The notes under the pieces were generated by a model that saw only the letters and a list, made by a program, of their open reading frames with translations, was not told the DNA's origin and searched no databases. From Janthinobacterium agaricidamnosum NBRC 102515 = DSM 9628 (GTDB lineage: Bacteria > Pseudomonadota > Gammaproteobacteria > Burkholderiales > Burkholderiaceae_D), in NCBI RefSeq assembly GCF_000723165.1, contig NZ_HG322949.1:3128782-3192781 (forward strand): 64,000 bases of DNA. The letters run 5' to 3'. Below are positions 1 through 64,000 of the stretch, piece after piece. The translations under genes and the position numbers were made by a program. Numbering within the stretch: position 1 is the stretch's first letter; every line of letters begins with the position of its first letter.

Positions 1-2018
1 AATTCGCCGATAAAGCCGATCACGACCCCATCGATTTCCACATGCGCCGAACGGCCAGGATGCAGCGCCGGATGTTCCGCCTTGCTAAAACGCAGCACTT
101 GCGGCGCAAACAAGGCTTCCAGGTCCGCTTTCACGTCGAAGAAATCGACGTTGCGCGTAGCCTGGCCCCACTGCTCGTCGGCAACCGGGCCGTAGGCCAT
201 CGCGGCAACCCGTTTGGGCTGCTCGTAACCGGCCACCGTCAAGGCGCCGTTGTTTATCGCGGCATTGCGCTTGAAGATCGCGCCGGTTTCAAAGATGCGC
301 ACGCGGTTGGTCTTGCGGTTCAAGTTGTAGCGCACATTGGCCAGCAGACTGCCGATCAGCGACGAACGCATCACGCTCATCTGGCTGGCGATCGGGTTTT
401 GCAACACGATCGGCGCGCTATTGCCGGAGAAATCGCGCTCCCAGCCGGCATCGACAAAACTCATGTTGACCACTTCCTGGTACCCCAGGCCGGCCAACTG
501 ATGGCGCACGGCAAACAGCGAACGGGTATTTTCCGGCGCGATTTGCATCTTGCTGGCAGCCACCGGCGGCAAGGCCGGAATGTTTTCGAAACCGTAGACG
601 CGCGCCACTTCTTCGATCAAGTCTTCTTCGATCTCGATATCAAAACGGTAGCTGGGCGCGGTCACCGAAAATACGCCATCGTCCAGCGTGAATGGCAACG
701 CCAGGCGGGTAAAGATGTCGGCGATGACGGCATCGGTCAGCGGCACGCCGATGACTTTCTGCGCCCGCGCGGTGCGCAGCGTCACTGGTGTGCGCTGCGG
801 CAAATTGACCACATGGTCGTCCACCGGGCCAACCTTGGTATCCTGGGTGCCGCAAATTTCGACGATCAGCGCGGTGATGCGCTCGATGTGTTCGACGGTG
901 GTCGCAAAATCGACGCCGCGTTCAAAACGGTGCGCCGCATCGGTCGAGAAATTAAAGCGGCGCGCGCGGCCCTGGATGGCGTTTGGCCACCAGAATGCGG
1001 CTTCCAGGTAAATGCTGTCGGTGTCGTCGGACACCGAGGTCGCGTCGCCACCCATGATGCCGGCCAGCGATTCGATTTCCTTGTCGTCGGCAATCACGCC
1101 GATCCACTCGTCGACGGCAACGGTGTTGCCATTCAACAGTTTCAGCGATTCGCCAGCCTTGCCCCAACGCACGTCCAGGCCGCCATCGATCTTGGCCAGG
1201 TCAAACACGTGGCTGGGACGGCCCAGTTCCAGCATCACATAATTGGAAATATCGACCAGCGCCGACAGCGGACGCTGGCCGCTGCGTTCGAGACGCTGCT
1301 TGATCCAGTCCGGCGTGGTCGCGCGGGCGTTCAAGCCGCGTATCACGCGGCCGGTGAAACGGCCGCACAGGTCCGGCGCGCTGACCTTGACTGGCAACAC
1401 TTCATCGCTGTTGACGGCGACGGCGCGACATTGCGGCGCATTCAGCGCCACGCCGGTCAGCGCGGACACTTCGCGCGCCACGCCCAGCACCGACAGGCAA
1501 TCGGCCTTGTTCGGCGTCAGCTTGATGGTGAATTTCAGATCGTTCAATTCGAAATAATCGCGGAAGTTGCGGCCGATCGGCGCATCGTCCGGCAATTCCA
1601 GCAAGCCGGCGTTTTCTTCCGACAATTTCAATTCGCGCGCGGAGCACAACATGCCTTGCGACTCGACGCCGCGCAATTGGCCGACCTTGATTTCGAACGG
1701 CTTGCCGTCCGCGCCCGGCGGCAATACCGCGCCCGCCATCGCGCACACCACTTTCAAGCCGGGACGCACATTCGGCGCGCCGCAGACGATGTTGAGCAAG
1801 GTGCCGGTGCCGACGTCGACCTGGCACACATTCAGGCGGTCGGCATTAGGATGTTTCTCCATCGAACGCACCAGACCCACCACCACATTGGAAAATGGCG
1901 GCGCGACCGCTTCGACAGCCTCGACTTCGAGACCGGACATGGTCAGCAAGTGGGCCAGTTCATCCGAAGTCATCTTCGGATCGACCATGGTACGGAGCCA
2001 GTTTTCGGAAAATTGCAT
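1..2018 (-). CDS. pheT: Phenylalanine-tRNA ligase beta subunit (C-terminus cut by window edge)
   Basis: Beta chain of the cytoplasmic alpha2-beta2 phenylalanyl-tRNA synthetase, which charges tRNA-Phe. The reading frame is open from an ATG at 2016-2018 (protein begins [20 protein letters not shown], typical of the family) to the window edge, giving about 672 codons. Seen in order are the N-terminal tRNA-binding EMAP-like domain (residues about 40-150), the B3/B4 region, a B5 region, and the catalytic-like core with an [13 protein letters not shown] motif. The remaining C-terminal part, including the anticodon-binding domain, lies outside the window. It follows pheS by about 75 bases on the same strand, as in the usual pheST operon; ihfA would be expected next but is not in view. 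Confidence 0.96.
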
Positions 2019-2092
2019 AATCAAGCCTTCAGGCGCAAAAAATAGTCAGGGCGCGAGCGCACGCGGCGCTCCAGCGCGGAGGGATTACAGAC

Positions 2093-3109
2093 TTAGTTGA
2101 ATTGCTTCAGGAAACGCAAGTCGCCTTCGTAAAACAGGCGCAAGTCGTTGATGCCGTAACGCAGCATCGTCAAGCGTTCCAGGCCGGAGCCGAAAGCAAA
2201 GCCGATGAATTTTTCCGGGTCCAGGCCGAAGTTCCTGACCACCGTCGGGTGCACCTGGCCGGCGCCCGACACTTCCAGCCAGCGGCCTTTCAGCGGGCCG
2301 GAGCCGAACGCGATGTCGATCTCGGCCGACGGTTCGGTGAACGGGAAATACGACGGACGGAAACGCACTTGCAAATCGTCGGTCTCGAAGAACGCCTTGA
2401 CGAAGTTCAGGTATACGCCCTTCAAGTCGGCGAAGCTGATGTCTTCGGCGATCCACAAGCCTTCGACCTGGTGGAACATCGGCGAATGGGTCGCATCGCT
2501 GTCGACGCGGTAGGTGCGGCCCGGCGCGATCACCTTGATCGGCGGCGTGTGGGTGCGCGCATAACGGACCTGCATCGGGCTGGTATGGGTACGCAGCAGC
2601 AAGGGCTTGCCGTCGCTATCGTTGCCGTCGATGTAGAAGGTATCCTGCATAGAACGGGCCGGATGGTTTTCCGGGCTGTTCAAGGCGGTAAAGTTGGTCC
2701 AGTCGGTTTCGATTTCCGGGCCGTCGGCCACGTCGAAACCGATCGAGCGGAAAATTTCCTCAACCCGTTCCCAGCTGCGCATCACAGGGTGCAAGCCGCC
2801 CGGCGCGCGCAAGCGGCCCGGCAGCGACACGTCGATCGCTTCCTGGTTCAGGCGGGCCATCATTTGCGCGTCGGCCAGGGCGTCGCGGCGCGCGGTCAGC
2901 GCGTCTTCAATCTGTCCCTTGGCGGCGTTGATCAGCGCGCCCTGGGCTTTGCGGGCGTCCGGGTCGAGTTTGCCCAGGCCCTTCATCAATTCGGTAATTT
3001 GGCCAGTCTTGCCCAGGTATTGGGCTTTGGCGTTTTCAAGTGCTGCAGCGTCCGCGGCGGCGATAAAGTCAGCCTGGGCCGAGACGACGAGTTGTTCGAG
3101 GGAGTTCAT
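2093..3109 (-). CDS. pheS: Phenylalanine-tRNA ligase alpha subunit
   Basis: Catalytic alpha chain of phenylalanyl-tRNA synthetase (338 aa, normal length). The N-terminal part is the helical coiled-coil tRNA-binding arm. The class II core follows, with [13 protein letters not shown] and, near the C-terminus, the motif 3 segment [19 protein letters not shown]. The start is placed at the ATG giving [11 protein letters not shown]; an in-frame ATG 45 bases upstream would add a non-conserved tail. It lies between rplT and pheT in the conserved translation-gene order. A hairpin with a T-run lies between rplT and this gene, so expression may be partly separate from the upstream ribosomal genes. Confidence 0.97.
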
Positions 3110-3156
3110 GCGGTTTCCTGTTGTGGAAATCATTCCTGGACCAGAGCCCAACAATC

Positions 3157-3191
3157 AAAAACGGGGCATAAGGTTATGCACCCCTGCCCCG
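3157..3191 (-). terminator. Intrinsic terminator or attenuator between rplT and pheS
   Basis: On the minus strand a stem CGGGGCA...TGCCCCG is followed directly by TTTTTG, 48 bases before the pheS start. It can end rplT transcripts or act as an attenuator for pheST. I see no Phe-rich leader peptide, so classical Phe attenuation is not supported. Confidence 0.6.
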
Positions 3192-3234
3192 CTCTTTTTA
3201 CGCCACCCGAGGGCGGCGCTGACAAAATTCGTGC

Positions 3235-3594
3235 TTACGCAGCGATTTTTGCTTTCACTGCATTGACAATCGCAGCGAACGCTGGCTTGTCCATGACAGC
3301 CATATCGGCCAGGACTTTACGGTCCAGTTCGATAGAGGCTTTTTTCAAGCCATTCATGAATACGCTGTAGGTAACGCCATGCTCACGGGAAGCGGCGTTG
3401 ATACGGGCGATCCACAGACGACGGAAGACACGTTTCTTGTTGCGGCGATCGCGGTAAGCGTATTGACCAGCGCGCATGACTGCTTGCTTGGCAACGCGGT
3501 ATACCTTGCTGCGGCGACCACGGTAGCCTTTAGCTTGGACAAGAATTTTCTTATGACGGGCACGAGCTGTAACCCCACGTTTTACTCTAGGCAT
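3235..3594 (-). CDS. rplT: 50S ribosomal protein L20
   Basis: L20 binds 23S rRNA early in assembly of the large ribosomal subunit and in many bacteria represses its own operon. The 119-aa product begins [18 protein letters not shown], carries the very basic N-terminal extension and the conserved [20 protein letters not shown] segment, and has the usual length. It follows rpmI by 26 bases in the infC-rpmI-rplT block. Confidence 0.98.
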
Positions 3595-3620
3595 AGTAAC
3601 TCCTTAAATTGAGTGTGAGA

Positions 3621-3818
3621 TTAAGCAGTCGGCATCATGCGCATGACGGATGTGACATCCGACGCGTTGATGTTGCGGGTACCGCGCAATTGACGTTTGT
3701 TTTTGGTGGTTTTCTTGGTCAGGATGTGGCGTTTGAACGCGTGACCCGACTTGACAGTACCACCTGGACGCACGCGAAAACGTTTTTTCGCGGAGCTTTT
3801 GGTCTTCATTTTAGGCAT
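3621..3818 (-). CDS. rpmI: 50S ribosomal protein L35
   Basis: L35 is a small basic protein of the large ribosomal subunit. The product is 65 aa and begins [15 protein letters not shown], matching the family N-terminus; a longer in-frame start 30 bases upstream would place the leader hairpin inside the gene and is rejected. The Shine-Dalgarno sequence is inside a small hairpin (3825-3842). It is cotranscribed with rplT downstream, and infC lies about 220 bases upstream. Confidence 0.97.
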
Positions 3819-3824
3819 AGCAAT

Positions 3825-3842
3825 CTGTCCTTTTACGGACAG
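3825..3842 (-). promoter_or_regulatory. Hairpin enclosing the rpmI ribosome binding site
   Basis: On the minus strand CTGTCC and GGACAG form a perfect 6-bp stem around a 6-base loop. The AAAGGA Shine-Dalgarno sequence lies in the loop and 3' arm, about 8 bases before the rpmI ATG. L20 is known to repress rpmI-rplT translation through leader RNA structure in enteric bacteria; that this hairpin has that role here is inference. Confidence 0.45.
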
Positions 3843-4036
3843 CTCCATTTATAACAGGATTGCAGGTGGCAACAAGACGTTGCGCTTAGATGCCTGCTTT
3901 CACATGTTTTGCAACAGATGCGAGTCCATTGCAGTTCGCGATTATCGCTCATTACTGGGCGATAGCGCAAATATTTCCGAAGCATGCGCGCCGCGCCAGA
4001 CATGGCGCGGATCTACGCAAGCCTACGGGTACGACC

Positions 4037-4558
4037 TTACTTTTTCTTTTTCGGCGAAAGGACCATGATCATCTGGCGGCCTTCCATCTTTGGAAATTGC
4101 TCGACCTGGCCATATGGCTCCAGGTCGGCTTTCAAGCGCTCCAGCATGCGGAAGCCAATATCCTGATGCGCCATCTCACGGCCGCGGAAACGCAGCGTGA
4201 TCTTGGTTTTGTCGCCGTCATCGAGGAACTTGATGAGGTTACGCAACTTGATATTGTAATCGCCATCATCGGTTCCCGGACGGAATTTGACTTCCTTCAC
4301 GAGGATGATCTTTTGCTTCAACTTGGCTTCGTGAGCCTTTTTCTGCTCCGAATACTTGAATTTGCCGTAGTCCATCAAACGGCACACCGGCGGCTGCGCG
4401 GTAGGCGCGATTTCCACCAGATCGACGTTCGCCTCTTCCGCCAGGCGGAAGGCTTCAGCCAAACTCACGATACCGAGAGGCTCGTTATCGACCCCACTTA
4501 AACGCATTTCAGGGGCAGTGATTTCGCCATTGATGCGATGCGACTTGTCAGTAGCTAT
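4037..4558 (-). CDS. infC: Translation initiation factor IF-3, AUA start
   Basis: IF-3 binds the 30S subunit, prevents premature 50S joining and proofreads the start codon. The product is 173 aa when started at the ATA codon at 4556-4558, giving (M)[19 protein letters not shown], the family N-terminus. An AAGGAA Shine-Dalgarno sequence lies 6 bases upstream. The first in-frame ATG (4507) would remove 17 conserved residues including the RINGEIT segment. The rest is canonical: the N-domain to about residue 85, a linker, and a C-domain ending in a basic SPKKKK tail. IF-3 genes typically use a non-standard start (AUU in E. coli) as a self-sensing autoregulatory device; AUA would serve the same purpose. 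Confidence 0.95.
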
Positions 4559-4609
4559 TGTAATTTCCTTTAAAAATCTGATAAGACAGTCGTGCTGCGA
4601 GTTTCCTCG

Positions 4610-6517
4610 TCAGGCCTTGGTGTCGACTTCAAGTTTGAGTCGCTCTATCAGGGCATCGACGGACATTACGCCCAGATCGACATTGCCCCGCGCCCGCACG
4701 GCCACTGTATTGGCATCCCGCTCTTTATCGCCGATAACTAAGATATACGGCAATTTTTGTACGGAATGTTCGCGTATTTTATAGGTAATTTTCTCATTAC
4801 GCAAATCAGCGTGTACGCGGAACCCTGATTTTCTCAGCTTCGCGGCCAATTCCTGCGCATAGTCGGCTTGCGCGTCGGAGATATTCAACACCGCCACTTG
4901 CACCGGCGCCAGCCACATCGGCAACGCGCCGGCATAGTGTTCGATCAGGATGCCGATAAAACGCTCCAGCGAACCGACGATCGCGCGGTGCAGCATGATC
5001 GGCACCTGGCGGGTATTGTCGACCGCCACATATTCGGCGCCCAGGCGGCCCGGCATCGACGGGTCGATCTGCACCGTGCCGACTTGCCATGCGCGGCCCA
5101 GGCTATCCTTCAGATGGTATTCGATTTTCGGACCGTAAAACGCGCCCTCGCCCGGCAATTCAGTCCAGCTGACGCCGCAGGCGCGCAGCGCGGAACGCAG
5201 CGATTCCTCGGCGATATCCCAGCTTTCCTCGGTGCCGATGCGGCTGTCCGGACGCAAGGCCAGCTTGACATCGATGTTTTCAAAGCCGAATGCCGCGTAC
5301 ACCGCCATCGCTTGCGCGTGGAAGGCCGTCACTTCGCCGGCGATCTGCTCTTCGGTACAGAAAATATGGCCGTCATCCTGGGTAAAGCCGCGCACCCGCA
5401 TCATGCCGTGCAGCGCGCCGGACGGCTCGTTGCGGTGGCATTGACCGAATTCGCCGTAACGCAAAGGCAGGTCGCGGTAGCTGCGCATGCCGCTGTTGTA
5501 AATCTGCACATGGCCCGGGCAATTCATCGGTTTCAGCGCATACGAGCGGTTTTCCGACTCGGTGATGAACATGTTTTCGCGATAGTTATCCCAGTGGCCG
5601 GTTTTTTCCCACAAGCCGCGATCCAGGATTTGCGGCGCCTTGACTTCCTGGTAACCATTGACCTGGTACACGGCGCGCATGTATTGCTCGACTTGCTGCC
5701 AGATCGACCAGCCCTTCGGATGCCAGAAAATCAGGCCCGGCGCTTCTTCCTGGAAATGGAAGAAATCGAGCTGCTTGCCCAGCTTGCGGTGGTCGCGCTT
5801 TTCCGCCTCTTCCAGGTTATGCAGGTATTGCTCCTGGTCTTCCTTCCTGGCCCAGGCGGTGCCGTAGATACGCTGCAGCATTTCATTCTTCGAATCGCCG
5901 CGCCAGTAGGCGCCGGCCAGCTTCATCAGCTTGAACACTTTCAGCTTGCCGGTCGACGGCACGTGCGGGCCGCGGCACAAGTCGGTGAACTTGCCTTCGG
6001 CATACAGCGACACTTCCTGGTCGGCCGGGATCGAGCCGATGATTTCCGCCTTGTAAACTTCGCCGATGCTGGTGAAGTAGTCGACGGCGGCGTCGCGCGG
6101 CATCACGGTGCGGGTGACTTGCTCGTCTTTCTTGGCCAGTTCGGACATTTTCTTTTCGATCGCAGCCAAATCTTCCGGGGTGAACGGACGCTTGTACGCG
6201 AAGTCGTAATAAAAACCGTTTTCGATGACCGGACCGATCGTCACTTGCGCCTCAGGGAACAACTCCTTGACGGCATAGGCCAGCAAGTGCGCGGTCGAGT
6301 GACGGATCACTTCCAGGCCATCGGCATCCTTGTCGGTGACGATCGCCACTTCGGCGTCTTGCTCGATCAAATAGGAAGTGTCGACCAATTTGCCGTCCAC
6401 TTTGCCGGCCAGCGCAGCCTTGGCCAGGCCGGTGCCGATATTGGCTGCCACTTGGGCCACGGTGACCGGACCGTCAAATTGACGGGCGGAACCATCGGGA
6501 AGTCGGACTGTAAGCAT
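4610..6517 (-). CDS. thrS: Threonine-tRNA ligase
   Basis: Charges tRNA-Thr with threonine. The 635-aa product has the family architecture: an N-terminal TGS domain (about residues 1-60), a SAD editing domain, a class II catalytic core with the zinc-binding Cys in NCPGH and the segment [14 protein letters not shown], and a C-terminal anticodon-binding domain. The start is the ATG giving [10 protein letters not shown], preceded by GGAG with 6 bases spacing; a start four codons upstream is possible but has no ribosome binding site. First gene of the thrS-infC-rpmI-rplT-pheST cluster, transcribed away from the tRNA-Val pair. Confidence 0.97.
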
Positions 6518-6631
6518 ATTGATCTCCATATTGGCGCTGGCGCCGGGTAAACACTACTGAATGAGGTGGAATGATAAAACGAGAATATTACGAAAATGCG
6601 ATCCAGGAATGGGATGACGAAAACGCGGACG

Positions 6632-6655
6632 AAAAAAAACGCGGGCTAGCCCGCG
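6632..6655 (-). terminator. Intrinsic terminator downstream of the tRNA-Val pair
   Basis: A perfect palindrome CGCGGGCTAGCCCGCG (6640-6655) is followed on the minus strand by eight T residues. It lies about 110 bases past the 3' end of the second tRNA gene in transcription order, and upstream of thrS. Confidence 0.85.
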
Positions 6656-6767
6656 TTTTCTCTTTTTTCAAGCAAAGGAAATCCGTTCGACTAGCGTCAC
6701 TCCCAATCCTTGGTAGTAGTTCGCGGTGTCATAACCGATATTGCCTTTCTCTCTCTTACATATATTC

Positions 6768-6844
6768 TGGTGGGCGGTGAGGAATTCGAATCCCCGACCC
6801 CTTGGATGTCGACCAAGTATTCTAACCAGCTGAACTAACCGCCC
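6768..6844 (-). tRNA. tRNA-Val(GAC), copy 1
   Basis: Read on the minus strand this is a 77-nt cloverleaf with encoded CCA. The acceptor stem GGGCGGT pairs with ACCGCCC, the discriminator is A73, the D-arm runs TTCAGCTGGTTAGAA, the anticodon stem CTTGG/CCAAG encloses the loop TCGACAT (anticodon GAC), and the T-loop is TTCGAAT. A73 with A35 and C36 are valine identity elements. The loop carries C instead of the near-universal U at position 33. An identical gene lies 88 bases upstream in transcription order. Confidence 0.9.
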
Positions 6845-6932
6845 GTAAAACTTTTTGATCACCTGATTACCTGTGACCGCTCGCGGCATCAAACCGGCTT
6901 GCATGACAAACTTTACTGCATATTGCAAATTC

Positions 6933-7009
6933 TGGTGGGCGGTGAGGAATTCGAATCCCCGACCCCTTGGATGTCGACCAAGTATTCTAACCAGCTGAAC
7001 TAACCGCCC
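6933..7009 (-). tRNA. tRNA-Val(GAC), copy 2
   Basis: Identical in all 77 positions to the copy at 6768-6844, including the encoded CCA and the TCGACAT anticodon loop with C33. The 88-base spacer between the two copies is not itself duplicated except for a few bases before the CCA end. Probably cotranscribed with copy 1 and ended by the hairpin at 6632-6655. Confidence 0.9.
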
Positions 7010-7201
7010 GAAGACCAGCATTATAGAGAGGGTTTTCAGCAATTACAAGGGCTGTTTTGAGAGAAACATTTAACTATTTAAAAGAGCTTCCCCGGGCTAG
7101 GTTACTGCCAGCATTCCACGCATGCGTTTGAAGTGCGACATTGAGACAGATCAATCAGCGCCCCGCAAGCACAGGCGGCCGCAAGCGGCTAGAATCGTGG
7201 C

Positions 7202-7678
7202 ATGAATTCAACCTTGATCACCTGGCTAGTGGGCCGCCTGCAATACCTGAGCCGCATTTGCGGTTTCGACACCGCCGACTCGTTTCCTTCCGGTCACCCT
7301 TATGCGCGCACGCGCTGGAACGCCGCGTATTTCGATATCGCTTCCGACGTCAAGCCGGAACAGATCGAACGCCGCCTGTGCGACGCCATCGCCAACACCC
7401 CTACCGTGTTTGCCTATATCAGCAATCCGACGCCGCGCATGCAGCGCGCGCTGTTCGGCGTGATCGAAGAACGCTTGCGCCGCAATGCGGGCGCCGGCGA
7501 TCTGGTGCTGCTGCTGATTAACGCCTATCGCAGCCCGCACATCATGGAAGCGGCGCCCGGCTTGCGCACCGTCATGCATAACACCGAGCATGAAGACAGC
7601 AAGGTGCGCATCGCCGTGATACTGGAATTCCTGAAGCGGATGCAATATCCATTCGACGTGATCGAAATGCAATCCTAA
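7202..7678 (+). CDS. Conserved-looking hypothetical protein
   Basis: A 158-aa soluble protein that I do not recognise. It has no signal peptide or membrane segment. It contains a hydrophobic strand (DLVLLLINAYRSPHIMEA) and ends in a mixed helix, suggesting an alpha/beta fold. Codon use matches the neighbouring chromosomal genes, so it looks real. It is followed convergently by the acyltransferase, whose stop overlaps its own by a few bases. Confidence 0.7.
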   Translation: MNSTLITWLVGRLQYLSRICGFDTADSFPSGHPYARTRWNAAYFDIASDVKPEQIERRLCDAIANTPTVFAYISNPTPRMQRALFGVIEERLRRNAGAGDLVLLLINAYRSPHIMEAAPGLRTVMHNTEHEDSKVRIAVILEFLKRMQYPFDVIEMQS

Positions 7679-8796
7679 GCCGGCAAGGCATGGTTGCTCG
7701 GCACGAAGCGGTCGCGCAACAACATGAACGGCGTTTCCACTAGTTTATACAAGAGCCAGCCGGCAACGATGCTGACGGCGATCATCAACAATATCGCCGG
7801 CACGCTGTCGGGCCCGTAGCCCCGCTCCAGCAGCAGTGGGCGCAATAGGATGCATAATTGCTTGTGGGTCAGGTAGATTGCATACGACCACAGGGCCAGG
7901 CTGGCCGCGCCAGGCACGCGCAGCTTTTGCAGCATGGAATCCGGACTCAGCGCCGACACCAGCAGCAAGGAAAAACTGAGCGCCAGCGCCGGATAACCCA
8001 GCACCGTCATCCAGTAACCGTAATGACCATTCAGGAACAGATAAAACATCAGCGCCGTGCCGGCCAGGCCCGCCAATAAAGTACGGTTGCCGTACGCGGT
8101 GAAACGCGACCAGGCGGCCGCATGGTGATTCTTCAGCAGCGCCAGGGCCACGCCCGCCACCAGCTCATCGAAGCGGCACCACGATGCATAATAAATATAC
8201 TTGTAATAACCCAGGCCGCCGCGCGGCACGTGCACGTACTCATTCCATAGATAAGAACGCACCAGCATGCCGGCCACGATACTGGCGGCCACCGCGACCC
8301 ACGCCCACAGCCGCGACTTGCGGCAGGCGGCGATCAGCAACGCGACAGCCGGCAGCAATACATAAAACTGTTCCTCGACGCACAAGGACCATGCATGCGA
8401 AAACGCCGTGCCGGGCGTCAAATTGATATTTTGGGTAAACGTCAGGAACTTCCAGACCGGCAGTAATTCACTGCTGCCACGAAAGGCCGGCCACAAATAA
8501 TACAGCGCCAGCACGACATAAAAATTGGGCAAGGTGCGCAAAAAACGCCGCGCATAAAAATGCCTTAGAGAAAATCCGCGCTCGCTGCGCAGCGCCGCCA
8601 GGATTTGATTGCCGATCAAATAGCCGCTCAGCGCGAAAAACAAATCGACGCCGGTCCAGCCGATCTCGCCCCAAAATCCGAAGGCGGCGCCATCGCTGAC
8701 GAACAATAAATAATGATTCATGAATACCAGCACAATCGCCAGCGCGCGCAAGGTATCGAGGCCGTACAGCCGGGGAGTCGGGGTTTGATGGGTCAT
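7675..8796 (-). CDS. Acyltransferase 3 family membrane protein
   Basis: Integral membrane O-acyltransferase (OafA/NodX type) that would transfer acetyl or similar groups to a cell-envelope carbohydrate. The 373-aa product starts at the ATG giving MTHQTPTPRLYGLDTLRA. It shows the family hallmarks: the conserved histidine in VLVFMNHY, the segment FFALSGYLIGNQIL, and the WSLCVEEQFYVLLP motif. About ten hydrophobic segments follow. The reading frame continues about 450 bases upstream, but that part is antisense to the next gene and lacks family features. The acceptor substrate cannot be told from context. Confidence 0.87.
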   Translation of the reverse strand: MTHQTPTPRLYGLDTLRALAIVLVFMNHYLLFVSDGAAFGFWGEIGWTGVDLFFALSGYLIGNQILAALRSERGFSLRHFYARRFLRTLPNFYVVLALYYLWPAFRGSSELLPVWKFLTFTQNINLTPGTAFSHAWSLCVEEQFYVLLPAVALLIAACRKSRLWAWVAVAASIVAGMLVRSYLWNEYVHVPRGGLGYYKYIYYASWCRFDELVAGVALALLKNHHAAAWSRFTAYGNRTLLAGLAGTALMFYLFLNGHYGYWMTVLGYPALALSFSLLLVSALSPDSMLQKLRVPGAASLALWSYAIYLTHKQLCILLRPLLLERGYGPDSVPAILLMIAVSIVAGWLLYKLVETPFMLLRDRFVPSNHALPA

Positions 8797-8907
8797 GGGA
8801 TGCCGATCATGCCACGCGGCATGACACAGCGCCAGATTTTTCGTCCAAGCAAGACAATGCCCGCTAGAATATTGCGACACGATTCCACCCACAGAGGACT
8901 GACCGGC

Positions 8908-9867
8908 ATGATTACCAGCAGCGACTTGCAATTCAAATCGATCAATTACACCGGCCTGGCGCCAGGCCCGCGCCTGATCGTCACCGGCGCCGTGCACGGC
9001 AATGAAACCTGCGGCACCAGGGGCATCACCCGGGTCATGCAGCAACTCGACAGCGGAGCATTGCGCATCAAGGCGGGCAGCGTCACCTTCGTTCCGGTCA
9101 CCAATCCGCTGGCCTACGCCAAGGGCGAGCGCAGCGGCGACCGCAACCTGAACCGCAACCTGTTCCCGAACGACCATCCGCAAGACTTCGAAGACCACAT
9201 CGCCAACTGGCTGTGCCCATTGCTGGGCCAGCACGACGTGCTGCTGGACTTGCATTCATTCAATGCCGACAGCCAGCCCTTCGTCATGGTCGGCCCGCGC
9301 AACAACGATGGTCCGCTGCAACCATTCCAGCACGAACAAAAAGAACGCGCCTTGGCGCGCCGCCTCGGCGTCAAGCGCTTCGTCGATGGCTGGCTGCACA
9401 CCTATGGCCAGGGCGTGCAGCGGCGTCTGAGCAACGACAAGGAAATGGCGCTGGTCTTGCGCTACGGCGTAGGCACCACCGAATACATGCGCTCGACCGG
9501 CGGCTACGCGCTGACGCTCGAATGCGGCCAGCACAACGATCCGGCCGCGCCCGAAGTGGCGTACACGGCGATCATCAATACCCTCGCCTTCCTCGGCCTG
9601 ATCGACGCGCCGGCGCCGCCGGCGATTGCCGATGCCGACCTGGAATTCCTGAACATGGTGGTGGTGCACGACAAGGCCAGCGCCGGCGACACATTCGTGC
9701 GCACCTGGTCCAGCTTCGACCGCGTCCGGCAAGGCGATCAGATCGGCACACGCGCCGACGGCACGCCCGTCACGGCGGAATTCGACGCGCTGATCTTGTT
9801 CCCGGACAGCAAGGCTGCAGCGGGCAATGAATGGTATTACCTGGCGCGGGTGAATCCGGTGTTTTAA
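8908..9867 (+). CDS. Succinylglutamate desuccinylase/aspartoacylase family hydrolase
   Basis: Zinc-dependent M14-like amidohydrolase of the AstE/AspA family (319 aa). The zinc ligands are visible as the HGNE motif (TGAVHGNETCG, about residues 25-35) and a later histidine in VLLDLHSFN; a conserved Glu lies in TLECGQH. A C-terminal beta-rich domain (from about residue 240) resembles the biotinyl-like tail of the family. A GAGG ribosome binding site precedes the ATG. No arginine-degradation genes are nearby, so the substrate is open; it need not be succinylglutamate. Confidence 0.85.
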   Translation: MITSSDLQFKSINYTGLAPGPRLIVTGAVHGNETCGTRGITRVMQQLDSGALRIKAGSVTFVPVTNPLAYAKGERSGDRNLNRNLFPNDHPQDFEDHIANWLCPLLGQHDVLLDLHSFNADSQPFVMVGPRNNDGPLQPFQHEQKERALARRLGVKRFVDGWLHTYGQGVQRRLSNDKEMALVLRYGVGTTEYMRSTGGYALTLECGQHNDPAAPEVAYTAIINTLAFLGLIDAPAPPAIADADLEFLNMVVVHDKASAGDTFVRTWSSFDRVRQGDQIGTRADGTPVTAEFDALILFPDSKAAAGNEWYYLARVNPVF

Positions 9868-9897
9868 GCACTTGGCCGCATCGAATCGGCACCAAGA

Positions 9898-10239
9898 TCA
9901 ATGGCTGACCGACTTCGAAAACAAATTAATCACCGCCACGCCTGCAATAATCAATCCCATGCCCAGCATGGCGGGCAAGTCGAGGCTTTGCTTGAACCAG
10001 ATCCACGCGACCGCCGAGATCAGCACGATGCCGACGCCGGACCAGATCGCATACACGATTCCTGTCGGCAATACTCGGATGGTCAGCGATAAAAACCAGA
10101 AGGCGATGCAATAGCCGGCCACGGTGACCAGGCTCGGTACCAATCGGCTGAAATTGTCGGACGCCTTCAGTGCGCTGGTCGCCGCCACTTCCGCGATGAT
10201 CGCGATGGCCAGGTAAAAGTAAGTTGCTGCCAGGTTCAT
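9898..10239 (-). CDS. SMR family multidrug efflux protein (EmrE-like)
   Basis: Small multidrug resistance transporter of 113 aa with four hydrophobic helices. The essential membrane glutamate is in helix 1 (AIAIIAEVAATSALK, near residue 16), and the signature GIVYAIWSGVGIVLI is in helix 3. It would act as an antiparallel dimer exchanging protons for cationic drugs or quaternary ammonium compounds. Compared with the second SMR gene at 11160 it is the EmrE-type (Qac) rather than the SugE/Gdx-type, and it has no guanidine riboswitch upstream. Convergent with the preceding hydrolase gene. Confidence 0.9.
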   Translation of the reverse strand: MNLAATYFYLAIAIIAEVAATSALKASDNFSRLVPSLVTVAGYCIAFWFLSLTIRVLPTGIVYAIWSGVGIVLISAVAWIWFKQSLDLPAMLGMGLIIAGVAVINLFSKSVSH

Positions 10240-10366
10240 TTTTTCTTTCTCTGAGTGGAGCTGTTAGTGTCTTAAAAAATACACTGTAACTATTATCCTG
10301 GCATCGGCGCGCCCCGCTCTGGCGTTGAGGCACGCTGGCGATTACACTCGATAGCAAGGAGATAAT

Positions 10367-11152
10367 ATGCGCGCTATCGTTACAGTAGTGTTTCTCTTTG
10401 CCGCATTCAGCGGCCCGGCTGCCGGCGCCGAGGCGGCGAAAATCAACTTGCGGGTGCTGGCGCAGGAAAGCATGCCGCCCAAGTGGCTGATGCGCGATGG
10501 CCGCAGGGAAGGACTGTGCCCCGACATTATTGCCGCCATCGAAAAAGTCGAACCGCAGCTTCATTTTACCGGCTACAACGATTATCGCTCGACACTGATG
10601 ATCGAAAAAGCATTGGAAGCCGGTACCGTGGATGCGACTTGCGGCTTGCTCGATACGCCGAGGCGGCGCCAGATTGCACAGGTGGCCGGCCCGTCGCTGT
10701 ATGTGGTGCGGCAACGCCTGGTTGCCAGGCGCGACGATACGGCGGTGGTGCGCAACTTCGATGACCTGCTGAAACTGCAGTCGCTGATCGTCGTCACGCG
10801 CGGATCGAGCATCGTCGAACAATTACGGGCACTCGGCTTGAAAGTCGATGACAGCAATGGCGACAATCGGGTGAATCTGAAAAAGGTTGCTGCCGGACAT
10901 GGGCGCTTCTTTTACATGAATGAACTGACCTTGACCTGGCTGCTGCAATCGGAACAACTGCAGGGCCAGTTCAGGTTGCTGCCGGGCGCGCTGAAGGAAG
11001 AACCGATCTACTTTTGGCTCAGCAAGAAAGTCGACCCGGCAACGACAAGCCTGGCCGGCCGCGCGCTCGACAAACTGCAGGCCAGCGGCGAGCTGGCGCG
11101 CATTTACAAGCGCTGGGCGACGCGCGAACCCTATGCGCCGGGTTCGCGCTAA
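10367..11152 (+). CDS. Periplasmic substrate-binding protein (SBP_bac_3 type)
   Basis: A 261-aa exported protein with an N-terminal signal peptide (MRAIVTVVFLFAAFSGPAAGA) and the two-lobed fold of amino-acid ABC transporter binding proteins. Motifs include MPPKWLMRDGRREGLCPDII near the start and a C-terminal DKLQASGELARIYKRW, typical of family-3 solute-binding proteins. No permease or ATPase gene is adjacent. Many such orphans in Oxalobacteraceae are of unknown ligand, and I cannot assign one here. Confidence 0.82.
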   Translation: MRAIVTVVFLFAAFSGPAAGAEAAKINLRVLAQESMPPKWLMRDGRREGLCPDIIAAIEKVEPQLHFTGYNDYRSTLMIEKALEAGTVDATCGLLDTPRRRQIAQVAGPSLYVVRQRLVARRDDTAVVRNFDDLLKLQSLIVVTRGSSIVEQLRALGLKVDDSNGDNRVNLKKVAAGHGRFFYMNELTLTWLLQSEQLQGQFRLLPGALKEEPIYFWLSKKVDPATTSLAGRALDKLQASGELARIYKRWATREPYAPGSR

Positions 11153-11159
11153 ACCATCT

Positions 11160-11480
11160 TTATTGCGGTGACACCAGTTTCAAGCCGAGGATGCCGGCGG
11201 TGATCAGCGCGATGCAAGCCAGCCGCGCGGCGCTGGCCGGCTCACCCAGCACCATGATGCCGAAGATGGCGGTGCCGATGGTGCCGATGCCGGTCCAGAT
11301 CGCATACGCAGTGCCGAGCGGCAAGGTGCGCAATGCCAGTCCCAGCAAGATGACGCTGCCCAGCATCGACACGGCCGTCAGCACCGACGGCACCAGACGG
11401 GTAAAACCGGCGCTGTATTTCAAACCGATGGCCCAGCCGATTTCCAGCAAACCAGCCAATACAAGAATAATCCACGACAT
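11160..11480 (-). CDS. gdx: Guanidinium exporter, SMR family
   Basis: Four-helix SMR transporter (106 aa, formerly SugE). The glutamate essential for proton exchange is in [14 protein letters not shown] (near residue 13), and the W and G signature of the Gdx subgroup is present ([19 protein letters not shown]). The start is the ATG giving [10 protein letters not shown], preceded by an AGGAGAG ribosome binding site. The leader carries two hairpins with ACGA loops, the guanidine-II riboswitch, which strongly supports guanidinium as the exported substrate rather than drugs. It exports guanidinium from the cytoplasm in exchange for protons. Confidence 0.93.
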
Positions 11481-11495
11481 GACACTCTCCTGATA

Positions 11496-11544
11496 TGGCA
11501 AGGTCGTCCATGCCAGGCCCCGGATCAAGCAGGGTCGTCCCTAC
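11496..11544 (-). promoter_or_regulatory. Guanidine-II (mini-ykkC) riboswitch
   Basis: On the minus strand two hairpins with identical ACGA tetraloops lie 15 bases before the gdx ATG. P1 is GTAGGG-ACGA-CCCTGC (11529-11544) and P2 is TGGCATGG-ACGA-CCTTGCCA with one T-T mismatch (11496-11515), joined by 13 bases. Twin hairpins with ACGR loops are the defining signature of the guanidine-II riboswitch, whose loops dimerise on guanidinium. The Shine-Dalgarno sequence lies directly 3' of P2, consistent with translational control. Confidence 0.93.
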
Positions 11545-11728
11545 AGGAGCAAAAACGGCAGTATATCATTAGCAACAATTCCTTGCCCTAGGCGCATGAT
11601 GAAAAAAATTTCATTTAGGCATCAAAAATCCCCAAACAGGCGGCCCGGTAGATCATAATCGATGGGCGCGGCCTGCTCATTGCCGCACCACCATCAACCA
11701 CCATAACAAATCATTTACAGGAGCATTG

Positions 11729-12088
11729 ATGTTACTTTTGGCCCAAATCATTAGCGGACTCATTTTGTTATTGCACGTATATATCGTCTTGCTGGAAACC
11801 GTGCTGTTCAACACGCGCGGACGCCGGGTATTCGGCTTGACGGCTGAAAAGGCCGAGATCGTGCGCCCGGCGATGTCGAACCAGGGTTGCTACAACGGTT
11901 TCCTGGTGGCCGCGCTGGCCATCGGGTTTATCCATCCCGATGCACAGGTCGCCCACGCCTTCACCGTCTATGGCTTGCTATGCATCGCTGTGGCCGGCAT
12001 CTGGGGCGCGGCCACCGTGAAAACCAGCATCCTGTACCTGCAAACCGTGCCCGCCGTGATCGCGCTATTGCTGTACCACTACGCTTAA
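11729..12088 (+). CDS. DUF1304 family membrane protein
   Basis: A 119-aa protein with four predicted membrane helices, containing the family segments HVYIVLLETVLF, RPAMSNQGCYNGFLVAAL and AGIWGAATVKTSILYLQTVPA. The ATG at 11729 is chosen, with an AGGAG ribosome binding site 7 bases upstream; a TTG directly before it is less likely. DUF1304 proteins are widespread, of unknown function, and often near stress or redox genes. Here it precedes two ArsR-type regulators and an Old Yellow Enzyme on the same strand, but with a 140-base gap. Confidence 0.85.
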   Translation: MLLLAQIISGLILLLHVYIVLLETVLFNTRGRRVFGLTAEKAEIVRPAMSNQGCYNGFLVAALAIGFIHPDAQVAHAFTVYGLLCIAVAGIWGAATVKTSILYLQTVPAVIALLLYHYA

Positions 12089-12231
12089 AAACTTGCCTCG
12101 GCAAACCGCCGCCACCCCAGGCGGCGCGGCAAGCGCCAGCGAATTTTCCGCGTATATTGTAAAATGTGGGCACTATTATTTAATAATTGCAATACATTTA
12201 TCGTTCATGTACAAAATAGATGGGGTAAGGC

Positions 12232-12528
12232 ATGGACGTTGATGCCATCCACAAGGCGCTGGCTAATCCGGTGCGGCGGCAGATCCTGTCATGGCTGAAG
12301 AATCCCGACCGGTATTTCTGTGAGCAGGCATATCCTCTGGAGTTCGGCGTCTGCGCCGGCATGATCGACCATGCCAGCGGCCTGTCGCAATCGACAGTGT
12401 CGGCGCATCTGGCAACACTGCAAAAAGCCGGCCTGATAAGTACAAAAAAGGTTGGGCAATGGAGCTTTTTCAAGCGTAATGAAGAAACGATCCAGGCCTT
12501 CCTGAATTATATGAATCAACATTTGTAA
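12232..12528 (+). CDS. ArsR-type winged-helix regulator, copy A
   Basis: A 98-aa winged-helix DNA-binding protein. Helix 1 begins MDVDAIHKALANPVRRQILSWL, the recognition helix is in LSQSTVSAHLATLQKAGLI, and the wing is STKKVGQWSFFKRN. Two cysteines (near residues 30 and 40) flank an unusual loop between helices 1 and 2, but the classic metal-binding CxC of ArsR is absent. It is paralogous to the gene at 12807, with most residues shared, so this is a local duplication. It probably acts as a local repressor with an operator like the one described before copy B. Confidence 0.88.
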   Translation: MDVDAIHKALANPVRRQILSWLKNPDRYFCEQAYPLEFGVCAGMIDHASGLSQSTVSAHLATLQKAGLISTKKVGQWSFFKRNEETIQAFLNYMNQHL

Positions 12529-12667
12529 ACCCAACTGCCCTTCCCCATCCTGACCCGCGCCGGCACGGAGAAGCCCCGCACCGCCTGCGCCAGCCTGCCG
12601 TGCCGATGCGCCCATGCGCCCGCCACGCAGGACTTCGGCGCCGCACGCCGCTAGCCCGCCACCTTCC

Positions 12668-12713
12668 GTTCACCATGCATTTTTAAGTTCACCATGCATT
12701 TTTAAGTTCACCA
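12668..12713. repeat. Short tandem repeat, 2.4 copies of 19 bp
   Basis: The unit GTTCACCATGCATTTTTAA occurs twice in full (12668-12686, 12687-12705) followed by GTTCACCA. It lies in the 278-base gap between the two ArsR genes, just upstream of the AT-rich operator region. The rest of the gap holds no gene that I can support. Confidence 0.8.
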
Positions 12714-12725
12714 GCAATTTTTTCA

Positions 12726-12779
12726 TATATATCGTAAAATACCGATATTGAAATTCAGAAGTAACGATATATATATCGT
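12726..12779. promoter_or_regulatory. Operator region of ArsR-type gene copy B
   Basis: A perfect 16-bp palindrome ACGATATATATATCGT (12764-12779) lies 27 bases before the ATG of copy B, with a related half site TATATATCGT at 12726-12735. A degenerate version (TATATTGTAAAAT and TTTATCGTTCATG) lies at similar distance before copy A. The conserved placement suggests autoregulation by these winged-helix proteins. Confidence 0.6.
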
Positions 12780-12806
12780 GCATGCCCGAAATAGATGGAG
12801 CAAACC

Positions 12807-13103
12807 ATGGACGTTGATGCAATCCACAAGACGCTGGCCAATCCGGTGCGGCGGCAGATCCTGTTATGGCTGAAAGAACCCGAGGTCCATTTCCACATGC
12901 AGGAACATCCGCTGGAGTTTGGCATCTGCGCCGGCCTGATCGGCCATGTTTGCGGACTGTCGCAATCGACGATATCGGCACATCTGGCGACGCTGCAAAA
13001 AGCCGGGCTGGTGAGCACAAAAAAAGTCGGGCAATGGAGTTTTTTTAAACGTGATGAAGAAACGATCCAGGCTTTCCTGGGCTATATGAATCTAGGCTTG
13101 TAA
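12807..13103 (+). CDS. ArsR-type winged-helix regulator, copy B
   Basis: A 98-aa paralogue of the regulator at 12232, with the same helix 1 (MDVDAIHKTLANPVRRQIL), recognition helix (LSQSTISAHLATLQKAGLV) and wing. It differs mainly in the loop after helix 1, which here is His-rich (HFHMQEH) in place of the FCEQ of copy A. The start giving MDVD is chosen because it aligns with copy A; an ATG four codons upstream exists. It lies 41 bases before the Old Yellow Enzyme gene and is its likely regulator, a common ArsR/OYE arrangement. Confidence 0.88.
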   Translation: MDVDAIHKTLANPVRRQILLWLKEPEVHFHMQEHPLEFGICAGLIGHVCGLSQSTISAHLATLQKAGLVSTKKVGQWSFFKRDEETIQAFLGYMNLGL

Positions 13104-13144
13104 GAATCACTACGCGCTATCGCGCATTTTTTATAGGAAATATG

Positions 13145-14200
13145 ATGGCAAACTTATTCGATCCGATCACCATTGGCGATCTACAACTCAACAACCGCGT
13201 CATCATGGCCCCGCTGACCCGCTCGCGGGCCGCCAATCCTGGCCGCGTGCCGAATCAATTGATGCTGGAATACTACGTCCAGCGCGCATCGGCCGGCCTG
13301 ATCCTGACCGAAGCGACGGCTGTCACGCCACAAGGCGTCGGTTACGCCGATACCCCGGGCATCTGGTCCGATGAACAAGTTGAAGGCTGGAAAGCCATCA
13401 CCACGGCGGTGCACCAGGCCGGCGGCAAGATCGTCTTGCAACTGTGGCACGTCGGCCGCATTTCGGACCCGATGTTCCTCGACGGCGCCTTGCCGGTCGC
13501 GCCGAGCGCCATCAAGCCGAAAGGCCATGTCAGCCTGGTGCGACCACAAAAGGAATACGTCACGCCACGCGCCTTGGAACTGGATGAATTGCCAGGCGTT
13601 GTCGCCGCCTACCGCAAGGGTGCGGAAAACGCCAGGAAAGCCGGTTTCGACGGCGTGGAAATCCACGGCGCCAACGGTTACCTGCTCGACCAATTCTTGC
13701 AAGACAGCACCAACAAACGCAGCGACAGCTACGGCGGCTCGATCGAAAACCGCGCCCGCCTGATGCTGGAAGTCACCGACGCTTGCATCGAAGTCTGGGG
13801 CGCCGGCAAGGTCGGCATGCATCTGGCACCGCGCCGCGACAGCCACGACATGGGCGATTCCGATCCTAAAGCCACCTTCGGTTATGTGGCACGTGAATTG
13901 CGCAAACGCGGCATTGCCTTCATTTGCGCACGCGAAGCCATCGGCGACGATAGCCTGGGCCCATTCCTGAAGCAGGAATTCGGCGGCGTCTATATCGCCA
14001 ATGAAAAAATGACCAGGGAAACCGCGCAACAGGTACTGGCTTCCAGCCAGGCCGATGCGGTCGCGTTCGGCGTGCTGTTTATCGCCAATCCTGACTTGCC
14101 GCAACGCCTGGAAGCGGACAAGCCATTGAACGCTCCGGTGCCGGCCACCTTCTATGGGGCCGGCTCGACCGGTTATACCGACTACCCTGCCTACGCTTAA
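13145..14200 (+). CDS. Old Yellow Enzyme family alkene reductase (NemA-like)
   Basis: FMN-dependent NAD(P)H oxidoreductase (351 aa, TIM barrel) that reduces activated C=C bonds such as maleimides, enones and nitro compounds. Family motifs are clear: FDPITIGDLQLNNRVIMAPL at the start, LQLWHVGR, FDGVEIHGANGYLLDQFL, and SDSYGGSIENRARL. Two consecutive ATG codons occur; the second gives better spacing from AGGAA. The product is soluble and cytoplasmic. The gene follows ArsR-type copy B and ends in a strong terminator, so it forms a small electrophile-response unit. Confidence 0.93.
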   Translation: MANLFDPITIGDLQLNNRVIMAPLTRSRAANPGRVPNQLMLEYYVQRASAGLILTEATAVTPQGVGYADTPGIWSDEQVEGWKAITTAVHQAGGKIVLQLWHVGRISDPMFLDGALPVAPSAIKPKGHVSLVRPQKEYVTPRALELDELPGVVAAYRKGAENARKAGFDGVEIHGANGYLLDQFLQDSTNKRSDSYGGSIENRARLMLEVTDACIEVWGAGKVGMHLAPRRDSHDMGDSDPKATFGYVARELRKRGIAFICAREAIGDDSLGPFLKQEFGGVYIANEKMTRETAQQVLASSQADAVAFGVLFIANPDLPQRLEADKPLNAPVPATFYGAGSTGYTDYPAYA

Positions 14201-14217
14201 GCAGCAGCATCGCTATT

Positions 14218-14243
14218 AAAAAGGACGCCACGGCGTCCTTTTT
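14218..14243 (+). terminator. Intrinsic terminator of the OYE gene
   Basis: AAAAAGGACGCC and GGCGTCCTTTTT form a near-perfect hairpin with a T-run, 18 bases after the stop codon. Its symmetry would also let it stop leftward transcription. Confidence 0.88.
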
Positions 14244-14303
14244 AACAACAGCATGATCAACAATCCATTCCGGCACACCCTACACCGCCTGCCGGGATAG
14301 CTT

Positions 14304-15269
14304 CTAATGCATCTGGGTATAGTTCACCGGGATCCACTGATACGTGCCGCCATTCTTGCGCAAGCGGCCCAGGCCGGGGAATTGCAGGTGGGCGGCGCCG
14401 ATCAGGTAACCGGCCTTGCTGGCATCGTCCAATAGCCGGGTGCGGGCCTGGTCGGCGGATTTGCTATTGCTGTCGAACGCGGTGGTGATCGATGGATCTG
14501 CAAACTGCACCGGGCCGAAATGGACCAGGTCGCCGACCAGTACCAGCTTTTGTCCCTTGCTTTGCACCACATAGACGCTATGGCCGGCCGTATGGCCAGC
14601 GGCCAGCTGCGACGAAATTCCCGGAATCAATTCAACGTCGCCGTCAAATGCCTGGTATTTCCCGGCAGCCAGATACGGCGCCAGCGCGCTGTTGGCGTTG
14701 TTAAAGTCGGCTTTTTGACCCGGCCTGGCCTTGGCCAGGTGTTCCGGATTCAGCCAGAAATCCGACTCATGTTTTTCGGCGCGCACCACGGCATTCGGAA
14801 ACAGCGCCGCGCCATTCTCCGACAGGCCGCCTTCATGGTCGCTATGCATATGGGTCAGGTAGATTTCATCGACCTGCTCCGGCTGATAACCGGACGCTTT
14901 CAGATTGTGCTGCAATTTATTTAATGTCTTGCCAAACATCGTGCCGGAACCGGTGTCGATCAACACCAGCTTGCTGCCGGTATTGATCAGGAAAGCGTTA
15001 AACGAGGTTTCCAGCGGACTGGCCAGATAAGACTTGGCCAGTAATTGATTGACCTTGGCCGGCGTGGCGTGGCGCATCAACTGATCGACCGGCAAAGGTT
15101 CGGTGCCGTCGCTCAAGGCAGTGACTTCAAAGTCGCCCAGCATCATGCGGAAAAAACCGGGCGCCGGCGTGCCGGCCATCGGCGCGGCGGCCAGCGCCAG
15201 GCCCGCCATCGCGCTACCCGCCAGGAAAATGGCGATCTTCGCTGTTGTATACAGCTTATTATGATTCAT
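14304..15269 (-). CDS. Exported MBL-fold metallo-hydrolase
   Basis: A 321-aa metallo-beta-lactamase-fold hydrolase with an N-terminal signal peptide ending near residue 28 (GLALAAAP). Metal-binding motifs are THMHSDHEGG (HxHxDH), a histidine in AAGHTAGHS, and the aspartate in LVGDLVHFG. It resembles quorum-quenching lactonase or parathion hydrolase-like exported members, but it carries no family-specific feature that I can use to settle the substrate. Divergent from the acyltransferase across a 394-base gap. Confidence 0.87.
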   Translation of the reverse strand: MNHNKLYTTAKIAIFLAGSAMAGLALAAAPMAGTPAPGFFRMMLGDFEVTALSDGTEPLPVDQLMRHATPAKVNQLLAKSYLASPLETSFNAFLINTGSKLVLIDTGSGTMFGKTLNKLQHNLKASGYQPEQVDEIYLTHMHSDHEGGLSENGAALFPNAVVRAEKHESDFWLNPEHLAKARPGQKADFNNANSALAPYLAAGKYQAFDGDVELIPGISSQLAAGHTAGHSVYVVQSKGQKLVLVGDLVHFGPVQFADPSITTAFDSNSKSADQARTRLLDDASKAGYLIGAAHLQFPGLGRLRKNGGTYQWIPVNYTQMH

Positions 15270-15663
15270 TACAGTCCTTACAAAGTTTCCTGGTTAAATA
15301 TGAACATCTGAGCATGAGTGTACAGCAGTCGTTTATCCGCACAGAATATTACTCAATAGCAATGCGGCAAGGGCGTCGGGCTGGAATGTCCGCGCACAGC
15401 GCGCCGGCGGCATCGCGTTCGCACTATCGGCGCTGTCTTATGGCGAGATCGCCTTGTGATGACCGTTGATCGCTGGCCAGGCGTGGCCCGGCAAAAAAAC
15501 CGAAACGCATGCGGACGCGCATCAAGCGCGCGCTACCGGGGTATATGCTGTCTGCGTGGCGTGCCTGCGTCGCTTGTCCTGAAGGCGCGGGCCACGTAGA
15601 ATGCGGGCGCGGATTTTGTCCGCAATAATAAAACTAAAACGATAAAAACACACTGGAATTGAC
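15270..15663. other. 394-base intergenic region, nothing recognised
   Basis: It lies between the divergent MBL hydrolase and acyltransferase genes. I find only short frames with no ribosome binding site, and no repeat or RNA structure that I can support. It presumably holds two divergent promoters. Confidence 0.5.
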
Positions 15664-16275
15664 ATGGACGATTTTTACCTGCGGCCGCACGACTTGCCGA
15701 CCTGGCGCCAGCGCGCATCACTGCGCCTGCTGAACCTGTTCGGCTGGCGCATGCGCTTCCGGCCGCTGCCGGGCCCGCGCGGCATCGCGGTGGTCTACCC
15801 GCATACGTCGAACTGGGATTTCATCGTCGGCCTGCTGGGCAAATGGGCGCTCGACTTGCCGTTCCGCTGGCTGGCCAAGGACTCCTTGTTCCGCGGCCCG
15901 CTCGGCAAATGGCTGCGTTCGCTGGGCGGCGAACCGGTCGACCGCAGCACCACGTCCGGCACCACCCAGCGCCAGGCGCAACGCATGCTGGCGGCCGACT
16001 GGTATTGGCTGGCGATCACGCCGGAAGCCACGCGCAGCTACCGGCCGAACTGGCGCAGCGGCTTTTATCACCTGGCGCTGGAAGCCAAGGTGCCGCTGCT
16101 GATCGTCTACATGGATTATCCGAACAAGATCCTCGGCGTGGTCGACCACGTCCACCTGAGCGGCGACAAGGAGGTCGACATGGCGGCGATCCGCGCCGCC
16201 TGCGCCGGACATCAGGGCTTGCATCCTGAAAATGCAGCGCCCATCATCCTGTCCGACAAGCGGCCGAACAGCTAG
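15664..16275 (+). CDS. Lysophospholipid acyltransferase-like protein (PlsC fold)
   Basis: A 203-aa protein with the acyltransferase motif I as HTSNWDF (about residues 46-52, a variant of HxxxxD), the following FRWLAKDSLFRGPLGKWL, and a motif III-like TPEATRS where canonical members have EGTRS. It would esterify a lysophospholipid or similar acceptor at the inner membrane face. The HTSNWDF subgroup is usually annotated as 1-acyl-glycerol-3-phosphate acyltransferase-like; the exact acceptor is unknown. A MITE lies just downstream. Confidence 0.82.
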   Translation: MDDFYLRPHDLPTWRQRASLRLLNLFGWRMRFRPLPGPRGIAVVYPHTSNWDFIVGLLGKWALDLPFRWLAKDSLFRGPLGKWLRSLGGEPVDRSTTSGTTQRQAQRMLAADWYWLAITPEATRSYRPNWRSGFYHLALEAKVPLLIVYMDYPNKILGVVDHVHLSGDKEVDMAAIRAACAGHQGLHPENAAPIILSDKRPNS

Positions 16276-16288
16276 GCTGAACGCTTAA

Positions 16289-16446
16289 GAGCCTATCCCA
16301 GTAGATGAATACGCCCTCTTCTGGCGCCCCTCAGTAGCGGGGACTGCGTTGATCGTCGTCGCGTGGCCCGCCACGCTTCCTCCTCACGCCTGGTCCGCGC
16401 TCCCGATGCGCTGCCAGCAGAAGACGCTCACTACTGGGATAGGCTC
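16289..16446. mobile_element. 158-bp MITE, copy 1
   Basis: A non-coding element with perfect terminal inverted repeats GAGCCTATCCCAGTAG / CTACTGGGATAGGCTC, flanked by a direct 3-bp TAA duplication (16286-16288 and 16447-16449). The inside contains GC-rich hairpins such as GCGTGGCCCGCCACGC and no reading frame. A copy about 95% identical by eye lies at 47012-47169, and a third end at 63984. It lies between the acyltransferase stop and the hupE stop. The TWA target duplication suggests mobilisation in trans by an IS5-like transposase, which is inference. Confidence 0.9.
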
Positions 16447-16458
16447 TAAGTCAAACTG

Positions 16459-17022
16459 TTAGTTCAGGCCCATCAACACCACGCCGGTGGCGGCAATCGC
16501 CGCGCCGGCCGCGCGCACCACGCGCTCGGCCGTGACGAGGCCGATCAGGCGTCCGCTCACCAGCAGCAAGGTGCTGGCGACCATGAAACCCGCCGCCGAT
16601 TGGAAGTGCGGCAATTCATGACCATGGGCATTGCCGTGCAACAAGGCGAAGGCGCACACCATCGTCATGCTGGCCCAGCCCGGCAAGCGGGTCGCCAGCG
16701 CGATCACCACGCCGGTCAGCGCGACCGATGCGGCGATGCCCATTTCCAGGCCCGGTATCGTCAAGCCCGCCACGCCGGTGACGGCGCCGACCAGCATCAT
16801 CACCAGAAACGCCAGCGGCAGCGCGGCGCTCTTGCCCTGTTGCGTGCTCCACATGCCGACGCCCAGCATCGCCAGCAAATGATCGAGGCCGGTAAACGGA
16901 TGCATGAAGCCGGCGCTGAAAGTCACCGACACGGCGTTCGTCAGCGGATGGGCCGAAGCCGGCAAGGCGCTCAAGGCAAGTACGCCGGCGATGGCCGCGC
17001 GCGGCAAGGTAATCTGTTTCAA
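16459..17022 (-). CDS. ureJ: HupE/UreJ family membrane protein
   Basis: A 187-aa integral membrane protein with a signal-like first helix and about six hydrophobic segments. It has the HPFTGLDHLLAMLGVG signature with conserved histidines and a second His-rich stretch HGNAHGHELPH. HupE/UreJ proteins are thought to be nickel permeases. It is the last gene of the urease operon, 14 bases after ureG, consistent with supplying Ni2+ to the urease active site. Confidence 0.9.
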   Translation of the reverse strand: MKQITLPRAAIAGVLALSALPASAHPLTNAVSVTFSAGFMHPFTGLDHLLAMLGVGMWSTQQGKSAALPLAFLVMMLVGAVTGVAGLTIPGLEMGIAASVALTGVVIALATRLPGWASMTMVCAFALLHGNAHGHELPHFQSAAGFMVASTLLLVSGRLIGLVTAERVVRAAGAAIAATGVVLMGLN

Positions 17023-17036
17023 CTGTCGCTCCTGGT

Positions 17037-17672
<636 letters not shown>

Positions 17673-17700
17673 ATATGTTGTCTCTCTTTTTTAAAAATTG

Positions 17701-18381
17701 TCAGGAGCGGTACAGCCGGCTGTATTGAACCTCATGCTGCATCGACAGCAGCGACAAGCCGGGCGACCAGTTGCTCATCTCGTCGTCGGACAGCGTTTGC
17801 GCCAGCTGCGCCGCCTGTTCGATATCGGCGCGCAGCGACAGCAGCAGGCGTTGACCGGCGACCTGCCCCAGCGGCACCGATTTGACGCACACCAGCACCT
17901 GGTTTTCAGTCCACGCGAACAGCATCGCCAGCAAGGCCGCGTCGTGCGGAATCTCCAGCGCCGCCACCGCGCAGGCGAACGCGGTCGGCAGCGCCACTTC
18001 CGGCTGGCCTTGCAGCATGTCGATCAACTCGCCGTCGGCGACGCCCAGTTCGGCCAGCAGCTTGCTTAAAGAATACCCCATCTGTATCGTCTCGGCGCGG
18101 AATTCGGCGCTGTCGCGCGATGCGATAAAGCGCTCGCTCCACTCCAGCACGGCCGCCAGGTCGCGCGCCTGGAACGCCCGCATCAAACGCCAGCACAGCG
18201 GCGCTTCCCAGCGTGCCACCACCTGTTGTAAATGGTCGGCGATCCAGGCCCGCGCCGTGCCGGCGTCCTTGACGATGCCGCGTTCCAGCGCCGCTTCCAG
18301 TCCCTGCGAATAACTGTAGGCGCCGATCGGCAACGCCGGACTGGCAAATTGCAGCAAATGCAGCAGCGCGCCGGCTTGCAT
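17701..18381 (-). CDS. ureF: Urease accessory protein UreF
   Basis: All-helical chaperone (226 aa) that bridges UreD-bound apo-urease and UreG during nickel insertion. The start is the ATG giving MQAGALLHLLQFASPALPIG, a typical UreF N-terminus with the GAYSYSQGLE motif directly after it. The frame stays open upstream, but that part is antisense to the ureE coding strand and frame. It begins 2 bases after the ureE stop, suggesting translational coupling. Confidence 0.95.
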   Translation of the reverse strand: MQAGALLHLLQFASPALPIGAYSYSQGLEAALERGIVKDAGTARAWIADHLQQVVARWEAPLCWRLMRAFQARDLAAVLEWSERFIASRDSAEFRAETIQMGYSLSKLLAELGVADGELIDMLQGQPEVALPTAFACAVAALEIPHDAALLAMLFAWTENQVLVCVKSVPLGQVAGQRLLLSLRADIEQAAQLAQTLSDDEMSNWSPGLSLLSMQHEVQYSRLYRS

Positions 18382-18383
18382 GC

Positions 18384-18896
18384 TCACTGCGGATCGTGCG
18401 GACGGTGGATTTTCTGGCGCAGCGGGATCGGCGCCAGCGGATGGTGGCTGTCGCCGTCGTGCGCATGACCATGGCCGCCGCCGTAGGCGCCCGCTTCCGG
18501 CTCGAACGCCGCGTCTTCTTCCAGCACGGTGGCGTGCAAGCCTTCCAGCATTTCCTTCAATACCGGGTCGCGCCGGATGCGCAGGAAGCCGTCGCCGACA
18601 TGGGCTTGCGTATGCCGGTTGCCGAGGTGGAAAGCGCAGCGCAGCAAGGTGTGCGCATCGGCGCAGCGGATCAGGTAAGTCGGCTCTTTCGCGGCAATAA
18701 TTTTTACCACGCGGCGGTCTTCGCCGGTCAGCAAGTCGCCGTCGCGCAGCACCGTGCCGCGCACCGTGAACACCGCCACTTCCTCGCCGCTGTCCATGGT
18801 GGCGCGCAGCCGGCATTTTTCACGCAATTCATACGGCAGCACCAGCTGGCCGTCGATGCGGTCGGCCTGGGCCAGCTTGGTATGCAAAGTTAACAT
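18384..18896 (-). CDS. ureE: Urease accessory nickel chaperone UreE
   Basis: Metallochaperone (170 aa) that passes Ni2+ to UreG. The N-terminal domain carries the Arg/Val-rich beta segment. The C-terminal domain includes the YLIRCADAHTLLRCAFHLGNRH core and ends in a His-rich tail (GHGHAHDGDSHH, followed by further histidines), which can store extra nickel. The start giving MLTLHTKLAQ is chosen because it leaves GAGGG at a proper distance; an ATG two codons earlier overlaps that site. Confidence 0.94.
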   Translation of the reverse strand: MLTLHTKLAQADRIDGQLVLPYELREKCRLRATMDSGEEVAVFTVRGTVLRDGDLLTGEDRRVVKIIAAKEPTYLIRCADAHTLLRCAFHLGNRHTQAHVGDGFLRIRRDPVLKEMLEGLHATVLEEDAAFEPEAGAYGGGHGHAHDGDSHHPLAPIPLRQKIHRPHDPQ

Positions 18897-18907
18897 CGAC
18901 ATCCCTC

Positions 18908-20608
<1,701 letters not shown>

Positions 20609-20609
20609 A

Positions 20610-20939
20610 TCAATCCTTCCGTGCAGGTTGGTCCTTCAAGGCGCCCATCACCTCGCCGTTAAAACCGAACACCTTGCGCTCGCCCGCCAGCGCCACCAGT
20701 TCGACGGTGCGCTGCTGGCCCGGCTCGAAGCGCACCGCGGTGCCGGCCGTGATATTGAGGCGCATGCCGTAAGCGCGCCAGCGCTCGAACGACAGCGCCG
20801 GATTGACTTCGAAAAAGTGGAAATGCGAACCGACCTGTATCGGCCGGTCGCCGCGGTTGGCGACCACCACAGTGGCCGTGCTGCGGTCCACGTTCAGGCT
20901 GATTTCGCCTTCTTCCAGGATATATTCACCGGGGGTCAT
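20610..20939 (-). CDS. ureB: Urease beta subunit
   Basis: Structural subunit (109 aa) of the urease (UreABC)3 complex, a small beta-barrel. It begins [19 protein letters not shown] and includes [19 protein letters not shown], both diagnostic. Separate ureA and ureB genes, not fused as in Helicobacter, are the usual proteobacterial form. Confidence 0.97.
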
Positions 20940-20964
20940 GCTGCTCTCCTTTTGGAACGGGTAT

Positions 20965-21267
<303 letters not shown>

Positions 21268-21278
21268 GGTTTATCCTG

Positions 21279-22139
21279 TCAAGTGTTCCAGATGCGCGGC
21301 ACCACGGCCGCGCGGTCGAGCAAAAAGGGACGCAGCAACTGCCACGCGGCCAGCATCACCCGGCGCGCCTGTTCGCTGTCATCGCCGAGGTAGCGCAGCA
21401 CCAGCAAGCCCTTGACCTGGCTGGCGCCGAAGCTGCTGCCGGGCGGCACCGCGATCGCGCGCACGGCGGCCAGCAGCGCCGCCGGGGCCTGCTGGCCGAC
21501 CGCGATCAGCGTCGCGCAGACGCTATGGCCATGCAGGCCCAGCGGGCTGCGCAACAGCGCGCCGCCGCCGGCCAGCGCGCCCTGCTCCCACCAGATCAAT
21601 TTGCCGCCGCGGCGGATTTGCGTGCGTTGCGTGATGGCGCCGCTGTTGAACGATTCGCCCGAGGCGCTGCGGCCCAGGCATAAAATCTCGCAGCCGATAT
21701 AGGTGGCGTCGGGCGCCAGCGTGATGGTTTGTTCCAGGGCCACGTGGGCCTGGTCGAAGAAAATGCTCTCTTGCGGCATCCACTCGATGCTGGCGCCGTC
21801 GCCGGCCGACAAGTCGATGCGCTGGCGCGAGATCTTGCCGTTCGCCTTGTACCACTTGGCGGCGCCGGGAGACGTCAGGAAAGCGTGCGCCGCGCGGCCG
21901 ACGCGGGCGCTGACCGCCAGCTGGTCGCCGCCGACCACGCCGCCGGGCGGATGCACCACGATCGCGTGGCATACCGCGCCGCCTTCCGGATACAGCGGCT
22001 TTTGCACCCGCAGCGGGCCGCAGTGGCTGCGCTCGACCAGCCGCGTCACGCCGGCGTCATCCTCGAAGCCGAGCGCCAGCCGCGCATGCCATGCGCTGTC
22101 GCTCGCGGCGGGTGCTTCGGTGGCGCTACTATCGGGCAT
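21279..22139 (-). CDS. ureD: Urease accessory protein UreD
   Basis: Scaffold protein (286 aa) that binds apo-urease first and recruits UreF and UreG. Motifs: HCGPLRVQKPLYPEG, HPPGGVVGGDQL, and AAKWYKANG. The start giving MPDSSATEAPA is preferred because a sigma-54 promoter places the transcript start about 24 bases upstream; more distal in-frame starts would lie upstream of the transcript. First gene of the operon ureDABCEFG-hupE, all on the minus strand with short gaps. Confidence 0.93.
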   Translation of the reverse strand: MPDSSATEAPAASDSAWHARLALGFEDDAGVTRLVERSHCGPLRVQKPLYPEGGAVCHAIVVHPPGGVVGGDQLAVSARVGRAAHAFLTSPGAAKWYKANGKISRQRIDLSAGDGASIEWMPQESIFFDQAHVALEQTITLAPDATYIGCEILCLGRSASGESFNSGAITQRTQIRRGGKLIWWEQGALAGGGALLRSPLGLHGHSVCATLIAVGQQAPAALLAAVRAIAVPPGSSFGASQVKGLLVLRYLGDDSEQARRVMLAAWQLLRPFLLDRAAVVPRIWNT

Positions 22140-22173
22140 GAAAGGCAATCGAGTGGATGAGACTGTTACCCAA

Positions 22174-22189
22174 AGCACGTTGCGTGCCA
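22174..22189 (-). promoter_or_regulatory. Sigma-54 promoter of the urease operon
   Basis: The minus strand reads TGGCACGCAACGTGCT, matching the consensus TGGCACR-N4-TTGCW with the required GG and GC separated by exactly 10 bases; the only notable mismatch is G for the first T of TTGC. It predicts a transcript start near 22163, about 24 bases before ureD. Confidence 0.75.
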
Positions 22190-22227
22190 GCCACAAATAC
22201 GATGGCGCGCACAAAACGCACCGATCT

Positions 22228-22262
22228 TGCACCAAGTTGGACGTGCGGCACCATATTGGTGC
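22228..22262 (-). promoter_or_regulatory. NtrC-type enhancer sites upstream of ureD
   Basis: GCACC-ATATT-GGTGC (22248-22262) is a perfect dyad matching the NtrC consensus TGCACC-N5-GGTGCA at ten core positions. A second, weaker site TGCACC-AAGTT-GGACG is at 22228-22243. They lie about 70-90 bases upstream of the predicted sigma-54 start, the normal enhancer position, so urease is probably induced by nitrogen limitation. Confidence 0.72.
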
Positions 22263-22343
22263 GGCAAAGTCACAACATCACCGCCAGAGGGCGTTGATGG
22301 ACGCCAGCCGCACAGCGCCAGTCAGCGCACGACTGGCACGCCG

Positions 22344-24107
22344 CTAATCCTCCACAGCGCTTTCAGGATAAGGCCCCTTGCCGCCTTCGGTGATAAAAGC
22401 CTCGATGCGTTTTTCGAGCACCGGCAGCGGCACCGATCCCAGTTCCAGCACGGTGTCGTGGAAGGCGCGGATATCGAAACGCTCGCCCAGCACCAGCTCG
22501 GCCTTGCGGCGCGCGTTGATGATCGCCAGCTCGCCCAGGTAATACGACAGCGCCTGCCCCGGCCAGGAAATGTAGCGGTCGACTTCGGTCTCGATTTCAT
22601 GCGCCGACAACGCGGTATTGTCGTGCAAATAGGCTTGCGCCTGTTCCCGGCTCCAGCCTTGCGCGTGGATGCCGGTATCGACCACCAGCCGCGCCGCGCG
22701 CCAGGCCTGGTAGCTGAGCATGCCGAAGGTTTCGTAAGCGTCGGCGTAGATGCCCATTTCGGCGCCCAGCCGTTCCGCATACAACGCCCAGCCTTCGCCG
22801 TAGGCCGAAATATAGGCGTTGCGGAACGCCGGCCGGTCTTTCTGCTCCATCGCCAGCGGGATCTGGAATGCGTGGCCCGGCGCCGACTCGTGCAGCGTCA
22901 GGGCCGGCAGGCTGTACAGCGGCCGCGACGCCAGGTTGTAGGTATTGACCAGGTAGATGCCTGGCCCGCCCCTTCCCGACGTGTAGAACGGCGCCTGCTC
23001 GGGCGGCACCGGCACGATGCCGAAACGGCGCCGCGGCAAGTGGCCGAAATACTGGTCCGCCCTGGCGTCGAATTTCTTGGCGATGAAGGCGGCGCGCATC
23101 AGCAATTCTTCCGGCGTCCTGGCGTAGAACCGCGGATCGGTGCGCAGGAAGGCCAGGAAGGCCGGGAAATCGCCCTTGAATCCGGTTTGCCGGATCGCCG
23201 CGTCCATTTCAAGCCGGAGGTTCGCCATTTCGCTCAGGCCGAGACGATGTATCCATTCGGCGCTTACATCGGTGGTGGTGAATTCGACGATCTTCGACTG
23301 GTAATACGCCTTGCCGTCGGGCAGGCTCTCGGCCGCCAGCGCGGTCGCCGCATGCGGCAGGTATTCGCCGCGCATGAAGGCCAGCAGCGCGCCATACGCG
23401 GGCATCACGGCATTGCGGATCGCCGCGGCGCCCTGTTCGCGCAGCTGGCGCTGCTGCTCCGGCGGCATGCCTTCCGGCAGATGCTGGAACGGCTGGTAAA
23501 AGATGGTCGCTTCCGGACTGGCCGCATCGGCCACCGCGCTGAGCGCCACGTCGCGCCCGGCCAGCGTTACTTGCGGCGGCGTGAAACCGCGCCGCAAGCC
23601 GGCCCGCATGTTGACGATCTGCTCCCGGAAGTAGCGCGGCACGTCGTTCAGGCGGGCGATGTAGTTGCGGTAGTCGGCCGCTTGCCGGAAGCTCTGGCGC
23701 GCCAGGTAGCTCAGGTCGGTCCAGAACGCGGAATCGGCGTTCAGCGGCTTTTCATATTCGCGAAATTGCTGGGCCGCGATCAAGTCGCGGATTTGCGCCC
23801 GGTACACCGCATAGTTGATCTGCTGCGGCGCCGACAGGCTGCCGCTGTCGAGCGCGTCGAGACGGGCCTGCACGGCGCGCCAGTACGCCAGCCGTTGCTG
23901 CTGGGCCGCCGCGTCGACCCGCGGCAGGCTGGTCCCTTGCAGCCGATACGGGTCCAGGTCCTGGCTTTTGCGCCATTGCCATTCCTGGGTATAAATCTCC
24001 TTGAAGCTGCCGTCGGCGCTGGCCGCGGCGTAGGACGGCGCATGACAAACCCACAACATGCCGGCGCCCAGCAGCGCCGCTCTGATCTTTTTCATGTTTC
24101 TCGACAA
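22344..24107 (-). CDS. DUF885 family exported metallopeptidase-like protein
   Basis: A 587-aa protein with an N-terminal signal peptide (after MKKIRAALLGAGMLW..., cleavage near AAASA). It contains HESAPGHAFQ, the HExxPGH motif of the DUF885 family (distant gluzincin-like peptidases), followed by a downstream glutamate region GEGWALYAERLG and the ETEVDRYISWPGQALSYYLGE block. This suggests a zinc peptidase of the periplasm, but no substrate is known. A second ATG four codons in (MKKIRA) may be the true start. It follows the c-di-GMP gene by only 9 bases and could be cotranscribed. Confidence 0.85.
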   Translation of the reverse strand: MSRNMKKIRAALLGAGMLWVCHAPSYAAASADGSFKEIYTQEWQWRKSQDLDPYRLQGTSLPRVDAAAQQQRLAYWRAVQARLDALDSGSLSAPQQINYAVYRAQIRDLIAAQQFREYEKPLNADSAFWTDLSYLARQSFRQAADYRNYIARLNDVPRYFREQIVNMRAGLRRGFTPPQVTLAGRDVALSAVADAASPEATIFYQPFQHLPEGMPPEQQRQLREQGAAAIRNAVMPAYGALLAFMRGEYLPHAATALAAESLPDGKAYYQSKIVEFTTTDVSAEWIHRLGLSEMANLRLEMDAAIRQTGFKGDFPAFLAFLRTDPRFYARTPEELLMRAAFIAKKFDARADQYFGHLPRRRFGIVPVPPEQAPFYTSGRGGPGIYLVNTYNLASRPLYSLPALTLHESAPGHAFQIPLAMEQKDRPAFRNAYISAYGEGWALYAERLGAEMGIYADAYETFGMLSYQAWRAARLVVDTGIHAQGWSREQAQAYLHDNTALSAHEIETEVDRYISWPGQALSYYLGELAIINARRKAELVLGERFDIRAFHDTVLELGSVPLPVLEKRIEAFITEGGKGPYPESAVED

Positions 24108-24116
24108 AGTAAAAAA

Positions 24117-26321
<2,205 letters not shown>

Positions 26322-26336
26322 GTGATGGAAGTTCTT

Positions 26337-29300
26337 TCAGCCTGGGTTGGTGACGGATTGCGCCGCATGGGTATTGGCATCGTCGAGCAATTGCCACAAT
26401 TGCTGGTACTGGTGGTTGCCGATCATCAGGCCGATGCGCCCGGCCAGCAGCGGCTCGCTGGCCGCGATGCCGGCCAGGATCACGGCGCCGCCGCGCACGT
26501 CGAGCTGGCGCACCGCCTGCTGCAGCGCGCGCCGCGCCTGCGGCTGCAGCGTTTCCAGCTCGCCGGCCAATAACGGCGGCTCGGCCGCGCGGCTGGCGGA
26601 TGGCGCGGCGCCGCCGCGCAGGAATACCAGGCCGAGTTGCCGCTCCAGCACCGCGAACAGCTTTTCCTGCTCCACCGGCTTGCGCAGGAAATCGTCGGCG
26701 CCGGCCGCCAGCGCCGCCTGCCGCTCATCTTCAAAGGCGGACGCGGTCATGATCACGATGCGCGGCCGATGCCCGCCGATACGCGGCAGGCGGCGCACCT
26801 GGCGCGTCAATTCCAGGCCATCCATCAGCGGCATGCGCCAGTCGGCCAGCAGCAGGTCCGGCGCCTGCCGCGCCTGGTTTTCCAGCAGCCGCAGCGCCTG
26901 TGCCCCGTCGCCGGCCTGGCTGACCACAAAACCCAGCGGTTCCAGCAGCGCCGCCAGCAGCTTGCGGCCGTCGCCGTCGTCGTCCACCAGCAGGATGCAA
27001 CGGCCGCGCTGCGCCGGCGGCAAGCCCGTCACGCGTCCGGCGCCGGACGGCTGCTGCGGCGCGCCCGGCATCGGCAAGCGTTCGGCCGGCACCGTGAAGC
27101 TGAATTCGGAGCCCTGCCCCAGCACCGATCGCACCGCCAGCTGGCCGCCCATCAGGCGCACGAATTCGCGCGAAATCGTCAGGCCCAGGCCGGTGCCGGC
27201 CTGTTGCGCGGCGCTGTCGGCTTGCACGAACGGTTCGAAAATCCGCGCCAGGTCTTGCGGCGCGATGCCGCTGCCGGTGTCGCGCACGGCGAACCCCAAT
27301 GCCAGCCGCTCACCCGCCAGGCCGGTCACCCGCAACGATAGCGTGACGCTGCCGCGCTCGATGAACTTGACCGCGTTCGACATCAGGTTCAGCAACACCT
27401 GGCGCAGCTTGGCGCCGTCGATGCGCACCAGCGGCGGCACGATATTGCTGTCGAGCCGCAGCGCCACCTGCTCTTGCTTGCTGCGCAGGCGCATCATGTC
27501 GAGCACGTCATCCAGCAATTCCGTCAAATCGACGTTGGATGGCTGCAACTCGATGCGCCCGGCTTCGATTTTCGACAATTCGAGGATGTCGTTGATCAGG
27601 GTCAGCAAATGATGGCCGGCGCGGTTGATGATCGCCAGATTGTTCTTTTCTTCGTCGCGCATGCTGCTGGAATCGGCCATCAATTGCGAAAACCCGATCA
27701 CCGAATTGAGCGGCGTGCGCAATTCATGGCTCATATTGGCCAGGAATACGCTCTTGGCGCGGTTGGCCGCTTCGGCGTCGGTCACCGCCACCGACAGCGC
27801 GGCGGTACGCTGCTGCACCAGTTCTTCCAGGTGGTTGCGGTGTTGCAGCAGCTCCTGCTCGCCTTTCTTGCGTTGCGTGATGTCGATAATGCCGCCGCGC
27901 ACCAGCCTGCGGCCGGCCGCCGGCAATCTGACCAGCCGCACTTCGCACGGGAATACCCGGCCATCCTTGCGCCGCACCTGCCATTCCACCATCAGCGATT
28001 CGCCGCGCATGGCGCGCTCCAGATGGTGCTTCAGCACCTGCTCCGACAGCGGCCCCTCGGGCTGCTGCGGCGCATACAACTCCATCGGCCCGCTGGCCAG
28101 CAGCGCGGCGCGGCTCATGCCCAGCATGTGCTGGGCGTTGGTATTGACGTCGACAAAACGGTCCAGGTCCAGGTCATACACCAGGATCGCCTCGGGCGCA
28201 TGCTCGACCAGGATGCGGAAGCGCTGCTCGCTTTCGGCGCTGTCGGCCTGGGCCCGTTTCAGCCGGCCGCGCTGCAGCAGCAAGGCCAGCAACATCGCCA
28301 TCAGCGCGGCAAACACGCCCAGCGCGGCCAGCACCACGCCGCGGTGCTGCTGCCACAGCGACGGCGGGCGGTTGATCAGCACGGCGCCGGCCGGCAGCTG
28401 GTCGAGATCGGCATTCCAGCGCAGCAGCTGGCGCCAGTCGTACATGCTGACATGCGCGGCTGGCGGCAAGTCGGCATTGCCCGACATGCTCAAACTGCCG
28501 TCCAGCAAGGCCAGCGAGGTTTGCGCCAACTGTCCGGCGGCGCGTTCGATATGCAGCACCGAACCGCCGACCACGCCCTGGCCGACGCTGGTGTTGTAAA
28601 TGGCGAACGCCGGCATATTGGACAGCGCCGCCAGTTCATCGACGAATTGCAGCGGCGTGGCCAGCGCGCCATCGACGTCGCGGTTGACGCTGCTGCAAAT
28701 CAGGATGGTATCGGCTGGCAAGTTTGCGACGCGCCGGCGCATCTGGTCCAGGCCCAGGTTATCCAGGTATTCAAACACCAGCCGCGCCGCCCACGGTCCG
28801 GCCGCTTGCTGCATGGCGCGCTTGAAGACCTGGTCGGCGTCGGATGCGCCGGCCGCGACCACCACCCGCCTGGTATGCGGAAACAAGGCGATCGCTTCGC
28901 GCAGCGTGCCGCCGAAATCGGCATTGGCTTTTTGCTGCCACACTTGCACACCCTGGGCGCCAACCAGCGGCGTGGCCATGGTATTGATGGCCAGCACCGG
29001 CGTGCGGCGCGCCAGTTCCGGCACTTCGGCCAGCAAATAATCGAGGGCTGGCTGCTGCATCGCGACGATCAGGTCGGTGTGCGCGGTTTTGTAGCGTTCA
29101 AGCAACAGCCGGCGTATGCTGCTGCGCAATTCGGCGCCATCGTTGCGGTTCAGGTTCAGGTATTCGACGCTGATGTTTTCGCTGCTGATGCCGGCCCCGT
29201 TGAGCGCCGCGACATAGGTGCGGGTAAAACTTTCGACGCCGGCGCGGCCATAACCGTAGGCGTTCAGGAACAGGATGCGCTTGGCTTGCGGCGGGACCGC

Positions 29301-29453
29301 CGCGGCCGGCCGCGCAGCGTCGCTCATCAGGCAGGCGCAGGCGGTCGCCAGGCACAGCACCGAGGCGCGGATACGACCCGCCGCGCCCTGCCGCAAGCGC
29401 AACGGTTTCAGACGCAAGGCCGCTGGCGCCACGCCCCTTGCATCTCTATTCAT
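26337..29453 (-). CDS. Hybrid sensor histidine kinase with periplasmic ABC-type binding domain
   Basis: A 1038-aa membrane sensor. An N-terminal signal/anchor is followed by a periplasmic ABC substrate-binding-like domain (about residues 50-320, beginning KRILFLNAYGYGRAG), one membrane helix (about 350-375), a PAS domain (ILVEHAPEAILVYD), a coiled coil, HisKA with SHELRTPLNSVIGFS, HATPase_c (DTGSGIAPQDLARIFEPF) and a REC domain (LLADWRMPLMDG). A short helical C-terminal segment after REC could be a degenerate Hpt domain. The start has GGAG 5 bases upstream. The neighbouring REC-GGDEF-EAL protein is the likely output. The ligand is unknown. Confidence 0.92.
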   Translation of the reverse strand: MNRDARGVAPAALRLKPLRLRQGAAGRIRASVLCLATACACLMSDAARPAAAVPPQAKRILFLNAYGYGRAGVESFTRTYVAALNGAGISSENISVEYLNLNRNDGAELRSSIRRLLLERYKTAHTDLIVAMQQPALDYLLAEVPELARRTPVLAINTMATPLVGAQGVQVWQQKANADFGGTLREAIALFPHTRRVVVAAGASDADQVFKRAMQQAAGPWAARLVFEYLDNLGLDQMRRRVANLPADTILICSSVNRDVDGALATPLQFVDELAALSNMPAFAIYNTSVGQGVVGGSVLHIERAAGQLAQTSLALLDGSLSMSGNADLPPAAHVSMYDWRQLLRWNADLDQLPAGAVLINRPPSLWQQHRGVVLAALGVFAALMAMLLALLLQRGRLKRAQADSAESEQRFRILVEHAPEAILVYDLDLDRFVDVNTNAQHMLGMSRAALLASGPMELYAPQQPEGPLSEQVLKHHLERAMRGESLMVEWQVRRKDGRVFPCEVRLVRLPAAGRRLVRGGIIDITQRKKGEQELLQHRNHLEELVQQRTAALSVAVTDAEAANRAKSVFLANMSHELRTPLNSVIGFSQLMADSSSMRDEEKNNLAIINRAGHHLLTLINDILELSKIEAGRIELQPSNVDLTELLDDVLDMMRLRSKQEQVALRLDSNIVPPLVRIDGAKLRQVLLNLMSNAVKFIERGSVTLSLRVTGLAGERLALGFAVRDTGSGIAPQDLARIFEPFVQADSAAQQAGTGLGLTISREFVRLMGGQLAVRSVLGQGSEFSFTVPAERLPMPGAPQQPSGAGRVTGLPPAQRGRCILLVDDDGDGRKLLAALLEPLGFVVSQAGDGAQALRLLENQARQAPDLLLADWRMPLMDGLELTRQVRRLPRIGGHRPRIVIMTASAFEDERQAALAAGADDFLRKPVEQEKLFAVLERQLGLVFLRGGAAPSASRAAEPPLLAGELETLQPQARRALQQAVRQLDVRGGAVILAGIAASEPLLAGRIGLMIGNHQYQQLWQLLDDANTHAAQSVTNPG

Positions 29454-29592
29454 GTCGACTCCGTTTTCTATCGATTCGCAGCGCCTCACAGTAGCCCGAA
29501 GATTGGCACTTTATACATCAAAGTATGATAACGTTATCACGCAGGCAAGTCCATGCCACAGAGCATGATTTAAACCCCATCGCCACCAGAAT

Positions 29593-30063
29593 ATGATGCA
29601 ACTCAAACCAGCCAGCCAGTCAGATATTCCGGCCATGTGGGCCTTGCGCAGCAATGCCGTGCGCATCAGCTGCGCCACGCATTACCGTGCCGATGAAATC
29701 AGCGCCTGGAGCGCGACGCCGGCGCCGGCCTCGTATGCGGCGCTGATCGCCGCCGGCGGCGCGCTGCTGGCCATGCAAGGCGCCGGCTTGGCCGGCTATG
29801 CCATGCTCGATAGCGCCGGCGCCGAAGTCGATGCGGTCTTCGTCGATCCGGCCAAGGGCGGCCAGGGCATAGGCGGCGCGCTGCTGCGCGGGCTGGAGCA
29901 GTTGGCGGCTGAAAAGCAGCTTGACAGGCTGCACCTGTACGCGGCATTGAACGCGGTACCGTTTTACCTGCATGCCGGATATATTGCCTTACGCGACGAG
30001 CAATATGCCCATCCCAGCGGCATCTTGCTCAATTGTCTCTACATGGAAAAACAACTGGCCTGA
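29593..30063 (+). CDS. GNAT family N-acetyltransferase
   Basis: A 156-aa protein with the GNAT fold. The acetyl-CoA pyrophosphate-binding loop is GGQGIGGALL (about residues 96-105), preceded by the beta-4 strand EVDAVFVDP and followed by NAVPFYLHAGY. It transfers an acetyl group from acetyl-CoA to an unknown amine. Convergent with the SulP gene, 6 bases apart. Confidence 0.88.
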   Translation: MMQLKPASQSDIPAMWALRSNAVRISCATHYRADEISAWSATPAPASYAALIAAGGALLAMQGAGLAGYAMLDSAGAEVDAVFVDPAKGGQGIGGALLRGLEQLAAEKQLDRLHLYAALNAVPFYLHAGYIALRDEQYAHPSGILLNCLYMEKQLA

Positions 30064-30069
30064 GCCATT

Positions 30070-31731
30070 TCAGGCCGTTGTCAGCGCCGGATGCAAGTCG
30101 GCGCTGGCCAGCGCGGTGCTCAAATACACCTTGCCGCTCAACTCTTGCAGCAGCTTGCTTTGCCTCAGGCGGTCCATCACCGGCCCCTTGACTTCCGCCA
30201 GGTGCAGCCGGATGCCGCGGCCGGACAGTGCGCGGTTCAATTCCAGCAAGCCGAACAGCGCGGTACTGTCGATTTGATTCACTGCCGACAGCACCAATAC
30301 CAGGTGCCGCGTGGCCGGACGGGCCAGCAATTCTTCTTCCACTTTGTCATTGACCGCGTCGACGTTGCCGAAGAACAGGCCCGCGTCTATGCGCAGCAGC
30401 AGGATTTCCGGCCAGGTTTCAGCCTGATAGCGCTCCACGTTGCGGTAATGTTCGCTGCCCGGTATGCGCCCCAGCACCGCGATATGCGGCCGGCTGGCGC
30501 GCCAGATCAGCGTGCCCATCGACAACAGCACGCCGATCACCACGCCCGCCTCGACGCCCAGCACCAGCACGCCGGCCGTGGTGGCCAGCAAGGCCAGCGC
30601 ATCGCTGCGGTCGTAGCGCCAGGCTTTCTTCAGGGTATCCCAGTCGAGCAGGCCGGACACCGCGAAAACGATGGTGGCGGCCAGCACCGGCAGCGGCAGC
30701 ATGGCCAGCCAGCCGGTCGGCGCCACCAGCGCCAGCGCCAGCAAGATGGCGCTGATGATGCTGGCCAGCGGGGTGTTGGCGCCGGCCGAAAAATTGACCG
30801 CCGAGCGCGAAATGCTGCCCGTGACCGGAAACCCGCCGGACAAGGCGCTGGCCACGTTGGCCGCGCCCAGGCCCAGCAATTCATGGTTGGTGCGCAGCTT
30901 TTCGCCGCGCTTTTGCGCCAGGGTTTGCGCCGCGGACATGCTCATCAGGAACACGATGAAGGCGATCAGCAGCGCCGGCGACAGCAAGGCGCGCCAGTGC
31001 TGGCTGGAGCTGGCCAGGTTCAGCGACGGCAAGCCGGCCGGCACATTGCCGGTGACGGCCACGCCGGCGTGCGACAAGTCGAGCCAGCCCACCAGCACGG
31101 TGCTGCCCAGCACCAGCAGCATCGGCGCCAGCCGGGCGCCGGTGTCGGCGGCCGCCGCGCTGCAGCCGCAACGGCGCAGCAGGCGCCCCAGGTAGTGTTT
31201 AGCCAGCCACAACAGCAACAGGCTGGCCAGCCCCAGCGCCGCGCTCGGGCCATGCCAGTGCGGCAGGCTGGCGCCCAATAAAGAGGGAATCTGGCCGACT
31301 ACGATGACGATCGCGGCGCCATTGCTGAAACCGCTGATCACCGGACGCGACAGGAAACTGGCCATGAAACCGAGCCGCAATATCCCGCACAGCAGCAGCA
31401 CCAGGCCGCTGATCAGCGCCAGTTGCGCGGCCAGCACGACATATAAGGTGGAACCGGGGTCGGCCAGCGGCGCCAGCGCGGCGGCCGTCATCAGCGCGAC
31501 GATCGCCATCGGCCCGACCGATTGCGTCATGCTGCTGCCGAACAGCGAATACAGGATCGGCGGCAAGATACTGGCATAAATCCCGACCACCGGCGGCAAA
31601 CCGGCGACCAGCGCGTACGCCATGCCCTGCGGAATCATCATCATCGCCACCACAATCCCGGCCGTGATATCCCCGGCCAGCATGGAAGACTGATATTTCC
31701 TTAACCAAAGCAACATGTAGACACCCGCCAT
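30070..31731 (-). CDS. SulP family anion transporter with STAS domain
   Basis: A 553-aa SLC26/SulP transporter. About 12 membrane segments (residues 15-420), with the family signature GLPPVVGIYASILPPILYSLFGSS near the N-terminus, are followed by a cytoplasmic STAS domain (about 440-545) containing LVLVLSAVNQIDSTALFGLLE. Such proteins move sulfate, bicarbonate or dicarboxylates with protons or sodium. No carbonic anhydrase or sulfate-assimilation gene is adjacent, so the substrate is open. Confidence 0.92.
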   Translation of the reverse strand: MAGVYMLLWLRKYQSSMLAGDITAGIVVAMMMIPQGMAYALVAGLPPVVGIYASILPPILYSLFGSSMTQSVGPMAIVALMTAAALAPLADPGSTLYVVLAAQLALISGLVLLLCGILRLGFMASFLSRPVISGFSNGAAIVIVVGQIPSLLGASLPHWHGPSAALGLASLLLLWLAKHYLGRLLRRCGCSAAAADTGARLAPMLLVLGSTVLVGWLDLSHAGVAVTGNVPAGLPSLNLASSSQHWRALLSPALLIAFIVFLMSMSAAQTLAQKRGEKLRTNHELLGLGAANVASALSGGFPVTGSISRSAVNFSAGANTPLASIISAILLALALVAPTGWLAMLPLPVLAATIVFAVSGLLDWDTLKKAWRYDRSDALALLATTAGVLVLGVEAGVVIGVLLSMGTLIWRASRPHIAVLGRIPGSEHYRNVERYQAETWPEILLLRIDAGLFFGNVDAVNDKVEEELLARPATRHLVLVLSAVNQIDSTALFGLLELNRALSGRGIRLHLAEVKGPVMDRLRQSKLLQELSGKVYLSTALASADLHPALTTA

Positions 31732-31789
31732 CCAAAAACCGCCAGCCTACCATGGGACGGGGCTGGCGGACAGGGGCGCGGCGGTCGCG

Positions 31790-32392
31790 CTAACCTTCCA
31801 GCTCGGGTAGCCGGTGCCGCAGCTGCTCCAGCTGCTGCGACACCGCGCTCAGGATTTCGCGCGAAAAGTCATCGTCGTCGACCGAGCGCGACAGCACCAT
31901 CGCGCCCACCATCGACGCGTAGGTATGGATCGCCTGCTGGCGCCGCTGTTCCGGCGAGCCATCCGGCATCAAGTCGGCCATGATCTCGAATTGCTTGCGG
32001 GTGGCGTGGGTAAATGCCGGCCGGGCCGATGAACCGAGGCGCGCCACATCCGGCCCCAGCGCCGCGACGGGGCAGCCATAGCCCGGATTATCGCGGTGCT
32101 CCGGCGTCAGATAACCGTCGATAATATTGGCCAGCGCCTGTTCCGGTTGCGGCGTTTTTTCCACCTTGCTGCGCCAGCCCTCGACCGAATGTTTCAGCGC
32201 ATGTTGGCACGCCTCGGTCATCAAATCCTCTTTCGACGCAAAATGGCCGTAAAAGCCGCCATGCGTCAAACCGGCGTTCTTCATCAAATCGGCCACCCCG
32301 ATGCCATCGTAGCCATGTTCGCGAAATAACTTTGCGGCAACATTGACGATACGTTCACGGTTCAACGCGGCTTGTTCTCTGCTAACTTTCAT
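31790..32392 (-). CDS. TetR/AcrR family transcriptional regulator
   Basis: A 200-aa repressor. The N-terminal helix-turn-helix spans about residues 10-55 (ERIVNVAAKLFREHGYDGIG ... LTHGGFYGHFASKEDL). The ligand-binding C-domain ends in a helix-rich tail. The start giving MKVSREQAAL has a strong GAGGAGG site; a start ten codons upstream is possible. It is divergent from the SDR gene at 32660 across 267 bases, which suggests that it controls that gene. Confidence 0.9.
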   Translation of the reverse strand: MKVSREQAALNRERIVNVAAKLFREHGYDGIGVADLMKNAGLTHGGFYGHFASKEDLMTEACQHALKHSVEGWRSKVEKTPQPEQALANIIDGYLTPEHRDNPGYGCPVAALGPDVARLGSSARPAFTHATRKQFEIMADLMPDGSPEQRRQQAIHTYASMVGAMVLSRSVDDDDFSREILSAVSQQLEQLRHRLPELEG

Positions 32393-32659
32393 ATGGACCT
32401 CCTCACGACCGGCAATAAACATTATGGGCGTAATATATACTACGGAAATGAAGAAAGCATTAATTTTTACGTCATCGTTCTTTTTTATTCACATGTGTTG
32501 TTCACTCATCGCCGTTTTTTCGTTGCACCAGCGAGCCGATGCCGCTCCCCGCCGAGCCCGGAACGCCAATTTTTTGCATTTGTGAGGAACCGCACCGTCC
32601 GCCGCACGCTCTACCTCAATACTCGACACCTGTCTGTAATGCGTTTTAAGGAGCTTGAC

Positions 32660-33646
32660 ATGAGCAACTCTGAAAACAAGGCCGAATCGGCCGGCAACCT
32701 GCAGCGCTCGATGCAGAAGCGGCAAGATGGCCGTGACCGGCGCGCGACCGCCCCGACAACGGAAGACAAACCCGCCGCGCAGACCGGCAAGCGCGATTAC
32801 CCGGCGCCGCCATTGCCGCGGCAACAGCTGGACCATCCCGGCGCGGAAGCGCGCATGCAACTGAAGCCGCAATTCCTGGCGCCCGACTATTGCGGCAGCG
32901 GCAAGTTGGCCGGCTTGTCCGCGATCATCACCGGCGGCGATTCCGGCATCGGCCGCGCGGTGGCCGTGCTGTACGCGCGCGAAGGCGCCGACGTGGCCGT
33001 GATTTACCTGAATGAACATGAAGACGCCAACCAAACCAAGCGCTACGTCGAGGCCGAGGGCCAGAGCTGCCTGCTGATCAGCGGCGACGTGCGCGACCCC
33101 GCGTTTTGCCAGGGCGTGGCCCGCCAAGTCATGTCCACCTTCGGGCGTATCGACGTGCTGGTCAACAACGCCGCGTTCCAGGAGCATGCCGAATCGCTCA
33201 TGGAATTGACCGAGGAACGTTTTGATTTGACGATGAAGACCAATGTCTACGGTTATTTCCACATGGCCAAGGCAGTCTTGCCGCACTTGCGGCGTGGCGC
33301 CGCCATCATCAACACCGGTTCCGTGACCGGCTTGAAAGGCTCGAAAAAACTGCTCGATTATTCAACCACCAAGGGCGCCATCCACGCGTTCACGATGTCG
33401 CTGGCGTCCAGCCTGATCGAGCAAGGCATCCGGGTCAACGCGATCGCGCCCGGCCCGGTATGGACGCCGCTCAATCCGGCCGACAAATCGCCGGACCAGA
33501 TCGCCGGCTTCGGCCAGGACACCAGCATGGGCCGCCCGGCCCAGCCGGAGGAATTATCGCCGGCCTATGTGTTCCTGGCGTCGGCCGCCTGTTCCAGCTA
33601 CATCACCGGGATTGTCTTGCCGGTGACCGGCAGCGTCGGCGAATAG
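32660..33646 (+). CDS. SDR family oxidoreductase with N-terminal extension
   Basis: A 328-aa short-chain dehydrogenase of the general-stress (YdaD/YghA-like) type. A hydrophilic N-terminal extension of about 80 residues ends in QLKPQFLAPDYCGSGKL, typical of that group. The NAD(P)-binding TGGDSGIG motif is at residues 91-98, followed by NNA, the catalytic Ser in NTGSVTGLKGS and Tyr-Lys in DYSTTKGA. An AAGGAG ribosome binding site precedes the ATG. Divergent from the TetR gene. Confidence 0.9.
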   Translation: MSNSENKAESAGNLQRSMQKRQDGRDRRATAPTTEDKPAAQTGKRDYPAPPLPRQQLDHPGAEARMQLKPQFLAPDYCGSGKLAGLSAIITGGDSGIGRAVAVLYAREGADVAVIYLNEHEDANQTKRYVEAEGQSCLLISGDVRDPAFCQGVARQVMSTFGRIDVLVNNAAFQEHAESLMELTEERFDLTMKTNVYGYFHMAKAVLPHLRRGAAIINTGSVTGLKGSKKLLDYSTTKGAIHAFTMSLASSLIEQGIRVNAIAPGPVWTPLNPADKSPDQIAGFGQDTSMGRPAQPEELSPAYVFLASAACSSYITGIVLPVTGSVGE

Positions 33647-33926
33647 CGGGCTGGCACAAGGAACACGCCATGGCCAGGCCGCGGGCATCGATCTGCGCGG
33701 CTTGAACTGCGTGGCTTCGGGCCGCTGCATGGCCGCCGCAACAAGCGCCCCTTTCGATCGGGACGAATGGTCAATAGAACGGATCGCCGCGACATGGCCA
33801 GCACGCGCCATTCCCACTACAGTTGAATGCGTCGCGGCGAGATAGGCGTTTCGCCACCAGCCGTCGCTGTGGAGCCTGCCGCCAAGCAGCGCCGGGCCCT
33901 TTTTCATTTGCTCCCAAGGAACTCTG

Positions 33927-34937
33927 ATGCACCAAAAACACCCAGTAAAAGAAACCATCCGCGTCGCCGCTGTGCAATACGCGCCGGACCTGAGCAACCC
34001 CACGGGCACGCTGGAGCGTGTGCTGGCGGCGGTCAAGGAAGCCGCCGGACGCGACTGCCGGCTGCTAGTTTTCCCGGAAACGTTTATTCCTTACTACCCC
34101 TACTTTTCGCTGGTGCACCCGCCGGCAAAGATCGCGGCCGAACATAACCGGCTGTATGACAACGCGGTCACCATCGGCGGTCCGGTGACCGATGCGCTGG
34201 CAGCGGCGGCGCGCGCGCACCGCATCGTCATCTCGGTCGGGGTTACCGAGCGCGACCACGGTTCGCTGTACAACACCCAGCTGGTGTTCGACGCCGATGG
34301 CGCCTTGATCATGAAGCATCGCAAGACGCTGCCGGCGTTCCACGAACGCATGATCTGGGGCCAGGGCGACGGCGCCAGCCTCAAGGTCGTCGACAGCGAT
34401 GTCGGCCGCCTGGGCGCGCTCACTTGCTGGGAGCACTATAATCCGCTGGCGCGCTTCGCACTGATGGCGCAGCACGAGCAAATCCATATCGCAACTTATA
34501 TTGGCTCCGTATTCGGCCCGGTATTTACCGAGCAGACGGAAATCCAGTTGCGTAATCACGCGCTGGAAAGCGCTTGCTTCGTGATCAACGCCACCGGCTG
34601 GCTGACGCCTGAGCAAGTCGCCGGCATCACCGACGATCCGGACATGCAGGTCGTGCTGAGCGGCGGCTGCATGACCGCGATCATCGGCCCCGACGGACGC
34701 CACCTGGTGCCGCCGCTGACCAGCGGCGAAGGCATCCTGGTGGCGGACCTGGACCTGGGCGAGATCGTCAACCGCAAACGCATGATGGATTCGGTCGGAC
34801 ACTACTCGCGTCCCGATATCCTCAGCCTGGCAATCCACCAGCGCACGCCTGCCCAGCTGCAGGTGGCGCCGCGCGACGCGGCGCCCGTCCAGCATGAGCA
34901 AAATACGGCCGGCAACGGTATAGTCACGGCGTCTTGA
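33927..34937 (+). CDS. Nitrilase family carbon-nitrogen hydrolase
   Basis: A 336-aa nitrilase-superfamily branch 1 enzyme, hydrolysing a nitrile to acid and ammonia. The triad is visible: Glu51 in VFPETFIPYYPYF, Lys133 in KHRKTLPAFHERM, and Cys167 in LTCWEHYNPLAR. The CWE context and length favour a true nitrilase over an amidase. The C-terminal tail (from about residue 300) is variable, as in filament-forming nitrilases. An AraC-type activator follows 53 bases downstream on the same strand and is the probable regulator. The 280 bases upstream hold no supported gene. Confidence 0.92.
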   Translation: MHQKHPVKETIRVAAVQYAPDLSNPTGTLERVLAAVKEAAGRDCRLLVFPETFIPYYPYFSLVHPPAKIAAEHNRLYDNAVTIGGPVTDALAAAARAHRIVISVGVTERDHGSLYNTQLVFDADGALIMKHRKTLPAFHERMIWGQGDGASLKVVDSDVGRLGALTCWEHYNPLARFALMAQHEQIHIATYIGSVFGPVFTEQTEIQLRNHALESACFVINATGWLTPEQVAGITDDPDMQVVLSGGCMTAIIGPDGRHLVPPLTSGEGILVADLDLGEIVNRKRMMDSVGHYSRPDILSLAIHQRTPAQLQVAPRDAAPVQHEQNTAGNGIVTAS

Positions 34938-34990
34938 GGAGAAACATCGATGCTGCCGTACCAAAACCAGCCGCCTGACGCAGGGCCATA

Positions 34991-35926
34991 TTGGACGCGT
35001 TAAGCCGGCTTCTGTCGCTGCACCCGGTGCATACGGCGCTCAACAGCCGTTGCGTGCTGGGTGTGCCGTCACGCATGGAACACCTGGCGCAATCGCATGG
35101 CGTCGCACCGTATCACCTGATCGTATCCGGCAGCGTCAACGTGCACATCAGCGGCGGCGATGCGGTCACGCTGCATGCCGGCGATGTGATCTTGTTTCCA
35201 CAAGGTCATGCGCATAGCCTCCAGGCCGGCATGGTCCACGCCACCGGTGCCGGGACGGAAATTTTATGCGGGCAATTTCATGGCGCCTCCTCGGCGGCCA
35301 CCGCGCTAATGGCGGCGCTGCCGCACATGGTGCTGATCCGCACCGCGGGCCGGTCCGACCTGGCCGGCTTGGGCCGCCTGATCCTGTTGCTCCACGATGA
35401 AGCGGCCCAGTCGGCGCCGGGAGCGGAAGCGGTGATCTTTCATTTGGCGTCGGCGCTGTTTTCCTTGCTGTTGCGAAGCTGGCTGCGGCAATCGTCCCAC
35501 CTGGACGGCCTGTTCGCGCTGCTGGCGGAGCCACGCCTGGCGCCAGCGCTGCAACGCATGCTGAGCGCCCCCGGCGCCGCCTGCAGCATCGACCAGATGG
35601 CCAGCGCCTGCAGCCTGTCCAGGACCACTTTCATGCGCCTGTTCCGGCTCGCCGCAGGCATGGGCCCGGCGCAGGTACTGCAGCGGCTGCGGATGGCGCA
35701 AGCCGAGCAATGGCTGGCAAGCAGCCGCCAATCGATCGGGCAGATCGCCGATGTCGTCGGCTACCAGTCGGAAGCGTCTTTCAACCGCGCGTTCAAGCGC
35801 CGCACCGGCGTCGGGCCTGGAGAATACCGACGCCGTGTCGCACAGCTTGATAGCGACGGCCATCCACGACCCGGCGGCCAGCAGGCGCATGACCTGCTCG
35901 ATGATTTATTCAAGCAGCATGCATGA
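34991..35926 (+). CDS. AraC family transcriptional regulator (TTG start)
   Basis: A 311-aa regulator with an N-terminal cupin sensing domain (about 10-190, with HLIVSGSVNVHISGG and LHAGDVILFPQGHAHSL) and two C-terminal AraC helix-turn-helices (about 205-300, with ACSLSRTTFMRLF and the second ending YQSEASFNRAFKRRTG). The start is placed at TTG 34991 because the conserved MDALSRLLSLHPV segment begins there; GGG lies upstream, and the nearest in-frame ATG would remove 28 residues. It probably controls the adjacent nitrilase. Confidence 0.87.
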   Translation: MDALSRLLSLHPVHTALNSRCVLGVPSRMEHLAQSHGVAPYHLIVSGSVNVHISGGDAVTLHAGDVILFPQGHAHSLQAGMVHATGAGTEILCGQFHGASSAATALMAALPHMVLIRTAGRSDLAGLGRLILLLHDEAAQSAPGAEAVIFHLASALFSLLLRSWLRQSSHLDGLFALLAEPRLAPALQRMLSAPGAACSIDQMASACSLSRTTFMRLFRLAAGMGPAQVLQRLRMAQAEQWLASSRQSIGQIADVVGYQSEASFNRAFKRRTGVGPGEYRRRVAQLDSDGHPRPGGQQAHDLLDDLFKQHA

Positions 35927-36045
35927 CGTGCTCAACATTGTGTCGGATTGAGATTGCTTTTATAAAAAGCACTCGCTAGACTTATTTTCATTATATTTTT
36001 TTATATTATTCCGAAAATATCGGCAGCACTAGCGAGGATGCCAGC

Positions 36046-38061
36046 ATGAGCACGATATTCAACAAATCCGCCGCCGCGGCAGGCGGCCCAACGCTGTCGT
36101 CGCTGGCCTGGCAGCGCCAGAACAACCGCCTGCTGCGACTGCACTTTCCGCACCAGGACGGGCCGGACGCGGTGATGCTGGCCAACCGCATCGATGCGCT
36201 GGAAAGCCTGTCGCGCGACTTTCAATTCACGGTGGAAATCATTTCCGACGACGCCGGTATCGCCCTCAAGGATGTGCAAGGCAAGATGGTCACCGTCGAA
36301 CTGGTGCGCGAAGACCGCGGCCTGCGCTACTTCAACGGTTATGTATTCGAATTCCGCCGGCTGCGCGCCGATGGCGGCCTAGTGTATTACAGCATGGTGC
36401 TGCTGCCGTGGCTGGCCTATCTGCGCCTGCGCCAGGACAACTATTTATTTCATAACAAAAACCTGCGCGCGCAAACCGACGACATCTTCGCCGACTACCT
36501 GGTGCGCGACAGCGCCTTGCGCATCGCCGGCGCCGATGCGGTGATGACCGACGCCTGCCAATACCACGAAAGCGACTATAACTACCTGCACCGGCGCTGG
36601 GAACAGCAAGGCTGGCTGTACTGGTACGAACACCGGGCCGACGGCCACACGCTGGTGCTGTCGGACGATAGCACGCAAGCCGCAGCCATCGATGGCGAGC
36701 GCGGCGACATACCGTTCCAGGGCGCCGCCGGCGCCAGCGAAGACGACGGCCTGGCCGAGTGGGCGCCGGTACGGCGGCTGGTGCCGGCCAGCGTGGCCCT
36801 GTCGAGTTTCGACTTCAAGGACCCGCGCCCCGGCCATGTCGGCTTGCCCAGCACCAACCAGCAAGGTAATGTGCTGCGCCAGGAAGTCCATGAGTACAGC
36901 GGCGCCTACGGCTTTCGCGACAGCGCCGACGGCGATATGCAGACCCGCTTGCGACTGGAAGAAATCGAAGCCGGCGCCAAGCATTTTGACGGCGCCGGCA
37001 ACGACCGCAGCGCCCAGCCAGGCCGCTGCTTCGAACTCAGCGGCCACTTCGATGATGTGGACGGCGCAGCGCAAACCAGGATCTTCCTGATCATCGAAGT
37101 GCGCCATCACGCCAGCAATAATTACCAGTCCGGCCAGGCCGCGCCATCGCACTACAGCAACCACATGCGCTGCATCCGCAAATCGATCCCGTGGCGGCCC
37201 GGACGCGGCTACAACAGCAGCGAACCGAAAATCTACGGCGTGCAGACGGCGCTGGTGGTCGGCGCCGCCGGCGACGACATCCATACCGATGAATACGGCC
37301 GGATACGGATCCAGTTCCACTGGGACCGGGTCGGCGCCTACGACGATAAAAGCTCGGCCTGGGTACGCGTGGCCAGCGCCTGGTCGGGTCCCGGTTTCGG
37401 CATGACGTCGATCCCCCGCGTCGGCAGCGAAGTCATCGTGCAATTTCTCGACGGCAATCCCGACCGGCCGCTGGTCACCGGCACGGTGCCCAATGCCGAC
37501 AATATGCCGGCCTGGACCTTACCCGCCAACAAAACCCAGAGCGGCATCCTGTCGCGCTCGACGCCGGGCGGCGGCCCCGACAACGCCAACGCGCTGCGCT
37601 TCGACGATAAAAAAGGCGCCGAACAAGTGTGGCTGCAAGCGGAACGCAACCTGGATACCAACATCAAGCACGATGAAACGCTGGCCGTGGCGCATGACCG
37701 CAGCCATTTTGTCGGCCACGACGAACAGCGCCGCATCCAGAACATGCTGGTGGAAACCGTCAAGGCCGGCACCTTGCAACAGGTCGGGACCGACAAGAAT
37801 ACCTTGGTCGGCCAGCATTACAAGATCGAAGCCGGCGACAGTTTTGAAATCACCTGCGGCCAGGCCAAGTTTTACATGGACAAGAGCGGCAATGTCGCCA
37901 TCACCGGCAAAAACATCAATATCAGCGCCAACGGCCCGGTGCAAATGAATGGCAAGATCATCGACCTGAACCCGGACGGCGGCGCGGCGGCGGTCGCCGC
38001 CAGCCCGAAAGGCGGCGCCGCGATCAGCGCCGATGTCGATGCCCAGTTCGGCGCCAGCTAA
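36046..38061 (+). CDS. vgrG: Type VI secretion tip protein VgrG
   Basis: Spike protein (671 aa) that caps the Hcp tube of the type VI secretion system and carries effectors. The gp27-like region covers about residues 15-400 (FQFTVEIISDD, YNYLHRRWEQQGWLYWYEH). The gp5 OB-fold follows (GRIRIQFHWDR, SAWVRVASAWSG, PRVGSEVIVQFLDG), then the repetitive beta-helix needle (VGQHYKIEAGDSFEITCGQA). No toxic C-terminal extension is evident. No T6SS structural genes occur in the window, so this is an orphan vgrG island whose cargo is the downstream Eag/Rhs pair. Confidence 0.95.
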   Translation: MSTIFNKSAAAAGGPTLSSLAWQRQNNRLLRLHFPHQDGPDAVMLANRIDALESLSRDFQFTVEIISDDAGIALKDVQGKMVTVELVREDRGLRYFNGYVFEFRRLRADGGLVYYSMVLLPWLAYLRLRQDNYLFHNKNLRAQTDDIFADYLVRDSALRIAGADAVMTDACQYHESDYNYLHRRWEQQGWLYWYEHRADGHTLVLSDDSTQAAAIDGERGDIPFQGAAGASEDDGLAEWAPVRRLVPASVALSSFDFKDPRPGHVGLPSTNQQGNVLRQEVHEYSGAYGFRDSADGDMQTRLRLEEIEAGAKHFDGAGNDRSAQPGRCFELSGHFDDVDGAAQTRIFLIIEVRHHASNNYQSGQAAPSHYSNHMRCIRKSIPWRPGRGYNSSEPKIYGVQTALVVGAAGDDIHTDEYGRIRIQFHWDRVGAYDDKSSAWVRVASAWSGPGFGMTSIPRVGSEVIVQFLDGNPDRPLVTGTVPNADNMPAWTLPANKTQSGILSRSTPGGGPDNANALRFDDKKGAEQVWLQAERNLDTNIKHDETLAVAHDRSHFVGHDEQRRIQNMLVETVKAGTLQQVGTDKNTLVGQHYKIEAGDSFEITCGQAKFYMDKSGNVAITGKNINISANGPVQMNGKIIDLNPDGGAAAVAASPKGGAAISADVDAQFGAS

Positions 38062-38097
38062 CACCTGTTTCTCCACTTCATCACCAGCGAGGCCAGC

Positions 38098-38541
38098 ATG
38101 GATTATCACATCGAGGAAGGCAGTTTCACCGTTCCGGACGGCGCACAGGACCGCAGCATCAACCTGCTGATACTGAACCACGGGCCCGGCGGACTGACGC
38201 TGGTAGTGACCCGCGACCAGTTGCAGGAAGGCGAAAATCTCGACACATTCCTGACCCGGCAATTGCGTACCATGGCGTCGCAAGTCAAACATTTCCAGCA
38301 GCAAGACCGTTGCGAAGTCCATCTCGGCGCGGCGCAACTTCCCGGCCTGCAAGTGTCGACATCCTTCAGGCAAAACGGCAGCAGCATCCACCAGCGCCAG
38401 ACCGTGGCCAGCCTCGGCGGTGTGGCCGTATTGTTGTTCACGCTGAGTTGTGCATCGCCGCTGACGACGCAACAGCAAGCGTATGCCGAAGTATTGCTGG
38501 CCAGCTTCAGAGCGTCACCCGCCAGTCTGGATCAGCCTTGA
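38098..38541 (+). CDS. DUF1795 (Eag-type) effector chaperone
   Basis: A 147-aa cytoplasmic protein of the DUF1795/DcrB-like family (begins MDYHIEEGSFTVPDGAQDRS, with ILNHGPGGLTLVVTRD and a C-terminal VLLFTLSCASP strand). Eag proteins are dedicated chaperones that shield the membrane helices of prePAAR effectors and help load them on VgrG. It lies between vgrG (36 bases upstream) and the prePAAR-Rhs gene (10 bases downstream), exactly the expected place. Confidence 0.9.
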   Translation: MDYHIEEGSFTVPDGAQDRSINLLILNHGPGGLTLVVTRDQLQEGENLDTFLTRQLRTMASQVKHFQQQDRCEVHLGAAQLPGLQVSTSFRQNGSSIHQRQTVASLGGVAVLLFTLSCASPLTTQQQAYAEVLLASFRASPASLDQP

Positions 38542-38551
38542 GCAACATCCG

Positions 38552-41500
38552 ATGTGCCCGGCCGCCGCCCGCCTGACCGACCCGATCGCCCACACCTCGA
38601 TCTGGGGCAACCTTGCCAAGATGGGCGGTTCGCTGATCGTCGGCGCGCTGGTCGGCGCGGCCTTGACGATCGCCGTCAGCGCCGCCCTGGTCGCCACGCT
38701 GGCGACCGGCGGCCTGGGCCTGGTGGCGCTGCTGGCGATCGGCTTTGCGGTCGGCGCGGCCATGGAAGGCAGCGGCTTGAACGGTTTTATCGACCATCAC
38801 ATCAACCGGCTGGTCGATGCGCTGATACCGCCATCGATCGAAGGCAAGATCGTCAGCGGCTCGCCCGGCGTGCGCACCAATTCGCTGGCGGCGGCGCGCG
38901 CCGCCGCGCCCGGCCCGCTCGATGTCATCGCCTGCGCAATGCATGCGTCCGGCCCGCCGCCGATGATCGCCCAAGGTTCGGACAACGTCTTCATCGACGG
39001 CCACCCGGCGGCGCGCTCCGGCGACAAGACCACTTGCGGCGGCACCATCGCGGCCGGCTCGGACAATGTGTTCATCGGCGGCGGCACTGTCACCGTGCGC
39101 GACATCGAAGACGAACGGCCATGGTGGATCAGCGCCCTCGGCGTCGCGCTCGGCGTCGCGCTGGCGCTGTGCGGACGCGGCAAGATGAACCTGTCGGCGC
39201 TGAAATCGGCACTGCCCTGCCTGCTGATGAACTTTGGCGCAGCGATGGCCGGCAGCATGGTCGGCCACCACATCAAGAACTATATCGGCCACCCGGTGAA
39301 CGTGATTACCGGCGGCAAGGTGCTGCGCGAAACGCCCGACTTCCTCCTGCCCGGCCCGCTGGCGCTGGCATGGTGCCGTTTTTACAGCAGCCACGACCAG
39401 CGCGACGGCGGCTTGTTCGGACCTGGCTGGAGCGTGCCCTATGAAGTCGCCTTGAGCATCGAGCGCGATGCGGCGGGGCAAGTAGCCGCCCTGCACTATT
39501 GCGATTGGCAGGGACGGCGCATCACCTTTCCGCCGGTGCAGCCCGGAAGCAGCCATTACAGCACAGCCGAAGGGTATTACCTGATCTGCACCGAACTGGG
39601 ACAGTATCTGGTGGAAAGCATCGACGGCATGTACCGCGACTTCGGCCTGCCCGCCCCGCACTTTGCCGGCACGCTCAAACTGCAGCGGCTGGAAGACCGT
39701 AACGGCAACTGGCACGCGCTGCGCTACGACGCAACTGGCCGCCTGTTGCACATCAACGACGGCTGCGGACGGCGGCTGGACTTGCTGTACGACCCGTCAT
39801 TCCCCGCGCGCGTGGCAGAAGTGCGCCTGGGCAAAGGCGCGCTGGACGAGCCGGCCGAGACGCTGATGTCATACCGCTACACCGCGCAAGGCGAATTGGC
39901 GCAAGTACACGACCGCAGCGGACAAGAAGTGCGCCGTTTCGCCTACCGCCAAGGCTTGATGAGCGAACACAGCGTGCCGGGCGGCTTGTCATGCCATTAT
40001 GAATGGAGCGGCAGCGGCAACCATGCCCGCGTGGCCAGGCACTGGACCGATGATGGCGAAGGGTATGACTTCCATTACGACCTGCTGCTGCGCTATACCA
40101 GCGTGAACGACCAGCTTGGCAGACAATATCGATGGGACTGGAACGACGACCAGCAGCCGGCCGCCTATACCGATGCCGAAGGACATGTCTGGCGCTACCT
40201 GTGGGATACCAACCGGCAACTGGTGGAATGCGGCGATCCCTCCGGCGCCGTCACCCGCTGCGAATACGATGCCGCCGGCCGGCTGCTGACCGTCATCAAT
40301 GCGCTGGGCCAAATCGAAAAAACGGAATGGCATGCCAGTCTCGACGTGCCGACCGCCGAGACCGACGCGGCCGGCAACCGCTGGTCTTATGTTTATGACC
40401 AGCGCGGCAACCTGATCGCCGCCACCGACCCCTCCGCTTATGAAACCGAACAATTCCATGACAGCCGCGGCTTGCCGCACACCATACGCGACGCGCGCGG
40501 CGGCTATACACACCTGGAATGGAATGTATGTGGGCAACTGACCGGCTACACCGACTGTTCCGGCAAGCACAGCGCCTTCGCCTACGATACGCGCGGCGCG
40601 CTGGCATCCGTCACCGACGCGCTGGGCCATGCCACGCGCTACGACAACGATGCACTGGGCCGTCTGCACAGCATTGCCGCAGCGGACGGCAGCCTGCAAA
40701 GATTGCGCTACGATGCGCTCGGCCAACTGACTGCCAGCATCGATAGCGCCGGCCGTGAAACCCGATACCAGCGCAACCGGCGCGGCCTGCTGACACGCCG
40801 CACCAATCCACTCGGCCACAGCGTGCAGTTTGTCTACGACAATGCCCACCGGCTGCAACGGCTGGTCAATGAAAACGGCGAAGCCTACCGTTTTGAGTAC
40901 GACCGCAACGACCACGTCATCGCAGAAACCGGCCTCGACGGCACGATCCGCCACATCGTCCACGATGCACGCGGCTTGCCGGTGAGTGTCACCGACGCCG
41001 TCGGCGAAACCGATGCCCTGACCTTGCGCATGCAGCGCGACGCGCTGGGCCGCCTCAGCGCCAGACACGCGCGCGGCCGCGGCACCGCCTACCGCTACGA
41101 CCAGATTGGCCAGTTAGTGCAGGCCCGGCAATACAGCGACAGCGGCGGCCATCGCACCGTGCACGATCACTTAATGTTGAGCTACAGCCCGCGCGGCGAA
41201 TTGCTCAGCGAAACGGGACAGATGGGCAAGCTCAGTCATCAATACGACGCACTGGGCAACCGCAGCGCCACCACGCTGCCCGATGGACGCACTATCAACA
41301 GCCTGTATTACGGCTCCGGCCACTTGCACCAGATCAATATCGACGGCGGCATCGTCAGCGACATCGAACGCGACGACTTGCACCGCGAAGTGTCGCGCAG
41401 CCAGGGCCGTCTCGGCAGCAGCTTCGGCTATGACAGCATGGGCCGGAAAACCTGGCAGCACGCCAGCGGGGAAGCCCGGCACGATACCGTGCTGCGCAAG

Positions 41501-42829
41501 GAGTGGCGCTACGACCCGGCCGGGGAAATGACACAAAAGCGCCATTCCCGTAACGGCGTCAGCCACTATCTATACGACCCGCTCGGGCGCATTGTGAGCA
41601 GCGCCCAGGCGGCGCGGCGCGAACTGTTCAACTGGGATGCGGCGGCCAACCTGGTCGACAGCACGCAGCAAGCCGGCTACGTCAAACATAACCGCCTGCT
41701 GATGTTCGAAGACAAACGCTTCGACTACGATGTGCATGGCCGGCTGGAAAGCAAACAGATCGGCGCCCATACCGTGCAGCATTTCCGTTACGACGGCGAA
41801 CACCGCTTGCGGGAAGTCGAAACGGTGCGATCCGGCGTGCGCCAACTGGTCTATTTCGATTACGATGCGCTGGGGCGCAGGATCAAGAAAACCGACGCCT
41901 TCGGCACCACCCGCTTCCTGTGGGATGGCTTGCGCATGCTGCAGGAACAGCGCGGCGGCGATGTCGCCACCTATCTGTATGAACCCGATAGTTATGCACC
42001 GCTGGCAAGGATAGACAGCCAGGCCGCCAGCGATGCCGTCGCCGCACCTTGCACACCGTTGCCGGACGCAAACGACACGGTAGCGGGCAAGGTGTACTAT
42101 TTTCATAACGATGTTTCAGGCATGCCGGAAGAACTGAGCGGCGCCAATGGCAAGCTGGTATGGCAAGCCCAGTACAAGACCTGGGGCAACACCGTCAGCG
42201 AAACGTGGGAGCTGGCCGAACCCGGCCAGCCGGCCAGCCAACCGTTGCCGCAAAACCTGCGCTTCCAGGGCCAGTATCTGGACCGGGATACCGGGCTGCA
42301 CTACAACACGTCCAGGTTTTATGATCCGGATATCGGGAAGTTCATTTCGCCTGATCCGATTGGCTTGGCAGGCGGGGCCAATCTTTATACATATGCACCA
42401 AATCCGCTAACGTGGATAGATCCTTGGGGCTGGACGTGCAGTCCTCAAGCCAACCAGACCCAAGGAAATTCCGGACGCGATGAATTTCTGGCGCGCTTGC
42501 TCAGCTCAAAAAGATTTGAGGTGATTGACAAAGAGGTACGAGTAAATACACCTGGGAATGGTCATTACCGAAAAATGGATATTTTGATCAAAGATCGAAA
42601 AACTGGCGAGTTGCTCCACGTGGAAGTAAAAACGGGAGGTGCATATAGAAATCCAAGTCAGTTATCCAAAGATGCTGATATAGCAGTGGGGAAATCTTCT
42701 AATGGAAATACCACATGGGGTACGCGAAAAATTGATGGGAAAATTTCAGGAGGAAAAGGGTCTGACACTGGTCCGCTCAAAACAATAGAATTAACCGTCG
42801 ACCATAGAACGGGAAAAATATTAAAATAA
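38552..42829 (+). CDS. rhs: prePAAR-PAAR-Rhs T6SS effector with C-terminal PD-(D/E)xK-like nuclease
   Basis: A 1425-aa secreted toxin. The prePAAR motif AARLTDPIAH (AARxxDxxxH) is at residues 5-14, followed by hydrophobic helices (about 22-75), a PAAR domain (about 100-190, GSDNVFIDGHPAARSGDKTTC), further hydrophobic helices (about 190-240), and an Rhs/YD-repeat cage. The cage is closed by the DPIGL...DPWGW element where Rhs proteins self-cleave. The last 131 residues (from 1295; 42434-42829) are the toxin: Asp1343 in KMDILI and Glu1358-x-Lys1360 in VEVKTGG form a D-x14-ExK pattern of PD-(D/E)xK nucleases. This part is clearly AT-richer than the cage, indicating a swapped-in tip. The start giving MCPAAARL is chosen for the prePAAR motif. 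Confidence 0.93.
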   Translation: MCPAAARLTDPIAHTSIWGNLAKMGGSLIVGALVGAALTIAVSAALVATLATGGLGLVALLAIGFAVGAAMEGSGLNGFIDHHINRLVDALIPPSIEGKIVSGSPGVRTNSLAAARAAAPGPLDVIACAMHASGPPPMIAQGSDNVFIDGHPAARSGDKTTCGGTIAAGSDNVFIGGGTVTVRDIEDERPWWISALGVALGVALALCGRGKMNLSALKSALPCLLMNFGAAMAGSMVGHHIKNYIGHPVNVITGGKVLRETPDFLLPGPLALAWCRFYSSHDQRDGGLFGPGWSVPYEVALSIERDAAGQVAALHYCDWQGRRITFPPVQPGSSHYSTAEGYYLICTELGQYLVESIDGMYRDFGLPAPHFAGTLKLQRLEDRNGNWHALRYDATGRLLHINDGCGRRLDLLYDPSFPARVAEVRLGKGALDEPAETLMSYRYTAQGELAQVHDRSGQEVRRFAYRQGLMSEHSVPGGLSCHYEWSGSGNHARVARHWTDDGEGYDFHYDLLLRYTSVNDQLGRQYRWDWNDDQQPAAYTDAEGHVWRYLWDTNRQLVECGDPSGAVTRCEYDAAGRLLTVINALGQIEKTEWHASLDVPTAETDAAGNRWSYVYDQRGNLIAATDPSAYETEQFHDSRGLPHTIRDARGGYTHLEWNVCGQLTGYTDCSGKHSAFAYDTRGALASVTDALGHATRYDNDALGRLHSIAAADGSLQRLRYDALGQLTASIDSAGRETRYQRNRRGLLTRRTNPLGHSVQFVYDNAHRLQRLVNENGEAYRFEYDRNDHVIAETGLDGTIRHIVHDARGLPVSVTDAVGETDALTLRMQRDALGRLSARHARGRGTAYRYDQIGQLVQARQYSDSGGHRTVHDHLMLSYSPRGELLSETGQMGKLSHQYDALGNRSATTLPDGRTINSLYYGSGHLHQINIDGGIVSDIERDDLHREVSRSQGRLGSSFGYDSMGRKTWQHASGEARHDTVLRKEWRYDPAGEMTQKRHSRNGVSHYLYDPLGRIVSSAQAARRELFNWDAAANLVDSTQQAGYVKHNRLLMFEDKRFDYDVHGRLESKQIGAHTVQHFRYDGEHRLREVETVRSGVRQLVYFDYDALGRRIKKTDAFGTTRFLWDGLRMLQEQRGGDVATYLYEPDSYAPLARIDSQAASDAVAAPCTPLPDANDTVAGKVYYFHNDVSGMPEELSGANGKLVWQAQYKTWGNTVSETWELAEPGQPASQPLPQNLRFQGQYLDRDTGLHYNTSRFYDPDIGKFISPDPIGLAGGANLYTYAPNPLTWIDPWGWTCSPQANQTQGNSGRDEFLARLLSSKRFEVIDKEVRVNTPGNGHYRKMDILIKDRKTGELLHVEVKTGGAYRNPSQLSKDADIAVGKSSNGNTTWGTRKIDGKISGGKGSDTGPLKTIELTVDHRTGKILK

Positions 42830-42838
42830 TGGTATAAC

Positions 42839-43513
42839 ATGTCAAAAACATCAATAGCAAAAGCAATTCTTCAAGAACTAACACGGGAAATGGAAAACGT
42901 CGGGTATTGCTTCGACAAAGAAACATCATCAGTGGAACTTAATATTTTCACAAAAGAAAATGCATTACAAAAAACTGTATTGAGCTATTCACTTAACGGA
43001 AGAGGAAATTACAAAGCATTTGGGCAAATAAAAATTATATATAAAGATTTATCGGAAATAATGAAGGATATTTTCAAAAACAGTAAATTATCAGAGGATT
43101 ACGACTATCAAAAATCCACAGCATATTGGGAAGGCGTAGGAATCTATTCCACGATAGGAAGATTTTCCAATGATAAAACCATATACCATTGCAACTCAAA
43201 AGAAACTTCTATCGATTTCGCAAAAAACTACGCAAGGCAAATAAAATCGGAAGAAGAAAATTTTATTAATCCGCATCTGAACCAAAAAACGACAATTGAA
43301 GAGTTCATGAAACCGATGCACCATTTTTGGCCAGGTGACTTGAGGGCTTTCCTGGAACATTTAGTAGGGTATGCAATAAAAACATCTGATACAAATCTAC
43401 TCAAATATGCATTTCAAAAAGCAGAGGATGTATCAGAAAAACTTGTCCCACAAGCACGTTCAACAGATTTCACCGCGGAGTTGAAAAATGCGACAAGAAA
43501 CATCATGCTTTAA
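42839..43513 (+). CDS. Putative immunity protein for the Rhs toxin
   Basis: A 224-aa hydrophilic protein beginning 9 bases after the toxin stop codon. It has no signal peptide or membrane segment, as expected for immunity to a cytoplasmic nuclease. It is strongly AT-rich compared with the flanking genome and matches the base composition of the toxin tip, so the two probably arrived together. I recognise no family. The C-terminal region (about residues 155-210, FLEHLVGYAIKTSD ... AFQKAEDVSEKL) looks helical. The function is inferred from position and composition only. Confidence 0.75.
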   Translation: MSKTSIAKAILQELTREMENVGYCFDKETSSVELNIFTKENALQKTVLSYSLNGRGNYKAFGQIKIIYKDLSEIMKDIFKNSKLSEDYDYQKSTAYWEGVGIYSTIGRFSNDKTIYHCNSKETSIDFAKNYARQIKSEEENFINPHLNQKTTIEEFMKPMHHFWPGDLRAFLEHLVGYAIKTSDTNLLKYAFQKAEDVSEKLVPQARSTDFTAELKNATRNIML

Positions 43514-44238
43514 TTTAAAATATTAATTATTAAAATAGAAAATCATCCAGCTCGACAAGACAGGAGGCGTGGAATTAAACAACTGACAAGCACCAGCAAT
43601 GCTGGCGATCTCTTTTATATCCCGGCAATCAACAAGGAAGGCGACGAAGGCGTTGTGATGGCCCGCCATATTGAGTTGATCCAGCCGAATCTGGGGTATT
43701 TGATCGAGAAATCGTCGCCCTCGCAGTCGCCATGGATCGACGTTTCAAGCGACGCAAACAAAAACGCCTCGCAGCATGCGGCAAGCTGACTTGTAAAGCG
43801 AGGCAACGCCGCCATCGGCATCATCCCACGGCTGCTTGCCGACATCGAGACGGCTGTGGACATGGTTTATCGTCCATTGAGCGTCGCTCTTCAACGCCGC
43901 CAGCTCATCCAATCGAGCGGCACGGAACTGCCCAGGAAATGATTTCACGGTATCCCAGCCCTGATACGGCTTGACCGCAACAGACCCGCCTATTGCATGG
44001 TGACTGGCTGCACAGTCCCATGCTTAGCGGGTGCACCACTTTCCACAATGATGAGCAAATAATATTCTTTTTACATTATTCATTTCTGTTGCAAGCATAG
44101 GCGAAAAAAGATGAAAACTATTTGCAAATATCCGTAAATCAACGTCAACGGATGCGGCAAGCGGCGCGTTTCTGGACCTGAGACGGGAATGATCCCGCTT
44201 GAACATACATCTTTGAATCACTTCTTGAGGACTGAACC
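43514..44238. other. 725-base region with decayed gene remnants
   Basis: Between the immunity gene and the first Asr-like gene. It holds a plus-strand fragment at 43574-43789 and a minus-strand open stretch (about 43745-44010, ending VASLYKSACRMLRGVFVCVA) with no convincing start. It then turns AT-rich near 44040-44140. This is typical debris downstream of Rhs loci. I see no complete gene. Confidence 0.5.
43574..43789 (+). pseudogene. Remnant resembling the N-terminus of an immunity protein
   Basis: A 71-codon open stretch ending at TGA 43787-43789, containing GDLFYIPAINKEGDEGVVMARHI. A strong AGGAGG lies 6 bases before an ATT codon at 43574, where an ATG would be expected (ATT-AAA-CAA-CTG). 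The GDxFxIP opening recalls Imm26-type immunity proteins, but this is a weak resemblance by eye. It may be an orphan immunity gene whose start was mutated and whose 3' end was lost. Confidence 0.35.
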
Positions 44239-44550
44239 ATGAAAAAAGTAATCGCTACTCTGATCGCTGGCTTGTTCGCAACTGCAGCATTCGCGCAATC
44301 GCCTGCAGCCTCTGTGCCGGCCAAAGCCGAAGCAAAACATACGAAAGAAGTGGCCAAAGCAGACGCAAAAGAAAGCAAGGCCGTCGCTAAAGCCGACGCC
44401 AAGGAAGCCGCGGCAACCGCCGATGCAAAAGCAGACGTCGCCAGCGCCAAAGCCGACGCCAAGGAAGCCAAAACCAAGGCCCACCACAAGGCAGCAAAAG
44501 CCAAGGCCAAGGCCGACGAAGCCAAAGCTGAAGCAACCCCCACCAAGTAA
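44239..44550 (+). CDS. Asr-like small exported Ala/Lys-rich protein, copy 1
   Basis: A 103-aa protein with a Sec signal peptide (MKKVIATLIAGLFATAAFA, cleaved before QSP). The mature part consists almost wholly of Ala, Lys, Asp, Glu and some His in KADAKE-type repeats, predicted highly charged and unstructured or helical. It resembles acid-shock protein Asr of enterobacteria in size, export and composition, though not by alignable sequence that I can prove. It is the most diverged of the seven copies; its leader keeps only one GTAAA half site and GTCAACGG. Ribosome binding site GAGGA. Terminator at 44568. Confidence 0.85.
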   Translation: MKKVIATLIAGLFATAAFAQSPAASVPAKAEAKHTKEVAKADAKESKAVAKADAKEAAATADAKADVASAKADAKEAKTKAHHKAAKAKAKADEAKAEATPTK

Positions 44551-44567
44551 TCCGGCCCTACTCTGGG

Positions 44568-44593
44568 AAAAGACAGGTTCGCCTGTCTTTTTT
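44568..44593 (+). terminator. Terminator of Asr-like copy 1
   Basis: AAAAGACAGG-TTCG-CCTGTCTTTTTT. Hairpins of the same stem, AGACAGG/CCTGTCT, recur after copies 2, 3, 4, 5 and 7, so the terminator belongs to the repeated module. Confidence 0.9.
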
Positions 44594-44654
44594 CGTTTAC
44601 GCTCACGCCCCCATCGGCACTCACCTGCGCCATAGGCATGACAACAAGGCAAAT

Positions 44655-44669
44655 GTAAGCGTTTGTAAA
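44655..44669 (+). promoter_or_regulatory. GTAAG-N5-GTAAA direct repeat before Asr-like copy 2
   Basis: GTAAGCGTTTGTAAA, two GTAAR blocks with 10-bp period, followed by GTCAACGG. It matches the CpxR-type consensus GTAAA-N5-GTAAA with one mismatch, and in reverse gives spaced TTACA blocks as in RstA-like sites. The same element precedes copies 3-7. Confidence 0.6.
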
Positions 44670-44764
44670 GCCCGTCAACGGACCAGTTCGCCATTGCGTT
44701 TTTTGCTCAGTGATACGGGAATCATCCCCACTAACAGATTAAACAACCACTTGAGGATTGCACC

Positions 44765-45148
44765 ATGAAAAAAGTTATCGCTACCCTGATCGCCGGCCTG
44801 TTCGCTTCCGCTGCATTCGCTCAAGCTCCGGCTCCAGCCGCTTCCGCGCCAGTGGCGATGAAAGCCCAAACTCTGCCGCTCAAGGATGTCGCCGAGCCTG
44901 GCGCAACGAAACTGCCTGGCGCCAAGCAAGTCAAAGCGCATCACGCTGCGAAAAAGCCAAGGCCAAAACTGACGACGTCAAGGCCGACGCAGCACCAGCG
45001 GCAGCACCTGCCGCCAAGTAAGCCTCAAAACGGTTTCCATAAAAAGACAGGTTCGCCTGTCTTTTTTTTCGCTGTCATTCTGCCGGCCTTGGGCGCCGCT
45101 GCGAATGCCGCAAAACATGACGACAACGGCAAATGTAAGCGTTTGTAA
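44765..45148 (+). pseudogene. Asr-like copy 2, frameshifted
   Basis: The first 65 or so residues follow the family (same signal peptide, then QAPAPAASAPVAMKAQ...VKAHHAAK). At the A-run near 44951-44955 (GCGAAAAAGCC) the frame is lost. Adding one A restores KAKAKTDDVKADAAPAAAPAAK and a stop at 45019-45021, the normal family ending. As written, the frame reads on through its own terminator (45041-45069) to 45148, giving an atypical C-terminus. It is either a real 1-base slippage mutation, phase variation at the A-run, or a sequencing error. Confidence 0.75.
45041..45069 (+). terminator. Terminator of Asr-like copy 2
   Basis: AAAAAGACAGG-TTCG-CCTGTC followed by eight T residues. It lies inside the frameshifted reading frame, which supports the normal stop being at 45021. 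Confidence 0.9.
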
Positions 45149-45149
45149 A
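45135..45149 (+). promoter_or_regulatory. GTAAG-N5-GTAAA direct repeat before Asr-like copy 3
   Basis: GTAAGCGTTTGTAAA, identical to the element before copy 2, followed by GTCAACGG at nearly the same spacing and by the conserved GCGTTTTTTGCTCAGTGAC leader block. Confidence 0.6.
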
Positions 45150-45244
45150 GGCGGTCAACGGATCACCTAGTCCACGCGTTTTTTGCTCAGTGACACGGGA
45201 ATCATCCCCACTAACAGATTAAACAACCACTTGAGGATTGCACC

Positions 45245-45475
45245 ATGAAAAAAGTTATCGCTACCCTGATCGCCGGCCTGTTCGCTTCCGCTGCATTCGC
45301 TCAAGCTCCAGCGCCTGCCGCTTCGGCTCCTGCGGCAGCACCGGCAGCCGCCAGCGCAGAAGCTTCGGCGCCAGCAAAAGCCGTTAAAAAATCGCACCAC
45401 AAAGCGAAAAAAGCAAAAAAAGCCGCTGAAGCCAAAACCGAAGCACCAGCAGCAGAAGCCGCCCCAGCCAAGTAA
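45245..45475 (+). CDS. Asr-like small exported Ala/Lys/His-rich protein, copy 3
   Basis: A 76-aa protein: signal peptide (MKKVIATLIAGLFASAAFA), an Ala/Pro-rich linker, then a basic block KKSHHKAKKAKKAAEAK and an acidic/Ala tail ending AAPAK. Differs from copies 5 and 7 at a single residue (Val for Ala before KKSHH). The short, exported, Lys/His-rich form is like processed Asr, thought to buffer or protect the periplasm in acid. Ribosome binding site TTGAGGATTGCACC before the ATG is conserved in the module. Confidence 0.88.
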   Translation: MKKVIATLIAGLFASAAFAQAPAPAASAPAAAPAAASAEASAPAKAVKKSHHKAKKAKKAAEAKTEAPAAEAAPAK

Positions 45476-45494
45476 TCCGGGCTGCATCCATGTC

Positions 45495-45524
45495 AAAAAA
45501 AGACAGGCTTGCCTGTCTTTTTTT
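45495..45524 (+). terminator. Terminator of Asr-like copy 3
   Basis: AAAAAAAGACAGG-CTTG-CCTGTCTTTTTTT, the same stem as in the other copies with a CTTG loop. Confidence 0.9.
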
Positions 45525-45581
45525 ACGTCTGCAACTTTACTGATCGGCGTACTTGGCGCCCATCGTTTCAAGCATGCGCAC

Positions 45582-46478
45582 TCAATATGCCAGTTGCGCC
45601 GCGAGGTCGATCAGCGCGCGCAATTTGGGCTGGTGCTGGGTGCGCACCGGAAAATACAGATACAGCCCCGGCGTGGCCGGGATGTACGATTCCAGCACCC
45701 GCTCCAGCCGCCCGGCGGCGACATCGCCGGCGATTTCCATGTCCGCCATATACGCCAGCCCCAACCCCTGGCGCGCGAAATGCGCGATCAGCGTGGTGTC
45801 GTTGACGATCAATCCACCCGACGTTTCGACGTGGAAGGCCTGCCCTTGCTCGATGAATTTCCAGCGCGGCAGCGTGCCCGACGTCAGGAAGCGGTAGCGT
45901 ATGGTTTCGTGCCGCACCAGTTGTTCCGGCGTGGCGGGCCGGCCGTGCGCCGCGAAATAGGATGGCGCGCCCACCACCGACCAGGACAAGTCCGGCGTCA
46001 GGCGTATCGCCACCATGTCTTGCGCCACCGACTGGCCAAGCCGGATGCCGGCGTCGTAGCCTTGCTCGACCAGGTCGACGGTGCCGTCGTCGAGCGAAAT
46101 ATCGAGTTTGACGTCCGGGCAGTTTTGCCGCATGCGGCTGGCCAGCGGCTGCATCACCAGCGCCCCCAAGGCGCGCGGCACAGTCAGCCGCAAGGTGCCG
46201 GACGGCCGGTCGCGGTAAGCGTTCAGGGCGGCGAAGGCGTCGCCGATCTGGGCCGCCGCCGGACGCATGCCGGCGAACAGGCTCAGTCCCGCTTCGGTCA
46301 GCGCGACGTTGCGCGTGGTGCGCTGGAACAGGATCACGCCGTGGCGCTGTTCCAGCAATTTGACGGCCTTGCTGACGGCGGTCGGCGTGATGCCGAGACG
46401 CGCCGCGGCGGTGGTAAAACTTTTTAGCTCGGCTACCGCGAGGAACGCTTCGACGCCATCGAATGCACTGGTTTTCAT
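45582..46478 (-). CDS. LysR family transcriptional regulator
   Basis: A 298-aa LysR-type regulator. The winged helix-turn-helix covers residues 5-62 (FLAVAELKSFTTAAARLGIT, AVSKAVKLLEQRHGVILFQR) and the effector domain follows (LRLTVPRALGALVMQPL, GYDAGIRLGQSVAQDMV). It resembles regulators that pair with divergent oxidoreductase genes, but its divergent neighbour here is an Asr-like gene 231 bases away, and no obvious metabolic target is adjacent. The start giving MKTSAFDGVE is chosen. Confidence 0.9.
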   Translation of the reverse strand: MKTSAFDGVEAFLAVAELKSFTTAAARLGITPTAVSKAVKLLEQRHGVILFQRTTRNVALTEAGLSLFAGMRPAAAQIGDAFAALNAYRDRPSGTLRLTVPRALGALVMQPLASRMRQNCPDVKLDISLDDGTVDLVEQGYDAGIRLGQSVAQDMVAIRLTPDLSWSVVGAPSYFAAHGRPATPEQLVRHETIRYRFLTSGTLPRWKFIEQGQAFHVETSGGLIVNDTTLIAHFARQGLGLAYMADMEIAGDVAAGRLERVLESYIPATPGLYLYFPVRTQHQPKLRALIDLAAQLAY

Positions 46479-46597
46479 GATGTGACTGTAGGTTGGCCGT
46501 GAATTGATGGGGAACTTTTTGATGGTGTACTTTACATTGGCGGCCAATATAGCAGAACCCGCTTTGTCGATGCCGCTACCGCTGCCGACAGCGCAAT

Positions 46598-46612
46598 GTA
46601 AGTGTTTGTAAT
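46598..46612 (+). promoter_or_regulatory. GTAAG-N5-GTAAT direct repeat before Asr-like copy 4
   Basis: GTAAGTGTTTGTAAT followed by GTCAACG and the GCGTTTTTTGCTCAGTGACACGG block, as in the other copies. Confidence 0.55.
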
Positions 46613-46709
46613 CGCCGTCAACGCCAGCGTCCGCCACGGCGTTTTTTGCTCAGTGACACGGGAATCATCCCAGCACAAACCGACACCCCAACCACTTGAG
46701 GATTGCACC

Positions 46710-47026
46710 ATGAAAAAAGTTATCGCCACCCTGATCGCCGGCCTGTTCGCTTCCGCTGCATTCGCTCAAGCACCAGCGCCCGCCGCTTCCGCTCCGGTCG
46801 CCATGAAAGCCGAAGCCAAGCATACCAAGGAAGCCGTCAAGGCGGATGCCAAAGCGGCGACCGCCGTGCCGGCAGCCAGCGCAGAAGCCAAGACCGAAAA
46901 GACCGATAAGGTCAAAGCACATCACGACGTAAAAAAGAGCAAGGTCAACGCCGGTGAAGTGAAGGCGGTAGCCGCGTCGGCAACGCCGGCGGCATCGGCG
47001 CCAGCCACTAAGAGCCTATCCCAGTA
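46710..47026 (+). CDS. Asr-like small exported protein, copy 4, stop codon supplied by a MITE
   Basis: A 105-aa protein of the longer subfamily shared with copy 6: signal peptide, PVAMKAE, KADAKAATAVPAASAEAK, KAHHDVKKSKVNAGEVKAVA and a tail ASAPATK. In copy 6 the next codon is the TAA stop. Here the MITE (47012-47169) is inserted within that stop, so the frame runs five codons into the element's inverted repeat (SLSQ) and ends at the TAG in CCCAGTAG. The protein is thus nearly intact, but its terminator (47195) is now 170 bases downstream. Confidence 0.85.
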
Positions 47027-47169
47027 GATGAATACGCCCTCTTCTGGCGCCCCTCAGGAACGGGGACTGCGTTGATCGTCGTCGCGTGGCTCGCCACGCT
47101 TGCTCCTCACGCCTGGTCCGCGCTCCTGATGCGCGGCCAGTAGACGACGCTCACTACTGGGATAGGCTC
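47012..47169. mobile_element. 158-bp MITE, copy 2, inserted at the end of Asr-like copy 4
   Basis: Same length and perfect terminal inverted repeats as copy 1 (16289-16446), with about eight base differences by eye. Flanked by TAA (47009-47011 and 47170-47172). Removing the element and one TAA restores a normal family ending, so the insertion is recent. It carries no reading frame of its own. Confidence 0.92.
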
Positions 47170-47194
47170 TAAGTAAGCGCCGTTTCGCAGTTCC

Positions 47195-47222
47195 AAAAAG
47201 ACAGGTACGCCTGTCTTTTTTT
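47195..47222 (+). terminator. Terminator of Asr-like copy 4
   Basis: AAAAAGACAGG-TACG-CCTGTC followed by T residues. It has been separated from its gene by the MITE insertion. Confidence 0.88.
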
Positions 47223-47274
47223 ATTGCTGCGGCAACAACGGCAAAAAATGATCGACCGGCACTGAAAATTTAAT

Positions 47275-47288
47275 TGACTGATCAGTCA
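47275..47288. promoter_or_regulatory. Probable TetR operator before the TetR gene
   Basis: Perfect 14-bp palindrome TGACTGATCAGTCA, about 50 bases before the TetR start. It shares its TGACTG/CAGTCA arms with the palindrome before the downstream SDR gene at 47974-47991. Confidence 0.65.
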
Positions 47289-47339
47289 CTCTTGATATAT
47301 CATGCGAACTCGATAGTGAATGCAATGAGTGAGGTAACC

Positions 47340-47906
47340 ATGTCCCGGCCCAAAAGTGAAGACAAGCGCAACGCGATCATGGCGGCGGCGATCCGCGTGA
47401 TCGCCAGCCAGGGCCTGGGCGCGCCGACCGCGACTATCGCGAAAGAAGCCGGCGTGGCGAATGGCTCGCTGTTCAATTATTTTGACACCAAGGCCGAGCT
47501 GTTCAGCCAGTTGTATGTGGAACTGAAACAGGAAGTGATGAGCAGCGCGATGCAGCAACTGCCGGCCGGCGCCGACCTGCGCGCACAAACGCTGCACGTG
47601 TGGACGCGCTGGATGCAATGGGCCACCAGCTGGCCCGATAAACGCAAGGCGATGGCGCAACTGTCCATGTCGGACGACATCAGCCCGGCCAGCCGGGCCG
47701 CCGGCCAGCAAGCGTCGATGGGAATCGTCGACTTGATACAGCGTACCTGCGCCGGCGGCCCGCTGCGCGACCATCCGCTGCCGTTCATTTTTGCGGTGGT
47801 CAGTTCGCTGTCGGGCGCGACCATGGATTACATGATTGCCCATCCGGCGCAAGCACAATTGCATTGCGATACAGGGTTCGCCATGTTGTGGCGGGCGCTG
47901 ACCTGA
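47340..47906 (+). CDS. TetR/AcrR family transcriptional regulator
   Basis: A 188-aa repressor with an N-terminal helix-turn-helix (IRVIASQGLGAPTATIAKEAGVANGSLFNYF, about residues 15-45) and an all-helical ligand domain. The start giving MSRPKSEDKR has a GAGGT ribosome binding site; upstream in-frame codons overlap the operator and are rejected. Two related palindromes indicate that it controls itself and the SDR reductase immediately downstream. A terminator at 47939 separates the two genes. Confidence 0.92.
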   Translation: MSRPKSEDKRNAIMAAAIRVIASQGLGAPTATIAKEAGVANGSLFNYFDTKAELFSQLYVELKQEVMSSAMQQLPAGADLRAQTLHVWTRWMQWATSWPDKRKAMAQLSMSDDISPASRAAGQQASMGIVDLIQRTCAGGPLRDHPLPFIFAVVSSLSGATMDYMIAHPAQAQLHCDTGFAMLWRALT

Positions 47907-47938
47907 TGCCGTCAGCTGGTTCACCTTGGAAATCAGAC

Positions 47939-47961
47939 GCCGCGCCTGTGCGGCTTTTTTT
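47939..47961 (+). terminator. Terminator of the TetR gene
   Basis: GCCGC-GCCTGT-GCGGC followed by seven T residues, 32 bases after the TetR stop. Confidence 0.75.
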
Positions 47962-47973
47962 GAAGTACGATAA

Positions 47974-47991
47974 TGACTGTCCAGACAGTCA
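47974..47991. promoter_or_regulatory. Probable TetR operator before the SDR gene
   Basis: TGACTGTCCAGACAGTCA, arms TGACTGTC/GACAGTCA around two bases, about 20 bases before the SDR start. Related to the palindrome at 47275-47288. Confidence 0.65.
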
Positions 47992-48010
47992 CAAATATGG
48001 GAGCATGACC

Positions 48011-49030
48011 ATGTCAGATACCGTTTTAGTGACCGGAGGCAGTGGCTTTGTCGCCGGCTGGTGTATCGCCGAACTGTTAAAGCGCGGCTACACCGTGCGC
48101 ACTACCTTGCGCAGCCTGTCCAGGGAAGCCGCGATCCGCGCCATGCTGGTCCCGGTCGTCGACGCCGGCGACAAGCTGACCTTCCACGGCGCAGACCTGA
48201 CCAGCGACGCTGGCTGGGATGCCGCGATGGCCGGCTGCGACTACGTGCTGCATGTCGCCTCGCCGCTCGGCGGCGATGGCACAAAAGATCCCGATGAATT
48301 GATCATCCCGGCCCGCGACGGCACGCTGCGGGTGTTGCGCGCCGCCACCAGGGCCGGCGTCAAGCGAGTCGTCATGACGTCGTCCACGGCTGCCTCGTGT
48401 CCGCCGCAGCGCGGCCCCGACAGCTTTAACGACGAAACCGTCTGGAGCAACCCGGACGACCGCAACCTGCCGCCCTACCGCAAATCGAAAATACTGTCCG
48501 AAATGGCGGCCTGGGATTTCATGCGGACGCATGGCGGCGCCACCACGCTGACCACCGTGCTGGCCAGCGCCGTGTTCGGCCCGCTGCTGAGCGCCGACAA
48601 CCTCGGTTCGGTACAAGTCATCGGCCGCCTGTTGAGCGGCAAGATGCCGGCCTATCCAAGGTTGGGCTTCAATGTCGTCGATGTGCGCGACCTGGCCGAT
48701 GCGCATATCCGCGCCATGACGGCGCCGGAAGCGGCCGGCCAGCGCTTTATCGCGGCCAGCGATTACCTGTGGATGAAAGATATCGCCGGCACCCTGCGCA
48801 GCAGGCTGGGCACGCAGGCGGCCAAGGTGCCGACCCGCCGCATGCCGGACTTCGCGCTGCGCCTGCTGTCGCTGTTCGATCCGTCGCTGAAAGTGGTGAC
48901 GCCCGGCCTGGGCCGCAAGCACAGCTTCAACGCGGCCAAGGCGCGCCGCGTGCTGGGCTGGACGCCGCGTCCTGCCGCCACCACCGTGCTCGATTGCGCC
49001 AACAGCCTGATCGAGAAGAACGCGGTGTAG
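48011..49030 (+). CDS. NAD(P)-dependent epimerase/reductase (extended SDR, dihydroflavonol reductase-like)
   Basis: A 339-aa extended SDR. The Rossmann motif VTGGSGFVAGW is at residues 7-17. The catalytic tyrosine and lysine are in PPYRKSKILSE, with the serine in VMTSSTAAS. It belongs to the dihydroflavonol-4-reductase-like group that reduces aldehydes or ketones; the natural substrate is unknown. The second ATG (MSDTVL) is chosen for spacing from GGGAG. Regulated, by position and operators, by the preceding TetR protein. Confidence 0.9.
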   Translation: MSDTVLVTGGSGFVAGWCIAELLKRGYTVRTTLRSLSREAAIRAMLVPVVDAGDKLTFHGADLTSDAGWDAAMAGCDYVLHVASPLGGDGTKDPDELIIPARDGTLRVLRAATRAGVKRVVMTSSTAASCPPQRGPDSFNDETVWSNPDDRNLPPYRKSKILSEMAAWDFMRTHGGATTLTTVLASAVFGPLLSADNLGSVQVIGRLLSGKMPAYPRLGFNVVDVRDLADAHIRAMTAPEAAGQRFIAASDYLWMKDIAGTLRSRLGTQAAKVPTRRMPDFALRLLSLFDPSLKVVTPGLGRKHSFNAAKARRVLGWTPRPAATTVLDCANSLIEKNAV

Positions 49031-49061
49031 AGCGCCGGGTTCGCGTGCGCGGTATTGGCGC

Positions 49062-49144
49062 GGCGAGCAGCCGATGATGCACTGGCCGACCGGCTGTGGC
49101 GTCTCAGCAAACAGTTGAACGACCTCGAATACGATATAAATTAA
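49062..49144 (+). pseudogene. Possible C-terminal remnant of an oxidoreductase gene
   Basis: After the SDR stop, an open frame reads DDALADRLWRLSKQLNDLEY and then ends in TAA. It resembles the last residues of a short-chain dehydrogenase and has no start of its own. The call is weak. Confidence 0.25.
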
Positions 49145-49150
49145 TCAAAT

Positions 49151-49165
49151 GTAAGCAATTGTAAG
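49151..49165 (+). promoter_or_regulatory. GTAAG-N5-GTAAG direct repeat before Asr-like copy 5
   Basis: GTAAGCAATTGTAAG followed by GTCAACG and the conserved leader block. Both half sites are kept although the spacer differs from the other copies, which points to selection on the half sites. Confidence 0.58.
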
Positions 49166-49260
49166 TGGCGTCAACGCTCAGGCAATCGACCGCGTTTTTT
49201 GCTCAGTGACACGGGAATTATCCCCACTAACAGATTAAACAACCACTTGAGGATTGCACC

Positions 49261-49491
49261 ATGAAAAAAGTTATCGCTACCCTGATCGCCGGCCTGTTCG
49301 CTTCCGCTGCATTCGCTCAAGCTCCAGCACCTGCCGCTTCGGCTCCTGCGGCAGCGCCGGCAGCCGCCAGCGCAGAAGCTTCGGCGCCAGCAAAAGCCGC
49401 TAAAAAATCGCACCACAAAGCGAAAAAAGCAAAAAAAGCCGCTGAAGCCAAAACCGAAGCGCCAGCAGCTGAAGCCGCTCCAGCCAAGTAA
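49261..49491 (+). CDS. Asr-like small exported Ala/Lys/His-rich protein, copy 5
   Basis: A 76-aa protein identical in sequence to copy 7 and one residue different from copy 3: signal peptide, Ala/Pro linker, KKSHHKAKKAKKAAEAK block and an acidic tail. Near-identity at the DNA level, including the leader from TTGAGGATTGCACC upstream, suggests recent duplication or gene conversion. Confidence 0.88.
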   Translation: MKKVIATLIAGLFASAAFAQAPAPAASAPAAAPAAASAEASAPAKAAKKSHHKAKKAKKAAEAKTEAPAAEAAPAK

Positions 49492-49509
49492 TTCAGGGCT
49501 GCACCGATG

Positions 49510-49537
49510 AAAAAAGACAGGTTCGCCTGTCTTTTTT
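49510..49537 (+). terminator. Terminator of Asr-like copy 5
   Basis: AAAAAAGACAGG-TTCG-CCTGTCTTTTTT hairpin 18 bases after the stop. Confidence 0.9.
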
Positions 49538-49571
49538 CATTTCCGGACGGCGTTTCAGTCATACGTCACAC

Positions 49572-49982
49572 CTAAACAGCTCCGGCTTTTTCCTGCGACC
49601 GCTGCACCGCCGAATCGATAAACGAACAATTCCTGGTGATCGCCTTGTCCATCTGTTCGTCATCCGGCGCAAGCGACGCATCCAGGTCGGGCCCCAGGTC
49701 GGCCTTCTCGCCCATCGTCAGCCGTATCGCGATCGAGGCAAACAAGCCTTGCGAGCCTTCTTCCTTTAACTGCGCGGTCAACCGCGCCTTGCCGGCAGCA
49801 AGATTCGTGCCTTTTGGCAAACGCGCTTGGCATGCGGCTGACTCTCTGTGCCCTGGTTCCGGTCTGGAGTTGCCGTGGCTGCCTCCGGCCGGCGGCTTGC
49901 TGGCGGCCGGCGCTTCCCTGCTGCTGTATTTCAGCCGTTCCGATACCAGCACAGTGCCGCTGGCGGTATGGCGGCGCCTCAA
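49572..49982 (-). CDS. Hypothetical protein, uncertain
   Basis: A 136-aa frame directly after gluconokinase on the same strand, starting at an ATG that overlaps the gluconokinase end. The C-terminal half (KARLTAQLKEEGSQGLFASI to the end) has codon use and composition of a real gene. The first half is Pro/Ser/Gly-rich and doubtful. I recognise no family. It may be the tail of a decayed gene fused by chance to an open upstream stretch. Confidence 0.35.
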   Translation of the reverse strand: MRRRHTASGTVLVSERLKYSSREAPAASKPPAGGSHGNSRPEPGHRESAACQARLPKGTNLAAGKARLTAQLKEEGSQGLFASIAIRLTMGEKADLGPDLDASLAPDDEQMDKAITRNCSFIDSAVQRSQEKAGAV

Positions 49983-50485
49983 CCGCCCCAGGCAATTATT
50001 TCCGCAATCAACCGATCCGGCTGCTGCTCCAGGTCCAGCGTGATGCCGGTTTCATCCGATTGCAACGGTTGCAGCGTGGCCAACTGGCTGTCGAGCAAGT
50101 TCAGCGGCATGAAATGGCCCGCCCTGCCCGTCATGCGCGCGGCAAGGACATCACGTGCGCCGGCCAGGTGCGCGAAACCGAGCGCCGCATCGCCGCCGCG
50201 CAGCACATCGCGGTAACACCGCTTCAACGCCGAGCAAGACAGCACCAGTCCTGATCCATTGATACGCGCGGCGGCGATTTTCGCCTGCAGCGTCAACAGC
50301 CAGCCAGCCCGGTCGGCATCGGTCAGGGGAATCCCCGCCGACATCTTCGCCACATTGCCGGCCGGATGAAAATCGTCGCCCTCGATAAACGGCAGGTCCA
50401 GCGCGGCCGCCAGGCGGCGCCCGATTTCACTCTTGCCGCAAGCACTGACGCCCATCACGACCCAGCTCTTTTTCTGTTGTTGCAT
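49979..50485 (-). CDS. gntK: Gluconokinase
   Basis: Phosphorylates D-gluconate to 6-phosphogluconate, feeding the Entner-Doudoroff or pentose phosphate route. The 168-aa product has the Walker A loop GVSACGKSEIG (about residues 12-22; most homologues have GVSGSGKS), then EGDDFHPAGNVAKMSAGIPLTDADRAGW, diagnostic of GntK, and LSCSALKRCYRD. No gluconate transporter is adjacent. It lies between Asr-like copies 5 and 6 on the opposite strand. Confidence 0.94.
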   Translation of the reverse strand: MQQQKKSWVVMGVSACGKSEIGRRLAAALDLPFIEGDDFHPAGNVAKMSAGIPLTDADRAGWLLTLQAKIAAARINGSGLVLSCSALKRCYRDVLRGGDAALGFAHLAGARDVLAARMTGRAGHFMPLNLLDSQLATLQPLQSDETGITLDLEQQPDRLIAEIIAWGG

Positions 50486-50524
50486 ACGTATTCCTTACCT
50501 GTTCTTTTGCATCTGCACGCAGAT

Positions 50525-50539
50525 GTAAGCGTTTGTAAT
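50525..50539 (+). promoter_or_regulatory. GTAAG-N5-GTAAT direct repeat before Asr-like copy 6
   Basis: GTAAGCGTTTGTAAT followed by GTCAACGG and the GCGTTTTTTGCTCAG leader block. It lies just upstream of the divergent gluconokinase start. Confidence 0.58.
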
Positions 50540-50652
50540 GTCCGTCAACGGTCCCGTCCGCCAGCGCGTTTTTTGCTCAGAGACACGGGAATTCAGCCAC
50601 AGCAGAATTATCCCAGCACTCACACATTAAACAACCACTTGAGGATTGCACC

Positions 50653-50967
50653 ATGAAAAAAGTTATCGCCACCCTGATCGCCGGCCTGTTCGCTTCCGCT
50701 GCATTCGCTCAAGCTCCAGCGCCAGCCGCGTCGGCCCCCGCCGCTTCCGCTCCGGTCGCCATGAAAGCCGAAGTCAAGCACAGCAAGGAAGTCGTCAAGG
50801 CGGATGCCAAAGCGGCGACCGCCGTGCCGGCAGCCAGCGCGGAAGCCAAGACCGCCGACACAGTCAAAGCGCATCACGGCGTGAAAAAGAGCAAAGTCAA
50901 CGCCGGTGAAGTGAAAGCGGTAGCCGCGTCGGCAACGCCGGCGGCATCGGCGCCAGCCACCAAGTAA
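50653..50967 (+). CDS. Asr-like small exported protein, copy 6
   Basis: A 104-aa protein of the longer subfamily (with copy 4): signal peptide, duplicated APAAS linker, PVAMKAEVKHSKE, KADAKAATAVPAASAEAK, KAHHGVKKSKVNAGEVKAVA and ending ASAPATK-stop. It shows what the end of copy 4 was before the MITE insertion. It is the only copy without a following AGACAGG hairpin: the leader of copy 7 begins about 20 bases after its stop, so the two may be read through. Confidence 0.87.
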   Translation: MKKVIATLIAGLFASAAFAQAPAPAASAPAASAPVAMKAEVKHSKEVVKADAKAATAVPAASAEAKTADTVKAHHGVKKSKVNAGEVKAVAASATPAASAPATK

Positions 50968-50989
50968 GCGCCGCTTCGCAGCGGCAAAT

Positions 50990-51004
50990 GTAAGCCTTTG
51001 TAAA
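50990..51004 (+). promoter_or_regulatory. GTAAG-N5-GTAAA direct repeat before Asr-like copy 7
   Basis: GTAAGCCTTTGTAAA followed by GTCAACGG. It begins only 23 bases after the copy 6 stop codon. Confidence 0.58.
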
Positions 51005-51110
51005 GGTCGTCAACGGATCACCTGCTGCACGCGTTTTTTGCTCAGTGATACGGACTCAGTTACACCGATTCAATGCACTACCCAACATTCAACCACGTGA
51101 GGATTACAAC

Positions 51111-51341
51111 ATGAAAAAAGTTATCGCTACCCTGATCGCCGGCCTGTTCGCTTCCGCTGCATTCGCTCAAGCTCCAGCACCTGCCGCTTCGGCTCCTGCG
51201 GCAGCACCGGCAGCCGCCAGCGCGGAAGCTTCGGCGCCAGCAAAAGCCGCTAAAAAATCGCACCACAAAGCGAAAAAAGCAAAAAAAGCCGCTGAAGCCA
51301 AAACCGAAGCGCCAGCAGCCGAAGCCGCTCCAGCCAAGTAA
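51111..51341 (+). CDS. Asr-like small exported Ala/Lys/His-rich protein, copy 7
   Basis: A 76-aa protein identical to copy 5. The leader between the GTAAG repeat and the ATG has diverged more than in copies 3 and 5 (GTGAGGATTACAAC before the ATG), while the coding part has not, which fits gene conversion of the coding segment. An in-frame ATG 66 bases upstream is rejected because the signal peptide starts at MKKVIATL. Confidence 0.88.
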   Translation: MKKVIATLIAGLFASAAFAQAPAPAASAPAAAPAAASAEASAPAKAAKKSHHKAKKAKKAAEAKTEAPAAEAAPAK

Positions 51342-51360
51342 TCCGGGCTGCATCCATGTC

Positions 51361-51390
51361 AAAAAAAGACAGGCTTGCCTGTCTTTTTTT
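51361..51390 (+). terminator. Terminator of Asr-like copy 7
   Basis: AAAAAAAGACAGG-CTTG-CCTGTC followed by eight T residues, 19 bases after the stop. Confidence 0.9.
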
Positions 51391-51448
51391 TGAGGCGCCG
51401 GTGGCGCACATCGTCCCGCGCCTCCCTGACGCGCAAGCAAAGGCAGAC

Positions 51449-51604
51449 ATGCAAAAACATATCATCATATTGCTGGCCAGCCTGGCTTTTCTTTACGCCT
51501 GCGACACGTTTGTCCAACACACCGAACCGCCTCTGTATGCCGGCCTGGACGATCCCGGGCTGAGCCTGCCGCTGGCGGCAGACCCCGAAGACGCCTTTAA
51601 CTAA
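51449..51604 (+). CDS. Small putative lipoprotein
   Basis: A 51-aa protein with a lipoprotein signal: MQKHIIILLASLAFLYAC, with a lipobox-like LYAC and the cysteine at residue 18, followed by a 33-residue Pro/Leu/Asp-rich mature part. No family recognised. It ends 5 bases before the convergent fasciclin gene stop. The ribosome binding site is weak (AAGGCAG). Confidence 0.55.
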   Translation: MQKHIIILLASLAFLYACDTFVQHTEPPLYAGLDDPGLSLPLAADPEDAFN

Positions 51605-51609
51605 AGCCT

Positions 51610-52167
51610 TTATTTCGGTATCAGCACGCTGTCGATGACATTGATCACGCCATTCGACTGATAGACATCGTAGGTGCTGATATTGGCGCTATTGCCGCTC
51701 TCATCCATGACCGCGATATTGTGCATGCCGTTCATCGCGAACATCAGCTTGCCGCCGCTGGCGGTCGGCAGCGTCGCTTTGCCGTCATGCAGCTTGATTT
51801 CCTTGGCCAGCGCTGCGAAATCATATTTTCCCGGCACCACGTGATAGGTCAGGATCTTGGTCAGGGTCGCCTTGTTTTCAGGCTTGACCAGGCTGTCGAC
51901 AGTGCCGGCCGGCAATTTCGCGAACGCGGCATTGGTCGGTGCGAACACCGTGTAGGGTCCCTTGCCTTTCAGCGTGTCGACCAGTCCGGCTGCCTTGACC
52001 GCCGCCACCAGCGTGGTGTGATCGGCCGAGTTGACGGCATTGTCGACGATATCCTTGCTCGGCAACATACTCTGCCCGCCGACCATGACGCTGATGTCCG
52101 CGCCGAAGCTGGCGCCCGCGGCCATGATGGATGCGGCAAACAACATTGCTGGGGTAAAGGTACGCAT
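51610..52167 (-). CDS. Exported fasciclin (FAS1) domain protein
   Basis: A 185-aa periplasmic or surface protein: signal peptide to about residue 23 (MAAGASFGA), then a single FAS1 domain with both signature boxes, [15 protein letters not shown] (H1) and the ending [13 protein letters not shown] (H2), with the YH motif in [14 protein letters not shown]1 domains mediate adhesion or protein-protein contacts. Single gene, convergent with the small lipoprotein. Confidence 0.93.
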
Positions 52168-52254
52168 GATTATCTCCTGAATGACTGCCTGTGCATGATT
52201 GCAGGGCTATTTACGCACTCGGATGGCGGATCGGATTCAATTATTTTTCAAGGC

Positions 52255-52293
52255 AAAAAAATACGGCGGAGCGCACCTGCGCATCCGCCGTAT
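52255..52293 (-). terminator. Terminator of the RND efflux operon
   Basis: On the minus strand a 10-bp stem ATACGGCGGA/TCCGCCGTAT with a 13-base loop is followed by seven T residues, 20 bases past the outer-membrane channel gene. Confidence 0.88.
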
Positions 52294-52313
52294 TCAACAC
52301 AACAACTACCGGG

Positions 52314-53807
52314 TTAGTTCGAAGCGACTTGCGCGCTGGCTTGCGCCGCGGCCGGCTGGTCGCCCCAGCCGCCGCCCAGTGCGCGTATCAGCGCCACGGT
52401 GGTCACCGCACGGCTGCCGCGCAATTGCACCGCGTTGCGTTCGATGGCCGCCAGGTTGCGCTGCGCATCGAGCAAGTCCAGGTAGCTGGAACGGCCCGCC
52501 GCATACAGTTTTTGCGCCAGGTCGGCCGAACGGCGCGCCGATACCACGGCTTCGTCGATCTGCCGGGTCTGGCCCGCCAGAATGCGCAAGCCGGCCAGGT
52601 TGTCTTCGACTTCGGCAAACGCCACCAGCACGCTTTGACGATAGCTGGCAACCGACTCTTCCAGCGCCGCTTCGCTGCGCAGGATGTTGTTCTTGTTGCG
52701 GCCGCCGTCGATGATCGGCATCGACATCAGCGCGCCCAGCACCCACGAACGGCTGCTCCACTTGAAGATGTCCGAGAAGGTGTCGGTCGCGCTGCCGGCG
52801 GCGGCGTTCAGCGACAGCGCCGGGAACATCGCCGATTTGGCGATGCCGATGCGGGCGTTCGAGGCCACCATGGTACGCTGTGCGGCGGCGATGTCAGGAC
52901 GGCGCTCCAGCAGAGTCGACGGCATGCCCGCCGGGATCACCGGCAGCAGGTTCGAGTCCAGCAGCGGGCTGACGCCGGCCGTGAATTCGGCCGCCGGCTT
53001 GCCCAGCAAGACCGCCAGTGCGTGCTCGTTGGTGACGCGCTGGCGCTGCAAGCCGATGGCTTCGGCGCGCGAGGTCGACAATTCGGTCTTGGCGCGGGCC
53101 AGGTCGAATTCGCCGATGTCGCCCAGGTCGTAACGGCTCTGGTTGACCTTGACGTTTTCTTCACGCAGACGCACGGTCTCCTGCAGCGTCGCCAGTTCGG
53201 CGTCGGTTTCGCGCAAATTGAAATACGTTTGCGCCACGTCGGCCTGCAAGGACAACAGCACCGAACGGTAAGTCGCTTCGACGGCGGCGGCATCGGCTTG
53301 CGATGCGCTGACATTCGAGGCGACCCGGCCGAACAGGTCCACTTCATAGCTGGCCGTCAGGTTGGCCTGGTAAATCATGCCCGGCGCCACCGGCGTGCCG
53401 TTCGGCAAGCCGAGCGACAGCGCCGACGAACGGTTGCGCTGCGCGCCCGCATTCACGCCGATTTGCGGAATGCGGTCGGCTTCGGCGATGCCGGCAATCG
53501 CCCGGGCTTGCTTGACGCGGGCCGCCGCCACCGCCAGGTTGGCGTTGGCGCGGGTGGCGTCCGCGATCAGCTGGTTCAGCGCCGTATCGTTAAAGGCCAG
53601 CCACCATTCGCCGCGCGGCTGCGCTTCGGCCGATGCGGCCTGTTTCCATTGGGTGCCGTCGGACGCGGTCTGAATCGCTTGCGATTCCTTGAAGGCGACC
53701 GGAATGTCGACCTTCGGCTGTTTGAATTCAGGCGCGGCGCAGGCCGCCAGCAGCAACGCTGCCAGCAGCGGCGCAACGCGCTTGGCCATCGTGGTATGCG
53801 AGTTCAT
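52314..53807 (-). CDS. RND efflux outer-membrane channel lipoprotein (OprM/NodT type)
   Basis: A 497-aa TolC-like channel. A lipoprotein signal (LLAALLLAACAAP, Cys near residue 23) is followed by two tandem OEP repeats (about 70-260 and 280-480) with features such as WWLAFNDTALNQLIADA, ANLTASYEVDLFGRV and LLERRPDIAAAQR. It forms the outer-membrane exit duct of the tripartite pump. Its ATG overlaps the pump-gene stop by one base (TAATG), so translation is coupled. Last gene of the operon. Confidence 0.95.
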   Translation of the reverse strand: MNSHTTMAKRVAPLLAALLLAACAAPEFKQPKVDIPVAFKESQAIQTASDGTQWKQAASAEAQPRGEWWLAFNDTALNQLIADATRANANLAVAAARVKQARAIAGIAEADRIPQIGVNAGAQRNRSSALSLGLPNGTPVAPGMIYQANLTASYEVDLFGRVASNVSASQADAAAVEATYRSVLLSLQADVAQTYFNLRETDAELATLQETVRLREENVKVNQSRYDLGDIGEFDLARAKTELSTSRAEAIGLQRQRVTNEHALAVLLGKPAAEFTAGVSPLLDSNLLPVIPAGMPSTLLERRPDIAAAQRTMVASNARIGIAKSAMFPALSLNAAAGSATDTFSDIFKWSSRSWVLGALMSMPIIDGGRNKNNILRSEAALEESVASYRQSVLVAFAEVEDNLAGLRILAGQTRQIDEAVVSARRSADLAQKLYAAGRSSYLDLLDAQRNLAAIERNAVQLRGSRAVTTVALIRALGGGWGDQPAAAQASAQVASN

Positions 53808-56800
53808 TAATGGTTTCCTTCCAAAGCAGGCGCGGCGACAGCCGCGGCGGCAGGTTTTTTCTCAAAGCGGTCGGCCAGCTTGCGCAGCAAGACGTAGAAC
53901 ACCGGCGTCAGGAACAGGCCGAAGAAGGTCACGCCCAGCATGCCGGCGAATACCGCGACGCCCATCGCATGACGCATTTCGGAACCGGCGCCGTGCGAGA
54001 ACACCAGCGGCACCACGCCCATGATGAAGGCGATCGACGTCATCAGGATCGGACGCAGGCGCAGACGGCACGATTCCAGCGCGGCTTCGACGATGGTGCG
54101 GCCATGGGTTTCCAGTTCGCGGGCGAATTCGACGATCAGGATCGCATTCTTCGACGCCAGGCCGACCAGCACGAACAGCGCGATCTGGGTAAACACGTTG
54201 TTGTCGCCATGGGTCAGCTTGACGCCGATCAGTGCGCACAGGATCGACATCGGCACGATCAGGATCACCGCCAGCGGCAAGGTCCAGCTTTCATACTGGG
54301 CGGCCAGCACCAGGAACACCAGCAGCACGCAGATCGGGAACACGTAGATCATGGTATTGCCGGACAAGATGTCCTGGTACACCAGCTCGGTCCATTCGTA
54401 GGCGATACCCTTCGGCAGCACTTGGTTGACGATCCTGGTCATTTCAGCCTGCGCTTCGCCGCTCGACACGCCCGGGGCCGGAGCGCCGTTCATTTCAGCC
54501 GACACGTAGGCGTTGTAGCGCTGCACGCGGTCCGGACCATAGCTGTCCTTGATGCGCATCAGCGACGACAGCGGGATCATTTCGCCCTTGTCGTTGCGAA
54601 CCTTCAGTTGCGCGATGTCTTCGGCGTGCGAACGGAACTGCGCGTCAGCCTGGACCCGCACCTGGTAGGTGCGGCCGAACTGGTTGAAGTCGTTGACGTA
54701 CAGCGAACCGAGGTTGATCTGCAAGGTCTGATAAATGGTTTGCAGCGGCACGCCCAATTGCTTGGCCTTGGCCCGGTCGATGTCGGCGAACAGCTGCGGC
54801 ACGTTGATCTGGAAGCTGGAGAACACGCCTGCCAGTTTCGGGTTTTGCCATGCCTTCATCTGCACTGCCTGCACCGCCTTGTACAAGGCGTCGTAACCGA
54901 GGTTTTCACGGTCTTCGAGCATCAGCTTGAAACCGCCGGTGGTGCCCAGGCCATTGACTGGCGGCGGCGGGAATACCATGATGAAGGCATCCTGCACCAC
55001 GCCCATGCGCTTGTTGATTTCGGCGGCGATCGCCTCACCCGATTCGCTCGGCCTGGTGCGTTCGTCAAACGGTTTCAAACCGGTAAACACGATGCCCGCG
55101 TTCGGCGCATTGGTGAAGCCGTTGATCGACAGGCCCGGGAAAGCGATCGACGATTCGACGCCGGGAATTTCCTTGGCGATGTCGGACATCTTGCGGATCA
55201 CCGCTTCGGTACGGTCCAGCGACGCGGCGTCCGGCAATTGCGCGAAACCGATCAGGTACTGTTTATCCTGCGCCGGCACGAAGCCCGGCGGCACCAGCTT
55301 GAACATGAAGCCCGCGGCCACCGCCAGCAGCGCATACACCACCAGCGAACCGCCCTTGCGGCGCAAGACCGCGGTGACGCCGGTTTCGTAGTTGTGCGAA
55401 GCGCGGTTGAAGAAGCGGTTGAACCAGTTGAAGAAACGGCCGAAGATCATGTCCATGCCGCGCGTCAGCGCGTCCTTCGGCGCGTCGTGCGGTTTCAGCA
55501 GCGATGCGGCCAGCGCCGGCGCCAGCGTCAGCGAGCTGAATGCCGAGATCACGGTCGAGATGGCGATGGTCAGCGCAAACTGTTTGTAGAACTGGCCCGA
55601 CAAGCCCGACACGAAGGCGATCGGCACGAACACGGCACACAGCACCAGCGCGATCGCGATAATCGGGCCGCTGACTTCCTTCATCGCCTGGATGGTCGCT
55701 TCGCGCGGCGCCAGGCCATTGGTAATATTACGCTCGACGTTTTCCACCACCACGATCGCATCGTCGACCACGATACCGATCGCCAGCACCAGCCCGAACA
55801 GCGACAGCGTGTTGATCGAAAAGCCGACAGCCAGCATCACGGCAAAGGTACCGACGATGGACACCGGCACCGCCAGCAGCGGGATGATCGACGCACGCCA
55901 GGTTTGCAGGAAGATGATGACCACCAGCGCCACCAGGATGATCGCTTCGATCAGCGTGTGGATCACCGACTTGATCGATTCGCGCACGAACTGGGTCGGG
56001 TCATACACGATGCTGTAGGTTACGCCCTCGGGAAAATCCTTGGACAGCTCGGCCATCTTGGCGCGCACGTCGCTGGACAATTGCAGCGCGTTGGCGTTCG
56101 GCGCCTCGAAAATAGGAATCGCCACCGCCGATTTATTGTTCAGCAGCGAGCGCAAGGCATACGAGTTCGAGCCCATTTCCAGGCGCGCCACGTCCTTCAG
56201 CTGCGTCACCGCGCCGTCGGCGTTCACCTTGACGATGATGGTGCCGAATTGCTCGACCGTTTGCAAACGGCCCTGGGTATTGACGGTCAGCTGGAAGTCG
56301 GCGTCCTTGGCCGGACCGGCGCCGATCACGCCAGCCGCGACTTGCACGTTTTGCTCGCGGATCGCATTGACGACGTCGCCCGCGGTCAGGTTACGGGCCG
56401 CCACTTTTTGCGGATCGAGCCAGACCCGCATCGCATAGTCGCCGGAACCGAACAGTTGCACCTCGCCCATGCCGGGCAGGCGCGCCAGTTGGTCCTTGAC
56501 GTTCAGCACCGCGTAGTTGCGCAGGTACAGGTCGCTATAGCGGCCGCTCGGCGACTGCAAGTGGACCACCATGGTCAAGTTCGGCGAAGACTTGACGGTC
56601 GTCACGCCGATCTGGCGAACTTCGTCCGGCAGGCGCGGCAAGGCGCGCTGCACCCGGTTTTGCACTTCGGTTTCCGCTTGCTGGACGTTGGTGCCGATCT
56701 TGAAGGTCACGGTCAGCGCCAGTGCGCCGTCCGAGGTATTTTGCGAGGACATGTAGAGCATGTTCTCGACGCCGTTGATCTGCTCTTCCAGCGGCGCGGC

Positions 56801-56989
56801 CACAGTTTCGGCGATGATCTTCGGATTGGCGCCCGGATACTGCGCGCGCACCACCACCGACGGCGGCACCACGTTCGGGTACTCCGAGATCGGCAGCTTG
56901 AAGATCGAGATCAAGCCCGCCACGAAGATAATGATCGACAATACCGCCGCAAAAATCGGCTTGTCGACAAAAAAGCGTGAAATGTTCAT
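53807..56989 (-). CDS. RND multidrug efflux transporter (AcrB/MexB family)
   Basis: A 1060-aa inner-membrane proton/drug antiporter of the HAE1 family. It begins MNISRFFVDKPIFAAVLSII and has 12 membrane helices in two halves with large periplasmic loops. The proton-relay aspartates are in helix 4 (AIGIVVDDAIVVVENVER), and family motifs PISEYPNVVPPSV and GLASKNAILIVEFARE are present. It exports hydrophobic drugs, dyes or solvents taken from the periplasm and inner membrane. Adaptor gene upstream (4-base gap), channel gene downstream. Confidence 0.97.
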   Translation of the reverse strand: MNISRFFVDKPIFAAVLSIIIFVAGLISIFKLPISEYPNVVPPSVVVRAQYPGANPKIIAETVAAPLEEQINGVENMLYMSSQNTSDGALALTVTFKIGTNVQQAETEVQNRVQRALPRLPDEVRQIGVTTVKSSPNLTMVVHLQSPSGRYSDLYLRNYAVLNVKDQLARLPGMGEVQLFGSGDYAMRVWLDPQKVAARNLTAGDVVNAIREQNVQVAAGVIGAGPAKDADFQLTVNTQGRLQTVEQFGTIIVKVNADGAVTQLKDVARLEMGSNSYALRSLLNNKSAVAIPIFEAPNANALQLSSDVRAKMAELSKDFPEGVTYSIVYDPTQFVRESIKSVIHTLIEAIILVALVVIIFLQTWRASIIPLLAVPVSIVGTFAVMLAVGFSINTLSLFGLVLAIGIVVDDAIVVVENVERNITNGLAPREATIQAMKEVSGPIIAIALVLCAVFVPIAFVSGLSGQFYKQFALTIAISTVISAFSSLTLAPALAASLLKPHDAPKDALTRGMDMIFGRFFNWFNRFFNRASHNYETGVTAVLRRKGGSLVVYALLAVAAGFMFKLVPPGFVPAQDKQYLIGFAQLPDAASLDRTEAVIRKMSDIAKEIPGVESSIAFPGLSINGFTNAPNAGIVFTGLKPFDERTRPSESGEAIAAEINKRMGVVQDAFIMVFPPPPVNGLGTTGGFKLMLEDRENLGYDALYKAVQAVQMKAWQNPKLAGVFSSFQINVPQLFADIDRAKAKQLGVPLQTIYQTLQINLGSLYVNDFNQFGRTYQVRVQADAQFRSHAEDIAQLKVRNDKGEMIPLSSLMRIKDSYGPDRVQRYNAYVSAEMNGAPAPGVSSGEAQAEMTRIVNQVLPKGIAYEWTELVYQDILSGNTMIYVFPICVLLVFLVLAAQYESWTLPLAVILIVPMSILCALIGVKLTHGDNNVFTQIALFVLVGLASKNAILIVEFARELETHGRTIVEAALESCRLRLRPILMTSIAFIMGVVPLVFSHGAGSEMRHAMGVAVFAGMLGVTFFGLFLTPVFYVLLRKLADRFEKKPAAAAVAAPALEGNH

Positions 56990-56993
56990 ATTC

Positions 56994-58238
56994 TTATTCC
57001 TTTACAGCGCCGGTCTTAACGGCGGCTAACTTGTCATCTTTTTTTACTTCCGGCTTGGCTGGAGCAGGCTTGGCGGGCGCCATCGGATCGAAATCCATCG
57101 CCACCATCTGCGCCGTCACCGGTGCGCCGGGATGGACCCGCTGCAAACCGTTGACGACGATTTTTTCGCCCGCCTTCAAGCCGTCGCGCACCACCCGCAT
57201 GCCCTCGATTTGCGGTCCCAGCGTGACCGAGCGGTACTCGGCCTTGCCGTCGGCGCCGACCACGTAGACGAACTTGCGGTCCTGGTCGGTGCTGATGGCG
57301 CGGTCGTTGATCAGCAGCGCGCTCCTGACGTCTTGCGAACCGGCCAGCTGCACCCGGGCGAACAGGCCAGGCACCAGCGCGCCGTCGCTATTGTTCAGGG
57401 TGGCGCGCATGCGCACCGAGCCGCTCTTCGGATCGAGCTGGTTGTCGACGAATTCCAGCTTGCCTTCGTGCGGGAAGCCGGTTTCATTGGCCAGGCCGAT
57501 TTTCACGCTGGCCGGCTGGCCTTTGTGGGAGGCGGCGCCGACGCGCAGATAGGTATCTTCATCGCCGTCGAAGCTGGCGTAGATGCGGTCCAGCGACACC
57601 ACCGACGTCAGCACGGCCGAGGTGTCGACCAGGTTGCCCAGCGTGATTTCCGCTTTCGAGACGCGGCCATTGATCGGCGACACCACCTGGGTGTAGCCCA
57701 GGTTCAGCTTGGCCGTTTCGTACTGGGCTTGCGCGGCGCGCACGTTGGCTTCCAGTTCCTTCTGGTCGGACGCTTTTTGATCGTAGTCACGCTGGGCGAT
57801 GGCTTTGTCGGCCAGCAGTTTTTCAGCGCGCACCAGTTCCAGCTTGGCCAGGTCGGCCTTGGCGCGGGCGGCCGCGGCGGCCGCTTCGGCGCGGTTGGCT
57901 TCGGCCTGGTAAGGACGCGGATCGATGACAAACAGCACGTCGCCTTTCTTGACTTCGCCGCCCGGTTTGAAATTGATCGCGGTGATGAAACCGCCGACAC
58001 GCGGACGGATCTGCACCTGTTCGATCGCTTCCAGGCGGCCCGAGAATTCCTGGGTTTCGGTGATCTGTTTTTCCAGCACATTGGCGGCCGAAATCGGCGG
58101 ACCGCCGGCGGCCGGCGCTTCCGGCGTTTTGCTATTGGCAGAATCGCAACCCGCAAGACTGAAAGCAAGCAATCCCGCCACAGCCATGGCGCCGGCCAGA
58201 GGCCGGACCAAAGCACTTAATTGTTTAGCGTTTTTCAT
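56994..58238 (-). CDS. RND efflux periplasmic adaptor (AcrA/MexA family)
   Basis: A 414-aa membrane-fusion lipoprotein. The signal peptide ends at LAFSLAGCDS with the lipidated Cys near residue 31. The lipoyl domain halves, coiled-coil hairpin (AEAAAAAARAKADLAKLELVRAEKL type), beta-barrel (ASFDGDEDTYLRVG) and membrane-proximal domain follow, with a Lys/Ala-rich tail. It links pump and channel. First gene of the operon; two palindromes of operator type lie about 170-220 bases upstream, and no local regulator gene is present. Confidence 0.95.
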   Translation of the reverse strand: MKNAKQLSALVRPLAGAMAVAGLLAFSLAGCDSANSKTPEAPAAGGPPISAANVLEKQITETQEFSGRLEAIEQVQIRPRVGGFITAINFKPGGEVKKGDVLFVIDPRPYQAEANRAEAAAAAARAKADLAKLELVRAEKLLADKAIAQRDYDQKASDQKELEANVRAAQAQYETAKLNLGYTQVVSPINGRVSKAEITLGNLVDTSAVLTSVVSLDRIYASFDGDEDTYLRVGAASHKGQPASVKIGLANETGFPHEGKLEFVDNQLDPKSGSVRMRATLNNSDGALVPGLFARVQLAGSQDVRSALLINDRAISTDQDRKFVYVVGADGKAEYRSVTLGPQIEGMRVVRDGLKAGEKIVVNGLQRVHPGAPVTAQMVAMDFDPMAPAKPAPAKPEVKKDDKLAAVKTGAVKE

Positions 58239-58408
58239 TTAGTTCCCTTTTTATATGAAAATTTTTAATGGTACAGGCGTCACGATACTGCCCAGCTTTA
58301 AAAACAGGTGCGTTCAGGCTGGCGCCCGCTCAGGCGCCGCTATGGAAATAGATGGATGGGCTGCGAAAAATCGACCAGATATGTACACAGCACGCGTTAT
58401 GCATGTAC

Positions 58409-58458
58409 ACTACACAGTGTAGTTGATAACCATCAATAAGTAAACTACTCAGTGTAAT
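58409..58458. promoter_or_regulatory. Paired operator palindromes upstream of the RND operon
   Basis: ACTACACAGTGTAGT (58409-58423, perfect 7-bp arms around one base) and ACTACTCAGTGTAAT (58444-58458, imperfect) have centres 35 bp apart. They lie between the adaptor gene and the hydrolase gene. The form suits a TetR/AcrR or MarR repressor, but none is encoded next to the pump. Confidence 0.6.
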
Positions 58459-58485
58459 TTATTTCGCCATTCCCTGTTGTTGCCT

Positions 58486-59337
58486 TTATGAAGCCGGTTC
58501 TGGTCCGGAACCGGCTGTCAGGCCGGCCACAAAACTGGCGATTTCAGCCAACACATGTACACGACAGGCGCACTTGCTGCGCGCGTCCGGATCGCTGAGC
58601 GGCGCCGCCGGCATGCGCCGCACGGTCGTCTTGATGCCGCAGGCGATCAGCTTGACGCCGTATTGTTCAGCTTCATCGCGTAATGGGTCGTCCTCGGCCG
58701 ACAAAATCAGTGCCGGCGGCAAATTCTTCAAGCGGCTCGATTGCAGCGGCGACGCATACGGATGACTGCGGTCGGCCGCATTCGGCAAATAGCCCCGGTA
58801 GGCGGCGGCGCAGGCGTCGGCCACCTGGCTCATATCCGGACAGCTCGGCACCGCGCGCATGGAACAGGTCGACAAGCCGGGATCGAGCATCGGCATGATC
58901 AGCAACTGGCCGGCCAGCGCCGGGCCGCCCCGGTCGCGCGACATCAAGGTGCATACCGCCGCCAGGTTGGCACCCGCTTCGATACCGGAAACAATCATTT
59001 GCTGGCCGGTCCAGCCCAGCTTGGCCTTGTGTTTCTTGGCCCATACCAGCACCGCATGCGCATCTTCCACCGCCGCCGGGAATGGCCGCACGGTAGCCAG
59101 CGTGTAATTGGTGCTCATCACGACATGGGCAGGATTGCTTTGCACCAGGCAACGCAGGAAATCGTCGCACTCGCCCAGGTCGCCGCCGACAAAACCACCG
59201 CCGTGGAAAAACACGATCAGGCTGTCGCGCTTGGTCGTATTCAGACCGGCCCGGTAAGTCCGCGCAGCGAGCGGCCCTTCGGCGCCCTGCACTTCAATCT
59301 CGCGGATATTCAGCGGCGCGTCGAGGGCGATGCTCAT
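58486..59337 (-). CDS. Alpha/beta-hydrolase (HSL family) lacking the catalytic serine
   Basis: A 283-aa protein of the hormone-sensitive-lipase esterase family. The oxyanion-hole motif HGGG is intact at residues 45-48 (VFFHGGGFVGG). The nucleophile elbow, normally GDSAG, reads GIEAG (118-122), so Glu120 replaces the serine. The acid residue region (SAEDDPLRDEAE) is present, but I see no histidine at the expected C-terminal place. It is therefore probably not a conventional esterase. Its start overlaps the stop of the small upstream gene by 4 bases (ATGA). Confidence 0.82.
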   Translation of the reverse strand: MSIALDAPLNIREIEVQGAEGPLAARTYRAGLNTTKRDSLIVFFHGGGFVGGDLGECDDFLRCLVQSNPAHVVMSTNYTLATVRPFPAAVEDAHAVLVWAKKHKAKLGWTGQQMIVSGIEAGANLAAVCTLMSRDRGGPALAGQLLIMPMLDPGLSTCSMRAVPSCPDMSQVADACAAAYRGYLPNAADRSHPYASPLQSSRLKNLPPALILSAEDDPLRDEAEQYGVKLIACGIKTTVRRMPAAPLSDPDARSKCACRVHVLAEIASFVAGLTAGSGPEPAS

Positions 59338-59564
59338 TGGGTGACCGCCTTGCCGTTTTGCGCTTCCACATTCGCCGGCAACACCTGTTCATCGTTCGAG
59401 CACAGCAGCACAGCGCCATTGCCGACTTCCGACGTCAGCGCGTAATAACCGCTGGCCTCGGCTTGCGCCGCGTGCGAATAAGCGTCGGTGTACACCATCC
59501 CGGCCAAAGCAACCGAGCTCAAAGCGAGAGCCAGTACTGCAAAGATTCCATTCCGATGACCCAT
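59334..59564 (-). CDS. Small exported or membrane-anchored protein of unknown function
   Basis: A 76-aa protein with an N-terminal signal (MGHRNGIFAVLALALSSVALA) and a mature part of about 55 residues with one cysteine (LLCSNDE). The start has a strong AGGAG ribosome binding site; upstream in-frame codons belong to the divergent LysR region and are rejected. It overlaps the hydrolase start by 4 bases, so both genes are coupled. No family recognised. Confidence 0.72.
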   Translation of the reverse strand: MGHRNGIFAVLALALSSVALAGMVYTDAYSHAAQAEASGYYALTSEVGNGAVLLCSNDEQVLPANVEAQNGKAVTQ

Positions 59565-59665
59565 GACATTCTCCTGATAACGATAAACACGTGCTGCAAT
59601 CCATGCTGCAGTACAACAACTATAGACTTGTTCTACAATCTGATAAATAGCTGAAAGCCGAATTG

Positions 59666-59687
59666 ATTGTTCGGGATCCTGAACAAT
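59666..59687. promoter_or_regulatory. Palindrome ahead of the LysR gene
   Basis: ATTGTTC-N8-GAACAAT, perfect 7-bp arms, ends 10 bases before the LysR start and lies in the divergent promoter region. A likely LysR autoregulatory site. Confidence 0.5.
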
Positions 59688-59697
59688 AGGGAATAAA

Positions 59698-60660
59698 ATG
59701 AATAAACTGCAGGCGATGGAAGTTTTCATACAGGTGGTCGACGCTGGCGGATTCACGCGCGCGGCCGAAAATATGCAGTTGCCGAAGGCGACAGTGTCGA
59801 CCTTGATACAAACGCTGGAAAGTACGCTGGCGGTCAAGTTGCTGCATCGCACCACCCGCCACGTCAGCATCACCGCCGACGGCGCCGCCTATTATGAACG
59901 CTGCCTGCGCATCCTGTCGGACGTGCGCGACGCCGAGGAATCGCTGTCGCGCAACCGCCTGAGCCCGAGCGGACGGTTGCGCGTCGATGCGCCGACCGCG
60001 CTGTCGAGCGGCTTCATCATTCCTGCCCTGCCCGACTTTTTCGAACGTTATCCCGACATCCAGCTGGAACTGGGCAGCAGCGACCGGCCGGTCGACCTGG
60101 TCGAGGAAGGCGTCGATTGCGCGGTGCGCGGAGGCGAACTGGGCGATTCGACGCTGATCGCGCGGCGGGTCGGCATCTTGCACTTCCTGACTTGCGCAGC
60201 GCCATCCTACCTGGAAAAATATGGCCGGCCCTTGCATCCGAACGAGCTCGTCAACCACCGCGGCGTCAATTTTTTCTCGGCCAAGACCGGCAAGACCTTC
60301 GAATGGGATTTCACGCGCGATGGCGAGCGTATCCAGATGACGATGAACAGCAATATCGCGCTGAACGACTCGAACGCCTATATCAGCGCCGGCCTGGCCG
60401 GGCTGGGCGTGGTGCAAATGACGCACTTCATGCTGGGGCCGCTGATCGACATCGGTAAAATGGAAGAGTTGTTGACCGACTGGAGTTCCGACCCGCTGCC
60501 GATTCACGTGGTGTATCCGCAAAACCGCCACCTGTCGGCCAAAGTGCGGGTGTTCGTCGAATGGGTCGCCGAACTGTTCGCCAACCATCCGGGCACCCAA
60601 TTGAAAAGCAAACCGGTGCATGGCGCGCCGGCCATTCCCACTATCGAGACAGGAAAATAA
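59698..60660 (+). CDS. LysR family transcriptional regulator
   Basis: A 320-aa regulator: an N-terminal helix-turn-helix (VFIQVVDAGGFTRAAENMQLPKATVS, about residues 8-40) and a periplasmic-binding-protein-like effector domain (about 90-300) with the CAVRGGELGDSTLIARRVG segment. It belongs to the large group typified by DmlR-like regulators. It is 2 bases from the 2-hydroxyacid dehydrogenase gene, so the two form an operon, and it is divergent from the small exported protein and hydrolase pair. Confidence 0.93.
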   Translation: MNKLQAMEVFIQVVDAGGFTRAAENMQLPKATVSTLIQTLESTLAVKLLHRTTRHVSITADGAAYYERCLRILSDVRDAEESLSRNRLSPSGRLRVDAPTALSSGFIIPALPDFFERYPDIQLELGSSDRPVDLVEEGVDCAVRGGELGDSTLIARRVGILHFLTCAAPSYLEKYGRPLHPNELVNHRGVNFFSAKTGKTFEWDFTRDGERIQMTMNSNIALNDSNAYISAGLAGLGVVQMTHFMLGPLIDIGKMEELLTDWSSDPLPIHVVYPQNRHLSAKVRVFVEWVAELFANHPGTQLKSKPVHGAPAIPTIETGK

Positions 60661-60662
60661 AC

Positions 60663-61637
60663 ATGAGCACCGTCGCCACAAGGGATACCGCACACAAGAT
60701 TGTTTTCCTGGACCGCGACAGCCTGATCGCCGACGTGCGCCGGCCCGCCTTCGACCATACCTGGCAGGAATATCCGGCCACTGGCGCGGCCGACGCGGCG
60801 CCGCGCCTGGCCGGCGCGACCATCGCCATCACCAACAAAGTGCCGCTGCGGGCAAGCGACCTGGAACGGCTGCCGCACTTGAAAATGATCGCGGTGGCCG
60901 CCACCGGCACCGACGCCATCGACCTGGCCGCGTGCCGCGCGCGCGGCATCGTGGTATCGAACATCCGCGACTACTCGCGCGCATCGGTGCCGGAACACAC
61001 GCTGGCGCTGATGCTGGCCCTGCGGCGCCGGCTGCTCGAATACCGGGCCGACATCGAGGCGGGCTTATGGCAAAAATCGGAACGATTCTGCCTGTTCGGC
61101 CATCCGGTCCAGGACCTGGCCGGCAGCCGCCTGGGACTGGCCGGTTATGGCGCGCTGGGCAAGGCGGTGGCGCAGCTGGCGCGCGCGTTCGGCATGCAGG
61201 TGATCGTCTACAGCCGCTCGAAGGTAGCCGACGCCGGCATCACCCAGGTGGCATGGGATGAATTGCTGGAAACCTCGGATGTACTGAGCTTGCATCTGCC
61301 GCTAAACCAGCAGACCCGCAACATGATCGGCGCGCAAGAACTGGGCCGCATGAAACCCAACGCGCTGCTGATCAACACCGCGCGCGGCGGCCTGGTCGAC
61401 GAGGCGGCGCTGGCCATGGCGTTGCGCGATGGCGTGATCGCCGGCGCCGGTTTCGACGTGCTGTCCAGCGAACCGCCGCCGGCCGACCATGTGCTGCTCA
61501 ATCTGCGGTTGCCGAATTTCATCCTGACCCCGCACACGGCCTGGGCCAGCGGCCAGGCGATGCAGACGCTGGCGGACCAGTTGATCGATAACCTGGAAGC
61601 GTTTGCGGCGGGGGCGCCGAGGAATCTGGTCGGCTGA
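60663..61637 (+). CDS. D-2-hydroxyacid dehydrogenase (hydroxypyruvate/glyoxylate reductase-like)
   Basis: A 324-aa NAD(P)-dependent dehydrogenase. The nucleotide-binding motif is GLAGYGALGKAVA (about residues 159-171). The catalytic Arg is in NTARGGLVDE, Glu in VLSSEPPPAD and His in LTPHTAWAS, all present. It reduces 2-oxoacids such as hydroxypyruvate or glyoxylate to D-2-hydroxyacids, or the reverse; glycerate dehydrogenase is the closest common annotation. Cotranscribed with the LysR gene and convergent with an L-2-hydroxyacid dehydrogenase gene. Confidence 0.92.
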   Translation: MSTVATRDTAHKIVFLDRDSLIADVRRPAFDHTWQEYPATGAADAAPRLAGATIAITNKVPLRASDLERLPHLKMIAVAATGTDAIDLAACRARGIVVSNIRDYSRASVPEHTLALMLALRRRLLEYRADIEAGLWQKSERFCLFGHPVQDLAGSRLGLAGYGALGKAVAQLARAFGMQVIVYSRSKVADAGITQVAWDELLETSDVLSLHLPLNQQTRNMIGAQELGRMKPNALLINTARGGLVDEAALAMALRDGVIAGAGFDVLSSEPPPADHVLLNLRLPNFILTPHTAWASGQAMQTLADQLIDNLEAFAAGAPRNLVG

Positions 61638-61654
61638 GCCGGCGGGGCCAAACG

Positions 61655-62800
61655 CTAGAACGATCCCGGCAGCAAAATAGTCCGGTCCACCTGGCGCACG
61701 TCGCGCAGCCCGCAGAAGGCCATCGTCAAATCCAGTTCATTGCGGATAATGTCCAGGCATTTGCCGACGCCCTGCTCGCCCAGCGCGCCCAGGCCGTACA
61801 GGAAGGGCCGGCCGATATACACGCCCTTGGCGCCCAGCGCCAGCGCCTTGATCACGTCCTGGCCGGAGCGGATGCCGCCATCCATATGCACTTCGATCCG
61901 GCCGCCGACCGCATCGACGATGGCCGGCAGCGCGCCGATCGACGATTGCGCGCCGTCCAGCTGGCGGCCGCCGTGGTTCGACACGATCAGCGCATCGGCG
62001 CCGCTGGCCAGCGCCAGCCGGGCGTCTTCGGCATCCATGATGCCTTTGAGGATCAGCTTGCCCCCCCAGCGCCGCTTGATCCACTCGACATCGGCCCACG
62101 ACAGCGTCAGGTCGAACTGCTGCCGTGTCCATTCATGCAGCGACGTCATGCCGGACACCGACGCCGCATGGCCGACGATGTTGCCGAAGCCGCGCCGTTT
62201 GGTGCCCAGCATGCCCAGGCACCAGCGCGGCTTGCCGGCCATGTTGATAATATTTGGCAAGGTCAATTTCGGCGGCGCCGACAAGCCGTTGCGCAAGTCC
62301 TTGTGGCGCTGGCCCAGCACCTGCAAGTCCAGCGTCAATACCAGCGCGGAACAGTTGGCCGCCTTGGCGCGGTCGATCAGGCGGTTGATGTAATCGCGGT
62401 CTTTCATCACGTACAGCTGGAACCAGAACGGTTTGCTGGTGTGGGCCGCCACGTCTTCGATCGAGCAAATGCTCATCGTCGACAAGGTAAACGGCACGCC
62501 GAATTTTTCGGCCGCCCGGGCCGCCAGGATTTCGCCGTCGGCATGCTGCATGCCGGTCAGGCCGGTCGGCGCCAGGGCCACCGGCATGGCCACCTGCTGT
62601 CCCACCATCGCCGATTGCAGGCTGCGGTTTTCCAGGTTGACGGCGACGCGCTGGCGGAATTTGATGCGTTCGAAATCGCTGCTGTTGGCGCGGTAGGTCG
62701 ATTCAGTCCATGAACCGGTGTCGGCATAATCGTAAAACATGCGCGGCACTCTTTTTTTCGCCAGCACACGCAAGTCCTCGACACAGGTAATGATCGTCAT
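61655..62800 (-). CDS. lldD: FMN-dependent L-2-hydroxyacid dehydrogenase (L-lactate dehydrogenase family)
   Basis: A 381-aa TIM-barrel flavoenzyme oxidising an L-2-hydroxyacid, probably L-lactate to pyruvate, and passing electrons to quinone or oxygen. Motifs: PRMFYDYADTGSWTE near the start, PVALAPTGLTGM, the active-site SNHGGRQLDGA with the catalytic His, and the FMN-phosphate segment DGGIRSGQDVIKALALGAKGV. AAGGAAA lies before the ATG. The true substrate could also be glycolate or mandelate; lldD is the best-supported name. Confidence 0.88.
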   Translation of the reverse strand: MTIITCVEDLRVLAKKRVPRMFYDYADTGSWTESTYRANSSDFERIKFRQRVAVNLENRSLQSAMVGQQVAMPVALAPTGLTGMQHADGEILAARAAEKFGVPFTLSTMSICSIEDVAAHTSKPFWFQLYVMKDRDYINRLIDRAKAANCSALVLTLDLQVLGQRHKDLRNGLSAPPKLTLPNIINMAGKPRWCLGMLGTKRRGFGNIVGHAASVSGMTSLHEWTRQQFDLTLSWADVEWIKRRWGGKLILKGIMDAEDARLALASGADALIVSNHGGRQLDGAQSSIGALPAIVDAVGGRIEVHMDGGIRSGQDVIKALALGAKGVYIGRPFLYGLGALGEQGVGKCLDIIRNELDLTMAFCGLRDVRQVDRTILLPGSF

Positions 62801-62927
62801 GCACGCTTTCCTTTTGATGAGTGATGCGCACCATCATCGGATATTTGCGGCCAATTGGCTATCGTTAAATCAGCCGTACAGTAAAACGCGCAAGCGCAAG
62901 GCGTCCGCTGGATGCGGCGCACAACCG

Positions 62928-63884
62928 TCACCAGCGCCGCGCACCGAGGATTTTCTCGCCCAATTCGCTCAATTGCGCACGCGGGTAACGGGTCTTTTCG
63001 CGCTCCAGCGGGTCGCCGGGAAACGCATATCCTTGCGGCGCGCAACGTTCATGCCAGCTTGCCACGCGCCAGTCGCGCAGCGCCTGATTGTCTGCTTGCG
63101 CCGGCGTGAAGGAAATGTATTGCGCCAGCCGCACTTGATGATCCGACGTATTCGGCCGGATGCCGTGCGCCAGCAAACTGTTAAAGATCAGCAAGTCGCC
63201 CTGCTGCATCGCGATGAATTCCAGCGCATACGGCACCGTCGCCAAGTCCGGCTGCCACGGATTGCGGTCCGGCGGCACGGTCTTGCGCCATTCCACGAAA
63301 TTCCTGAACAATTCTGGATAGCATTGAAATCCCCCGGAGGCCGGCGAGGTGTCGGACAAGGCCAGCACACCCTGCACATTGACCGGCAGCGGGTACAGCG
63401 TGGTGTCGGCATCCCAGTGGATGAAACCGGCAAACCTGCGTTTGCCATGGTTCGGCGTGTTCAGGTTGGCGCGGTCGATGGTGACCCACAAGTCTTCGCG
63501 GTCCCAGATATCGACAAAGGCATGGTAGATGCGCAAGGTCTGGCGGTTATCCCACAAGGTTTGATGATGGTAAGCCTCGACCATGCCGGAACCGTTCAAT
63601 TCCTTCATCGCATGGTCGCGCAACTGGGCCTGGTTCCATGAGCCTGGATCGTTTTCGTCCAGCCCCTGGAATTCCCACAAGAAATCGGCGCTGCGCTTGA
63701 CTTGCTCCGGTGGCACGGCATTGCGGACGATCACATAACCATAGGTTTGCCAATGCAGGAAGTCGGCCTGCGACAAGACCCGCAGCGGCAAGCTTTTCTG
63801 GATATCGCGCAACTGGGTTTGTTCAGCGCAGGCCACCGACGGATTGCCGGGGCGCTGGTCGCCAGCGTGGTAGCGGTGGTTCAT
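62928..63884 (-). CDS. Phytanoyl-CoA dioxygenase (PhyH) family protein
   Basis: A 318-aa Fe(II)/2-oxoglutarate-dependent oxygenase. The iron-binding facial triad is visible as HWDAD (HxD) and a distal His in LLAHGIRPN, with the 2-oxoglutarate-binding Arg in SDHQVRLAQY. The start giving MNHRYHAGDQ has a strong AAGGAG site. PhyH members hydroxylate small molecules such as ectoine or secondary metabolites; nothing nearby identifies the substrate. The 3' gap of 127 bases to lldD holds nothing recognised. Confidence 0.88.
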   Translation of the reverse strand: MNHRYHAGDQRPGNPSVACAEQTQLRDIQKSLPLRVLSQADFLHWQTYGYVIVRNAVPPEQVKRSADFLWEFQGLDENDPGSWNQAQLRDHAMKELNGSGMVEAYHHQTLWDNRQTLRIYHAFVDIWDREDLWVTIDRANLNTPNHGKRRFAGFIHWDADTTLYPLPVNVQGVLALSDTSPASGGFQCYPELFRNFVEWRKTVPPDRNPWQPDLATVPYALEFIAMQQGDLLIFNSLLAHGIRPNTSDHQVRLAQYISFTPAQADNQALRDWRVASWHERCAPQGYAFPGDPLEREKTRYPRAQLSELGEKILGARRW

Positions 63885-63983
63885 CTTGTCTCCTTTGTCA
63901 GGTAATCGGGCAGACAAATTTTGCGGCCAAAACAAGCAGGCAAATGTGCCAGGACCAGCCGATATTGATACTATCCTGACTTA

Positions 63984-64000
63984 GAGCCTATCCCAGTAGA
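63984..64000. mobile_element. Left end of a third MITE copy or its parent element (cut by window edge)
   Basis: GAGCCTATCCCAGTAGA, the first 17 bases of the element described at 16289 and 47012, preceded by TTA (63981-63983), which fits the TWA target rule. Whether it is another 158-bp MITE or a full insertion sequence cannot be seen. Confidence 0.85.

Follow-up and report, generated by a model that had tools for sequence, protein, structure and literature searches.

An array of Janthinobacterium genes for small, basic, exported proteins, each behind its own predicted ECF-type promoter cassette

What maintains seven genes for small exported proteins, all with one signal peptide, side by side in the chromosome of a soil bacterium, and what could such an array do? 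The genes lie between positions 44239 and 51341 of the window, i.e. the whole 64,000-nucleotide stretch of the Janthinobacterium agaricidamnosum genome analysed here (Table 1). The original prediction read them as a recently expanded modular family resembling the acid-shock protein Asr. A degenerate DNA pattern of the signal peptide matched these seven genes and none elsewhere in the 5.95-Mb genome, while the reversed pattern gave 0 matches, bearing out the near-identical signal peptide of the family. The reading of copy 2 as broken also held, as it departs from the frame of its paralogues and reads on through its terminator.

Table 1. Features of the array and its surroundings (positions within the window)
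Feature	Position	Strand	Remark
Core promoter, copy 1	44144..44171	+	GTCAAC-N17-CGTTT; upstream repeat degenerate
Copy 1	44239..44550	+	103 aa; the array's first, conserved orthologue
Terminator, copy 1	44568..44593	+	AGACAGG/CCTGTCT, T run
Box and core, copy 2	44654..44701	+	TGTAA-N5-TGTAA and core promoter
Copy 2	44765..45148	+	frameshifted relative to paralogues; frame runs through its own terminator
Terminator, copy 2	45041..45069	+	
Box and core, copy 3	45134..45181	+	TGTAA-N5-TGTAA and core promoter
Copy 3	45245..45475	+	76 aa
Terminator, copy 3	45495..45524	+	
Box and core, copy 4	46597..46644	+	TGTAA-N5-TGTAA and core promoter
Copy 4	46710..47027	+	105 aa; final codons and stop within mobile element
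MITE-like mobile element in the end of copy 4	47013..47168		flanked by CTAAG repeats
Terminator, copy 4	47195..47222	+	separated from its gene by the mobile element's insertion
Box and core, copy 5	49150..49197	+	TGTAA-N5-TGTAA and core promoter
Copy 5	49261..49491	+	76 aa; same protein as copy 7
Terminator, copy 5	49510..49537	+	
Box and core, copy 6	50524..50571	+	leader behind it broken by 16 extra bases
Copy 6	50653..50967	+	104 aa; without a terminator of its own
Box and core, copy 7	50989..51036	+	leader diverged, hairpin lost
Copy 7	51111..51341	+	76 aa
Terminator, copy 7	51361..51391	+	
FAS1-type gene adjoining the array	51610..52167	-	named from its sequence

A core promoter, GTCAAC-N17-CGTTT, was found upstream of all seven copies, which account for seven of the nine matches to this core in the genome. 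These elements recall the promoters of the Acinetobacter ECF factor SigAb, for which the published mutagenesis study gives a -35 GTCAAC, a -10 CGTT and their spacing, and describes copper, not acid, as the signal (PMC12153292). The corresponding combination of GTCAAC and CGTT 16-18 bp apart is present at 7/7 copies. Among 192 distinct promoter stretches recovered by demanding the exact core, whose bases are therefore fixed by construction with only the spacer length free, the spacer was 17 in 175 and 16 in 17, while spacers of 15 and 18, though allowed, occurred in 0/192. At loci found by protein alone, the exact core lay upstream in 57 of 78, against 9 of 3366 random stretches, and it extends beyond Oxalobacteraceae to Burkholderiaceae and Variovorax loci. 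The array promoters thus resemble SigAb promoters in both the -35 and the -10 and in a spacer of 16-17, suggesting an ECF-sigma type, but they serve other targets, add a phased TGTAA repeat and come without a self-regulated sigma gene among the 26 sigma/HTH loci of this genome. None of these 26 carries the core within 700 bp upstream (some of the chosen start codons may lie too far in), which counts against the ECF reading, because ECF factors are usually self-regulating. Also against it, a search for a sigma factor or activator linked to the family genes returned, over 98 loci, one weak ECF-like match and one response regulator.

The additional repeat, TGTAA-N5-TGTAA, is placed one or two helical turns upstream of the core: it lies 10, 11, 19 or 20 bp ahead of GTCAAC in 160 of 187 promoters (control, 3/3637) and is absent in the remaining 27. 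Within the array, it is intact at copies 2-7 and degenerate at copy 1. It is a putative activator site, at which a second regulator would act. The shared module that had been predicted is supported and extended, with the promoter core, the phased repeat and a 5' hairpin recurring across Oxalobacteraceae.

A possible, if doubtful, alternative would replace the ECF factor by an ordinary sigma-70 promoter under an OmpR/PhoB-family response regulator bound to TGTAA, TGTAA and GTCAA, with GTCAAC a third site rather than a sigma -35. These three elements stand at 10-bp spacing in 133/187 promoters, a direct repeat with the period of RstA/OmpR-family boxes, and the reverse strand of the array box reads TACA-N6-TACA, the spacing of the RstA-box consensus (PMC4117788). 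E. coli asr has an RstA-type box 117 bp before its ATG and is driven through RstA and PhoB sites, with the PhoB site overlying the -35 (PMC9026648); in the present genome, a box with 2 mismatches precedes the OmpR-type gene L040. However, GTCAAC-N16/17-CGTT persists without TGTAA repeats in Burkholderiaceae, Variovorax and Oxalicibacterium, as well as in the 16/187 promoters where the repeats sit one whole turn further off. Furthermore, the box shifts by whole turns, is opposite in orientation to the E. coli asr box, and is absent from 26/26 response-regulator loci. An RstA orthologue was rejected as regulator, the RstA-like gene found here (L194; 199.9 bits on the RstA model, cut-off 330) having a best match of 184 bits in the other 194 family genomes versus 497 for itself. 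The gene that follows L194 reads as a histidine kinase.

Downstream of the core, the 5' hairpin keeps a constant position between genera with a variable stem sequence, and its mean z was -1.58 over 56 leaders, against +0.38 for the comparison region; Rfam gave zero matches in 43500-52200 at E <= 0.5. A leader common to most copies had been proposed, and this stands for copies 2, 3 and 5, with 1-2 differences in 69 (counted over the 69 columns that align with copy 5 or 7), but not for copy 7, 19-20/69 away from these three, nor for copy 6 with its 16 extra bases. Likewise, the AGACAGG/CCTGTCT terminator was read from the sequence after six of the seven genes, copy 6 being the exception; the only array entry of a consensus terminator scanner was the one after copy 4 (total 15 vs 12.8 expected).

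The signal-peptide DNA of copies 2-7 shows 0-1 differences per 60 bases, and 9-10 per 60 separate copy 1 from the others. The translations confirmed that the 76-aa products of copies 5 and 7 are identical and lie one residue apart from that of copy 3. The predicted division into distinct mature types also shows in the DNA, with 3-6 differences in 171 positions among copies 3, 5 and 7 and 19 in 240 between copies 4 and 6, versus 34-46% of aligned positions between types. In their signal peptides, copies 2-7 of the window differ from one another by a mean of 0.53/45 and from those of other genomes by 6.5, supporting a recent re-expansion or homogenisation of these copies in the present genome. 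Making them alike would perhaps supply an envelope-protecting protein in high dosage, and the array is a plausible candidate for a dosage or diversity device.

The array itself is old in Janthinobacterium. Up to five related genes occur at the equivalent place in other genomes of the genus, near FAS1 and RND efflux genes (counts that are lower bounds, as the copies were located by regular expression), and a FAS1-type gene flanks the array in 17 of the 20 relative regions compared. Genus-wide, the divergence of copies within a genome nearly equals that between genomes, several copies being retained across the genus. Recent duplication and gene conversion, as first proposed, are supported for copies 2-7 of the present genome but not for the array as a whole, and copy 1, taken for a diverged member, turned out to be an orthologue conserved across Janthinobacterium.

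It is unlikely, in our assessment, that the extra copies are largely neutral, recombining, gathering cargo and decaying while selection acts mainly on copy 1. Such decay would account for the unsound copies, i.e. the frameshift in copy 2, the missing terminator of copy 6, the damaged leaders of copies 6 and 7, and the 156-bp mobile element with its 5-bp duplication that supplies the final codons and stop of copy 4, and it would fit the cargo genes between copies, which vary from lineage to lineage. Against it, the boxes of copies 2-7 and the cores of all seven are intact, the protein of copies 3, 5 and 7 is almost unchanged, and the genus retains several copies.

The proteins themselves have mature parts that are small, basic and rich in Lys, Ala and His behind a signal peptide, with a mature pI above 9 in 184/187 and neither Cys nor aromatics in 182/187; by composition, they are probably disordered. 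A role as LEA-like protectants in desiccation or cold, and not in acid, is similarly improbable. As in Group 3 LEA proteins, an 11-residue Ala/Lys/Glu-rich repeat is present, in the long forms only (mean z 3.42, with 50/76 above 2; copy 1 at z 5.6), but it is absent in copies 3 and 6 and weak in copy 4. At the angle of a helix, the hydrophobic moment shows no clear rise (z 0.6-0.7, against 3.74 at 160 degrees), leaving a LEA-type amphipathic helix unsupported, and the array proteins differ further from Group 3 LEA in being exported and in giving zero Pfam matches among those scanned.

The predicted Asr likeness survives for composition, export and small size, but the Asr models stay below their cut-offs. 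True orthology, with the array as a betaproteobacterial branch of the acid-shock family, is disfavoured and very improbable: NCBIfam Asr (NF033636) is among the best weak matches (13.6 bits for copies 3, 5 and 7; 14.9 for a Caballeronia member, the best among 15 proteins) and copies 3, 5 and 7 beat their own shuffles against E. coli Asr at about 4% (score reached by 3.6-4.2% of 500), but the cut-off is 50 bits and E. coli Asr scores 102, Pfam Asr (PF06392) has 0 matches in the genome and none in the proteins scanned, and copies 1, 4 and 6 fail the same comparison (14.6-49%). Membership of the Asr family was thus rejected, similarity beyond composition being marginal at most. The phrase 'acid shock protein' together with Janthinobacterium, Massilia or Duganella was absent among the literature matches listed.

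Our best guess, by analogy, is nevertheless that these proteins work like Asr, as abundant basic periplasmic protectants. Both combine a strong regulated promoter (here a prediction) with a small exported product whose mature part is very basic, rich in Ala and Lys and free of Cys and aromatics, but the array proteins have fewer His, their promoter core is of another type and their genes form several linked copies. We give about an even chance to an old Janthinobacterium array of exported basic proteins, with one expression cassette each, serving as a stress-induced periplasmic polycation. Each cassette would comprise, in order, the TGTAA-N5-TGTAA activator site, the GTCAAC-N17-CGTT ECF-sigma-type promoter, the 5'-end hairpin, a ribosome-binding site and the signal peptide, with a presumptively strong terminator closing six of the seven. 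Envelope stress, possibly acid, would induce all copies jointly and load the periplasm with their polycationic products, which would buffer, bind polyanions or stop aggregation, in the way of Asr in E. coli. Recombination in the present genome would have held the stretch from promoter to signal peptide nearly fixed, the mature part falling into types. Of this picture, the cassette and its conservation, the synteny and the homogenisation are demonstrated, and the sigma type, the second regulator, the disorder, the induction by stress and the function are inferred. Against it stand the unsound copies (2, 6 and 7) and the copper, not acid, signals described for SigAb. More tentatively, the cassette could be a plug-in unit for exported disordered polycations, driven by a candidate ECF sigma and a helically phased activator, the cassette being retained by selection and recombination and the mature parts swapped and diversified, forming a private, dosage-tunable envelope-protection regulon of Oxalobacteraceae.

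A concrete, testable promoter, an ECF-type core with a phased repeat, is now proposed for this family and may help to trace the missing sigma factor. It also raises the question of gene arrays that raise the periplasmic polycation dose in bacteria, outside enterobacterial Asr. The family is unclaimed by Pfam or NCBIfam models among the members scanned, and is present in most of the Oxalobacteraceae sampled, a broad profile matching 166/195, an upper estimate because the profile is of low complexity.

Seven open reading frames share the signal peptide MKKVIATLIAGLFA(S/T)AAFAQ and form the array, and a degenerate version of this signal-peptide pattern was found at seven places in the 5.95-Mb genome, all of them in the array (control, 0). 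Copies 3, 5 and 7 encode 76-aa proteins, identical between 5 and 7, copies 1, 4 and 6 encode proteins of 103, 105 and 104 aa, respectively, and copy 2 is frameshifted. While the signal-peptide DNA is near-constant in copies 2–7 (0–1 differences per 60 bases), 34–46% of aligned bases in the mature parts differ from one type to another. The end of copy 4 contains, flanked by CTAAG repeats, a MITE-like element of 156 bp whose ends read AGCCTATCCCAGTAG; the genome has at least 41 near full-length copies of this element (each at ≥ 93% identity).

Coordinates of the array, its surroundings and related loci (window positions unless a locus is named)
Feature	Position	Strand
VgrG-like and Rhs region	36500-43513	
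Rhs genes, variable C-terminal end	38483-42829	
Small gene following the Rhs genes	42839-43513	
Array, copies 1-7	44239-51341	+
FAS1-type gene bordering the array (named from sequence)	51610-52167	-
MITE-like element	16290-16445	
MITE-like element	47013-47168	
MITE-like element	63985 to window end	
RstA-like response regulator (L194)	G000:C1:5350581-5351270	
TGTAA-type box, two mismatches, another genus	L040, position 204	
Distant array-like copy, relative G212	L166, ~5400-6460	

The motif TGTAA-N5-TGTAA-N5-GTCAAC lies upstream of copies 2–7; with up to three mismatches allowed, the rest of the genome has no further site. With up to two mismatches, the full motif was detected in 53 of 195 family genomes (Oxalobacteraceae; control, 2 matches in all), and it was found in 5 of 300 genomes of the order, including 2 of the 290 outside the family (control, 6 matches in all 300). 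Among the matches listed, from at most 30 loci, 32 sites were inspected: 30 stand before a gene for a short protein bearing the array signal peptide, one before an OmpR-type response regulator and one before nothing recognisable. The regulator site, a box in locus L040 with the gene ~66 bp downstream, may be a chance occurrence.

The promoter core, GTCAAC-N16/17-CGTT, is present at all seven copies, which represent 7 of its 9 matches in the genome; the two others are at chance level, since the reversed pattern gives 14. Burkholderiaceae, Variovorax and Oxalicibacterium loci keep this core with the TGTAA repeats absent. An exact core occurs within 220 bp upstream of 57 of 78 loci found by protein (random stretches, 9/3366), and 10 of the 21 others encode a different, 155–159-aa Duganella protein. 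These ten Ala/Lys-rich products (L090, L092, L094, L097, L101, L103, L106, L107, L110 and L112) carry the same signal peptide, with no core promoter upstream of their genes. A search for the exact core that accepted spacers of 15–18 recovered 192 promoter stretches, all of them with a spacer of 17 or 16. The TGTAA repeat accompanies 160 of 187 promoters (control, 3/3637), its second half standing 10 (133), 11 (11), 19 (7) or 20 bp (9) upstream of GTCAAC, with no other spacing seen up to 70 bp; the 27 promoters lacking it include window copy 1. A repeat that shifts in steps of whole helical turns against a fixed core is consistent with a sigma-specific core that has an activator bound on its upstream side. 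For the Acinetobacter ECF factor SigAb, PMC12153292 reports a −35 GTCAAC and a −10 CGTT by mutagenesis, with 16–18 bp spacing scanned.

The box was absent from 26/26 response-regulator loci, the core from 26/26 sigma/HTH loci, and no regulator was regularly linked to array-family genes in the fetched loci. The RstA-like L194 of the window genome (best model RstA, score below its cut-off), followed by a gene that reads as a histidine kinase, was ruled out as a family-wide regulator because the other 194 family genomes lack a close orthologue.

Just after CGTT, the leader is predicted to fold into an RNA hairpin. Compared with dinucleotide shuffles, 56 non-redundant leaders averaged a z of −1.58 (36 below −1, 7 above 0), versus +0.38 in 71 stretches near the start codon (5 below −1), and the loop centre fell at positions 15–18 in 41/56. 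Stem sequences vary (CGGGA/TCCCG, CCTCAAG/CTTGAGG, CAGGGGA/TCTCCTG, CACG/CGTG, others) with pairing kept, which supports a selected structure, perhaps an mRNA-protecting 5′ end. The hairpin is lost in copy 7 and interrupted in copy 6, and Rfam gave no match in the array region.

The family proteins are basic (mature pI > 9 in 184/187 unique proteins), mostly without aromatics or Cys (182/187), and probably disordered, judging from composition. Asr models gave no match above cut-off among the proteins scanned or in the genome, and the score against E. coli Asr, the likeness originally predicted, was reached by ~4% of shuffles for copies 3, 5 and 7 and by 15–49% for copies 1, 4 and 6. Asr nevertheless appears to be the best analogue, described in PMC10746267 as a disordered chaperone supporting outer-membrane integrity and, at pH 4.4, accounting for ~2% of ribosome reads. 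Despite an 11-residue repeat in the long forms, it is at 160 degrees and not at the helical angle that their hydrophobic moment rises, leaving a LEA-like nature weakly suggested.

We propose that each gene forms its own transcription unit, copies 6 and 7 perhaps being read together, and would be turned on by an envelope-stress sigma factor plus an activator. The hairpin, together with the ribosome-binding site and the terminator, would favour a high yield of an exported, disordered polycation acting in the periplasm, additional copies would raise the dose, and the varied mature parts may serve varied clients.

The window-copy profile matched 39 of the 40 Janthinobacterium genomes, in most of them at 4–8 places (8 in the window genome); a broader profile matched 166/195 family genomes (E ≤ 1e-4), an upper estimate. 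The FAS1-type gene was present in 17 of 20 regions fetched from 19 relatives. Copies counted in 17 relative regions (three excluded beforehand), as lower bounds, were five in 13, four in two, three in one and one in one. Eleven of the 13 five-copy regions encode ~103, 113, 110, 116 and 87 aa in order, and two (L164, L165) shorter forms. First copies differ at 1.70 of 45 signal-peptide bases between genomes, versus 6.95 from the remaining copies in the same genome; copy 1, initially taken for a diverged copy, is therefore an old, separate orthologue, the window's own being 6.29 from other first copies. Copies 2 and up differ almost equally within (4.96) and between genomes (5.59), an argument against general concerted evolution. 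Window copies 2–7 are exceptional (0.53 among themselves, 6.5 to other genomes).

Among copies 3, 5 and 7, the nearest pair changes segment by segment: 3 and 5 in the leader (1/69 differ; copy 7 at 19–20/69), 5 and 7 in the coding part (3/171 versus 6), and 3 and 7 from stop to terminator. Of the duplication and gene conversion originally predicted, conversion agrees with this mosaic, which recombination between copies would leave equally well.

The intercopy genes of the window (LysR, TetR, SDR and gluconokinase, named from sequence and not by model) are poorly represented in the 98 fetched loci, with two distant LysR matches only (43 and 25%) and none for the three others. Gaps in relatives appear to hold different cargo, e.g. 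serine hydrolases, TonB receptors and LytTR-type two-component genes. The L166 copy resembles window copies 4/6 and has its own promoter, ~20 kb from the array and in opposite orientation. Caballeronia members (L141–L147, L149) encode a short His/Lys/Ser-rich form (MNKLIAALVAGLFATAAFAQ...HKKSHKSSKK), with a seemingly second GTCAAC-N17-CGTT ~190 bp further upstream. Judged from sequence, the VgrG-like and Rhs region of the window resembles a type VI secretion locus in which an Rhs effector is paired with an immunity gene.
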